Positions 1-64,000 of a stretch of 64,000 nucleotides of DNA are shown one piece after another. The first letter of the stretch is position 1, and every line of letters starts with the position of its first letter. This DNA is from Daphnia pulex (Eukaryota > Arthropoda > Branchiopoda > Diplostraca > Daphniidae), in assembly GCF_021134715.1 (NCBI RefSeq), contig NC_060017.1, positions 2,294,001 through 2,358,000 of the forward strand. Direction: 5' to 3'. A model generated the notes under the pieces. It worked only from the letters and a program-made list of their open reading frames with translations. It was not told the origin of the DNA and made no database searches. The translations under genes were made by a program, and so were the position numbers.

Positions 1-774
1 GGAATCCACTGGAGAAGAAAAAGAAACGTGATTAAATTGAAGATAACAGCATGATTGTCCGACAAAGCAGTTGATGTCATACAGTTTGAAGTATTAGGTT
101 AGAACCTACCGTCGAAATCCAATGCATAATTCCAGTCGTTGAAAGCTATCCAGCGGTAATTGCCATCGTTGAAACGATAGAGAAGAGGTCCGGAACGGAG
201 GACTCCGGCTCGTTCCAAATCGGTGTAAATTCCCCCTGGGACTTGGCCCTCAACAACCAGACCTGATTATAATATAACAGACCGTCACATAACAGAAATG
301 TTAATAAAACAACATACAAGGGCTTAGTCAGAAATTGGTTGAAAAATGAAATAAAATTAGAGAAGAGAAATCTCGCCAGGAAAAAATATTCGGTTCCGTC
401 TGGAATGAGATAGCCGGTCGTTCGTGTTTGTAAGAAGGTCAGATTATTATTAAGGGGAAAAAAATGAGAATAAACAAAACAGAATGGGAGAAGATTGGGA
501 GCGTAAGTACACGCACACGAGTCTTCCACGATATATACTCTAGTTTATATGCTGCTGCTGCTGCTGCTACATAACCGCGAGACTTACTGCCGTTGGGTAA
601 AGAAGTTCGCCACTGGTAACCGTTGGCCGTGGTCAAATCCAGTCGGACGTTCTCGGCCGACACAACTGATGGCCTGAATGTGTCGCCCGGCATGAGATGG
701 CAATAACACAAGGGAAGAATCAGCATCCAGAACGGCGTCCAATAGCTGGCACAAACCATTTGTTTCATCGTCAT
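1..774 (-). CDS. Manba: beta-mannosidase, 5' end of gene (partial)
   Basis: Lysosomal glycoside hydrolase family 2 enzyme that removes beta-mannose from N-glycan fragments. Only the N-terminus is here. Exon 1 (774-588) starts with ATG and encodes a hydrophobic signal peptide (FWMLILPLCYCHL) and the start of the mature protein. Exon 2 (262-110) encodes the N-terminal domain with VPGGIYTDLERAGV and YRFNDGNYRWIAFNDWNY, which match the beta-mannosidase pattern 'VPG..H..L...G', 'YRFND..YRW'. Exon 1 ends at GGCA|GTAAGT (phase 1) and exon 2 follows TCAG, so the split codon reads Ser and the frame is kept. Exon 2 ends at GACG|GTAGGT. An acceptor (CTTCTCCAG) places exon 3 at 8 and below, running off the window. 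The catalytic domain is outside. The splice model is firm; the enzyme call rests on the N-terminal motifs. Confidence 0.85.
551..568. repeat. (GCT)6 microsatellite
   Basis: Six perfect GCT units lie in intron 1 of the beta-mannosidase gene, just downstream of the exon 1 donor on the minus strand. Read in that direction the intron would encode a poly-alanine run if it were retained. Confidence 0.9.
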
Positions 775-3700
775 GAGCAGTTTAACTTCCAGAGTTTTTT
801 TATTTCTTTTTCATCACCAGGATGTCCAGGAGCAAAATTTAGACGCGAGATAAACACGGCAAATATGTAGAATTGGAAGGAAGAAAAAGAAACACCTTTT
901 TTTGTCTCGTTCGAACGGGAATTGGAGTACGACAACTTGAGGTTTGTTTCTCTCGAGAAACGCTCGTCTGTAACAACGTAAACAAACTGGGATGACAGTT
1001 GACACTGCCCCTTTTTCTTCTATCGCTCGTGTTTTGTTTTGTCTTTTCCTTATCAGCCTGTAACGTTGGAAGACTTTGAACCTCGCCTTAAGATATAAGC
1101 AGACGACAAACACCAGATATCTTAATCATCGAACTGTACTAAAATCGATACATAACGATTTGGCCGCTTGATTTGAATTGCGATAAGCTGTGTTTCGTAT
1201 AAATCTTCTTCTCTCATTTGTCAATTAAACCGAAGAAAAAGGGCGAATAGTAAAGAAAAAGTTTCGTTTCAAGATTTAAAGATGGTGACTCGGGGCTGAA
1301 GAGAGAGTAGGTCAGTGGACGCAAAAATAGCGCCGAGTCGATCACTGCGGCAGCCAAAGTCCAGTTTTGGCAGTGGTCCGTACATATCGTTAATATTCGA
1401 ACGGCCGAGAGCTTTTTCCCGTCCCATACAATCATACAAATCGCTGCCTATATTCTCTGTAGCTCATTGGCCAACGGGTGACCCATTTTTAATGATCATT
1501 GCGATGCTGTTTCTTTTCTATTTGAAAAGAGATTCGTATCGACAGATTTCTCCTCGTTTATTTTCAAGAAAACGTTCCGGTATCTTCTCCTTTAATGCAC
1601 TGCGGGCTATATATCTCCGTTGTTTCTTTTTACCTTTACGATTCATTTGAATAAACTTATAAATATTGAATAGATGCCGCACTACATACACAGCCTTTTA
1701 TCATATTATTATTTTTGATAAAGAGAACTGATAAAGAGAACTGATCAATAGAAAATCGATAGTGAAGTCGAGCGGTATAAAAACTCCGAAGGTCGTCGGC
1801 GGAGTCAATATCACGTTGGGCGCATACACACAGCCGTGTTGAGCTGTTTGCATAATTCATGGGCCGACTGTGAGAGTCGTGAGAGGTCAGATTTGCAACG
1901 CCCAGGTTTATTATTTAACTTTTTCTTCTTTTTGTCTCCATCCATCCCTGCCGCCTTTCCTTTATTTGTTGTTTTCCATAGATCCGTGTCGTGTGCCGTG
2001 CTGGCCCATACTGTTAATATCCCCCATATAAAAGGCGCATAAACCAAAATACCGAGTCAGCACAAAACAGCACAATGTCGTCATTATGTTACGACAGTTC
2101 ACGATCAAAACGTCTTATTGAATTTCTTTTTTCTTCTTCTCCGGAATGGATATCTCTTCTTGTTTGTGTATGCAAATAGAAATACAAAGATTTTTGTGAT
2201 TTATCTTAACCCGAGGTAACCAAAATAACAATCGACAGATGTCGACGGATGGGCGAATAAATAAGAAACAATCAGAAAAGATGAGAGACATGACTGTGGA
2301 TAAAAAGCGCATCATTTCAAGCGGAAAAACGACGAGAGAGAGAGTTTGAAAGGAGGGATGTCAATTCAAGTTGCACGAGTGGGAGAGCGGCGCAAAAGCT
2401 TTGCCAGCATCACGCTGCATGCGTTAACCAGATTAGCCAGGTGCTGCTGCCTCTGCCTGATGGGCGTCTAATATATTTGAATCGTGAAAGGGTACCGTTG
2501 AAAGGAGGAGGAAAGATGGTCATAACGAATGCAGAAGAAGAAGGAAAGAAAAGAAAAATGAAAGAATCGTGTAATGACGCAAACTCGATAGCGTCACGTA
2601 TACACGCAGTCAGCCAGAACCAAAACGGTCGATTCGTGTCAGCGAGCAACTAGGTGAACTCGCTCAAGAAATATTCGACTATTTTACCACTACATATACA
2701 GACCAGCAGCATCGAGCAAATGCACGGAAAGCTCATCATCATTCCTCATCTGCCACTGAGATCATTAGTAGATAAGTAATTTATTATTACTGCTGTTTAA
2801 TCTATTGATTAATAACACCCCATCAACAACAAACAACACGAAAAATGAAAATAAAGAAAAAGAATAATAAATAACTACCAAAATTGAAATGAAAGAGGCA
2901 TATATGCTAAGTAATGGGCTATTATTAATACCGGTACCCGGCTATGCGCTAATACTAAAATATGTTCGACCATTAACACTCAAACAACAATATCCCAACA
3001 GCTAGTAGCATCTTTTGGCCATGGTAATTATTCCAGATAGTTCGCTTCACAGATCCAACAGAATGTTACGGCCAGCAACCGCTCATTCTTTATCGGCCGC
3101 CCGATTCTTTCGTTCTGTTGTGTGCAAATTGCTTGACATAGAGAAGCAAGGGAGTGTAGAAGATGAGAAGTATTCCTCCAAGAAATTGTTGATATTTTTC
3201 AAATGTTGATGCCATAGATATTGTGTGCATTCAAAGTGGGTCATCTATTCAACTCCCGTGCCATTATACAATACTTGACCAGGAGACTATTTACGCTACA
3301 CTAGTACATAACAATGACGAGCATAAACCCTATATTAGGAAATAAGGAGAGATAACGGTTCCAATTAGTATTCTCTGATGAGAGCCGATGACCACACGCG
3401 CTCTGATATTTACCTATGCGTTCTCTCTAGGAAAACCGCACACCTTCACACTTCACGAGCAGCGACTTTTGAATTGCTTACGGCTGTAGCAGTGTAGCCG
3501 TATGCGTCCCATACGGGTGGTATGCGTCCATATACAAACCCGTGGTGTCACGACAGGCAGCACGTCCGCTCGCTCATTGCCGCGTTCATGCAACTGAAAA
3601 TGAAAAATGAAGACCCATTAGACTGACCACCTGTAAGACACCTTGTATATGTACAAATATGAGTGCATTCATCAAGAACCTGTGTGTTCTACCCATCGAA

Positions 3701-6700
3701 AGAGCTTAATCTAAATGGCGTAATCAGACTAAGACAAATTATAAATATGAACGGAAAAATATATGACAAGGAAGAATATGAGAACCTACTTGGTAGGTTA
3801 CAGCACAAAGTACCTCTATATTTATTAGATAATGAAGAATTTTAACGGAACGGAGGCCTTCACCGAAACCTGCATTGAAATATTCGTGTCACTCCACGGT
3901 GACAAATAATCTACAGACTCAGACAGGTATATAGTGAAGGCACCGAGGTGGAACCGACGCAGGTGCTGGGCAACGGCGTATTTCCTGGCGCAACATCCAC
4001 AAATCCTTCAAAATTAACACTCTATAGCCTCTATACAGTTTGTAACACAAGAGTGTGCATTGCAGCACCACTTTCCATAGTTTTAATAAATTTCAAGCAA
4101 CCACTTTCATCGCTTTCATTAATTTAATGGTCTGGGGTTTTTCTTTTTTTCGGCAGCACATATATCAGCGGTTGACCTCGGCGAACGTAAATTCGACAGT
4201 TCACTTTGACATTTTAAAAAAATTCCGTGGAATACATTAATATCTAAATTGCGTTGGTCTTTTTGTTTTCAAATGTATTTCATTCTGATTTTTTGCTCTT
4301 TCGTCCTCGATTCTTTGTTTGTTCTTTTTGATTCCAACGGGTATCGCGTCATTGACGCTGGCAAGGAATCAGCGAAAGTCTACGTGAAACCCGCTATGTT
4401 TCGTCCTTTTTTTCCCCCCACTTCGTTCGGAGTCTACTGTCATTTACGCCGGCTACACTTATTCACGAATATACGCGTACTTGAATATGATCGATTCGTT
4501 ACATCATACCGTTCATGGACGTTGAATTGCCATAGTAGACTTGAAATGCGAAAAAGGAGGGATAAAATAAAACAAAAAAAAAAAAAAACAGAATTATGAA
4601 TAAGTGTTGGCAGCTCATTTTCATATCATACGAAAACACAAACAGCACGTGTCCACCGCACGGACGTGAGACGTGAATGTAGTCCTTCCCTTTTTTTTCC
4701 CCTTCGTGCCTATTATTGTACACATATGGTTCTTTTTTTCTTTTTGGCCATCACCGGTGGAATTTACTGGTAGATATACGTGCAGCATATTCATGGCGCT
4801 TGAAACAAGGGCGTGTGAATGATTTCTTTCCTTTGTCTGCGTCCCTGGCGATTGCTTTAATGTGTAACGATCGGAATATATGAACGTAAACACAGCATGC
4901 GCAAATAGATCAGACCGAACGGTCCCGCTTCAGCAGATGTGTACACGCTACCAAAGTGTTGGGGGGGCAACCAAAATCTTTTCCCCGGAAAATCGTTTTT
5001 AGTTTTCTACTAGATTCTATCTTGGATATTATTATACAATCTACAAGGTGCTGCAATTCTCACCAATTGCATTGCGATTCGTTCCTCGTTTATATTACGC
5101 CACATATGAAACTAGAATACTATTGTATGCATCAGCAACAACTTATTGCCTTGATATGTCTGGTGTATATTACCATCAGCATCGCGTATAAAATACTCTG
5201 ACCTTTTGTACGGGTTTCATATACGTCTCTGCTTGATTTTCCCATATAAATTTTTCTCTTTGAGAATTCCAGTGAATGCCGGATCGACGCGCGAAGCCAA
5301 ACAACTTTCACTCGAGTGTGGGATGATGGCGCTTGATGAGCTTTGACTCTCCTTGTAATATCCGAAACAAAAGTTGTTTTGTTTTTTTCCTTTTCATTTG
5401 CTGATGGGAGGAATAAGGCTACGTATATAATATCACAAGTGCGGTAATGCGCAGGCCTTTTTGGTTTCGTATATTATAAACACACACCGTGGTATTAAGT
5501 TCGTCAATTGTTTGAGGTTACGTCGTCCAAAAGTTACGTCACTGCCGCCGAAACGCCGAGAAAAAAAAAATTCTTGTTGTTTTTCCTCCGGTGTAATTAT
5601 GGTAATGTTTATAACCCAGTTCACTGCCTTTTTGTGTGGCATTCCCGTGTAGGAATTGCGATGCTCCTATATGGGCATCCTATATAGCCTCTATACTCTC
5701 AAGGCACGCCACACACACACACACACTATGAAATCTATGATATAATAATAACTGAGAAACTGTTGTTGCTTCTCTCTCAGCTTTTCCCTTTGTCTTCTCT
5801 CCGTTCCTTCTGCTCAAGACTTCTTCTAACCCACTGCCTATTAAACCTACGCACGCTCATAAATAATAGACAATATGCTGCACAACCGGTGACTATATAG
5901 GGTTGCATATGTGATGGCGTGACTGCCTTCTATTTGAACTTGGCAGGCACGAGATGACAAAAAGAACGTGAAATGAGAAAATACATCCATTTGAAATTTT
6001 GTAGTTTTTTTTTTCCTTTTGTTTTGTCGCTGTACACCATTGTTTTCAAATATTTTTCTTTTCTGGGGGGGAGAGGGCTTTCTTTTCATTCATTCTTTTG
6101 TCCCTCGCTTTATTTTTGATAATTTCGCCAAATATTCAAGATATAAAAATGGCAAAACATATTCAATCCCCGATGGGCTGCAATTTAATCGAACGAGAAA
6201 GTTTTACTTTGGCGAGAAACAGACCAAGTGGGTTAAGTCTGCCCACATTTAATGATGTTGTTTGAGGAGGCCTCATTCATCGCATAATGTACACTAAACG
6301 TTTAGCAGCCAGCAATTAGCGCCCCCCAAAAGAAAACAACTAAAAGAACAAATAAAAATTCAAAGAAAGAGCGGACCGGGAAGACGGACGGTGAAATGTA
6401 TGGCAGCATTCACGCAAGCTGCTGCTGCTGCCTGGGCGTCGGTTCCATTTTCGGCTGACTTTTGCTGCGGTCGTTGGTCTGCTGCTATTTGCTGACGATG
6501 ACAAACGAACTTAGGTTTCTTTATATGCGTGTACAGCAGACAATATAATAGCGCAGAGTACAAGGCATAAATTTGATTTTACATCTCGTCGTCCATACAT
6601 GGTCAGAATGCTGAATAGGGCGTACCAGAATAAATTCTAACCCAGTTTGTTTGTCTTTTAAACTTTTAAAAAGAACAAAACCAAATCCAAAGTGCCTGTG

Positions 6701-9700
6701 ACGATAATCAAGTCGAAAGGGAAAATGACACACAAATCGGTCTCGCCAAAGTGATTGTAAAAACGCGGGGAAAAAATCAAATCGAATTATCGACGGTATC
6801 ATTTCAGGTTTTTGATTTGTTTCGAAACTATCCCATTTATTTTTTTGACGCAATACCAGTCGTACACAATCTGATGAATCTTGAGCTTCTATACGTATGA
6901 TTTTACTGTTATAGCGGTAACGGAACGTGTGTTCCCTTTCCGAGTCTATATACATTAGACGTAGACATTGTACACGAATGAACCCGCGTGTGTCTACACT
7001 TCATACATCTCCAGGTTTTTCTTTTTCTTTCTTTTTTTCTCAGAGAGGTTACAGTGGAAAAGGTTATGCCGGTTGGGAAAACGGTTGCAAGTGAGAAGTA
7101 AGAGCGGTCATAAAATTGGTAAGCAGAAGGCGCCAAGGCATATCCCCAATTCTGGTTTCCCTTTTTTGACACCGCAGACACCGCGTTGGGCTCCGCCGTC
7201 GCTTCGTCCTTATTATATATAGCAGAGAAAGTGAAGTGAAGGGCACACACGAACTCGGTTGGTCGCTCGTTTGATTGTTCCCCCTTCTTCTTCTTCTTCT
7301 TCTCTCTCTATCTCTCATTTCGATATTCCTCGGATTCAAATAAATATGGGACTGCGAGCACCCGCTGAAAACGAACGTCGTATATATACTTGGCTTTCTT
7401 CACCTTCTTCTTTTCTTTTCATTTTTTCTGAAAGCGAATCAGAAAAGAAAGAAAACGTTGTTTATTCCTTTTTTTCCATCCGGTCGGATGGGTCACAACC
7501 TCTCCAACCGCGCAAAAGGTAGTAGTACTTTGGAGAAGTCTTGCGGAAAGTCTTGGCTGGTTGGGAAACCTCAGCTCGGCGGTGGAGGTGGTTGCTGCCT
7601 TGCTGGTGTGTGTGAGCCAATCCCATTCATCACGGACGAAACAGACGAGCGGCGGGGGGGAAATTTGATGGGAAACGTCATATGTGCCGAACAATCCTCC
7701 TCCGCAACCAAATATAATGAGCCCCGTGAGCCGACGAGAGTGTCGTCCTGCGTTGGGTTGTTCACGGCCGACAAGAGAACGTTAGGGATGGAACGAAAAG
7801 AAGGGCTGGTGCTGGGCCGTGTGTGTGGAATTATTAGAAAAGGCAGTCACCGCATTGTCAGAGAACACCAGAAAGAGAGAGAGAGGTGGGCTGAAAAGTT
7901 AAAAAAGACGACTTTGAAAAGAGCGCTCTCATCTCTGGCGACTGTGACGCGTGATGGGATGATCCGCGTACGTGAATAAGAAGCTCTCAGCTGTATTTAC
8001 GCGAGCGGCACTATACAGGCGCAGTCTACCGTCCTGTGTACAACATGCACAATGAGGGTATTTATCTTGTCTTCTTCTTATTTTCCAAGGATCTCCTCTC
8101 TCTTTCTCATTGTCTCCTTTTCCTCTCTCTCTTTCGCCCTGTCAAGAAATCGCTGAGAAATTGGGTCGCACTGTACAGTCGCGCATCTTTTAACTGCCTT
8201 ATTCTTCTTCTTCTTCCTTCTGGTTTAGTACTACGACCTCTCATCACCTTGACCTGGCTTTCGGCTGTTTTGGTCGAGTGCTGCTGCTGATCCGCTGGAT
8301 GGAATTATTAGTTGGACCTTGAAGGCCGCGCGCTGTGTATACAAATTCATAATCGAAACCTTTCCTTTGCGTTCTCGAGAGAGAAGGGGAGAGAGTATAA
8401 GAGAGAAGGAGAGAAATAAGTGACAGTGGACAATCATTAACGGCCCCCAAATAATAATTATATTTGAGAGGGATTGTCTGATATCGACATTGTTTGTATT
8501 ATATCTCTACGGGAGACCTGGCAGTGCCAGTTCCTGTAATTAAACAGATTGGCAATTTTGTTAAACAGGTTTCTTTTTGTTTCTTGCGGGTATATTGATG
8601 TTGCCGGGCTGTGTCGTGTCTTTTCGTTTGTTTGTTGAGGGAGGACGACCGCCGCATCAACTTTCTCGCGGACCTCGACGGCCCTGCCAGCTCTCCTTGT
8701 GTGTGTGTGCATGCCCACGATTATGAGCAGCGTAGCCTTGATGAATTTGAAATTTCGAAAAAGAAATAAAAGCCAAAAAAAGCTAATTGATTGAAAATGG
8801 CACACACAAAAGTGAGAAAACTAAATAGGAAAAATAAGAAAGAAAGAAAGAATTAACGGTAAAATAAAACCTGCTATCTCTCTCGCTTTGAATATCCCGC
8901 GATGCCACAAATCAAAACATCTCGCTTGATGAATCAGCAGCGCAGCGACGAATTGGTGGTGTGTCCTCTTTCTCTTTTGTCGCCTTTCACCTCTCTCGCT
9001 TGCTGATGTCTTGATGCCCTTTTGGTTTTCAATCCCGAAATTTTCGAAACACGCAGCAAAACACACGTCACTCCTACACGGAGCAGACAGATAACGTTCA
9101 TCTTTTAATGCGTGGTTATAATTAATGGCCGCAATCGTTCGTTGGTTCTTTTTTTTTTACGTTTTCAAACCCAGTCCGTGCATCGTTCTAACTCTTTCTT
9201 CTTTGTTGGCTTTGGTAGTACACAGTTTCTGTTGCGGGACCGTGTCAAACGAGAAAGTTTGAAGCAGCTTCATATATTCGCTTCATTGGAGATAACAGCA
9301 AGCCCTGACGGAACGGATGGAACGCAGTGTGCAGCAACCAGCCCGCTGTGCTGCCGGCCTACCGAGCGGAATTGAACAATGAGACGGAACGCACGGCGGT
9401 GACGTCTTATCGGAATTTTTGTTGTTGTTGTTTTTTTTTTCTTCCAACGACAAGTAAAAATATAAAAAAATTTAGGTGATTGGTTCATCGCCGCACCGAA
9501 AACGGAAGCGATCGATGGCGGTGGCGACCTCGTTTAGTCCCGACAATGTTTCACGCTCCATTTGTTGCGGGAAGGAAGGGGTATTTTCTTGAAATGACTT
9601 CAACAGTGTCTCCATTGCGACCGAAACTATTGTGGAAAGCGGGCCGCAGCACTTAGCGTTAATTTTTTGTAAGGAAATTATAAGGCAATCGCAAAAAGTA

Positions 9701-12672
9701 GGAATAATAACGTTAAGAGGATAAATTAAAGAAACCAGGAGCTGGATTCCCCCCGCCACTAACTGACCACCTGACGACCGCTGAAAAAGAAAAACCATTT
9801 AACAAATGTAAATGCAACACTCGATTGGCTGCGCAGCAAAAATGTCCATGAATTTTAATTATACGCAGAATTTCGTTCTGCAATTTGATTTGAATCAACT
9901 GGAAATACATAAAGGGACACGATTAAGCAACAGCACACGATTTCAACCCCAAAAAGACATTCACTTTTCGCTATCGGCTCGGCCAATCTCCTGCCAATAA
10001 AATGGAGGTGACATTTCCAAAGTGTCAAGAAGAAATAAATAACGTTCTGGTCCACATCGGTAAAAATCTTGTACTATCTTCGCTGTATCTTTAGTCTCAA
10101 CTATACGACAGCAACGCCAACACACTTTCTATTTTAGCGGAGTGAAATAAAACCTTTCAGTGCGTTTATCGAAGATCTCAATAGCGGACTAATTAAGTTA
10201 GAAAAAAATGCCATCGGTAAATCTTACTGATCGATCGCCTACTATATCACCTCCATTCGAATCTAAGAATTTACAAAAATCCTTGAATGTGCGTTTGTTG
10301 CGTAGCTGCTGTGTGGCCCGATCCGGAAATATCCACTCAACATTCTAATCCATGCATGAAATAGCTACAAGGCATATGTGTCCAATGGTACGGGATATAT
10401 TTATGCGGCTGTATATAGGTAAAGCGGGGGAAACAATTTTCGAGAAATAAAATTCCCCAGAAAAAAATAGAGGTGACCCACACGCAGCACACACAATGTG
10501 CGAGTCCTACATATTACTCTTCTTATAGTAGTGTAGGGTATCGTCTAATAACGCTTCGTTGTACGTCCAGATGAAGGCGACAACGTGTGTGCAGTAATAG
10601 ATTAGGCTAATCGGATGAGTAGACTTGCGAGGTGGACACAAAAAAAAGTTCGCTTTATAGAGAGAGCGAATTCATCCGTGATGATGATGATTTCGTGTCG
10701 ACACCGTTTCTCTTTCTTCCTCATTTTTTTTTCTTTCTCCTCTCTTCGCTGTATATATCCCGGGCTATGTCATTTTACGGGGTTTTCTTCTAATAAATGC
10801 TTATCTCGATCCTTGTATCGCCGGGATGGGACGCAACGACGACATTTCTCACCAGCGATGAGGAGAAACCGGCGGTTCTCGACCAACGAACTCGAAAAAA
10901 GTCACCTAAATAAAAAAGAAGAAGAAGAAATTAAACCACTTTTGTTCAACGAAAAGCGAAGTCAACAAACAACTTTGCAGTCGAGCTAATTTGGATGATG
11001 ATCCAACCTCCATCAAAGCTTATCCCGCAACTTTTTTTTTTCTCTGGGATGACCTGTGAAAGGTACGCAATAAAACTATCGATAATACACGTCAAAAATG
11101 CAACGTCCAAAACTGTCCCGATGGACATTTTTTCGAATGGCGGAAGTCAAACCACTTTTGAATGTCTAAATGGAAAGTGGAGCAGCGTCTCGTTAATTCG
11201 GCAATTTTGGGACATTGGATTCTCAACACCACACACGACAATGAGTCGTCTGACTTTGTTTATAGACTCGCTGATAATAACGAGCTGAATAACAATTTAT
11301 CATCTGCAAATTGGATTCAAAAAATATATTACTCAGAGTTTAAGAGAAGTACCGCTTATCATTGGAGGACGAACGGAATGTTCGTGCCAACTCGAAGTCC
11401 GTCAGCAACATCAATCAACTCGGCAAAAGAAAAAAATTAAGCGCCGGGACAAAAAGAGAAGGGCCAAGAAGAAGAAACAAACAACAACAAAAAAAAAATA
11501 TTTCGAGCTTTAAGTGGAAAGGCAGTTATAGATTCGAAGGACAGCCAGCGTTGCGCCACTTCCTCATTGCTTTTTGGTAAATAGGGAAGAATAAAACTAG
11601 AAAAGGAAAAAAAAGGCAATCCGTCGTGAAGAGCTGGAGATTTCGTGTTTGTGTATAATAGGAGCTGTGTATAGTTGGGAACGAAAGCGAACTTATTCAA
11701 GGAGAACTTGTTTTTTTCATTTGTTCGACAGCGAGCAGCAGTCGATTGTTGTTGAATCTCCTATAGGCTCTTGTTGAATGCTCACCTTCTCCACTGTTGG
11801 AGGTGATCATTCGTACAAGAGCAACAAGTTGCAAACAAAACAAGAGTCCTCGCCCTTCTGTTGAAAAAATCACTGCCCTGCCCATTCCTCTCTCTCTTCC
11901 AACGCCAATGTGCAGACCAGCAACGATCATATGCGACCACACCCTGGGTTATGCCGGTTGTCGACCAAACGATTCACAGAGATTCCTTTCCTTTTCCTTC
12001 TCTGTCAATCTGTTCAACACAAGGTCTTCGCCTTGTGATAACTAAAAGAGGATCGATACGTTTGCCTCCTAATTCGTCTATCGTCCGCACTGCTGCACAC
12101 CCTGAAGAAAAGGAAATTTTAAAAAACAACTAGAACTGCTTGACCTCCACCAGAGCAAGAAGAGCGAGTTACTAGGAGATCAAACGACAAATTGGCCAGG
12201 TAGCTAGATTTCCGTGCGGTTCCTCCAGCTGCAGCAGCTCAACAGGTATATGCGCGCACACAAGTCTCCACCCACCCATTGAAAACTTACGCAAAGGCGA
12301 TTTTATTTTTTCTTTCTTTCCTACCTATCCCCCCCCTTCTCTTACTCTTATGTTTTCTCCCCGCCTCCTGCCAAGTGTGTCCAGAGGCCCATATCACCTG
12401 GCGGTCTCTGTGGGTTCCCCGTCAGTCGCTGGATAACTACTCTCACGCGCGCCAGCGGAACAGCAGCGCTCCGCACAGCCACCACGCCGTTCCGACTCGT
12501 CCTATTTGAAAATCATTTTTGATTGTTTGTTCGTTCGTTTGCTGGGCATTGGGGCAGTCGAACCCAATTCCAAGTGAAGTTCAACAGCACCTACTGCTAC
12601 TCCTTTTTTTTGTCTTAACAATTACAAATTTTGTCTTGGGATTCTCCTGCCTTTTTGTTTTGATATTTCATC
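775..12672. other. 12 kb intergenic region, no recognised gene
   Basis: This stretch separates the start codons of the minus-strand beta-mannosidase and the plus-strand chitin deacetylase, so it should hold both promoters. It contains many T-rich and CTT/TCT tracts, short simple repeats and scattered ORFs of 60-173 codons. None has recognisable domains, compositional bias or a convincing splice pattern. The longest, 7458-7979 (+), is low-complexity and unrecognised. About 120 bp before the deacetylase ATG is probably its 5' UTR. No tRNA or rRNA was seen. Confidence 0.6.
5709..5726. repeat. (CA)n microsatellite
   Basis: A run of nine alternating CA units following CACGCCA. Simple-sequence repeat with no associated gene. 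Confidence 0.85.
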
Positions 12673-15600
12673 ATGGCCACCGGTAAAGCCATCGTATACT
12701 TGGTATTCGCGTCCGCTCTTATCGGTAAGTCCAAACTTCAAACTTCACAATTTTTTGTCTTTTGGGCTTTCTCTCTCACCGTATAAATGTTGGCCTGTCA
12801 CAGCCGTCTTCTCTCTCAACGTCCCATTTGAACCCTCCCAGTTATATTTCCTTTTGAAAAATTTTGCGAGGGATTTTCATTCCACTTTCTCCGCAAAGAA
12901 AGAAAAAGGTCCGATTCAATTGCGACAGCTTTGGAAATAATTCTTCGCCCATTCTTTTCTTTCCGCTTTATTGAATTGTGTGGATGCCAGTTGGGTTTCG
13001 CATGCTGTCCACTGTTCTTGAAACTCTCTCCCGGAGCTCGAAACAAAATAATAATAATAAAAAAAAATCACTGTGCCAAAACAGCCGACCATTTAGGCGC
13101 TTTTTTGGGTGTCTCTTCTCGCACGAATTGATACAGCAGGACTTGTGCCCAATCTAAGCCGTTAATCGGCCGATCAACTGAAATAATTCGGTTACCATAT
13201 CCGGCAAATGTGTATAAATATTTTTTTTTGTCTGGAATTCCGGCCGATCGATTGGTGGCATGTTAATCCACCCGTTTCGAGGATAAGGAAATATTGAGGC
13301 TTTCGGGTTTTTCCCAATCGTCCGTGAAAATTCAACCTGCAATGCTTTTTTATTTGGTTGTTTTTTGTTTGGTTAATTTTGGATACACTAATAGACACCA
13401 CATGCTTTGTAATACAGTTACGAAAATAGAAGCTACCATCCAAAACGACGTCACACATCCAAATATGGCAGACAGAAAAGAAAAAAGACTCGGGGCAGGC
13501 TTATTTGTAATTTTAAGGCAAGCGTCACGTCAATTTTCCACTTTTTGAAAAATGTTCAAAATCATTTTCATCGCCGTTTTTCTTTCTGGATGCAATTATT
13601 ATATCATTTGTTTGAATCGTCTCAGATCTCAATCACTCAACAAACAAACAAAAAAGATCGTACAAATGCTATAGGTAAACTGCAAAACTCTTTGGGGGGG
13701 AATTTCCTGTAGTAACTCAATCGCTCAGTTCGCCTTTGCCACCGACAATGAAAGGTCTTTTTTTTTCAAAAACATAACGGTATGTGTCTATCTCTATCCT
13801 ATATAAAGCCATTCTTCTATCGTCTGTCGTGTTGCTGTCCATCCTTATTCTAGACCGCCACCTTAGAAACTCACGACCGAGACGGCATTGAAATTGTATG
13901 CTGAGTGTATACTACCGCATCTGCTCAGTTTACTTAATTCGGCCCCGTCCTCACATCGAATGAAATGAAGGCGACAGAACGGGTGATCCGCATCCGAGTG
14001 GACGGCCGGTGCGGACTCTGTGTGATTCGGTCTATTGAATTCGAGCCCCGCGTGTTGTCGTGATCCAGAACGGGTTGTTTGTGGGGGCAGCTGGGTGAAA
14101 CGCCGTTCGACGATTTGGGAAACTCCTTAGCTCCAAAGTTGTATAGTATCACAGATAAACAGTCGATATACATATTCCTCCCCTTGTACATCTTGTTCGT
14201 TTCTCTCTCTCTTTCGTTTCTTCTTCTTCTTCTTTCTCTTTTTTTTTTTTTATGTGAGAGAACTCACGGACCTCACGGGTGGTGGTGGTGGCGGCGGGTG
14301 GCTTGCGCCCAGCTAGCTCCGGGCTCCGGTCCACGCTGCCGTGTATAGCGAGTGTATATATGCAGCAGTACACCGGTTGATCCAGGTTAGTTGGTCATTC
14401 GGCCATCTCACCTGTCCCCCTCTCTCTCTCGGCCGGCTCGGCAGAGTCTTGGGAGGAAAAAAAAAAACAAGCGTTCGGGTCAAACATAAAGAAAAAGAAA
14501 TGTTGTAGAGAATATGCGTAAAATTTGGGGAATTGATGAGACGCTGCATCATTTAGTCGTGTTATACATAGAGGCTTGATGTCGGCTATAGGGCATTCCT
14601 ACAGTCCCCATCAAATGTATAACAAGGACATCCAAGCAAATGATATTAACGGGTGATTTGCGCCGGCTGAAAAAAAAAATGTGCGGTCGGTCTTATCATT
14701 TCTTGATAGGGCACCGGGGCAGTAGAAGAAGAAAAAAATGGTTACAACTCCCGTTTGACCCACAAACGAGTAGTGTCGTAATCAATAACATCGAATAGTT
14801 ATACAAGTATATAAGGAAGGCATGGGAAGGAAGGTGAGTGAGAGAAACTATAAAGAGAGAATGATTCCCCGTCGTCTGAATGATGTCTAACCGGTTAGGG
14901 TTTTTTGGGTGTTTTTTTTTTTCGAGTTCTTCCTTCTTCTTCTGGGTTTTCTCCGCTATATACGTACTATCGCACTTTACACAATGATGCGCAGATATCC
15001 AGCCCGGATGGCCGAAACGAACAGCACACGAGAACTTTCTTTTTTTCCCCCTCTTTTTATTCTCGTCCATTTTCTCTTTCTCCTCTTTCTAACTGTATGT
15101 TTCCCTGCATTAGATTTCTATTTGACTTGCAATCCAATTCGCATTGATATTTTGACTTGATTCTATTCAAGTCGGGATCTACCGTTTCAAAGCCAGCGAA
15201 AGAGAACCGACCGGTGACGTGACGCAATCCCGCCACAAGTAAAAGGAGAGCGAAGGACGTTCCTCTGCTGTGCTCCAACAAATCAGTCGAGTGTGCCACT
15301 GCTTGCAACAAAACTTCAACACAAAATAACCTTCACTCACTTTCTTGTCCAACGTGTAGCAGCTTTTACTACTTTTATACTATGTATACGGTGTGGCATT
15401 ATTAGCGTGGACGGAGTGCGCAATATCCATCTCTATGCGATGTGATTATCTCGCACATTTTATTATTCCACTCGGAGCAGTCGTGATCACGATGGCAGTA
15501 GTGTGAGATAAAGTATGTAAGGTATTACATTTCGTAGGGCATAAATAATAAATGAGATGATGCAAAACTAACGATCCGTGCGCGCGCTCGCTCTCTCTCT

Positions 15601-18600
15601 TATGGTAGATTATGCATTATTCCGCGACTTTTGGGCGCGATTTTATTTTCCCCCGCTGTTTTGCATGGCTCGAGGACGAAGGTGTGCTGCAAAACCGGGC
15701 GATTGTTTATGGAGTAATCTACACTCTGTATAGAGTGTCAGAGGTGAAAGAATACGGCAATAAGTATGATGTACGGTCAATCTCTGGCACTCTTACGCGG
15801 AGCAATTAGGAAAATAGAAAAGGAACACGTCGAATAAGGAGGATAATAGTAATTTTGACAAAGGGAAAGAAAAGAGTAGTAAAACACAAATAGGGGCCGG
15901 GAAATCGTAAAGTTGCTGCTGGTCTCGGTGGCGTATTTAATAATATCCAACACCTGTCGCTTGTTTGTTTTGTTTATTAGTGTTCTAATTCTTTTCTTTT
16001 CTTGAGAGGGAGGGGACCTGAGCATAAACAAGAGAGTCAATAGGACACGGAGAAACAATTGTAACGAAGGTTGGAACATCCACCAACTTTCACCGACAAA
16101 AAATCCGCGCAATTATTGTCATTATCTGTCTGATTTTGAACCCGAAAACGCCATTCAATCTTTTTTACGATTTTCATGTTCTTCATTCTTTATTGCGTAC
16201 AACATAATAAAAATTAGGGTAATAATTCAAACTACTTTTACAGGGGATGAATAAAAGGGGGATGAAAGAAATGAAGAAGCTTTTCTTTATTATAAAAAAA
16301 AATATATATTTATATCCCTGGATTGTCATACCTTATTTTCCCCCTGACACGATACACATATCATCAAGAAGATATCTGTGTAATGTACACCACTTGTCGC
16401 AGATGGGCCGGGGTATTATAACATTTTTTAAAGGGTATTCTTACTCGTTTTTTTTTTGTTTGATTTCCAAATCCCCCCTGTGGTTTGCCCACTCGCCAAA
16501 GGAGTTGCTTGTATTTGATGATGATGATGGCGATAATGACGGTGATTATGTTTTAGATAGACTCGCGGGATTATATGGAAACGAGAAAAAAAGAAGGGAA
16601 AGGTAGAAAGAGAGAGAGAGATGGATAGTATATATAGAAAGGACACAAGAAGAAGAGAAAAAAAAAAGATAGGACCTGTTCCAAGACGGACCTGTTTGAT
16701 GAGCTTCTCTCTTTCTCCTCACTCCAAAGGGCTTACGTATAAAGTCTGTGTGTGTGTGTGTACTATATATTTTTCCGTAAGATGCTAACGGGGAGAAAGT
16801 GCACAAGAGGAGAAAAGAAAGAATAAGAGAAGACCTGCATTTTCTCTTGACCTTTCTCCCTTGATATATAAGAAACAACTCCCCTCTCCGGAGATGGTCT
16901 TTTGGGCCTCAGCTCCGCTGAACACCGGTCCATTGTTCTCTCTCGGACAAATTTTTTCTTCTTCTTCTGGACCCTCTACAGCGTTGCTTGCCTTTTCTAC
17001 GAGCTGGAAATTCTGACTTAATGTATTCTATAGTGGGTTTCTTTGACTATATGCAGACACTGAGCTGCTGCTGGCCTATGAGCTGCGAGCCTATGGTTCT
17101 TCTATTAGGTCGGACAAAACAATGTATCCGGGTGTTGTTGTTGTTTTCCTCCTTCAGCATTTGATTTATGCTTTTTGTACATTCAAGAAGAAAGCCGACA
17201 CTCTCTCGAACAATTTTTTTTTTCTCCTTCGTCTTCTCTTTCTTCTTTTTTTAAAAATAATGATTTTCTCAGGTGTTGTTTTCTTGTCGTGTTCTCTTCC
17301 TGAAACTGCTGGAGCGCCTTGGTGTATATCAATTGCGTCTCCATGGAGATTTCCTCCTTGTGTTGCATCTCTTTTGGTCACGTGCCCTTGAATGATGTCA
17401 AGGTCGATATCAATAGGAAGAGGATCTGGATGGCGCATTTCACAAGACGCAACACACAAGTTGTTGAAACTATAAGACTATAAAAGATATCCATCTGGGC
17501 CGCATTGATAATCAATGGCCTTTCCACTTTGCTCCCCTCCAAATTGAATTGGAAAAAACTGGCGGCCAGCAGTCAGACTCTGCTGTCGAGGCTGTTGAAT
17601 ATGAAAAGAAGCCAATTCATTTGGAATAAGTAAAAGTAAAAGTGCACCAATGATTACGCGAGAAAAGAGATCACGACGATTGCATGTATACGAGAAGACT
17701 AGACATTTTATTGACGTGATATGTGCTGGAATGAGATCAAGTGGCTGAGAATCAAAAGAAACATTATTCAAACTAAAAAAGTAAAAGACAAAAAGGGAAA
17801 GTTTCCCCCTTGGAGTGGAGAGAGGCGAGAAAGGAGGAGACGCTCGTCGACAACGATATACTTATCTTTCAAACTCTGTTTGGTGTCTAGTTGCGCGCTA
17901 GCTTTTCCCTTCGACGTGAGCGAAAGGTACTCACGCTTCCTCCCTTTCTTTACGAGCAGATCACGAACCGTCAAAGCCCAAAAATACGACGAAAAGAGGC
18001 AGCAGTATATAACAGTTGCCACGGTATTATATAGCTCAGATCCTGTTACACTCACTCATAGACATAAAAATAAAGAATAAAAGAACCTTCTCTTTTTTCT
18101 TGTTTGCGTGAATTTTGAAATCTGGCCCTCGTTTTATTTTGACTATGTCGGGAGCTGTGCTGTGAATTCTTTTTTTATTATTATTAAACCCGGAATGGTA
18201 GCCCCTCCCCCTATTTGTGGTCGACACGTACTAGATTGCATGTAAAGAAATCGAGAGAGCAACTTCATAGTATCTACATCACATTATACAATCAGACACT
18301 TTTGATTTGGAGGTCGGCGAGTGCGAGCGAACCGCGCCCATTAGCTTCAAGGCAGGGCGAGGACAGTGCGTCAGTCGACGACTTCCCGGATCGATTTCAA
18401 TTTTTTTACCTTGGGTATTTTTGCTTGGTACCAAAATTCTACCCTTTCATTCCAGCTCTATTTTTTCTTGTTTCTATCTGTCCGTCTTTGGAAGCCAACC
18501 CAAAGAAGATTTCCATGAGGATTTGGTGCGTCGCTATATGACCGTCACCGCTCCGTCCATGCATCACTCCCGATGTCAACATCATCGAAATGAAAAAAAA

Positions 18601-21600
18601 AGAGCTTTCACATCATTTCTCATTTTCCGTGAGATTTTTCGAGGTCGATTCGGTTCCGTATTCCCTGCTGGACTCGAGAAGTTGTTCACGTCAAGCTCGC
18701 TCTTTTCACAAGGATTTTTCTTTTGATGCTGTTGTGCCATAATCCAGAGGGTGTATAGAATAACTCGTGCCGGCTCTCTCCTTTTCGGTCGGGGAATTTT
18801 TTTTCTTTTCAAGTTCGGAAGCGAAAGTCAATTTTTATTTGCTTTGGCTTTTGTGTATTTTTGTGTATACGTGTAGTAGTTGTGCACAGTTGTTGCGCTA
18901 GGGCGTCACTTTGGTCGTGTTCGCACACGACTGTCATACTTTTACTTTTTTTCCCCTTTTCTTCTTCCTTTTACATCCATCCATGCGTGGCCATAACACA
19001 TATCTATATCTACACAGTATATCGACGTGTGCGCGTCGCAACTTTCAAACCGTCGGTGAGGCGTATCCATTTCACGACCGATGCCTTTTTCTTCACCTCA
19101 TTCTTCTCCCGAGCTCGTTCTTCTCTCGTTTTTTTTTCGATTCAATCGATTGTGTATTGCAGCGCTAGCGTAAATCCTCATCGGAACAAATTCGACCGCA
19201 TCGCTTTTCTGTTGCGCATACTATATGGATATACAGTCACGACTGTATATTCTGTGCAGACATTCCCACACAAATGTGGCCGACAACAACTTGATGGTTG
19301 AGAGAACTCGCAACGCCCCTGTGTGTTTAACTTTTTTCGGAAGGAAAGTTTTTCTTCTTCTTCTTCTCTCCCTTAGAAAGAGTTAACGATTTAATAATGG
19401 AACACACAGTGCCGACATCATCATCATCACGGCCTTTCGTCATTTCTCTCTCGTTTCTTTCTACATAACTCTTCACCGTTTTCCCACAGAAAACTTAAAC
19501 ACTACAAGCGGTGTCTAATTGAATGCATAGTGACGACTTTATTTCCATCCATCCAACCCCACGCATCGAGAGAAAGGCAAACGGCCATCCGAAAGTAACC
19601 GTCGTGCAAAGCGTCTTATATACTGTCTCTGCAGTCAGCAACGGCCTTCTCCTTTTTAATAGCGAATAGAACGAAAGGCCATGAGCCAGCACCAGCAGTA
19701 ATGGCGGAGTACACAGGCGACTCTCGGCGCCCGGCTATTGAGCTCAATGATCCCCAAAGTGATTTCAGCAGCGCAGGCCAGCAACACAGTTCACGGCTGA
19801 ACATTTGGGTGCTGCTGCTGCTGCTCTGGCTGCAGCTGGTGCTGTTGGTGAAGGGAACTTATACTACTATAATTCTCGATTCGTGGAATAAGGTTCAAGC
19901 GTGAGTGTGTTCTCATGGCCGTTTGTGCATAAAGAGAGAGAGATAGAAACAATCGACTCACGCTCTTTCTCTTTTAATTCTAGTCTCTTTGAATTTGATC
20001 GTGCGCAAGCCAAATACCATAAACAGCCGTATAAAGACATGAATGACAGCATTTGTGGGTTTTTGGGGGGATTACCTGATCAATTTTCAGGTTGTTCCAT
20101 TAATTTGGCGTCTTAGCGAATCAAACGGGATAATGAGAGAGACGCACTTTCTGTACAGGCACAACACAAAATCCCTTGTCACATACTTACTGGTCTATAA
20201 ACTAGATTTTTCATTGCCACACATTTATTTATTTTTTTTTCTTTATTTTTTTTTCTCTTGATCGAATGAAACAGGCTGGACTGCTGGGCAGAAACGGACG
20301 AAAGTCGGAACGAGCATTGCCGGTAGCGAGATTGAAATGGCGCCTGATTTTGAATGTCCCGAAGAATTCGGTTACTACCCGGCGCCGAACGACTGCACTC
20401 GGTAAGAACAAGAAAAACAACAAAAAAACAAACAAGTGAAATTCGCTTTTTCTTTTTGGACGTGATTTTTGGACGGTCGTGTATAGTATATATATAACAA
20501 CCGTAGCAATATAAAAAAATTAATGTTCCTTTTTCTTTTCCTTGTTTGCTAATTTCCGGTCTCTTTTTTTTTTTAATTTTCGCCTTACAGTTACTACGTT
20601 TGCGTATTTGGTGGCGCCTTATTAGAAAGCTGCACCGGCGGTTTGGTCTACAGGTAAAGTTCACAATTTATAGTTTACCCTAGGAGCTATATTGTCACAC
20701 ACTTCTTATTTCTTTTTATACTCTTCCACTCATGAAACAAAAAAAAGAACCTCCCTTGAATTGTGTGCGAAAAAAGCAGTGAAAGCTCACGAAATGGCAC
20801 AATCTGACAGAACATTAGTTCATTCTTTTCTGAATTCTTTTATTCTGAAAAGCGTTTGAAATTAATTGTCTGAAATTTGACACGCTTTTCTCATTTTTAA
20901 AAATTTCTGCCTTCTGTCCTGTTTGATGCTCTAAAACCCTACATTCCAGCGTTTGACCTATATTGCGTTATGCGAGGAATAACAAACAAACACAGAGCGA
21001 GAGAAAAGAATGGCCAACAATCGAGTTCGTGCCACAGTCCATTGGCAGTTTCAACAAAATCGACTTTTACGGTTCCTGCCAAACACATTGTTGCATTCGG
21101 TGAATTCCGTGCCGCCGTAAATCAATCAAGACTGTCTCAGCAAACGTTCTGCCGTGAGTCGAGATTTGTTCGACGACTGCGCTCGTTCCGTTTCTTTTTT
21201 TCTAACGATATCATCCGATTTGCACGGTCAGTAAAACAACGTGAATGCTCTCATTTTTAGACAATCACTCTGTCCCAGTTTCGTTGCCTTCTTCTTTTAA
21301 TATCTTAAACGCAATTTACGCAATTCCGTATGCTTTTCCTTACGTGCTTGACTGTCCGCCAAGGCAAGGAAAAACTCTCACGACGTCGTTCCAAATGGGG
21401 GAGGGGGACAGAAGGATGCAGGTTTCTCTTGACAGATGAATTGTTTCGCCATCAACAATATTTCCTTTCCTCGTAGGAAACAAAAACAAAAAATGGAAAG
21501 AAAAATGAATCTGTTTCAAATGATGATTCTCGTTTCAGTTGTCTGCACACGGGCAACCGACCATCCCGACATGTATTTATAAATATAGCTCGCACACTTT

Positions 21601-24600
21601 TGCTTTTTCGTGATGGCAACTGTTCACCGCTGCTGATTTCTGTTACGTCATTTAGCGCGAGAATAAGAAAAAGAAAAACATTAGCCACAGTCAATTTATG
21701 TTTGTTTGTAATTTTTCTCACGGCGCAGTCACGAATTGCAGACATGCGATTGGCCGCGTAACGTCGGATGTCTGACGGGAGCGGAAGCCATGGCTATTAA
21801 CAAGCCCAAACCACCTGCCCGACCTTCGGCTGACCAGAAAACCAACTCTCCATTGACGCAATTCTTGAGCTCCGAGTAAGTCTTGCTTCACTCTCAACAT
21901 TTTCTAAATCCACTCATTGATTGATATAACGTAACAGTAGCAATAAACCATCCTCCAGCCGGACCCAGTCGACCACTTCATCGACCAACTCTCGGTCCAA
22001 GGCGCCACTAACGTTTGAGGTATGGCGACACAATTGCATAAAAAGACGAACAATTAAGAAACTTTATAATTGACATTTGATGACGCACAGCTATTGGGTG
22101 ACGTTGCTGCCACGATTGACAACCGACAAGGACGGGATTTCCAGGGAACTACGCCACTGAGATCACAGGGACAGAACGCCCAGATTGGTGGCACCTCTAG
22201 AAACACACTCGCCGGTGAAAACCCCAAACCCAACAGCTTCAACGCACGCTCTCAAGCTCCCGTATGTCACACAACTCACGATTCTTTTACCAGGCTGTTA
22301 TACCTTAACGAATTTTCCCGTTATTTCCAACGTGTCTGTAGCGCGTCGAAGATCTCCCAGATGACTTCATTCCAGCCACCACATTCAACCCTACAGCTGG
22401 CCGCTTCCCCCACAGGTAAACAATCCATCTCACTCGATTCAAATTTATTCCTTATACCCTAAATTCTCACCGCACTCCTACCTCAAAGAAAAAAAAGGTA
22501 AGACTGTAAAACGAAAAAAGAACAAAAAAAAAAGAAAGGATTACATTCCTCGAGTAACAAGAAAATCAGAAAACACATACAAAGAAAAAAAACTAGATGA
22601 TAACACTTGGTATTTGATACACGTGCGCACTCTTTTGGGGTTATGTGTTGTACAGTCGCTCGATGGCCTTCCGGAGCCGTCAACATCCTGGCGAACGGTT
22701 GATCAGCCATCGTCATGACGTCGACAACGACTACTACTACTATGACGACGACGATGACGACACAATGACTTCTTCCTCTGGTTTCACAATCTTTAATCAC
22801 AACCTCGATCGTAACGATGAGGACGTGAGCGTGAAGACGAGGGGCAAATTCGCCGACAGGTAGATGGAATCCATCACACACGTTGCCATCAGACACAAAA
22901 ACTAAAAAATTAAAAAAACGCTTTTTTTTTCGTTATGTAAAAGATTGCGTGCAGCAATACAGTCACACCCGATACACATACTAACCAAATAAATCTAACG
23001 GTAGATGAAAGAAAAATTACGAGGCGGGCAAGAAGTTCATCAGTCAAAGGTTGCCACATCCATTCTCTAAAGTTTATACCCACTTTTCTCTGTCATGACC
23101 AATTTCAAAAAAGAAAATTAACAGTCCGAGGGGCATATAATATATAATGGATGATTGAGCATTTTTATGACTGATGAACTTGGTGATAAAATAGGCTGTA
23201 TTGTTGTCGCAACATTATTAAAAGCTTTTTTTTAATGTTTTTCTGCCGGGTAGAACGCGTTTTTTTTTCTTTTGTATAATAACGCGACTTATTTTTGTTT
23301 TATTGGTCCATGGAAACTTACAAAAAAAAATACGAACAAACAAACGAAACAAACACACAAACACGACACGAAAATCCGACACTAAAGGGACGACGAGCTA
23401 TTCTGGAACCCTAATCACAACGGTCAGCAGAAGGAGGAACGATTCCACGAAGAGAGCATCCCTTCAATGCATTTCAATCCAATCAACGCCAATTCTCAGC
23501 GGTCGGTATTTGAGCACACGAATCACGGCCCGGTGCCGGTGCGCGGTGCTTCACAGCACAGAAGTAGTGCCCAGTCACCGTCGATGGAGTCGAGGCATTT
23601 CATTCAGCAGAGTGCGACATCCTTTCGTCCATTCCAGGGCGGACAGCGCCCACATTCAGACAGTCAATTCAATGACGAACCGTCCAGCGCTGGTCAATTT
23701 CAACCGCAGGTTCGTGTTCAGGGCGACGGTTCCGCTGAATTGCGCCACCAACCAGCGTCGTCGTCGTCCTCTCACGGCGTTGTGCCACTATTGTTCCGGC
23801 AACAACAGACACAGCCACCACAACAACAACAGCAATCATTCTCTGAGCGCCCAGTTCCTTTCACCGCGTTCGCAAAGCAACCAAACACTCGCTTACCCAG
23901 TAACAATCGGCCCCCTATTCTAACTGCCTCACAATTCCAAACCAGTCCCACTACTACTGACGATTTTGATGGCTCTAATGACGAACAACAATCACCCACA
24001 CTAGACTGGAATCAACAACCACAACGACAAGCACAGCAAACGTTACGACCAGGCCCGCCAAGGTATAAGGACATGTTGTTGTATACACTACTCTAGACCT
24101 CCTCCTCTCCTCTCTGACTTTTGGGCTGTCCGTGTTCTCTTGTGACTTGCTGGCTGACACAATTCGGTTCTCGGTGATTCTCCTTACATTTTTGCACGTT
24201 TTCTTTTGAGGTCTTTTCCATTTTATCTTCAATGTGCACGCGAGTTTTCCGGAAAAAAAACCCAAACAAAACCAACAAAAGTTTTTAGATTGAAGACGAC
24301 TCGACGATGTTTAACATTTTTTACTTTCTGCGTACAGAGTTGATTCCAGAGTGCCAACTGGAGCCAGTTTGCCCAGCAGCGATCAGTTCCACCGAGAGAC
24401 CACTGTGCGCCAACCAACGACTGAACCTATTCAAACCGAGGCTGATTTTGCCGACCAGTGGGAAGCTCCAGCTCCTCAAAGACAGCAGCCCGTCCAGCAG
24501 AGACCAAGCAGTTCTTCTCGTCAGCCAGAGAGGCCTGTTACCACTACTACAGAGTTCCCAGTAAGAGCACCAGCTCAATCTTCCAGTCAATTCAGCGAGA

Positions 24601-27600
24601 CCGACGTTGACTATCACGGATTCCCCGTCGATGAGTTGGCCACTTCCGAGCCTTCTGCCGATCAGTTTGCTGATTACGACATCTTCGACGATCGTAAGTT
24701 GCTTATTATTCCAACAACTTGAAATTGAGAGTTTAATCAAATTAATGCGATTGTAATTGAACAGCAGCGACCACTGGAGTCCGTCCTCAGGAAGAAGAAT
24801 TCTTCGAAGCCCCCGTCACCAGGTAATTTATTATATTCTTAATTATCATCTTATCGCCTTTCGTACTATATCTGTTGTTTTTTCTTGCAGGACCGTCCCT
24901 ACCACAACATCTACCACTACTACCACAACTACCACAACTACAACTACAACTCCTAAACCTCTTCAGCGAGGAGCCAACAGAGGCAAACCAGCAGGTGATA
25001 GAGGATCTTCTCGTTTCCGCCCATCCGACTCCAACCGCGAAGAAGAATCCGCACCTGCTCCATCATCATCGGGAACTAAGTCAGTATACCTTTATCATCT
25101 TTTGGCATACAATAAAACAACTGAAATAAACACGTTTCTCATTGTTTTGTAGACGCCGCCCGACACTGAAGCCCGTCTCTGACTTGGTCCGGAACACTCC
25201 AGCTGAACCGATCGACATCATGCAGCATCCTCCCCGCCGGTGAGTTTCTTTTTGTGTGAGCTAGAACTTCTAGTTTAATAAAACGTGACATTTTAATATT
25301 CTTGACAGATTGGAGCCCATCTTCCCTCAGCCGACTCCGGATGAGCCTGCCGCTAAATGTAACGCCGACGTTTGCCGTCTTCCCGACTGTAACTGCGGAG
25401 GAAAAGACATTCCAGGTAACTTATCGATGATTTAGTTTTGAAGCGTAGATAGAAAAAATTTCTAAAATAGTTTCAATCACGCATTGCACATCGTCAAACG
25501 AATCTAATCAAAAGAGATGGTATTTTGTTCCGTTTTCTACGCGATTGCTCTGAACCGTCAATTAACTAACAGGCGGTTTACGAGCGATCGACACGCCACA
25601 GTTGGTACTCCTGACATTCGACGACGCAGTTAACGACTTAAACAAAGAACTTTACAGCGACTTGTTTGAAACGGGCCGAGTCAATCCCAACGGATGTCCG
25701 ATCGCAGGCACTTTTTACGTGTCCCACGAATGGACCGACTACGGCCAGGTCCAGAACCTGTACGCCGACGGACACGAAATTGCTTCGCACACCATTTCGT
25801 AAGTGGACGGATGATCCGGATTCATTCCGCTTCCACCGCTCCGTCCGAGAGACATCCAACACCAAAGTTTTTCTTTGCCCGGTTTAACGTGATCCCGCTA
25901 ACCATTCAACCAAAAGACGTTGCTCTTAATTTACTCCTTTTACCTTGTGTTACAAAATCCGACAGAACAAAAATTCAACGACAAACTAAAAACGAACAAA
26001 CGAACAAAAATCAGCCAGTCTTTTAACGTCAAAGTTATAGGCAGGGATGAAACGGTATAGATCAGGCGATATTAACAAGCAAATCGATTATCAAGCAAAT
26101 CCTGGCCAGTGTTTTCCCCGGTTTTCCCCCTCCCGTCAGCTTTATTTTACTGTATCGCAATGTCATTTTTCTAGGCGGCTTTCGAGTAAATGATACGCCG
26201 CAAATTGTCTTGTTGACGTTTGACGATTCCGTCAACGACCTGAACAAGAAGCTCTTCAGCGACCTCTTCGAAAAGGGCCGACTCAACCCCAACGGCTGCC
26301 CCATCGCCGGCACATTTTACGTCTCGCACGAGTGGACCGACTACGGCCAAGTGCAGAACCTCTACGCAGATGGGCACGAGATTGCTTCTCACACCATCTC
26401 GTAAGTCACCGTCCTAAGTAGGGAAAAAAAATCCCAAAAATAAAAATATAAAAACTCTCCCTTCGGAATCGGCATTATACAAACCTTCGCTACTACTACT
26501 TTTGCTGTTTCTCAAATTACTTGTTCACGAAATCCTCATATCCCTCCACTTTTTTTTCGGTCCATTTTTTGGTTAATCCTGGTGTCGAGTCTACTAAACT
26601 TCGAAAAAGCTATCTGCAATTGGTCGGTTGAATGGTTAAAAGAGTGGTCGGGTACCTTTTTGTGGCAACATGGTTTGGATAAACTTGGACGTGGCGGTTT
26701 TTTTATATTTTTCCTGGTTTCGCTTTCAAAATTGGTTTCAAAATTTAATGTTATTCTCTGTTGAACGACGCCCAAAAAAGGCATAGTTTCGGCGAACAAA
26801 TGTCTGCCAAGAAATGGGCCAAAGAAGCTGCCGGACAGCGTGACATCATGGCCGCTTATGGTGGCGTTCGTGCTGAAGATATCCGTGGTCTGAGAGCGCC
26901 TTTCTTATCGGTAATAGTGTTTTCCATTGTTTATCGTACGTGACTCCATGTGTAATGATTGATTTGACCCATTCACAGGTCGGAGGAAACCGCATGTTCA
27001 AAATGCTTTACGACATGAACTTCACCTATGACTCATCGATGCCCGTCTATGAGAACAAACCACCTTCATGGCCCTACACTTTGGATTACAAGATCTTCCA
27101 TGACTGCATGATTCCACCATGCCCAACCAAATCTTATCCAGGTAATTAATTAATTATTTCTAATGATTTCAATTAAGTACAGGCCATAGATCAACGATAT
27201 GGTTTTCAAATATTTTCAGGTGTTTGGGAAGTACCCATGGTTATGTGGCAAGACTTGAACGGAGGAAGATGCTCCATGGGTGACGGTTGCAGCAACCCAC
27301 CAGATGCCGAGGGAGTGTACAAGATGTTGATCAAGAACTTTGAGCGTCATTACACCACCAACAGGTATAAGTCATTTGCTCCTCTTTTCGCTTACATACG
27401 AGTTAATCCTAACGAACATTACAGGGCACCTTTCCCACTGTACTATCACGCTTCTTGGTTCACGACAGCCCACCACAAGGAAGGTTTCGAAGCTTTCCTT
27501 GATACTATCGTCTCCATGGACGACGTCTGGTTGGTCACGAATTGGCAAGCCATTCAATGGGTACGAGATCCTACTCCGCTGGATCGCATCAAGACCTTTA

Positions 27601-27885
27601 AGCCATTCAACTGTGATTATCCGGTCAGTTAGAAATCCCTTCAAACATAATTAAAATAAGGCACTAACTTTTTGGCGTTTTGATGATTAATTGAATATTC
27701 GACACATCCAGGAGAGGCCGAAGCGGTGCAATGCCTCCAAAGTGTGCAACGCTTGGCATAAATCTGGCGTCCGCTACATGCGCACATGTCAGCCTTGTCC
27801 GGAGGTCTTCCCATGGACTGGCAAAACCGGAGTGAGAAATCCTTTCCTCGACCACTACGGAGAAAACGAAGTTGCATCAGCATGA
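12673..27885 (+). CDS. Cda5: chitin deacetylase 5-like protein (ChtBD2 + CE4)
   Basis: Secreted carbohydrate esterase family 4 enzyme that deacetylates chitin in cuticle. Exons: 12673-12724, 20275-20401, 20591-20653, 21729-21875, 21938-22019, 22091-22261, 22342-22415, 22656-22859, 23388-24062, 24338-24693, 24765-24822, 24891-25079, 25153-25239, 25309-25415, 25573-25798 or 26175-26400, 26781-26910, 26979-27141, 27220-27364, 27425-27623, 27712-27885. Phases agree throughout, giving about 1142 aa. Exon 1 is a signal peptide. Exons 2-4 form a peritrophin-A chitin-binding domain (CPEEFGYYP...YYVCVFGGALLESC...CDWPRNVGC). Exons 5-13 encode a long Q/S/T/P-rich linker. The C-terminus is the CE4 domain with TFDD, SHTISHS, RAPFL, YDSSMP and VWEVPM motifs, ending in a Cys-rich tail (RPKRCN, CQPCP). 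There is no LDLa domain and the linker is long, which favours CDA5 over CDA1/2. The acceptors of exons 9 and 16 have poor pyrimidine tracts. Confidence 0.9.
12725..20274 (+). other. intron 1 of the chitin deacetylase gene (7.5 kb)
   Basis: Starts GTAAGT right after the signal-peptide exon and ends ACAG before the chitin-binding exon. All other introns of this gene are under about 1.1 kb. It is T/C-rich with many CTT tracts. Apart from one candidate ORF at 19701-19904, no coding sequence was recognised. Long first introns often hold enhancers, but none can be pinpointed by eye. Confidence 0.7.
19701..19904 (+). CDS. candidate short membrane-anchored ORF inside the deacetylase intron
   Basis: Unrecognised 67-codon ORF starting ATGGCGGAG. 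It has a hydrophilic N-terminus (about 33 residues), then one strongly hydrophobic helix (NIWVLLLLLWLQLVLLVKG) and a short tail, the layout of a type II signal anchor. A donor-like AAGC|GTGAGT sits at the end. Splicing there into deacetylase exon 2 would be out of phase, so it is not a simple alternative first exon. It could be a small nested gene or chance, since CTG repeats readily encode poly-Leu. Confidence 0.2.
   Translation: MAEYTGDSRRPAIELNDPQSDFSSAGQQHSSRLNIWVLLLLLWLQLVLLVKGTYTTIILDSWNKVQA
25573..25798 (+). other. Cda5: alternative catalytic exon 15a of the chitin deacetylase
   Basis: 226 bp exon flanked by TAACAG and GTAAGT, entering in phase 1 and leaving in phase 2. It encodes GGLRAIDTPQLVLLTFDDAV through GHEIASHTIS, so it carries the catalytic/metal-binding Asp of TFDD and the first His of the metal site. 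A second exon of the same length follows at 26175. Including both would shift the frame, so only one can be used per transcript. Confidence 0.9.
26175..26400 (+). other. Cda5: alternative catalytic exon 15b of the chitin deacetylase
   Basis: 226 bp exon flanked by TTTCTAG and GTAAGT, with the same phases as the exon at 25573. It encodes GGFRVNDTPQIVLLTFDDSV and then an identical protein stretch from NPNGCPIAGTFYV to ASHTIS. Differences cluster in the first half (for example LRAID/FRVND, DAV/DSV, KELY/KKLF, ETGRV/EKGRL). The intervening 376 bp is non-coding. Confidence 0.9.
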
Positions 27886-27917
27886 ACTAAGCCTCGACTC
27901 GAAAACGAAAGAGAGCA

Positions 27918-27928
27918 AATAAAATAAA
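27918..27928 (+). promoter_or_regulatory. polyadenylation signals of the chitin deacetylase gene
   Basis: Two overlapping AATAAA hexamers lie 33-38 nt after the TGA stop codon, followed by T-rich DNA. This suggests a very short 3' UTR. Confidence 0.6.
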
Positions 27929-27929
27929 C

Positions 27930-29340
27930 TGACAAATTTTTTTACGATAAATGATAATGTCGGCATTCTATATATATAATTGGTGTATTTTTTTTTTGCA
28001 TAATTTGTTTGATATCGTGATGTGTTGAAACAAATTTCAAACAAACAAACAAAAAGAATCACGTCGGGTGCCACATCACGAGATCCAAACGAGGACTCGC
28101 AGAGATTTGAAAACCTATAAATTTGCTTTTTTCCTTTCTTGTTGTGTGGGTGTTTTATGATCCAATGTCAAGGAGACTCCGACTTTGGTGGGTTCGTCCA
28201 CTGCGTTCCAACTTTCGTTTCCGTTTCGGAGATAATATTCCCTCTATTCTCTTTTGTGATTCGATTGTTGCCCCTCCGCACTCTTTCCCGTTGTACATTG
28301 CGTGTCTTTTTTCTTATTTCCTCTTCTCGATTTTTTTTTTAAATTTTTCCTTCAGACTTGCTATTGAACAATGGTGCCTGATGGTGTTCTCGATTTCAAA
28401 ATACAAACTTGCTATAAATGGCATATCATGAAACCCGAAAAGCGAGCGGTTGTATATGATTGTTTCAATGATTTATATGGTTGAATGTGATTAACCCTAT
28501 AGAGCTTTTACTTCGTATTCAGAAAAATGGTGGTAAATAACAAGCTTGGTGAAACTGAACCTGCTGATGAACTGCGAATCGCTAAATGAAAGTCTCGGAA
28601 TTTTTATTTTTTCGAAAATAAGTATCGAATTTTAAAGAAATAAAAAACATGTATTCATTCTAAGAGTGAAATTTTAAAAATGGTAAGATCTGACCACAAT
28701 CAAAACGTGAAATTTGACAAAAAAAACCCTTAGTTACATTACCTTAAATTTCTTTGGATTCGAGACATGCTTATTAACGTTGGTTTTATGCGATGATAAA
28801 TTAATTTTTTTAATTAATGGTTTTCTTCCGAGAAGTCGACGAAATACTTTCATTTAAAATTTGCTATTGCATCATCAATAACGGTGTCCAACATTTTCCT
28901 TTAGATGAGGTGAGGATTGGCCAAAAGAATATTAGATCTCCTTTGATTTTTTCAAAATTGGCCGCTAGATGACGTGGCGAAATGACGTCTGTCAATGGCG
29001 AAAATCTTCAGAAAATGACGAAAAATTTTCAAGATTTTCAATTTCCAATATCTCTGCTAATAACCGTTTATAATAAAAACGGGGCGAGATGTCTCTGGAG
29101 GGGGGCTAAATCTTTCATTCTAAAAAATTATATATTTTTTTAAAGGCCTGGTTTGTCCGAAAACTGATGTCAAAAATCAGTAAAAACGCTAGAATTTCTG
29201 GGGGGTTTCTTAGTTTTTATTAAATAACTTATAATTAACTAATCCGTAAAATTCTGCACAAAATGGTTTATACGAGGACTGGCTGCGATGCCTTTGTCAC
29301 CCTTTTCCGAAAATTGTAAACCCCCAAAACCCCCAATTTT
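27930..29340. other. intergenic, no gene recognised
   Basis: AT-rich DNA downstream of the deacetylase. Short ORFs at 28123-28431 are T-rich and unlike any family I recognise. Confidence 0.5.
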
Positions 29341-29344
29341 GGCC

Positions 29345-29760
29345 TCATTGAGTGGTGGACTCAGTGTTAAAACACAAAGAATCTTATCTCACCTTGGTCT
29401 TTATTTAATGGAGTAGTTACTTCATCAAAATATGTTTCCATGACCTACTCGTTCTTCAAAGTTTTATAGCACTGTATAGAATCTGAGGCCTTTGAAGACT
29501 CAGAAATTAATTTTTTGACTGAATAAGGTGCTTCCAGAACTAATGTAGGCATAATCTTCTTCACTGCTAAAACTGAAAGTTCATCAGGGTTTAAGTTTTC
29601 AACTTTGTCTTGTTCTGTGAACAATATAACACTTAATGTTAAAATTTTGTTTCATACTCTGAAAATATTATATCACCTTGGTTTTCATTGAATGAAGTGG
29701 TCACTTCATTAGAATATGTTTCTGATGACTTACTATAGACTGTTCTTCAAAGTACTCCGA
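29345..29760 (-). repeat. two diverged exon-like copies, acidic and serine-rich on the minus strand
   Basis: Segments near 29385-29465 and 29675-29755 are diverged direct repeats sharing CACCTTGGT, a TTCATT(A)AAATATGTTTC-like core and GTTCTTCAAAGT. Read on the minus strand they give similar peptides (ETYFDEVTTPLNKDQ and ETYSNEVTTSFNENQ), each ending at a donor-like CCAAG|GTGA. In-frame stops occur nearby. Probably relics of a duplicated exon of an unrecognised gene. Confidence 0.4.
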
Positions 29761-29900
29761 CTCTCTTTTATCTGAGCCTTAATCAAAAGAGCCTGAAACC
29801 TTAGACTCCTTATCATCTTCAGCTGCTAGTTCCAGTAAATTATTAACCCTTGTTGAATTGCTATAATTATAAGATCGTAAGTCCCCCTTCTTTTAAGTCT

Positions 29901-30392
29901 TCTATTTTAATGAATTTTCAAATTCATATTTTTAATATTTTAAAATTCATATTTAATATTTTAAAATAGAATAAACAAAAATAAGTAATAAAAAAAACAT
30001 TTGATTTATTGATTTTTTTGGCGCAAATTTCAAAAAATTGTGATTTTCAATCACAAATTAAACATATAAATATATAGTTGCCCAATATACACGAATTAGG
30101 TACTAAAGGATAGAGAATGAAATAAAGCTTAAATGAAATCAATTTCTGGCTTTTCTATTTTAATGAATTTTCAAATTCATTTTAATATTTTCAAATTCAT
30201 ATTTAATATTTTAAAATAGAATAAACAAAAATAAGTAATAAAAAATACATATGATTTGATTTTTTGGCGCAAATTTCAAAAAATTGTGATTTTCAATCAC
30301 AAATTAAACATATAAATAATTGCCTATTCTACATGAATTAGGTATTAAAGGATAGGGAATGAAATAAAGCTTAAATAAAATCAATTTCTGGC
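29901..30392. repeat. tandem duplication, two units of about 245 bp
   Basis: Unit 1 (29901-30153) and unit 2 (30154-30392) are direct repeats from TCTATTTTAATGAATTTTC to ATCAATTTCTGGC, differing by a few indels and substitutions. Each unit contains the perfect inverted repeat AATTGTGATT-TTC-AATCACAAATT and a second AT palindrome (GAATTTTCAAATTC). Confidence 0.9.
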
Positions 30393-30722
30393 CTCATTTA
30401 CTAATTATTTTATATGATTAAGAACGAAAAACCCCTATTTTTGCTATACCCACGAGAGGCGAGGGGCCCACTAACCTAGCGAACCTGGCGGGGAATCTTG
30501 GGACCCTTTATTGAACACCCGCCGTTTCTTCCAAGAGACTGGAATAGCGCGAGAATGTATACGTTTAATTTTATATCGTGGAAATACCATAGAACATTGC
30601 AGTTTTTAATGTCTTCCCACTCTTGCAAAGGTGATGCAAACATTCTATAAAAAAAGAATATAAAAAAGAACTGACCGAACTGACTTTGATGCAAATAACT
30701 TATATTGAATAAAAATACTATA

Positions 30723-31483
30723 CAGTAGTGGTCCAGTTAAAGAACCGACCTTTGCGCGGTTCTATAACCGGGTGGTTCTATAACCACGCACTTGATCCCA
30801 GCGCCATCTACGGGGGATTACACTTGTACTTAAAGCCCATACAGAATAAAGACAGTCATTTCCATAATCATGGAAATTGCTTTTTGTTCACTATAAGTAG
30901 ACAAATCTAAAGATATTTCGATGATATTTTTTCTTAATGAGTTTTAAGTAAGTCTAACTTTGGAATCTGACTCTCCATGTAACTATTTTCTGACTATCTT
31001 TTTCCCATATGAAACACCCGCTTTATGAAAAACTTTTGATCGCTTTTAACGGCTTTTGATTATTCTGACAATAAGCCAAGTTTATCCCCTTTATTTTAAT
31101 ATGATATAAAGAAAACAGTGCTGGAGATGACGCAAGCAACTAAATGGTCAGATTGGGTTCAATAGTCACGAGCATGGTCGCTTTTTTCAGTAGGGAAATG
31201 AGGAAGGCAACGATTGTGAATGAAACAGGCTATAAACTCAGATTTTTTAAAAAATGAGTCCCAACATTTCTTTATGAACCGCTCAGCTTCTGAGACACTA
31301 ACCTAGAGTCCAAACTGACGACCCTTTCTGTCTTATTTGCTGTAAGTTCTAAGTTCCCGCCGCAAAAATTTACATCTGTTTTATCAGTACGCCGATGGTG
31401 GCGCTGAAACACGGCAGAGCCATTTCGGTTCTATAACCGGGTTGGTTCTATAATCGGGCGGTTCTCTAAGTGAACCAGCACTG
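30723..31483. mobile_element. 761 bp non-autonomous Tc1/mariner- or pogo-like MITE
   Basis: Terminal inverted repeats: the left end CAGTAGTGGTCCAGTTAAAG pairs with the reverse complement of the right end, CAGTGCTGGTTCACTTAGAG. Similarity runs inward for about 90 bp through repeated GGTTCTATAACC blocks to CAGCGCCA. TA dinucleotides at 30721-30722 and 31484-31485 look like the target-site duplication. There is no transposase ORF. CAGT termini with a TA target are typical of the Tc1/mariner/pogo superfamily; the exact family is inference. The insertion lies beside an XRN2-like exon donor. Confidence 0.8.
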
Positions 31484-31492
31484 TACTTACGT

Positions 31493-33130
31493 ATCAGGTC
31501 GAACGTAATTCTTTGAAGCAGATACTTCTCCAGATATGCCAGAAAAAAGTTTGGGCTGCAATGCAAAAGTCCCCAGCTAGTAAACGACGCAAAAAGGTGT
31601 AGCCCTTATGGTATTGCCCAGCAACAAGTAATTTGTCACTTGTCTGTATTTCTCTGTATCTGTATTTCTCTCTTCTGAAAATAAAATGATTAAAATCAAT
31701 GTTTGAATACCAAATTTGAAATTATGACGTCATACCAACGAGCCTACAAGATCTACTTAAGTAAATTTGAAGATTCTTCAATAGAATTAAAGTAACTTAC
31801 TCTCTTCATCGGTCAACTGGTCATAAACGGCCTTAACGGCATCCTTCATCAAATCCTCGTCGAGAAACGGCAAGGCGGATCCTTTGCACATTGATGGATA
31901 GAACTTGGCAATAGTTGAATTCTAAGATTTAAATAATTAAGGTAAGATATGGAAAACAGAATAATTTACAAACCGAATCAGACATCAAATTTCCCCACGA
32001 CAAAGGAACAAGCGTTGAACTCCACGGAAGTAACAAACTCATCAATTGTTCCAACGGAAGTAACTGCATTTTTAAATGAGATATGGAGGAAAACAATTTA
32101 ATTAGCGCTTTAACTTTTAAATTACCGACTGAGTCCCAGAATCAAAATGAGTAGCAAATGCAGAAACCTCAGGTAAGTCGAACGGGGCATAGTAATATGG
32201 ATAAAACCAATTCCAAGATGGGACAACTTAAAAAAAAGAACGACATTCATGGCTAGTTTTTAAAATTAACTACGAAAATAAACTACAGACAACCTGAAAG
32301 TAATATGACAAAATCCAGCCTAGTCCTTTGGCGTACTCCTGAGTGATGTGGGATAGTACCTCATCGGTTAGTGGCTGCCCAGACTTGCTCTCGTAGTAAC
32401 GATTTTTGAAGACAAATCTGTTACTAGAAGATGAATCAGTTTGTCTTTCATCTAGTTCATAGTCGAACATCTCCTCGCGGTAAAACGGGCCCGCTTGAGG
32501 TTCAACCGTTGAAGTAACTGTGCGACTATTCAATCGAGGTTTTTTTCTAGTAGTCGGTTCAGTACTAAAAGAGGAATCAGGATGTCGTTTTTTAAGGGTT
32601 CTAAATCAAAACTTCCCTCCCTGGTAGATGGACCTTTCATAGGTTTGATTGTTGATGTAACCGTTTTGCTTTTTCTTTCGGATCTTTTCATAGGGCTCGG
32701 TTCGAAACTGTTATAAAAACAAAATTAGGAATTTTCGTTCAATTATAATACTGTTAAAGCTTACTTCTTGTTATGGTGGGCTAATTCCATCCGACCAAGT
32801 TCAGACAGAACATATTTCACTTGAACCGAGTTAATAGATCCATTATGGGTTAGCCAATCCTGCTAATAAAAAAGAGAAGCGCATTATAACATCTTAACTC
32901 TTTAAACACAAAACATTTTTCTAAAACAAAAAAAAGCTTACCACATTTTTGTTGTAGGCATCTTTACAAATTCGAACAAGATGAGTAAGAGTTCGATCTG
33001 GATTTTTAAACATTTGGAAACTTGGAAGAACGTCATTTCCCAATAAAATGCAAAGGAAAATCCAATCACATTCACAACGGGCATTACTTGAATTGATGCA
33101 CGTGGCGACTCTTCCATATTTTTGGTGTTA
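31493..33130 (-). pseudogene. Xrn2: XRN2-like 5'-3' exoribonuclease, partial and probably decayed
   Basis: XRN2 degrades nascent RNA 5'-3' and helps terminate RNA polymerase II. Minus-strand exons read, in order: DWIFLCILLGNDVLPSF (about 33080-32942; XRN 'F..CFLLGNDFLP'), QDWLTHNGSINSVQVKYVL (32862-32765), a basic linker (about 32707-32530), KNRYYESKSGQPL...GLGWILSYYFQ (about 32500-32290), VPSWNWFYPYYYAPFD (about 32230-32130), LPLEQLMSLLLPWSS...LMSDS (about 32070-31975), and FYPSMCKGSALPFLDEDLM...VYDQLTDEE (about 31925-31801). The EQLM, SW and LMSD signatures favour XRN2 over XRN1. A possible further exon is 31563-31493. The N-terminal catalytic half is missing, the segment between FYP and LPF is shortened, and the linker region changes frame. 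It could still be a divergent expressed paralogue. Confidence 0.75.
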
Positions 33131-33254
33131 ACTATTGCTTGCTGGATTTTGGATTCAGTATTCATCCGGGAAGTTGCTGGAATACTAAATATATAGGCAC
33201 GTCATCTTCCTCTAGAGCATTGTTGAAAACTGGTGGAACATTGTTAAATTAATT

Positions 33255-33780
33255 TTAAAATTGTCCGCTTATTAATATCAGACGCTCTTCCATTTTCTCA
33301 TTAGTAACTTCAGTTGATGTTATCCACATTTTTCATACCTACAAAATTGAAAGAATCAAGATCAAAGTCGAAAGAAAAATGATTTAAATCAAAATCAAAA
33401 TCACCGTAAGTTGATTTCAATCGTGATTTCAATCATATGCCATTTAAATCATCTATTGACCTCCCGATTGTCCAAAATTGGAATGGAGGATAGATAGTAT
33501 TGTTTTAATTACTAATGCTAATGATAGTTTATTTGATAAGTCGTTATAACTACATCGTACTGGTGTAAGTCTAAAACGAATTGCTTACGATAAGGCCCGT
33601 GATAAATAGCAACAGTCAAACAATCCTTCTTACAGCGACGCTTGATTTCTTGTTTTCAATGACCAGCAAAAATGTAATAAAAAAAAAAAAAACAATGCCA
33701 CGGTTGATTACAAAAAAAAAAATGCAATGTTTCATTCTTCATTATGGGAACTGGTAATTATATTAAGCAACGAGATTTGT
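33255..33780 (-). pseudogene. partial duplicate of the TTF2-like gene
   Basis: Nucleotide similarity to 39200-39930, on the same strand. One exon-like block (about 33520-33640) reads GPYRKQFVLDLHQYDVVITT, the SNF2 motif Ia-Ib region. A second (about 33260-33332) matches the exon after the DEAH motif but starts with a TGA stop. The DEAH exon that lies between them in the longer copy is absent; shared intron sequence ends near 33460. This fragment sits directly upstream, in transcriptional order, of the XRN2-like exons. Confidence 0.75.
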
Positions 33781-33789
33781 TTTAACTAT

Positions 33790-35190
33790 ACTAGTCGGTT
33801 TTCAATTGAACTCCTGAATTTTTCTCCAACATCTGTTCCCCCATTAATAGTTATTAAATTCAACATTGAAATGGGGAAGTTAAACTCTGAATCCTTTCCA
33901 TGACTAAATTATTTTAATGTACCACGTACAACCACAATCGTGAAAACCTTAAGCACGGATACCCAGTTTGGATGCATTGTTCAGCGGAATGCATTTTAAG
34001 GGTGTCGACTTAAGCTATTCAGGATTTTTTAAGGTTTGAAGATTATGCAACCTTTCTCTCGCCCGTGGCACACCCCTTTTCCTCCGACTTTTTTTTGCTC
34101 ACTTCTGCTTACAACATCGCTCGACTTTTTGTCCTGATAATTCATTTTCAATACATTTCTCTGATTTTGTACAAGTTAAACCTTTACAGTTTTTACAAGG
34201 TAAAGAACATCCCAAGCCAGTTTAGACAATGCAAGATATCACACTGACGTCCTAGGGACGTTTCAAGGAGGTTCTTTTCGAGATATTCGGACGTCCATAG
34301 GACGATAAATAACAAACCCGTTTATATCATTTTCATTTAGGTCAATTTATTTATTTCATTTAGGTCAAATGTTCTACCCAGGATAAGTCCAATTTACACT
34401 CCAGTTTGACATCCCTGGTAAATCTTTACAATGTTTGAATAGGCATGTAATAGACCTAGATACGACTGCAATGGGTCCTAGAATAATTTTTTATGTAAAT
34501 AGAAAAAAGAAATAACAATTAAAGATTTTGCTTTTAACTCCATTTCTTGTTATTGTTAACTTACAAAACTGTACAGTCGTGAACATTTGAAAACATTAAA
34601 CATGTGTAGCAAAACAGATTGACGCAAGAAAATTGGCTTAACATAAAAAACAAAATCTTTATTTCGAATCCTCTTCGGAAGAAGAAAATCTAGACGTGGA
34701 TAACATTCTGTTCTCTCTGATGGAATTTTCCGCAGCTTTCTTACACCATTTTATTCTCTGCAAGCACCGCCGCTTCAGTTTTCATTCCATCCTTAGCATA
34801 TTTAAGCTAATTTTGGAACTTCAACAATTATAAGTAGATGAAATTGCTCCTGGAATAGGAAAATGGGCTACCTCCAGAGCGGTTTCTTTTCCATCAAATA
34901 AAGACCTAGAATGACGGAATCTGTGTACTGCAATTTAACTAAACTCTCTAACGATGCAGATTACAATTGATTTTTGCCGATTTTTGCATTAATTAATTAA
35001 TTATTCATATAAACTTAAGTCATTAGTTAATTAATTATTCATACAAACTTAATTGACTACGCCACTCTGTTACGAAAAGGTTTCCAGAAATTCATCGGAT
35101 ACATTGACGTCAAGTCGGCGCTAACGTATTTTTAAGTTCAATGAAACCAAAAATTTACTGAAATCAATACTCCAATTATACATTCAACTT
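33790..35190. other. AT-rich stretch with no clear gene
   Basis: No recognised domain. On the minus strand 34665-34800 reads as a possible C-terminus ending in a Ser/Glu run (RFSSSEEDSK, stop), but I cannot assign it. A 25 bp direct repeat, TTAATTAATTATTCATAY then AAACTTA, occurs at 34993-35017 and 35027-35051. Confidence 0.4.
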
Positions 35191-35200
35191 TGCGCTTGTA

Positions 35201-35416
35201 AACGCCAGAAGTTCTATGAGCCTGTCATCAGGAAAATTTAACGCGCTCGTCAAGGGAACTTATTTCTTCTCCCTCACGGGACTGGCGTTTTCTCCTGCTT
35301 GTTTATTATATATATATAATGTTAAAAATGATTTTGGTTTACAAGTCTCTCTTTATATGAATGGCGAACGAATTAAACTTGGATCGGTTCAAGATTCCAG
35401 CGTCGCCGGTAATTAA
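35201..35416 (+). pseudogene. C1q-domain fragment
   Basis: The frame reads SSGKFNALVKGTYFFSLTGL followed by LQVSLYMNGERI. This matches the front half of the globular C1q domain ('F.aP..GtYfFs.tgl', then 'v.L..NG..i'). The rest of the jelly roll is missing and the frame ends soon after. No signal peptide or neighbouring exon was found, so it is most likely a gene remnant. C1q-like secreted lectins are common families in aquatic invertebrates. Confidence 0.55.
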
Positions 35417-36344
35417 TGAAGTCCTGTGACCCTGCAGGATAAACTTAAAAAAATGCGATACAGTGAGTCTGAGTACAAATTTCTCACCTTTCGTCAGGAG
35501 CGTATTTGCATGATGACAATTTCCACCACACCCATTTCACTGGTTTTATTTGAAGAGGGGAAATTGTTGACTCTCTTATTTGTTTGAACTGTAGAGGATT
35601 TTTTATCGTAGAGAAATTTAATTGGTTCTAAGAAATAAACAAAATTAAATTAAGCTGAAGTACATTTTTTTGGAAATACAGTCAAGTCGTGCATAGTTTA
35701 AAACAATCTCGAGAATCGAGTGAATGAAAATGTTTTAGGGATAATGTGTTTAATACTGGGTAATGTCCGTAATGAATATATAATAATGGTTACATGAATT
35801 AATAATGCAAATATTAATGTGTAATAAATCGTGCCCTTCCCTCTGATAGCTATTCTGTACGGCCAAGGCTTTTCATATTATACGGGCGGTTTATTGTTGT
35901 CTTCTTGCATTTATTACATTTTTAAAATAATTGCTGCTTGTGAACGAATTCTTTTCCTTCCCAAACTTCTTTCATTAACTTTTTACAAGTTAACTCCTGC
36001 CTCTGGTTGTTTTTACGTCATCTTTTTTTCTTCTGCCGTAGATTTATTTTACCTTTTAAAAATATGAGAGAAAAGAATTATCATGGTCCAGCAGCTCAAA
36101 GCCTCAAACCAGCTAGTGACGTGGTGCAATAACTCCATAAAAAATTCGTATATCAATCCAGTTTTCTTTCCTAACATTTTCGTGGAATCCATCACAAGTT
36201 CATAACAAGAAACTCCTGAAAGAATGCGTGTACCGCTGTTTTGTCGAAAATACAAATTTTATTTCAACAACTGACAGACCAAGTTAAATTTTTTTTTGTT
36301 TCTTACATACCACTTATACTTAAGGACTCTTTGAATATGTACTA

Positions 36345-36470
36345 TTCACTCTTCTTTTTCGTTTCCTCATTCGTGCGGTAGTGAAGGAACAGGATGCTGA
36401 ATAGGAAAACACCTCCCATCATGCTGAATGCACTGGGAGGTGACATGACAATGAATCGTTCGTACTGTGT
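36345..36470 (-). other. candidate terminal exon with one membrane segment
   Basis: On the minus strand the sequence reads [20 protein letters not shown], then a short charged tail ending KKKSE and a TAG stop, resembling the tail of a small single-pass membrane protein. A possible upstream exon is 36911-36855 (MSEHVIMTSRNQLNPVPE, then GTAAGC), but phases do not join cleanly. Unassigned. Confidence 0.25.
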
Positions 36471-37081
36471 GTGTTTCAGGGGTCGAACCGACACCTAATC
36501 AAGGATTTCTCAATTCTTTGAATTTGAATATTCCTTATCAAGTTGGTTATCCCTCTTTTTATTGCGCTGCTTGGTGTTGTTTTTATATTATCTGTAGCCA
36601 TTTCGATTTCATAAAAATTCCTCCCTGTCCCACAATATTAATATTACATGTAATGTATGTCCAGCCCAGCTTTTGATGCATGGCTGAAAGTAGCTTCAAA
36701 ATAAAAAAGTCTGTCAATGACAACAAACCAATTGAACTCCGAAACAAGACGAACTTGCAGCAGCAGTCCCAACAATCACCACTAGGTGGCCACTGGTCGA
36801 CAAGTTGCACGACTTTTTGCTGATTTCTGGCAGTCTGGTTATTTGGCAACGCTTACTTTCTGGTACTGGATTCAGTTGATTCCGACTTGTCATAATAACA
36901 TGTTCAGACAATATTACCTATTGTAAAAGATTTACTATACTTTTTTTTTTATTAAAGTATGGTATATACCTGGTATTAAAAATCAGGTGTTTATATTAGA
37001 CTTACCACGAATTTCAACAATAGACGAGTCGGTAAAATAAAAATAAGGGGTCACTCCAATAAAAATGTCAACATTTTCCGT

Positions 37082-37405
37082 TTACGTTAACCTTAAATTT
37101 GTTAATGTTACTTTAAATACCGAGAGTAGCCCGAAAGAGATCTTTTCCTGCTGGTCACGTAAATTGTTTAATCGAGCCCGGCTCCTTGACTCACGCCTTG
37201 ACTGGCGCCTCCTATCACGTCTCCTCTCACGTCTCAGCGCTTCAATATCAGCAGGGTTTAAGATTTGCATATCGGGGGGATTTTCTCGTTCAACAACAGC
37301 TTGAATTGCGTCGGGCTATGATAGACATTGAATGTTTCCCCAAACAATTATGAAACATTTGATCAAATTTGGAGCGACAATATGGACATGCCCAACTTAT
37401 TTCAC
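37082..37405 (-). pseudogene. Topors-like RING E3 ligase fragment, copy 1
   Basis: On the minus strand the frame near 37400-37330 reads LLNWCEISWACPYCRSKFDQ then MFHN, matching the second half of the Topors-type RING finger ('W....CP.C...FD.I.H'). It is followed, after a frame break, by an Arg/Ser-rich segment (RRERRRDRRRQSRRESRSR) at 37230-37150, also typical of Topors. The first half of the RING is absent. Confidence 0.55.
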
Positions 37406-37734
37406 ACCAATTTAGCAAGCACAAATAAAAAAACATTTCCGTATGTGCTAGGGTGTTTCATCCGTTTGATCAAGACATATTCCACATAATCCCCTTTCGA
37501 ATTCTAACACGACCCTGTTTTCAGCCATTTTTAATGTCATAGGTAGTCATAAGCTTGATTTTGGAGGGTTTGCTGTCTCTTTTCTTAACATTTTTGCTTT
37601 TCTTAAGTTTTTTGCTTTTGAAAGGAAGAAATAAGGAACAACCGAAAGTAAGAGAAATAACAAATTTCAACAAAACAGCAAGATTTTTTTCAGTAAATTT
37701 TAAGTAAGACAACTAGTTACAACTAGTGAGCCTG

Positions 37735-37995
37735 GTCCCTTTACTCACGCCTGCTTCTTGACGCCCGCCTATGCCTTGACTGGTGCCTCCTCTCGCGTCT
37801 CATTTCACGCCTCAGCAATTCAACAACATCAGGATCCAAGATTTAAACATCGGGAGGATTTGGAGGTTCAACTATAGCTTGGATAGCTTGGGGCTTTAGA
37901 TAGACGTCTTATGTCTCACAAGAAAAATTATGAAATACTCGATCAAATTGGATGCTGCAGTACGGGCATGTCCAGCTTACCTCACACCAACTAAG
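37735..37995 (-). pseudogene. Topors-like RING E3 ligase fragment, copy 2
   Basis: Diverged direct repeat of 37082-37405. It reads SLSWCEVSWTCPYCSIQFDR then VFHNF, followed by a similar arginine-rich block (CGCCTC/CGTCTC-type codons on the plus strand). As in copy 1, the N-terminal zinc ligands are missing. The two copies lie about 600 bp apart in the same orientation. Confidence 0.5.
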
Positions 37996-38205
37996 TGACG
38001 GAATTATTCGAATTTGGTCAATCTTTAAACAAGTGTGTTGTTTTAATAGAAACAAAATTTAAATGTTTGTGAAAATATACAATCATTGAAAAATCAAGAA
38101 TTCCTGGGCTTTGCCAGCTGAACAAAGATAACTTTTTTTTCAATTATAACGGCATGTTTGAGTTTGTCGAATGAGTTTTTTTCGAGTTGGACTAGTTTCT
38201 TCACA

Positions 38206-41200
38206 TCAAAAAATTTCCTTCAAGTCATCAATAGATAACTTTCCATTACTTAAATTTCCCGAGAGAACTTCGTTAGCCAATCTCAACGTCTTCTCTTGAA
38301 TTTTGACTAGACCATCTTCCACAGTTCCTCTTGTTACAAAGCGATGTACGTGAACGGTTTTTTTTTGTCCGATACGATAAACTCGGACAACCGCTTGGGC
38401 CTCCAGTTGTGGGTTCCAATGCAAGTCGGCTAAAAAAATATGATTGCCTCCTATGAGGTTCAACCCCACTCCACCAGCAGACAATGACAAAAGTAGCACC
38501 TAAAAAGAGTAACTTGTTTAAACATTCGTTTACCAATTAAAACAATAAAATATTACGGGTGGTCCTTTTAAATTGCAGTTGAAGTCCTCAACAATGTTTG
38601 TTCGTTCTTGAATATTAACGCTTCCGTTAATGGATTGACATCTAATAGAATTTCGCTCAAAGTGCTTCATAAACAAATCATAATCAAAAGTTTGGTCCAC
38701 TGCGAGACTACTACTGCCTTTTCTTTCCTCTTGACTGCGCAAGTCACCCCGTCAACAATATGCTGCATTTTTGTGCTTTGATTTTTCTGGTCAAACGTTT
38801 TTGGGCTGCTTGTGGATAGGTCCAAAATTGTTTTACGCAAATTTACGTCTCCAACAAGTGACTGGGGTTCGATGTCAATTCCGTCTTCCAAAACGGGAAC
38901 TTCCGTGATGGCAAGGGAAGCATGGCAACAAACTTGTCGAAGTCGCAATAAGTGAACGAAGATTTTTTCCATGTCCCTCTTTTCGCTCAGGGCCTTGCGA
39001 GATGCAGTAATAGTATCTTCTGGTAGATTAAGTCTTCTTCTCGCGTCAAAATTACTTCATGGTTATGAACGTTTCTAAAAGGCAATAGTAAATAAGTACA
39101 GAAAACCTAAGAAATTATTTAATCATATACTTGGCGGGTAGGTCAACAAGCGGAGTATTGCTACTATCCTTGGATTGGCCTTTCGTCCGGCGCAAGAGTA
39201 TAGCTTCAGTAATCAATTTCAGACGCTCTTTCCTTTTATCATTGGTAACGTCAGCAGCTGTTATCCACTTTTACCATACCTGCATTGAAAAAAATTAGCT
39301 TTTGTCTCGGCTTTTGTACATTATAGGCACAATTGAAACAATATGTATGCATACCGAGAGATCATTCAATGGCGAAAAACCAATGAAACGTAATAGAGAA
39401 TAGAAGTCTGATTGATTGTTCTGAACTGGAGTCCCAGTTACGGCCCAACGCTTTCGAGCGCGAATTCGAGATACTGCCAACGAAATCGCAGCATTAGGAT
39501 TCCGCACCGTATGGGCTTCGTCCAGAATTATTCTTTCAAATTCGAACTTCAATAAAACGGACACACTCTTAGAACTAGCACCACCGACATCGTCACCATC
39601 TATTTCCCGTTGAGCTGTCTAAATTGAAATATAGGATGAATATTTTAGTTTTAATTACAAATTAAATGCTAACGGCAGTTTACTTGATAAGTCGTTATGA
39701 CTACATCGTACCTACTGATGTAATTTAGAATCCAATTGGTTGCGATAAGACCCGTGATAAATGGCAACCTTTAAACAGTTCTTTTTACAGCGACGATGGA
39801 TTTCATCTTCCCATTGACCTGCAAACGTTTGATCGAAACAAAAAACATTTTCACGATTGATTAGAAAAAAAAATGTTAAATTTCACTTGTCATCACGGGA
39901 TTTAGTATTTGAATTGGCAACGATTTGTTTTAACTCCACAGAATCAATACCTTATATAAAAAAAAATCCCTGATACAAATATTTTCATTTATGCTAGATT
40001 GACGATACGTAATTAATTTATATGGGTAACACATTGATAACACGGTTCTGATTGATATAGGACCTCAAAAATGTTCTGAATGCAACAGCATTCAATGCAA
40101 TTTTATTTCAAAAATAAAGGGAATTTTCGCTTACCTACGAAACTAGGAGGGCAAACAATTAATGTTCCTGTACATCTATTCATTGCAGCTGTGTTGTAAG
40201 ATGTTTCACTCAGTGAAGTTACAGCTAATTCCTTGTGTCGAAGGATCAACGCAATGAGGATTATGGTTTTCCCCATGCCCATATCATCGGCCAGAATGCC
40301 ACCTAACAAAATTTTTAATAAATTAGTTAGTGCGAAATTTCTGTTAAATATTTATGATCTACCTGCGGGATCTTCGTTTTCACGGAATAAAAGCCATTTT
40401 AATCCCGTCTCTTGATGCGGCAAAAGCGAAACCGTTAGTTGTGCTGTAGTGACTTCCTTGTCCGATGGTTTGGGACGGTTCGCCAAGGACCGATGAAAAT
40501 TTTTGAAAACTATTTGCTCCGCAGACATTTTTTCCCGATGCTGCATTTCAATAAATTTAAAAAAAGAATAAGAAAAACCTCTGCTTTAGCTTGATATGCT
40601 ACCTGATCGATTTGCAACTGCTTCTGAATTTTTAGTCGAGCCATGGCAGGGGAGCTCACAGCCAGTGAAAGTTGTGATGGGGCAAATCCATTTTTACGAG
40701 TGAAATCAATTCTTTCAGATAGCGCCCGAATTTTTTCTTCAAGTTTAGCTCCTCCGTCTTTCATGTATACTGTGATGGGTATTTTCTTGAGTTTTGCAAG
40801 CTCAGAAACGGCAGATGCCATCTCTTCGGCTGAAAATGGAGTCATATTAGGAATTTCGCCGGAACTTGTCGAAAGTTCGGTTAGTTTGTCTGCCTCAGGT
40901 TTTTGGACTTCTCTTCCGTCAGTTAATGTCTTACATACCTAAGATATTAAACAAAAATATTTTCAAAATTTATAAAAGGAGAATAATATGACTAAAAACT
41001 TACTTCATTGATGTCAAGTGTATTAATCTTTGACTTATTTCCTGAACAAGTAACTGAATCCATTGGCGACCGAATCATTGGAACCAAGCCGGCATTTGCT
41101 GCACTTTGCATGATGGCCGTAGCAGGGGTCACTCTCAGGCAGGTATCATTTATTGATGTGGCCGCGACATGACCGTCATGAACATTGTTCGGCTTAACTT

Positions 41201-41400
41201 TCAAAATAGATCTGGGCTTTACAGCTCGATCGGAATCCGTTGTTCTGGATAATTGGCAATCACACATGAAAAGGAAATGAATGCGAGTTCTAAACGAAAG
41301 ATAAACAATAAATAACGCAAGATTTACCCCGTTCACTGCAAATAAATTAGACAAAGTTCCAGAAGTTCCTGGAAAGGGTATGATGGGTCTTTCCGCTAGA
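38206..41400 (-). pseudogene. Ttf2: TTF2/lodestar-like SNF2 ATPase, probably a recent pseudogene
   Basis: TTF2 is a SNF2-family ATPase that releases RNA polymerase II transcripts. Minus-strand exons give: N-terminal linker (41400-40606), LLPHQETGLKWLLFRENEDP (40545-40363), GGILADDMGMGKTIILIALI and TLIVCPPSFV (40303-40137; Walker A), GQWEDEIHRRCKKN...YHG (about 39820-39715), YDVVITTYQ (about 39690), ILDEAHTVRNP and RWAVTGTPVQNNQSDFYSLL (39610-39350; motifs II-III), LITEAILLRRTKG (39279-39140), HLLRLRQVCCH and VVVSQWTKLL (about 39080-38690), SINGSV, then [36 protein letters not shown] and DLKEIF, stop (38500-38206). Lesions: a 4-base insertion (39711-39714), an in-frame TAA (39271-39273), and frame breaks near 39010 and 38690. 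The motif VI Asp of the usual QACDR is replaced (QAVVR). Ordered exons argue that it decayed in place. Confidence 0.8.
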
Positions 41401-41474
41401 TATTTTGGAAAGAAAGATAAATAAACAAGCATTGATTGATAATTGATGAGAATTGAATAAGAATTGATGATAAG

Positions 41475-41645
41475 CATGATTGCCTCCTATGAGGTTCAAA
41501 CCAACTCAGACAATGACAAAAGAAGCACCTAAAATGAGTTTCTTGTTTTAACATTCTTTTACCTACTAAAAACAGTAAATATTACCAGTGGTCCCTTTAG
41601 ATTGCAGCTAAAATCCTCAACAATGATCAAGTCATAATCAGGGCT
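41475..41645 (-). pseudogene. short duplicate of the TTF2-like C-terminal region
   Basis: Closely resembles 38440-38690 of the same gene, sharing ATGATTGCCTCCTATGAGG, GACAATGACAAAAG and TCCTCAACAATG. It spans the equivalents of the [12 protein letters not shown] exon end, the intron and part of the next exon. Bases are missing where the longer copy encodes the Ala-Gly-Gly run. It lies upstream of the longer copy's first recognised exon. Confidence 0.7.
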
Positions 41646-41789
41646 AAATTAATAGACCATAATTTCAACCACCACACCACCAGGACTGATTTAATCAAAG
41701 TGGACCTCCACTTCCACCTCCGGTCAGAGGTACTTTCATGATTTTAAGTTTATGTAATGTAATGTTAACTATAATTATTCGGATCGGTA

Positions 41790-42375
41790 CTATGGCATGG
41801 GGTGGTCCATAAACTGTAACATAGGGGACTGAACGCTACTGAACGTTTTCGTGTGGACAAATTTTTGACTTAAGGCATAAATCACATGGGAACATGGGAA
41901 CAACCATTTTCTTCCATTCCTTTTTTGAGTTTCAGAGACTTTGGATTTGCCAAATGCTGTCTTTATTTTGCTTGTGGTTTGTGGAGAGCTTTTGTAGCTT
42001 CTTGGGCTATGGTTTTCCAAAAACCATAATATTTATTTTATTTTGATTCTGTGGGATATCTTTATGAATGCTGAGCCCCCCTTTTTGTTGAAGTTTTTTG
42101 TGAGGTGTTTGGTACTTTGCTCTTTCCTGTAGCTCTGGCTCTGATTCTTCTGCAGAAGCGTCTCCCTCATCGCTCGATTTTGATTCGATGCATGACAATT
42201 CCTCTTGTTCTGGTGTCTGCACTAATTCTTCTGCAGACGTTCCCGCAGCGCTGGCGTTTATAACTGAATTAGCTTGATCCTCACGAGCCCTGACGAATGC
42301 ATCAAAAGCCTCTTCAGGATTGTCATTTGCCATAATTTCTGCAAAATTTGCAGCGACTTCTTCACCCCCGAGGTA
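41790..42375 (-). CDS. acidic exon(s) of unknown protein, possibly TTF2-like N-terminus
   Basis: Frame 42375-42007 encodes NPEEAFDAFVRAREDQ followed by a Ser/Glu-rich acidic stretch (SSDEGDASAEESEPELQE). It ends near KINIMVFGKP, and a second frame 42020-41790 continues with SPRSYKSSPQTTSKIKTAF. The change of frame at about 42010 could be a splice or a lesion. Unrecognised family. Its position and strand fit an upstream part of the TTF2-like gene, whose N-termini are poorly conserved. Confidence 0.35.
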
Positions 42376-42699
42376 TAAATTTATTTCCTATTTAGGACTG
42401 AAATAGTTAAATAGAGCGATTAATTTTTTTACGATTAGGATGATTTGTTGAAGTTAACAAATGAGCATCGGCCATCTTCTCATTGTTTTGAGAATCTGGT
42501 GAGTCAGCTATTTTCACAGCTTTGACTTCTTTTGAGTGAACAAGTTGTTTTGGTTTGCTTCTGCTCTTAAATTTTTACGCAATAATTTCTCGGGATTGTA
42601 TCCTTTGAACAATTTTTCCACAGGACTATACCCTGATTCAATGTGATGACATGATACTCTTTAGGACCGGAGGCATTCACTTATTGTTCACCTAACGTA

Positions 42700-43411
42700 A
42701 AAAAATCCTTTTACATCATCAGCAGTATCAGGGAATAAATTTCCGGCGTATTGGGAATGAGATTTTTCAGGGTCACAAGTGAATCTTTTCTTCTGTTGTG
42801 TTTTAGTTTGACCCTTGAAAAAATATTTCCGGATCCGGATTCTCTTGATTATGGGTCTGGTACCTGATGATGCCTTCGTTAGGGGTCACAAGATAAAACT
42901 TAGCATCTTCAACGACATTGTTTGGAAGTCCTGTGAGTAAAGTGTGATTTTTAAATTAAGATCTACACTTTCCTTTACTCTGTTAAAAATTTCCTTTACC
43001 TCTTTGACTTGTTTTTTCTATTTCATCTTGATGTGGAAAATTAGGAGCAACTTTTAAATCGATTCCTCCACTTTCATGAGGATTTCTTCCTGTCATCTGC
43101 CTCCAAAAATTCGACAATGTTAGAACTTTTGCTGGATTTCTGTTTAAAATCCATTGATTATCATCGGTATATTTTTTTATGAGAGGTCTTTTATCAACAG
43201 ACTTGATTCTTTTATCTGGCTAGAATGAAGAAAAAAAATCACCACCTCCTTTTGTTCCAGAGGTCTCAATATTCAAATTAGAGTCCCAAACAGCGCCGCT
43301 TTTTCTCGATTTTCCTGGCGAAACCGATGGTTCCCTTATGGTGGAAGTCCGGGCACGCGTTGAAGGCATTTGCTGGAGCAACTTTTTAAAGAGGGAAAAA
43401 GAGTTTTCCAA
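42700..43411 (-). CDS. unrecognised exon-like ORFs next to the bacterial insert
   Basis: Minus-strand open stretches: 43411-43220 (starts MENSFSLFKKLLQQMPS, then RKSGAVWDSNLNIETSG), about 43215-43010 (DNQWILNRNPAKVLTLSNFW and GGIDLKVAPNFPHQ), about 42935-42860 (LPNNVVEDAKFYLVTPNEGI) and about 42800-42690 (KKRFTCDPEKSHSQYAGNLF). Codon use and the intron-like gaps suggest exons of a host gene, perhaps the 5' part of the TTF2-like locus. I recognise no domain. The bacterial sequence starts just upstream of the first ATG. Confidence 0.35.
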
Positions 43412-43424
43412 TGAGAGCGTCTTT

Positions 43425-44181
43425 TAAAATGGACCCTCTCCCTTCGTGAAGCTGAGCTCCAAAAAGCCCGGGCTAACCTCCAGGCAGGCAGGCAGAGGCA
43501 TTTCAGCGGATGAAAAAACTTCTACCCACAAAAGCCATCAGCAAAAAAAATTTTTGATGACGCAGAAGGAAATTTTCTTTCCGCCTTCTGTGGCTGTAAA
43601 ATCCGCACAGGCTGATAACATCCAAGTAAAACTCTCCCATGGCTCCCATTATAGGTATTGCATCCGATGCTTATCTCATTGAATGATCCCTAAAGAAAAC
43701 TCATTGTTAAAAAAAAATTGTCCAATTAGACCCCATTCAGATTAACTTTGAAATCTCTGACAAGGAGACGAAAGTCTTTATTTCCCTATCAGACGACTCT
43801 CTTTATCGTTGCGTCGGTCGTCTGACATTATTTGATCCGCTGATTGATCCCAAAACGGGAACCTCCCCTCTTCAAGCCTATTTTCCTAATCCCAATAATC
43901 TATTGAAAGTGGGTCAATTTGTGCGCGTTCATCTGCAATGAAGGGTAATCCCGGACGCTCTTTTGGTTCCAAGACGTTCAGTATTTGAAGGGGCAAAAGG
44001 ACAATTTGTTTTTGTGAAAACTCACGACAATAAAGCCGAAATGCGAATTGTGGAGGGACGAGCTTGGGGAGACAATTTTTTCTCGTCACAAAATGCAGAA
44101 GAGGTTGTCGTTGATGGTGTGATGAAATTTCAAAAGGGATGTCCTCTTAAATTTATTCTTTTTGTGAAGAATCAGGTCCAG
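43425..44181 (+). pseudogene. bacterial RND efflux membrane fusion protein (AcrA/MexA type), truncated and decayed
   Basis: Periplasmic adaptor of a tripartite drug-efflux pump. The sequence starts inside the coiled-coil hairpin (LREAELQKARANLQAG, then LLPTKAISKKNFDDAEGNF) and continues through the beta-barrel (VFISLSDDSLYRCVGRLTLF, GTSPLQAYFPNPNNLLKVGQ) and C-terminal domain (LLVPRRSVFEGAKGQFVFVK). The N-terminal third and lipoprotein signal are absent, so the insert begins mid-gene. Frameshifts occur near 43510 and 43570, and a TGA follows GQFVRVHLQ near 43940. It lacks introns and is followed at once by the pump gene, as in acrAB-type operons. Confidence 0.85.
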
Positions 44182-46443
44182 ATGTTTTCGAAATTTATAT
44201 ATTCATCGTTCTATTTTTTTCGGTGGTTATCTTTATCATCCTGACCATGACAGGTCTTGGGTTAATGTACACCATGACCGTTTCCCATTTTCTAGACATT
44301 TCACCCCCAACAGTGGTGATCAGCAGTGGAACCTATCTAGGAGCGATATTGCTGAGGCTGGAGAAAAAACTGTGACAGTCCCTATGGAAACAAAAATAAA
44401 TGGAGTTGAGGACATGATTTACATGTCTTCCGTTTCTACAATTAACGGCATCAGCGAAACGACCGTCACTTTTGATGTATGGTCCAAGACCGAAATGGCG
44501 GTCGTCAATATCCTGACGCGGAATAATCTGGCAGTTCTGCCATCTGAGTTGATAAAAAAGGCCTTTCCATCAGTAAAAAAACCCCGAATATTCTTGAGTA
44601 ATTTGTTTCGAATCCCCCGACGGCCACTTTGACGAGATTTATTTAGCCAACCAAGAAAAATTACCCCCAAGGCCACCATCAAGGCCATGGAAGACGTTAT
44701 CAGCCATGTGCTGATAGCCATTGTGTGCGTTTTATGTTCTGTGTTTATTACTGTTGCTTTTTGGGGAGGCTTGACGGGAAAATTGTATTAATTTGCCATT
44801 ACCATTGCCGTGTCGATGGTTATTTCAGGGTTTTTAAGCCCTGCTTTATTAGCTCTTCTCTTAAAGCCAACATCCAAGCATTCAAATGTTTTATTCCAAA
44901 CCTTTAATGCCTATTTTGAAAAAGCAGTCCATCACTATAGTTGTGCCGTTGTCCATACAATCAAACGTTCTTGAATCACTTTTTTGCTTTTTGGTGGGCT
45001 GATTGTTGTGGGGTTGGGCTTGTTTTAAAATACCCTGATTAGCTTCGTTTCCGAAGAACATCAAGGATACGTTGTGGCTCTTGTAAAAATGCCTGAGGCT
45101 TCCTCACTCAACCACTCCTTTAAGGTAACGGAAAGGCTCGAAGCGATGGCACGAGATATTCCCGGGTAGAACACACCATCAGCCTGATTGGGTTTTATTT
45201 CTTGACGGGACAGCTGAAGCCAATCTTTGCCTCTTGCTTTATTCGACTCAAAGATTGGAAGAATCCTCCAGAAAAAGAACACACAAAAAAATTTAAAAAA
45301 ATTCCATCCAAAGTTTCTCAGATTCACGAAGGACTTGTTTTAATCTTTAATCCACCGTCCATTCCAGGGCTTGGAGAAATGGCGGGCGCAGAATTTTTAT
45401 ATCGACTCTCGCGGAGGGACAGGGCTCCTTCAATCCCTCCAAGAAGCGACTCAAAAATATCTTCAAGAAGCACAATACCTTCCAGAAATAGCCCAAGTGT
45501 CGACAACCCTTAAAAGCAATGTTTCTCAGTTTTTTGCCAACGTTAATCGTGAAAAAGCTAAGAGCATGGGTGTTGGACCATATCTTTATGACCTTAAATG
45601 CTTGTTTGATGGGGTTTTTATGAGAATAATTTTAACTGGTTAGGGCGGATCTTAAAAGTCAAAATTCAGGGCGAAGAAGATTTCCGTTCAAATGCTAAGA
45701 GTCTCGAAGTGTATGTGTTGCGCTCTCGAACAACACAGGTCATGATCCCCCTCAGTATAGCCTGTGTACTTTTGAGCGAGTGACAGGCCCAGAAATATTC
45801 GATCATTTCAATGGCTATACAGCAGCCTATATAAATGTTTTATTGCTCCTTAAGCAGGGTATAGCTTTGGTCAACTGGTGGAGTCTTTGAAAAAACTAGC
45901 TCTCAAAAATTTACCCTCTGAAATGAACCTCTTCTAGACAGGTTATGTTAAACAATCAACAAAATTTTAATCGAAAGCGGTTTTTGAGTTTATTTTTGGC
46001 TTTATTATGATGGTGCTGATTTTGGCCGCTCAATACGAAAAAATTCTCCTACACTGTTCTGTCTTGTTGTCGATTCCCTTTGGTGTGCTGGGAGCTTTAG
46101 TTGCTGTCATTTTAAGGGGTCTTGAAAATGATATTTATTTTTAAATAGGCCTTCTTACCCTCATCAGATTGTGTGCTAAAAATGCCAGCTTAATTGTCAA
46201 ATTTGCGATTCTTGGGTGAGAAAAAGAGGGGCTTTCGATTGTGGCGGCTGCGATCTACGCCGTTTGAATCCGCTTACAACCCATCTTAATGACCTCTCTT
46301 GCCTTTATTCTGGGAGTTCTTCTCCTTTGTCTCAGTCATGGCGCAGGTGCTGCCAGCCGGAATTCCATTGGAACAGGTGTTTCAGTAGGCATGGTGGCCG
46401 CCATTTTTATGGCCATATTTTTTATTCCGCTTTTTTATAAGTG
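44182..46443 (+). pseudogene. bacterial RND efflux pump (AcrB/MexB, HAE1 type), decayed with internal deletion
   Basis: Inner-membrane proton/drug antiporter. Pieces in order: N-terminus MFSKFI, then SPPTVVISS, NGVEDMIYMSSVSTINGISE and TVTFD (44182-44490); a jump to [18 protein letters not shown] and FAITIAVSMVISGF (44670-44830); SEEHQGYVVALVKMPEASSL (about 45050); IFNPPSIPGLGEMAG with an altered frame (45345-45390); MMVLILAAQYEKILLHCSVL and LSIPFGVLGALVAVIL (46000-46130); and [20 protein letters not shown] (46370-46440). Length is about 2.26 kb against about 3.1 kb for intact genes; roughly 275 codons are missing between about 44600 and 44660. There are many stops, for example TAA at 44789-44791 inside LTGKLY*FAITIAV. 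Confidence 0.9.
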
Positions 46444-46519
46444 ATGAGTTCAGCATTTAAGTGAATTCATCAGAAATCTATCTTTCCGTCTTTTAGTCCA
46501 TAAGGATTCTGCCCCATGA

Positions 46520-47545
46520 TCTGAGGAACGTTTTCTTTAGGATCTGTGATGCTCTTAAGTGCTTGCACTGTAGGGCCTGATTATGTCCCTCCGGTTGTGG
46601 AGACTCCCTCTCAATCGAAAGTGTCTTTGAAGGAAGCGGGCACTTATGCTTCCTTGGAATGGTGGAAATCTCTTGAAGATCCCCAGCTTAATAAAGTGAT
46701 TGAGACAGTCCTTCGTGAAAATCAAGACCTGAAAATGGCTGTTGCACGCATTGAAGAACACCGAGCCGTGGCGTCAAGGAAAGTGCCCTTTTACCCGCCA
46801 TAGACCTTTCAGGAAATGCAACCCATAATTATTTAAAGAAAAATGCGCAGACAGAAGCCGGAGTACTGTCTTCCTAAGATGACTCTATAATTCCTTTAGT
46901 TACAACGCTTCCCAAGTGACGGGCTTGCTATCTTATGATATTGATTTTTGGGGAAAGATCCGCCGCCAAGGAGGAGAAGTCGCTTTTGCATATCTGATGG
47001 CGCAAGAAGAAAACCGCCAAAACCTGATTCTTTTTCCTTATTCGCTAATGTAGCCCAGTGCCCCAGTCCTATATAGGTCTTTTGGCTCTTTATCATCAAT
47101 TACAAATTGTGCGGGAGGTTCAAGCCAATCGAAGAACTGAAAGTTCAAAAATCCAGAATCCAACATGAAAAACTGATACAGGTTTCGGTTTGGCTTGTAC
47201 TTAGATCTTGAATTAAAGCAGGCAGAATCAGAAACAGCCCTTTCAGCCGGGCAAATTCCTCTTTTAGAAAAAAATCGCCCAAAAGGAAAACGCCCTTTCC
47301 GTTTTGCTGGGACGCAATCCTCAAGAAATTCCACGCGGCCGATCCTTTGACACCCTTAAAAAAACTAGCCTGGAAAGTGCCGTCTTTACCTTCCAAGTTA
47401 CTGAAAAGACCCGATATTCATAAAGCGGAAAACTTAATCCAAGCCAACAATGCGTAGATTTGCGTGGCTAAGGAGAACTATTTTCCACAAGTCAATCTCA
47501 TCGGTGTTCTGGGATTAGGGTCCGTACAATTCAAACGCTTGTTTG
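46520..47545 (+). pseudogene. bacterial outer-membrane efflux lipoprotein (OprM/NodT family), truncated and decayed
   Basis: Outer-membrane channel partner of RND pumps. It starts with a lipobox-like LLSACTVGPDYVPP (46546-46590), then LEWWKSLEDPQLNKVIETVL and NQDLKMAVARIEEHRAVASR. After frame breaks come LLSYDIDFWGKIRRQGGEVA (about 46930), QAESETALSAGQIPLLEK and ALSVLLGRNPQEIPRG (47215-47345), and RPDIHKAENLIQANNA, then AKENYFPQVNLIGVLGLGS (47405-47525). Similarity stops about 100 residues before the usual C-terminus, so the insert ends mid-gene. Stops and indels are frequent. The spacing after the pump gene matches a three-gene operon. Confidence 0.88.
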
Positions 47546-47560
47546 ACAGACGTTGTTTGA

Positions 47561-47628
47561 AAAACGGGGAGAAGAGGGAATATGGGAGGAATGGGAGGGA
47601 CTCCCATTCTCCCTCTTCTCCCCGTTTT
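47561..47628. repeat. large imperfect palindrome at the right edge of the bacterial insert
   Basis: A 28 nt left arm (47561-47588, beginning AAAACGGGGAGAAGAGGG) and right arm (47601-47628) are inverted repeats with about two mismatches and a 12 nt loop. The sequence following is no longer recognisable as bacterial efflux protein. It could be a MITE relic, a hairpin at the integration joint, or a bacterial terminator-like structure. Confidence 0.85.
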
Positions 47629-47639
47629 GCCCTACCAAG

Positions 47640-48755
47640 AGACGGCGCCATGCTGCGTTGCCAGATAAATCGGCTAAATAAAACAGATGTGAAAGAGCCC
47701 TATACGAGCGTATACTGTAAGCAAGTAAGGTTTTTCAGTCAGGGGCACCCTTCAATGAGCTCTGATTTTGTTCAAATTTTGAACATAAGCTCTTCTTATA
47801 ATCACCATTTTCCTGTTTAAACCCCGAAAGTGTAATTATAATTCGTTAAATATATAAATAAATTAAATAATGCTAAAACGGTACAAAAAAATCTTTTTTT
47901 GAGTCGGGGCAACGGGGGCACCCCTGAATAAAAAATTTTTGAAGAAAAAATAATTTGCCTTTTTTAAGGTCATAACACACCCCGATCTCGTTCCCCAAGA
48001 TGAAATTCAAAAATTCGATAAAAATGGGATACCCTAGGCACATCTAGCGTTCGAAATTGAAACTAAAAATATTCCAACTTTGCAAGAATTTTGTCAAATT
48101 TGACACGAATTGACCCAAATATTCGTGAATATTCACAATGGATATTCATGAATCCGGAAATGAATATTCAGGTAAATTTCCATGAATATTTACCCAAAAA
48201 TATTACAATTCAAATGAATATGAATTTTAATTTTTCCAATTCGAGTTGAACTATATTCGAAAAATCTCAAAAAATGCAATTCAAGTTGAATCGATTCGAA
48301 TCAAACGCAATTCGGGTGGGAGCGCTACTCGACGGTCGTTTTATTAAAAATATAATTGTTTCAACAAAAATTGTGTCGGGGCATACATCCTATTGCTACT
48401 TTCACGTAATAATGCATCATATGTGTATTTTTTATTTTTTATTTTTCATAGAAGGGAAAATACATGAACCATTATTACACAGCCGTTAATATCCACAATG
48501 TGTTTATTTTTTACATCTTCGGTGACTCCTCCTGTTGACGGAAAAGAAAGATTTATTTCTCCGTGTTTATTTTTACAATTCCAAAACTTTGCGTATAGCA
48601 AATGAGACTGTAGCCTAAATATCAATTGAGCTTTCTAAAACTCGGTATTTTTTTTCAAAATAATGCACACCGCTCGTATGGTTAAAAAAATGGTCAACTT
48701 TTATCCGATTTTTCAAACTTGTAGGCTGTAGAATTTTTCTGAAAAATCTGGTTTT
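47640..48755. other. intergenic, AT-rich, with dispersed ATTC/GAAT motifs
   Basis: No gene recognised. Between 48100 and 48310 the motif GAATATTCA and its half sites (ATATTCGTGAATATTCAC, GAATATTCATG) recur many times, giving a self-complementary cluster. GGGGCACCC occurs near 47742 and again near 47909. Confidence 0.5.
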
Positions 48756-48759
48756 ACTT

Positions 48760-51700
48760 TCAGAGTAAAGAGCTTGTCACTGGACCCTGAAAAGTAAATA
48801 ACAGCAAATTTTGTATAAATAAAATCAACGGTGTGTTGTACAAATTTACAAACAAATGTCTGATATTGACTTACTTCATCAGTGGAACTATTCTTACGAC
48901 GAAAAGTACTGCTATTAAGTTGCACAGCAGAGAGTTCGGCAGAACTTCTAATACTTCCAATTGCTTTAGTAAAAATACTCACTATAGTTCCGAGAGTAAG
49001 AACAATCAGCATACCAGTCACCGTGTACCAAAGATATGAAATTCTTAAAAGAATAAACGGCTCATCTTTTCTAAATTGATTAATTTTTATGACTCGAGAA
49101 GAGTAAGCAGTGAAAGATGGTATTATCAATACTTATAATCAGATGTTGAATTGGTAAAAAAGTAAGAGCTCTCAGTAGATCCGTTGTAAGCGGAGCAATT
49201 GTCAATGCTGAATGGTTTCATCTGATTGTTATGAACGATTCCACTCGATTTTGCAATTTGCGCGCTTACTCCTAGCCACATCATGAATCCAAAGGCAGTT
49301 AACATGCCCACTCCAGCTCCCTTTTCAGAGAAATATAGCAAACGTTACGGTTACTTCATATTTTCTACGTTTTTTTTTTTTTAATTTAGTAAAAACAATT
49401 TACGACAGAATTTGCACAAGGAACGAATATTCCAAGAGTAAAAACCCCTAAGATCGATCCAGCTACAGCGCCGTCGAAACTCAACGTGGCCTGCGTAAAA
49501 GTGATAAAAATAAATTTAAGTAAAATACGCAATTTAACCATATTAGGTTCTTATTTGATACATACGTCTAAAATGGTTTTAATGTGAGAAACAAGAAAAA
49601 CCATACTAAAACTAAGAATTCCAAATACGAGAGACACTGCTTTGACAAGGCGAGTAGCAGTCTGGTCCAACATGTTTGGGAATACGGGTCGAATGAAATC
49701 TTCCAGTATAACAAGAGCTACCGCATTCAAGACACTAGATAAAGTGCTGTGGTAAAATAAGAAACACACAAACATAAAGTATTTCTGATATTTAATATTC
49801 AGGGAAAATGCAATAACTAATTAGCCAGTGAACCTGAGAGCACCACTGAAAATACCGGCTACAAACAATCCGGGAAGTCCGGGAAAATCTCCAAGCACGT
49901 CCATGACAAAAAATGGAACTATTTGGTCAGCTTTATCAATTACCTATTAAAAAGAAATTCGGGAATTATGCATCAATACTGATACATACTCAATACATTA
50001 GCGTATGTAGAAGCGATGCACCGTAAAATACAGTATAACGTATATTTATACGATACCGTATAAATAATTCAACACATTTTTTGGGCATAAATTATTTCAG
50101 AGGCTTACCTGGGCAGTCAAAGGATCGCAATCGAAATATTTCGAATACATGACTAAACCAACAAATCCACAAAGATATATTATTCCACAAACAGCGACCA
50201 GGTTACTCCACATGGATCTGGTTTGGAAAAATGTAGGTACCAAAATTTGTAAATTTTTAATAACTTTTTTTTTTCAGTCGATTCGTACATTTTTGCACTG
50301 CGGAGTGTTTTCATCACAAGAAATCGTTGAACAGTGGTCTGGTCTACTGCATACCAACTCATCCAGTAGAAGAAGCCTCCAATGACAAGAGACCATACCT
50401 ACAAGACCCCTAAAATAAATCTAGTTTCCATAATTAACAGACAAGTAAACAAAATATTTACCGTGTGGGGAGTTGTGGGGTCGATATCGATGCTACATAT
50501 CAAAGTGCAGAGTTTACCCAAAGCGAGTTCAAATTTAGATTTCTTGAACAAATTTACTTCAAAAGTTCAATGCGAGACGAGTTAAAATTGCGGTCCCACA
50601 CAGTTCTCAGGCCGCCAACGTCTATCACCCCCTTGACGATCAAAATTATAATGGACCCATACATCATTAAGAACTGTATAGTATCGGTCCAAACAACAGC
50701 TTTGATCCCACCCTGTAACATATCAAAGCCAGTTTTTGCAATAATCATAAATTAGCAGTCCTATATAGTTAGACTCTGCTTTTAATTTACGAGTGCTGTG
50801 TAGAATGTGCAGACGGCGAATAAAATTCCGACTGAAATCAAGGTATTGATTCCTGTAACTAAACAAAGTTAAAAAAAAAATAAGACATACCCTCACAGTT
50901 TTCGTAATAACATAAATGAAATGGTTTATGTCTAGTAAAAGCGGTAAATACTACCTTGTCTCAGCGCCCAAGAAGGTCCGACGGCAACAATCGATAGATA
51001 CAATAACTATTAAGAACGTTAGCCTTTAACTATAACTTTATACGGGGATTCAGATAAATTGCGTTCATGTTACCTGCTTTACCACGAACAGCATAGACGC
51101 AAGCCGTCTGATGACAGGGTTGAATCGTATCTCGAGATACTTCAGGACAAATACAAAGGCAAATCGCAACAAATTATGGTTATCCAATCATTGATTAACG
51201 TACACAATGTACAACAACACACCTGATTTGCTGAAACAATTTTCAAACGATGGAAAATAGGCAAATATAATTGAGTCGCTGCGGCTATGGAAAGGACGGC
51301 AGAAACGGTTAACCAAATGTACATTGTTCCGTTTAGGTAAACTTCTGTCGGGGCACCTAACAATGTCGTCGCTGAAATTGAGCTAAAAAAAAATAAGAAA
51401 ATTGAACCGTCTGTTGAATTATTTTATTCTTTCTCGTCTGATTTATTTATTAATTTTTTGTTACAGCTACACAAGAAGCAGTTCGAAGGCTAACAAGTCA
51501 CAAGTGCTTACTAGAGAATAGCATACAACATTAGCGGATTTTTTTAAACACGGATGTTTGATTCGCACCGTGATTGGGGTTTAATTATTTTACTTCTTCA
51601 TTCAAGGCTTTTAGTAAAAATTTGTAAAATAATGGGAAACGAAGCAGGAAGATTTTCCCTAAAATGTCAAAGTATAAACTGGAATGTTTTCCGAATCCCG

Positions 51701-51952
51701 AGATATTTTGAAGCAGTGGAAAATGGAAAGCTGTGGCACAATGAAAAACTACAAAACGTACCTAGCGGCAAGAGACATGGCTACGGGGAAGATGGGCATC
51801 TTTCTTCCACCCATCAGGTAGTCGGAGGTCGAACCGCTGGCGCCACGCCAAGCGTGATAGATTCCGACTAGCGAAGACACGACGAGAGTCAAAGCAAACA
51901 GAAAATAATCCACCCAGGTGAACAGTTTCGGCCAAGAATCGGACGTTGCCAT
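48760..51952 (-). CDS. SLC5-family Na+-coupled solute cotransporter, copy 1
   Basis: Plasma-membrane sodium/solute symporter of the SMCT/SMVT branch (monocarboxylate, multivitamin or iodide); the substrate cannot be read from the sequence. Fifteen exons: 51952-51762, 51382-51223, 51139-51074, 51006-50955, 50858-50791, 50712-50558, 50492-50462, 50398-50289, 50217-50109, 49943-49834, 49746-49566, 49490-49404, 49320-49133, 49070-48875, 48786-48760. All borders are GT-AG with agreeing phases, giving about 576 aa, a normal SLC5 length. Motifs include [20 protein letters not shown] (TM1), [69 protein letters not shown] and [18 protein letters not shown]. About 13 membrane segments are expected. The last exon is tiny and ends PVTSSLL. 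A paralogue lies 1.75 kb upstream. Confidence 0.9.
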
Positions 51953-51974
51953 GATTTCTGCGCTTGTTGGATTT

Positions 51975-53700
51975 TCTGTGGAGTCAAGCCAGTAATTTAT
52001 AAATGCACACGGATCACGAATTTAGATCAAATAAATTTTTTTAATCAACGCTTTAAACTTTGGCTTGGACGCAGAAGGAGAGTCGAGTTTGAGTTTGACC
52101 GTTTCTCAAGAACCTGATTCAGTTGAATGCCGCTATTTCCCTCAGCACAGATAAGAATACTGAGTTTGTTTTTTACTGCTCGTTTTTTTTTTCGAGATAG
52201 TTTTTTTAACCTTACCTCCATTTTTAGAGAAACGCCCATCTAGTTCCTTATTTGTATTTTGTTCGTGTCCTCTATGACCTCTCGCCTTAACTGAGACTTT
52301 TCTTTTTTTTCTCATCTTAAATTCTTATTATTTTGTGTAATAAAATTTGAAATGTAGTTTTAATTCACGATTTTATTTTTTTAAATTAGAAAATGTAATT
52401 ACGTCCTTCGATAATCTATTGAGAAAATTCGTTCATGACAATATCGTGATTTCTCCAGAAATAAAAAATGTGTTTGAAGTAGAGAAAGGTTTGTTCACAG
52501 TTCGGGAGTCGAAATCCTACAATGATGAATAACCATTGCTTATCTTGCGTGCAACAGTACATACTATGCGAACGCACTATACGAGCTAACTAGTCCTTTA
52601 CATTTTATGTCTGTTCGCAGAACAAGAACCCAGCTTTTGGTATATTGTTAGTAACAACAATTCTGTTAGTTGAACTCGTATAGCTATCATTACACGCACA
52701 ATTCCAGGCAACTCGAATTAATGATCGAAGCTGGATGCTTGCCCCCCATCACTTTGAGGATGTTTATCCGTTAATGGTCAAAAACTTTAGATTAGCTCGT
52801 TTCGCCAACTGGCGGAATTGGCGAATAAAAGTTTCTCCTAACGCGGGAATCGAACTCGATGACGGATCTCATCGTGATACCTTTGGATCAGTAGGCGACG
52901 ACTTATCCAACAAACCTATCCACCCTTCATAAAACTGGCTTTAATTTATCTAAGCCCATAGGGACAAAAAATTAACTGCTCCAAAGTTAGCATTAATTTA
53001 GTGCTCTCCAAAAATAAGTGCTCAAAATTTAGTGCTCTCTCGCATCCGTAAGTCCCTAGCTAGAACAAGTTTTCAAAAATTCAAAAACTAACGTGTAGGT
53101 TTCACACACGCGGTAAAGTCCTAAATTAATTTGAAGACGGCTAGCGTTAGAACAAAAACATAAACGCCTGTTATGATAAAAAAACCTTATCTGAGAAAAA
53201 TACTGATGTGTACGACTACGCAACCATTACACAATGTTAAAATAAACAGGTCACAGAAAAAGGAGGAGAGGAAATTATTTGCGGTGGACAATTATAGCTA
53301 TATCTATATATCGAATCACTGGCAGAGTGGGCACTCATTTTCTTATAATCGATACTTTCGTCAAGTAATACGAAGTTTTATCATGGCAGTAGGTTGGAAT
53401 TTGAATCGATGTATCGACTTGGCTTATAAAGGAAGATAAGAGAATCTAAGAAAGATGAATAAATCTCGCGACTGAAAAAAAAAACTAGACGAACACGATC
53501 GACTGATAAATAGATTAATACTATATGAATGCGGGATATATACCGTACGAAGATCACAGCAACGGGAGCCGACATTTATCGATTGGCAAAGCAGTCGACC
53601 TATTGTATTGTCAACAGTCACGTTAAATTGATTGCCTTACACGTCGACGGCATCTTCAAGGAAAAAGTTGTTTTTTGAAAAATTGAAGACGCTAATCGAG
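51975..53700. other. spacer between the two SLC5 genes
   Basis: Should hold the promoter and 5' UTR of copy 1 and the 3' UTR of copy 2. ORFs at 52347-52532 and 52735-52932 (+) are unrecognised. A perfect hairpin TTCGCCAA-CTGGCGGAA-TTGGCGAA lies at about 52800-52824. TTTAGTGCTCTC occurs twice near 53000-53040. Confidence 0.5.
52840..52925 (-). repeat. possible tRNA-derived SINE relic
   Basis: On the minus strand, GAGTTCGATTCCCGC resembles the T-arm/B-box of a tRNA. It lies about 60 nt downstream of GTCGTCGCCTACTGATCC. I could not fold a complete cloverleaf and found no anticodon stem, so a functional tRNA is unlikely. Confidence 0.2.
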
Positions 53701-53701
53701 T

Positions 53702-56700
53702 CTATTGAGAAAATTCATTCATGGCGAAGACTTGGTTCACTTGTGCCTGAAACACGATTCCAGTCGACAATTCATAAATCATAATGAGGAAACATTCAAT
53801 TAAATTATTTCTTGTTTTAATGCAGATAATTTCGGCGATTATTAATTTACCATCTCAGTGGACGAGTTGTTTTTAATATTAGCGACACCGTCGTTAAGTT
53901 CCTCGGTAGAGAGTTGTGTACTGTTTCTAATAATGTTAATGGCTTGACTTACGAGACTCACTAATGTTCCAAGAGTAAGGACAATCAGCATTCCAATCAC
54001 TGTGTACCATAAGTATGAAATCCTCAAGAGAATGAAAGGCATTTCTTCTTGCCTGTATAGAAAGTAAGAAAAATTACAAAAAGAATGTTGAATCTGCCCT
54101 TTGAAATTTATTTACTCATTAGCCATTGTCAAATTGTGCAAGTTTGTGCTCAGTTGAAAAGAATTTGAAGTCCCATTATAAGCAGGACAATTGTCGGTGC
54201 TGAAAGATTTCATTTGGCTGTTATGAACAACCCCACTGGATTTGGCGATCTGAGTACTCAGTAGAAGCCACATCATCAATCCAAAGGCAGTTAGTATACC
54301 CACTCCAGCCCCCTAATAACAAAATATGGATCTGATTAATAATATATGACGTTAAAATTGACTCGACAGACCGTACGACTTTCGATCATTACATAAATCA
54401 TTGGCAAAGATACTTACGGCAGGATTGGCGAACGGAACGAAAATACCGAGAGTGAAAACACCTAGGATCGATCCGGCCACAGCTCCATCAAAACTCACCG
54501 TTGCCTGCACAGAATAGCGGGGTACAGTAGAGATGGTCATTTATTAGGAGGAGCACATATAACTGTAATTTAATATGCTTACGTCTAATATGGTCTTCAC
54601 TTGAGCAACAAGGAAAACCATACTGAAGCTGAGGCCGCTAAATAGCAGAGACACTCCTTTAACGAGACGAGTAGCGGTTTGATCCGGCATATTTGGAAAG
54701 TAAGGCCGGATGAAATCTTCATAAACTACAAGGGCCACCGCATTCATGACACTTGAAATTGTGCTGTATTATTCGCATCATTGTCATTGTCATTGTAAGG
54801 GGAGCACGAAAAGCTAGATTCAGGATTCTTCAAAATAAATAATCATCGGTATTTTCAATAATGGAATTAACCTGAGAGCGCCGCTTAAGATGCCTGCAAC
54901 AAAGAGTCCGGGAAGACCAGGATAGTCACCAAGCACATCCATAACGTAAAAAGGAACTATCTGGTCTGCTTTATTAATCACCTAGAAAACAAATAATTCA
55001 TCGTGACTTTTTATTGTACATACACTTGAAAAGGATGCCAAGCTTTACGTACCTGGGATGTCAAAGGATCGCAATCAAAATATCTAGAGTACATGACTAA
55101 ACCAACACATCCACAGAGAAAAATGATCCCACACACAAAGACCATGTTAATCCACATCGATCTGTGTCCCAAAGAAAAAGAAAAATGTGATCAATATTCG
55201 TCGACATTAACAGTCTCCACAAGTACCCATTTTACATCTGTGCGCTGCGTAGTGAAGGCATGGCGAGTGATCGTTGTACGGCAGTCTGATCCACTGCATA
55301 CCAACTCAACCAATAAAATAAGCCACCGATGGCAAGCGACCAAACCTGTAGCGTCCCACATTTCACCAATTTTGAATCAGCTACGAGCGCATATTCTCTA
55401 AATGTATTACCGTATGTGGAGTTGTAGGGTCGGTATCGATGCTAAAAATAAAAATGAAAACTGTGAGAAAAACAATATAATAATTTGAATAAATCGGAAC
55501 ACTAAGGAGATAATACTTGAAGAGTTCTATGCGGGAAGAGTTATAATTACGCTCCCAAACAATTCCCAGACCGCCAACGTCCGACACCCCTTTGATTAGT
55601 AGCATGATGATTGATCCATAAATCAATATAATTTGTATGGTGTCTGTCCAGACAACTGCTTTGATTCCTCCCTGTCAAAAGAAAGCCCAATAAACTATTT
55701 TTGTAGAGTAGCCTAATGAGTAATTAAAAATGTATCATTTTCTTGTATATAGATATGCATACGATTGCTGTGTAGAAGGTGCAAACGCCGAACAGAATAC
55801 CAACTGATACGTAGGCATTAATTCCCGTGACTAGATGCACAATATCAAAAACAGAAAAATCTATGCAGTGTACTGTACTTGACATTTAATTAGTTACACT
55901 ACCTTGGCTAAGAGCCAGCGAAGGTCCATACGCCACTATCGATAAATACAACAACTGTCGAGAAAATGTCATAATAAAATGTCTTGATTATTATCAGTGG
56001 GTTTATTTTACCTGTTTCACCACAAAGAGTATCGTAGTAATGCGTCGAATGACAAGATTGAATCGTATCTCCAAGTACTGTGCATAAAATACAATAAGAT
56101 GAAAAAAAAATCTAATAAGAACAGGATTTCATTATACCTGATTTGCTGAAACAAGTTGCAATCGGTAAAATATAGGTAAATAGATGTAACTCGCAATCGG
56201 AGTGCAAAGAAGAACAGAAGATATGAACCACAGATACATAGTCCCATTCGTGTAGATGTCTGTAGGTCCGCCGAGTAGTGTCGTAGCTGAAAATGAACTG
56301 AAATCATTCGCGCAAAAACAAAAACATTTAAAACTTCCATCTCTCTCTGATGGGTAGCAGGATTTCTTTTATTAAGGAGTTGTTTTTTTTAAGACGGTTT
56401 ATAGGCAAATGTTTTCTTTTCATTCGTTGCGCAATCTCGAAATGGCATAGCAACACCGTTGAGTCGGATCGGTCAATAATCGGTAAAGGACTACAAAGTA
56501 AAAAAATACACTGTTATGCAGTAGATACCTGGCGGCAAGAGACATGGCTACGGGTAAGATGGGCATCTTTCTTCCACCCATCAGGTAGTCAGAGGTCGAA
56601 CCGCTGGCGCCACGCCAAGCGTGATAGATTCCGACTAGCGAAGACACGACGAGAGTCAAAGCAAACAGAAAATAATCCACCCAGGTGAACAGTTTCGGCC

Positions 56701-56719
56701 AAGAATCGGACGTTGCCAT
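53702..56719 (-). CDS. SLC5-family Na+-coupled solute cotransporter, copy 2
   Basis: Paralogue of the gene at 48760-51952. Exons: 56719-56529, 56297-56138, 56077-56012, 55954-55903, 55830-55763, 55671-55517, 55441-55411, 55345-55236, 55161-55053, 54981-54872, 54763-54583, 54504-54418, 54312-54116, 54052-53851, 53746-53702. Exons 1-12 have exactly the same lengths as in copy 1; only exons 13-15 differ. Predicted protein about 587 aa. Motifs match copy 1: [66 protein letters not shown]. The extracellular loop in exon 13 has N-glycosylation sites (NGT, NLT). The C-terminus (AQVNQVFAMNEFSQ) is unrelated to copy 1. If the exon 14 donor is not used, a TAA follows three codons later at 53842. Confidence 0.9.
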
Positions 56720-57179
56720 GATTTCTGCGCTTGCTGGAATTTCGACGGAATTAAAATTTAATAAATTAATCGCTTTAATTCAATAAAACACCTGGATGAA
56801 ATCGTTGTTACACTGACTGGACGCGGAGTCGAACTGCAACTGCCTCTTTCACCTATTTTAGTCGACTGCCGGGGATTTTGGATGCGCATTTCTCTCCGTT
56901 TGTTTGCCGTATCTTTTTTTGAACCTTTCACTGCTCTCGGGTTCTTCACAATCAAACTATTTGATCGTTGCATCTATTCTTCTACACATGGCCTTCAAAC
57001 CTGTTTCCCTAACATTGTTGAGCTATTCTAACTGTTTTACATTTCTCCCCACCGAAACTACAGCGCTCTAGTAGTACTTGTTTCGGTTTGGCAGCTCGAG
57101 GCTACATGTACGCTACTGAATTTACACATCCGTGTGGGAAAATTTCAATCAATAACAACCCGCAATCAGACTGATGTAA

Positions 57180-57212
<33 letters not shown>

Positions 57213-58656
57213 CGACCAGATAAAAATATTTCAGACCAGTTAGTATAAAATAAATGCCTGGAGCTGCTATAAATGAGTAAAAAAATATTGTGGTCAAGTA
57301 TGGGTTTAATAATTGATCAGTGAGACTCAAATGGCACCAAAAAAGCTTGTATATCGTTTTTCTTTGTCGTACGTTTTCTGAACTACACTTCCCATGAAGG
57401 ATGAATCCCTTTTATAATTTGTCTCACGAGTTCTTTTTTACTCAGTCCAAGGCCCGTTAGAACCCATAGGGTAATGGGCTAAAAGAAATGGTCCTGATCG
57501 CTTAGTTCGTAGCTTACTCTTATTATATGGTTGGTTTTCATAGGCATTTTAAACTTTTGGGTTTTATTTTTATTTTCTTGACCAGCGAGTGCCGCCACCT
57601 TTGGAGTTGCACTCTAAACATTTCAGTCTCATCTTGTATCGCTGAGCTGTGTTATGCAACCTTCGCGAGTTGCTGCTTGTACAAATGGAAACAAATTAGC
57701 TTATTTCGCCTTGAACAGCCAAGAAGCGCAATAAGTATTACGAAAAAGAAGTAAGTAAATCCCCGTGAAAAAATTTGTTAGAATTGTGAATAATCAGCAG
57801 TTCCATCTTTGAGCTGCGTTAAGGATTACTTGCACCGTAAGTCAAGCCCAATAATAGTTAGTCGTTAAAAATCTAAGGGACATCAGACAGTACCAATATA
57901 GCCCAGCACAAAATGTCGTAGCGCTAACCGACAAATAATAAGCGCAACGGTGCGAAAATGTTCAAATGATTTCGGAGAACGCGGCGGGATGAAATGAGTG
58001 GCAATTTCCTAGCGGGGCAACACTGACGCACAAGACGGAACGTAAGTGCAGTGCAACTGCACAGCGAATTTCTGTCTCGTCACCGTAGAAAATGTGTCGC
58101 TGTCGCAGCCCAACCCCGAAAGAAAGAAAAAAATAATAATAAATTTTCTTTTGTGTCGTTGCTCGTCTTCTTTGTTGCGCTAACCACAAATGATGATAAC
58201 GATGATGGGGAAATTCATATTTAAATCACAAACGATAAGTGGATCTCATCTCTCACTAAGCCACATGAATTCGAAGTGTAAATCTTAAAAGACTTGGAAA
58301 CCTTAAATATTAAAATGAAATCATTAAAACACAAAACAAAAAAGGGACATAGAAGGGGGGAGAAAAGAAGAAATTGAAGGGTGTGACGGACTTTGCACAC
58401 CGGAGCCGAGAAATAACCGCATCGAAAAGACGGCCGGTCAACTTCAAAGGCGTTTCATAGAGTACATCACTATATCCATGAACAACATGTACTGCTGCTT
58501 GCTGTATGCACTATGCATGTATATACAAAGGTGTAGGTGTACTAGGTAGGTGTGTTTAAAACCCCTCCCCAACTGATGTCCGAAAGCAATCAGTCCATTC
58601 AGCTAGGTCCCGGGCGTGTATGCGATGCTCATTATTATACTGAGGCTGTGGCGGCA

Positions 58657-58709
58657 ATGGTCTCGCAGACAAACACGGCGGAGTCGAAATGTCTCGACTC
58701 TGTGTTTAG
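58657..58709 (+). CDS. candidate first coding exon of a downstream gene
   Basis: ATGGTCTCGCAG opens a frame encoding MVSQTNTAESKCLDSVF that ends at a near-perfect donor, TTTAG|GTAAGAGG. It lies in a GC-richer patch after a TCAGT initiator-like sequence (58590-58600). The next exon was not found in the window, so this is only a suggestion. Confidence 0.2.
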
Positions 58710-59460
58710 GTAAGAGGACATAAAACAAAGTTTAATACTTTGTTTTGAACACTGGACGTCACTACATGTGTATGGTATAAGCACTTGTATTTGTTTCTAC
58801 TGATTTTGTATTTTCTACCCCTTTTTCTTCTTCTTCTTGGGTTTTATTTCTTAAAGGTGCGGCACTTTCTCTGTGTTTGCCCCCCTTTCAATCTCTTTCA
58901 GTACACGTACATATACATCTGTTATTACGATTGTTCCTCCGACTCTATGGAAGGGTTTTTTTCTTCTCTATTTTGGGGGGTCTCTGTGCCGAGCTGTGAG
59001 GCCGTCGGTAATTTGAGGGGTCATTAAATGGTGTGTATGTGTATCGCCTTGTTCTTTCTCGCCTTCAAACGTTTCTACAAACAGACAGATAGATCTGTAC
59101 ACTCTACCCTTCTCTCCCTACATGCTTGCTGCACTGTCTGAACGATATAGTGCGCATAGACCTATGTATCTCTAACCTCGGCTCCTCCATGGCGGTATAT
59201 ATGGCGGGTCAGACGCGGTGCCCTCTCTCTCTCTCTTTTCTCTCCTCCCTTATTTATCCAACCCGTATAGTGAACTCTTCTTTCTTCTCCGGAGAGTGTC
59301 GGTTCTTTCTTTCTTGCCTTCAGTTTGTGTATGTATATAGGCGCCGATACTTGTCAGCAATTACAGGCCGCTTCTTTTCGACACAGTATATATAGCTCTT
59401 TTTGATGTGCAGCCTATTTCCCGCACACTGAAGCATGGACAACACACACATACATGTGTA

Positions 59461-59479
59461 CACACACACACACACACAC
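59461..59479. repeat. (CA)n microsatellite
   Basis: Alternating CA tract following ACATACATGTGTA, next to purine-rich AGAG repeats at 59490-59512. Confidence 0.85.
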
Positions 59480-62400
59480 CTCACCTATAGAGAGAGAAGA
59501 GAAGAGAAAGAGGCCAGGCTAGATCAGGTGGGAGGTTCCAGTCCACTCCAAAGTCTTTTGTTTTTCCTTTGATCTTCTTTTTTAGAGACTTGTCCGCTCA
59601 CACTTTCAAGAAACATCTCGATCCGCCTCCCAAGAAAACCGCGTGCCCGCACCCCAAAAGAGTCCCTTAAAAAAAACAACAAAAAATAAAAAAAAAACAT
59701 AAAGCTTTTTTACACGTATGCGGCGCTAGCTGCGTTTATATATCTATATAGACTTTTCATATTTTCTATACTACCTCCCTGGTAGATTATATTTTCTATG
59801 CCTTATTTTCCCCTATTTTCTTTTCCTTCATGAGACATACGGCGCCGCCGCCGCCGTCTCATCGGCAAAAGATGATCAAAAGCGCACCCCCTTTGAAAAG
59901 TCTTTGACTCGTGCTACGCGGCTCGAGCGCTGCTGGTGGTACTTCATCAACACTCAATTATATAGCGGCGGCAAAGGCTCCGGTAAAGATATTGTTTTGA
60001 ACCTGTCTATCGCGCCTATAGGCCTATATACATGTGTGTAATTGACCGTGTCGGCTATTTTTAGGGGGATGTATACCGTATAGCCTACGCGCCAGTAGAA
60101 ACACAAAGAAATCGAATCGGATATCAACAAACCAATTTGTTTCGATTTAAAACCAAGAGCCAAAAGGGAAGATTTGGAAGCGAACATTTCCGTCTTCGAC
60201 GGCGTCGAAAGAATATTTTTCTTTCAACATTTTTTATTTTTTATTTTGATGAGTGACTGGGTTCAAATGATTCCACAGTATGTCTACAGGATCAAACAGA
60301 TAAGGTAAACATAAGGTTTTGTGCATCTTGGCGCTAGTTATATTGTTCGGTCGCGTCGGACGAATAGCTCTTTCTTCTTTTTCCTTTTCTTTTTACAATG
60401 CAAACTGTCTATAGATATAAAAAAAGAAAAAGAAGATGCCCGCGCTCTTGCGGTCCTGTCATTACCGGCCGATATAGTCCACCACGTTCGGCCTGTAATT
60501 TACTCCAACTCTGCTGGTCAAATTGTTACTACCATCAAAAAGAGAGGGAGGATCTTTTGGGTCTGGTGGTGGAGGTGGTCCTCTCCATACAGTTGGTGGG
60601 GGAAACAAAATTATAAAAAGCCCGGCGTGACACAGCGTCGCCGCCGCCGCCATTGAAGGTCGGAAAGAATATAAGAAAAAAGAAAGGGCGACTCTAGGGG
60701 CGAAAACAACAGATAAGAATAATATAGGAGTGAAAGAGATGGTGAAGATTTCACCTGCTGTTCTTCTTTCTGCCTTGTTGAAAACAGTCTCGAGACTTAT
60801 ATTATTCACATATGTTGCGGTGCCCACTGACAAGAGACAGCGCTCGATGATTTTCTTCTTTTAATTTTCCTTTTTTTTTCTTGAAAATCTTCTGCTTTGA
60901 CCTGTACACAAAACAGTCAGCCAGTAACCCTCTCCCTTTATGTTTCACTGCCGTTCCAGTAGCAGTGGCAAGTGCCAGGATTGTAGTTCGTGGGAATGCA
61001 ACCTCTTGATTCCATCAAGTTTCCGAGTTAGTTGCCAATTTTCTTATCGTGAGCTGCAATCGTCCACGAGGGAAAGTTGTCCTACATGTGAACTATGGGC
61101 GTTATGAATTCTCTTTCGCGCTCCTACGATTAGAAAATGTAGGACGAATATCGCACACACAATGTCAACATGTTGCAGCGAAGAAAGCCAAGTGCCTGGC
61201 GAAGATGAATTGGCTGTTGAAATTTAACTTTGTTGTATTCACCGTGAATGGAGCCGAGCCTTTCCACCGACACGCCAATCGGCAATTGCGTAAGTCACGT
61301 TCGCCTCATCCTGATTGCACGTAAATATCACCCAGACATTTCTTTTTAGCTGATTTATTCACATCTGAATCGTTCATCTCCCGATGATGAGCTTTAGAAA
61401 ATGATTTCAGACGCAATCAGCATTATACCTGGAAGAGCCAAGTTTTATAGCGCATTAGCGATTTGTTTGGATACCTGCCACAAAGTTCACGAGATTGTAA
61501 TTTGATCTGATATCTAGCGGGTTTATTGCCGCTTATATAGGCCTGTGTGTAGATCCTTTTGTTAATCTCTTTAGTTGGTTGCCGCCGCCAAAAGAGATCG
61601 AGGAAACTTTTGCCCATCAACTTTCTTCCAGGCTAAAAATAAGATCAGTGAAAAGAGAATCTATCGTCCCCCCCCCCCCTTGTCTTTCCTAACAAACAAA
61701 TTGGAGATTGAGTGGGGAGAAAAGAAGAAAAAAAAAAGAGTTCCTCGTCTTATTTCGGAAGAGAAAGAAGGAAAGAAACATGGCTATGTGATTAAATGGC
61801 TGGCGCAGCACACACGAACCGGTTGAACTCGCCACGTAACCATTTGACCCCACGCGCGGGAGTTTATCTAATGGTATCTATAGCATTATAAAAAGCTATT
61901 GAGCAGCCCCCCTTATATAAAACTCTAGTCTATCTAGACACAGTGTATACGAGCGGTATTATAGATAAGTATAATACTGCAGTGATCGCGAGCTACGCGT
62001 ATAGATATATATTGACCCTCCTATAAAGTATCTTCAATTTTCTCACCCCTCATCATCATCATCCCCCCCTCATCCTTTTCTTTTGGCTTTCTCTCCTTCT
62101 TTCCTCATAAAAATAAGAAAATGGCTTTTGGGGTTCATCCCCTTAAATCGGTTTGATCACGATATCTTTCTTTCAGCACCAACACAGCTATATATGGATA
62201 TTTTCTGGGATAGAGAGCAGAGCCAGCCCCCCATATGTAGAGCCCGCTCGACTTTTATTCGATAAAGAGCCAGTAATTGAGCCGACGGTTTATGCCTGTA
62301 AGCAGTTACACGACAACGTTGTCGACAATAATCTTTAAAAAAAAATAAAAGTTAAAAAAAAAACTTGGATTTATTGTTAACTCTGACATGCAAATGAGCC

Positions 62401-64000
62401 ACTGTTTCTATAGGCCTATATAGGCCTGGAGAGTACTGCATAAACAGATGGTTGCTTCTGAAGTGACAAGAATGAATAAAGTGAATAAATATCGCTCTCT
62501 TTCTTCTCTATTTGTCACACCAGCAATGTCGCTTATATAACCTTATTCACCTCTTATACAACACAAGAGACCTTATGCTGCCGTCGGAGTGGTAAACTAT
62601 AGAGGGGAGTCGATCGGATGCACAAAAGATCTGATGACGCAATGGGGATGAGAGAATACAAGTTGACTTGATGGCACTGTTGTGTGTTGTCTCTCCTGTT
62701 AGAGCTCAGATTCTGTTATAAGGGTCTATGGGGGTCTTGTGGCTATCAAGTCAGTAGCTAATCAAGCTGGAACATGTCACCAGCATAAATAGCCAATCTC
62801 TCTCTTCACATCCCCATTCGTGTGGCTTTAACTCTTCAGTTGCAGTGTTGTGGTGTTGAGACTGTCACAGCGGGCCCATTCATAATAGCCTATAGACAGT
62901 TCCCCTTCTAGATGGGGTGGCAAACTGACAACCAGCTGAAAATATATTCATCTATTATGTCACAGCACAGTGAAACTTCCTTCTTTGGGGAATGACTAGT
63001 CAACAAAAGCGCATAGGCCTAAAATTATCTTGACGATGGGCTATGGCAGATGCGGGGCTTATTGATTCTCGAATATGATATACCTGATGGACACTAGCTG
63101 GAAATATTAATAGATTGTAGAAGAGGAGCGTTCAGCTGCTCGTTATAACTATAGTTACGGAATCAGATGACCATCAACGAGCGAAAATAGCAGGCGCAAA
63201 TATAGTGACAACGGAAGGGGTATTAATGAGTCAGTTCTTGTGGCACTGCAGCAGTTTCGTATTACTCTGCAGGTGCTCTGTGGCGCCCACAACACACGTC
63301 GGAAAAGGAGATAAGGTTTCCTCAATCCTTTTTTTTTACTCCAGAGATATCCTACATCAACCCATACTAGGGATTTTTTTTTAGTGCTACTATACATTGT
63401 ATAATAGAAAATCTTCTCGTCCATAATTGGATTCGGCGTGTTGCAACCCAAATCCATTGCAACAGCCAACCGACAGAGTGCGTCGAAATAAACAGACAAA
63501 AGATGTTGATTTTATTTTTTACGGTTCAAAACTCTTTCCGCCGAAAAACAAACAAACGCATTTCCCACAGCAGACCCAAGTTTTCGAATCTTAATTATTG
63601 CATTCTTCAAAATGATTATACGCCGTAATGATAGATACACGCTAGATGCCTTTTGCTGCTGTTTAAAAGACTATGCTCAATCTCTTGAGAGATGGCCGCC
63701 TATTTTCTAGAATCATATTAATAATCTCTCTACTTCTTCGTTTTTTGTTGCTGTGGAATTCTTTGATGCGACTGGGTGGTATGCCAAACGCACATGAATA
63801 AGCAGATTCAATTTGATTCTTGTATTTAATTTCACAGAGATTGAGAAATGTTATGATATTAACAAGGGACTTCATCATCTTCGTGAGGGGTTGCACTTAT
63901 ACGTGAATGTTATTTTTTTTTCTTCAAAAGTCCGCCATCCAGGCCTCCGAGTCTTGTCAGCGTCAAGCGCGAATATTTGATTCCGCCACAAAAACAACAA

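What the first reader, a model, noticed from the sequence alone, without database searches (positions are those of the whole stretch)
43425..47545. Decayed bacterial tripartite RND efflux operon inside an arthropod genome window
Seen: collinear, intronless plus-strand fragments of a membrane fusion protein, an AcrB-type pump and an OprM/NodT lipoprotein, in operon order. The fragment starts mid-adaptor and ends mid-channel, carries many stops and frameshifts, and the pump has lost about 275 codons. Arthropod exon fragments lie on both sides. Known: this gene order is typical of Gram-negative bacteria. Inference: a piece of a bacterial, perhaps endosymbiont, chromosome was inserted in the nucleus and has been decaying neutrally, a bacterial counterpart of a NUMT.
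Basis: partly seen in the sequence, partly recalled or inferred. Interest (0 to 1): 0.9.

Follow-up and report, generated by a model that had tools for sequence, protein, structure and literature searches.

The report
Decayed bacterial pump genes in arthropod
A piece of bacterial chromosome carrying three neighbouring pump genes appears to have been pasted into an animal's own DNA, most likely an arthropod's, and has been falling apart there since; it is a relic of past contact with a bacterium rather than a working set of genes.

Summary
On the + strand lie, in operon order, a periplasmic adaptor, an AcrB-type RND permease lacking about 270 codons, and roughly the first two thirds of a NodT-type channel, with many stops and frame changes. 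The adaptor is nearly complete from about 43,176-43,236, so "starts mid-adaptor" is wrong. Low CpG and a minus-strand coding stretch suggest, without proof, that foreign DNA begins near 41.6-42.0 kb.

An old nuclear insertion is well supported. A protein from JGI data (cluster of 13 contigs) runs from 39 of 39 identical channel residues through the hairpin into 72 of 72 identical right-flank residues: the right joint exists outside this assembly, in a copy lacking ~0.8 kb. A second record is 82/84 identical through an out-of-frame tail; a third shares an adaptor frame change. A chimera or contaminant peculiar to this assembly does not explain these.

The donor is unresolved: named relatives are 36-46% identical over aligned codons, about equally near in Chlamydiota, Beta- and Alphaproteobacteria. 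Left joint, copy number and host species are untested. Kind: a nuclear bacterial transfer like the Wolbachia insertions, with no Wolbachia or other known symbiont shown as source.

The parts
43176..44169 (+). Nearly complete periplasmic adaptor (MexA/RND_mfp type) remnant with frame changes and stops
   Evidence: MexA match from its residue ~6; RND_mfp pieces; frame-tolerant alignment, Neochlamydia residues 6-376 of 392. The first ~50 bases (signal peptide) are the weakest part.
44351..44651 (+). N-terminal remnant of the AcrB-type RND permease, up to the deletion
   Evidence: tblastn of relatives' proteins; ACR_tran 3.5e-7 for the piece 44168-44629
44657..46441 (+). C-terminal part of the RND permease after a deletion of about 270 codons; frame changes and stops
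   Evidence: ACR_tran up to 5.9e-19, RND_permease_1 up to 1e-21, alignments to 5 relatives
46534..47544 (+). Roughly the first two thirds of a NodT/OprM-type outer-membrane channel, broken
   Evidence: outer_NodT 4.6e-16, OprN 2e-8, alignments to 3 relatives, P0001/P0002/P0003
42013..43100 (-). Minus-strand coding-like stretch, possibly a broken divergent bacterial gene belonging to the same insert; origin not proven
   Evidence: Coding signal z 7.2 and 8.6 in two 1.2-kb stretches; one strong segment 42013-42369 and weaker ones; low CpG; no family, plasmid or PDB relative
47561..47703 (.). Right joint: 28-base-arm hairpin plus about 75 following bases, resembling a dispersed repeat
   Evidence: Inverted repeat 93% complementary, fold z -7.05, similar stretches in P0005 and P0006
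47704..47817 (+). Right flank shared residue for residue with P0003, beyond the part shared with P0005/P0006
38209..41625 (-). Host flank, left: SNF2-helicase gene pieces and a stretch similar to part of that region
   Evidence: SNF2-rel_dom and Helicase_C; 41476-41625 is 82% like 38440-38596
48716..56779 (-). Host flank, right: two diverged copies of a sodium:solute-symporter gene
   Evidence: SSF 3.7e-5 in 55384-55674; copies 65-98% alike at DNA level. The pieces of the nearer copy gave no SSF hit of their own.

Best explanation
A few kilobases of a Gram-negative bacterial chromosome, holding an adaptor-permease-channel operon and possibly part of a divergent neighbour gene, were inserted into the nuclear DNA of an animal (most likely an arthropod) between an SNF2-helicase gene and a symporter gene pair. 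It does not work as a pump. Released from selection it has collected stops, frame changes and deletions; another copy on record lacks a further ~0.8 kb next to the hairpin repeat. Shown: the bacterial homology, the gene order, the decay, and the right joint in other assemblies. Inferred: insertion by end-joining repair, release from selection, bacterial origin of the left minus-strand stretch, and an associated bacterium as donor.
For: Homology and order; scores far above 8 control stretches and the reverse strand; breaks in all three genes; the segment's CpG o/e (0.767) is below all 494 equal-length overlapping stretches outside 41,626-47,560 and all 12 non-overlapping ones. P0003 (3 member sequences, 13 contigs) carries 39/39 channel residues and 72/72 right-flank residues. 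P0001 is 82/84 identical through an out-of-frame tail. P0007 stays in one frame where 5 of 5 relatives' adaptors must change frame.
Against: No read data. The left joint was not located in independent data: P0007 diverges from the window left of 43,275. No close donor was found. P0003 has its joint at another place in the channel, so it is a different copy or allele. Host bins of 1 kb also reach CpG o/e 0.70. The contigs behind P0001-P0007 could not be read, and their host is unknown.
Confidence: 0.86

Rival explanations
1. Assembly chimera or contaminant: a contig of a bacterium with a degenerating genome was wrongly joined into an animal scaffold.
For: No reads were seen; contamination of a mite assembly by bacterial fragments is on record (PMC12507336, search listing only). 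A degenerating symbiont could hold a broken pump operon.
Against: Animal genes on both sides within a few kb; the same channel-to-flank joint in a JGI cluster of 13 contigs; shared out-of-frame reading in P0001 and P0007.
Confidence: 0.06
2. The segment came into the host, or spread in it, as cargo of a mobile element; the hairpin at the right joint is that element's end.
For: A hairpin repeat, also seen in P0005 and P0006, abuts the channel remnant here and, at another channel position, in P0003; several diverged copies are on record (P0001, P0002, P0003, P0007).
Against: No matching repeat was found at the left side within the window and no transposase was looked for beyond the family searches. 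P0003 shares the unique flank beyond the repeat, so it is the same place, not a new insertion.
Confidence: 0.05
3. A host-recruited, still useful bacterial gene.
For: None direct; P0001 keeps an open frame of 84 residues of the channel.
Against: All three genes are broken many times and the permease has lost ~270 codons. A tripartite pump needs two bacterial membranes (recalled).
Confidence: 0.02

Closest known systems
Nuclear Wolbachia transfers (NUWTs), e.g. in Glossina morsitans (PMC3998919, passages seen) and filarial nematodes (PMC12693587, abstract and outline seen)
   Same: Bacterial chromosome pieces in animal nuclear DNA, mostly broken; Glossina also has a 2,089-bp insert with only six pseudogenes; in nematodes inserts record infections since lost.
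   Different: There the donor is known and its living relatives are near; here no donor is identified and the nearest named relatives are 36-46% identical over aligned codons. No RND operon was named in the passages that I saw.
NUMTs, nuclear copies of mitochondrial DNA (recalled)
   Same: Passive insertion of an organelle's or bacterium's DNA followed by decay.
   Different: The source is not the mitochondrion: such pump genes are not mitochondrial (recalled).
RND tripartite efflux operons of MexA / AcrB / OprM-NodT type
   Same: Gene order, families and spacing.
   Different: Broken in every gene; a remnant, not a working member.

Membership tests
Nuclear bacterial transfer (NUWT-like) | Sequence of bacterial origin | tested here: met
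   Bacterial operon families and order
Nuclear bacterial transfer (NUWT-like) | Host nuclear sequence on both sides | tested here: met
   SNF2 gene to the left, symporter genes to the right; immediate left joint not located
Nuclear bacterial transfer (NUWT-like) | Joint between bacterial and host DNA seen in independent data | tested here: met
   Right joint only: P0003. Left joint not seen.
Nuclear bacterial transfer (NUWT-like) | Joints crossed by reads at host depth | not testable with these tools
   No reads available
Nuclear bacterial transfer (NUWT-like) | Donor is a known associated bacterium | tested here: inconclusive
   No close named relative in genome contigs or plasmids; the genome search did not complete
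RND tripartite efflux operon | Adaptor, permease, channel in one operon order | tested here: met
RND tripartite efflux operon | Intact reading frames able to make a pump | tested here: not met
   Stops, frame changes, ~270-codon deletion, truncated channel

The most novel reading that the evidence does not exclude
The segment is an old fossil of a bacterium outside the usual Wolbachia donors, present in more than one host lineage: P0007 shares the adaptor's frame change yet differs at a third of its aligned residues, and P0002 is a 75% relative without frame changes that the window has. It would record a lost association with a bacterial lineage that is not otherwise sampled.
Probability: 0.35. 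Interest if true: 0.6.

Novelty: new member of a known kind. Interest (0 to 1): 0.42.

Why it matters
Decayed bacterial inserts record past associations that left no living symbiont. The described cases that I looked at are Wolbachia, though some searches were worded for Wolbachia. A case with an unplaced donor, a host joint attested in other data and shared frame changes could date an association and its loss. It also warns that RND-pump or 'TolC' hits in animal-derived contigs of metagenomes need not be bacterial genes: P0002 bears that source name, although its own origin is not settled.

Tried and rejected
Donor search. The search for related loci in genome contigs gave 1 distant locus (33% identity); viral contigs gave none. 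Plasmid tblastn gave only relatives below 60% identity for P0002, the adaptor pieces and a periplasmic permease piece, and 60-71% only for the most conserved 58-residue permease end (149 of 1586 records). DNA-level search of plasmids gave 3 short matches. No clade stands out, so no donor is named.

Left side. The minus-strand pieces found no confident family, plasmid or PDB relative (Pfam's best were E 0.027-0.086, below cut-off). Coding signal does not tell host from bacterial: SNF2 exons score z 9.2. I first thought that several frames in use showed a broken gene, but one search gives four segments in two frames, of which only 42013-42369 (33.8) stands above the wrong-strand background inside the insert (up to 17.2); that one is a single open frame and could be a host exon. 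So bacterial origin of the left stretch stays an inference.

No tRNA and no Rfam family was found in the window. Of the papers listed (capped lists; 20 of 39, 4 of 4, 8 of 25, 8 of 49, 2 of 2, 8 of 78) no title or abstract start describes an RND-operon nuclear insertion; that does not show absence in print.

Full report
WHAT IS THERE. Between about 43.18 and 47.55 kb the + strand carries remnants of an adaptor, an RND permease and an outer-membrane channel, in operon order. I searched unbroken pieces apart. Five of five permease pieces hit Pfam ACR_tran, the best at 5.9e-19; Pfam missed all three channel pieces and found only weak HlyD matches in one of two adaptor pieces. In NCBIfam the adaptor pieces hit RND_mfp, the permease pieces RND_permease_1 (to 1e-21) and the channel pieces outer_NodT (to 4.6e-16). 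With frame changes allowed, relatives' proteins score 375, 963 and 433, against at most 56 in 8 other window stretches and at most 46 on the reverse strand.

CORRECTED EXTENT. The adaptor is nearly whole. The open frame 43,224-43,424 matches MexA from its N-terminal part (7.7e-6), and four relatives' adaptors align from 43,176, 43,207, 43,227 and 43,236. The permease has lost about 270 codons between 44,651 and 44,657-44,672. The channel ends 157-161 codons before the ends of its Persicobacter and Caballeronia relatives. Frame changes and stops are 7-11 and 1-3 (adaptor, 4 relatives), 7-14 and 5-9 (permease after the deletion, 5 relatives) and 8-11 and 1-2 (channel, 3 relatives).

A POSSIBLE LONGER INSERT. 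Left of the adaptor the minus strand has a strong coding signal (z 7.2 and 8.6; the + strand of the insert itself gives 3.4-6.4, wrong-strand stretches inside the insert up to 3.8, SNF2 exons 9.2). Only one segment, 42,013-42,369, is strong by itself (33.8; wrong-strand background up to 17.2). CpG o/e is 0.618 over 41,626-43,175, below all 550 equal-length overlapping stretches outside 41,626-47,560; for 42,010-43,175 alone, 19 of 558 are as low. The main segment (0.767) is below all 494. Over 47.5-48.5 kb CpG rises to 1.22, but single host bins of 1 kb also go down to 0.70. A stretch at 41,476-41,625 is 82% like one in the SNF2 gene region, so the left joint should lie between 41,626 and about 43,180. 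I lean to a foreign piece that starts near 41.6-42.0 kb and includes a divergent gene, but no relative of that gene was found, and a host exon is not excluded.

THE HOST SIDE. To the left lie SNF2-helicase exons. To the right lie two diverged copies of one gene, of which the farther matches the sodium:solute-symporter family. Further left, two similar exons match polysaccharide deacetylase and look like a chitin deacetylase with alternative exons; that this means arthropod is recalled, not tested. The host species is unknown to me.

INDEPENDENT JOINTS. P0003, from JGI data (3 member sequences, 13 contigs, longest 10,074 bases), is identical to the channel residues encoded at 46,621-46,737 (39 of 39), then runs through the hairpin into residues identical to those of 47,602-47,817 (72 of 72). 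P0005 and P0006 resemble the hairpin and the next ~75 bases but then diverge, so that part looks like a dispersed repeat; P0003 goes on into flank that only it and the window share. The joint therefore exists outside this assembly, in a form lacking about 0.8 kb next to the hairpin. The hairpin is strong (z -7.05), and hairpins favour deletion (recalled). P0001, from a source labelled 'lgn' (Logan, as I read it), matches 82 of 84 residues including the out-of-frame tail. P0007 (JGI) matches 43,275-43,478 in a single frame (67% over 72 columns; the window has one stop there, P0007 none), whereas 5 of 5 relatives' adaptors leave that frame by 43,375-43,420: P0007 shares the frame change. In the next 50 bases 4 of 5 relatives use mainly another frame and one, Persicobacter, mainly the same. 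P0002 (JGI, source name 'outer membrane protein TolC') is 75% identical and is open where the window has two frame changes and a stop; whether it is a bacterium or a less decayed copy cannot be said from 115 residues.

DONOR. Unresolved. Over aligned codons Neochlamydia is 37-44% identical, Caballeronia 39-46%, Agrobacterium 36-43%, Persicobacter 37-39%, and an E. coli plasmid permease 39%. Permease scores of 963, 943 and 931 for the first three do not separate them. These relatives come from a plasmid collection only. The genome scan found one distant locus, and the whole-genome tool did not complete in 17 tries.

READING. The best account is a nuclear bacterial transfer, old enough to be riddled with breaks, with at least one other form that has a further deletion. 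It resembles what is described for Wolbachia inserts in Glossina, where more than 60% of transferred genes are pseudogenes and one insert of 2,089 bp holds only six pseudogenes (PMC3998919, passages), and the 'ghosts' of lost symbionts in filarial nematodes (PMC12693587, abstract). It is not a working pump. I call it a new member of a known kind, above average in interest because the donor is not an obvious Wolbachia and because several data sets carry the decayed sequence. The bold reading, a fossil shared by diverged hosts, rests on P0007 and P0002 and needs their contigs.

Noticed in passing
47561-47703: GA-rich hairpin (28-base arms, 93% complementary) followed by a short conserved stretch, apparently a dispersed repeat: P0005 (NCBI source, 6,108-base contig) and P0006 (JGI) carry similar stretches in other surroundings.
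   Followed up: partly
51759-51976 and 56526-56743: 98% identical 218-base stretches in two otherwise diverged (65-69%) symporter gene copies, which suggests gene conversion or strong constraint.
   Followed up: no
25571-25804 and 26173-26406: Two neighbouring, 78% identical polysaccharide-deacetylase exons, perhaps mutually exclusive exons of a chitin deacetylase.
   Followed up: no
29900-30392: Tandem duplication of a ~250-base AT-rich unit, two copies 91% alike.
   Followed up: no
33475-33787 / 39621-39935, 37195-37410 / 37773-37990 and 38440-38596 / 41476-41625: Duplicated stretches, 74-82% identical, in and around the SNF2 gene region; repeats or partial duplications.
   Followed up: no
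42010-42387: 126-residue acidic open frame on the minus strand with the strongest coding signal left of the insert and no relative found; a host exon or part of the bacterial piece.
   Followed up: partly
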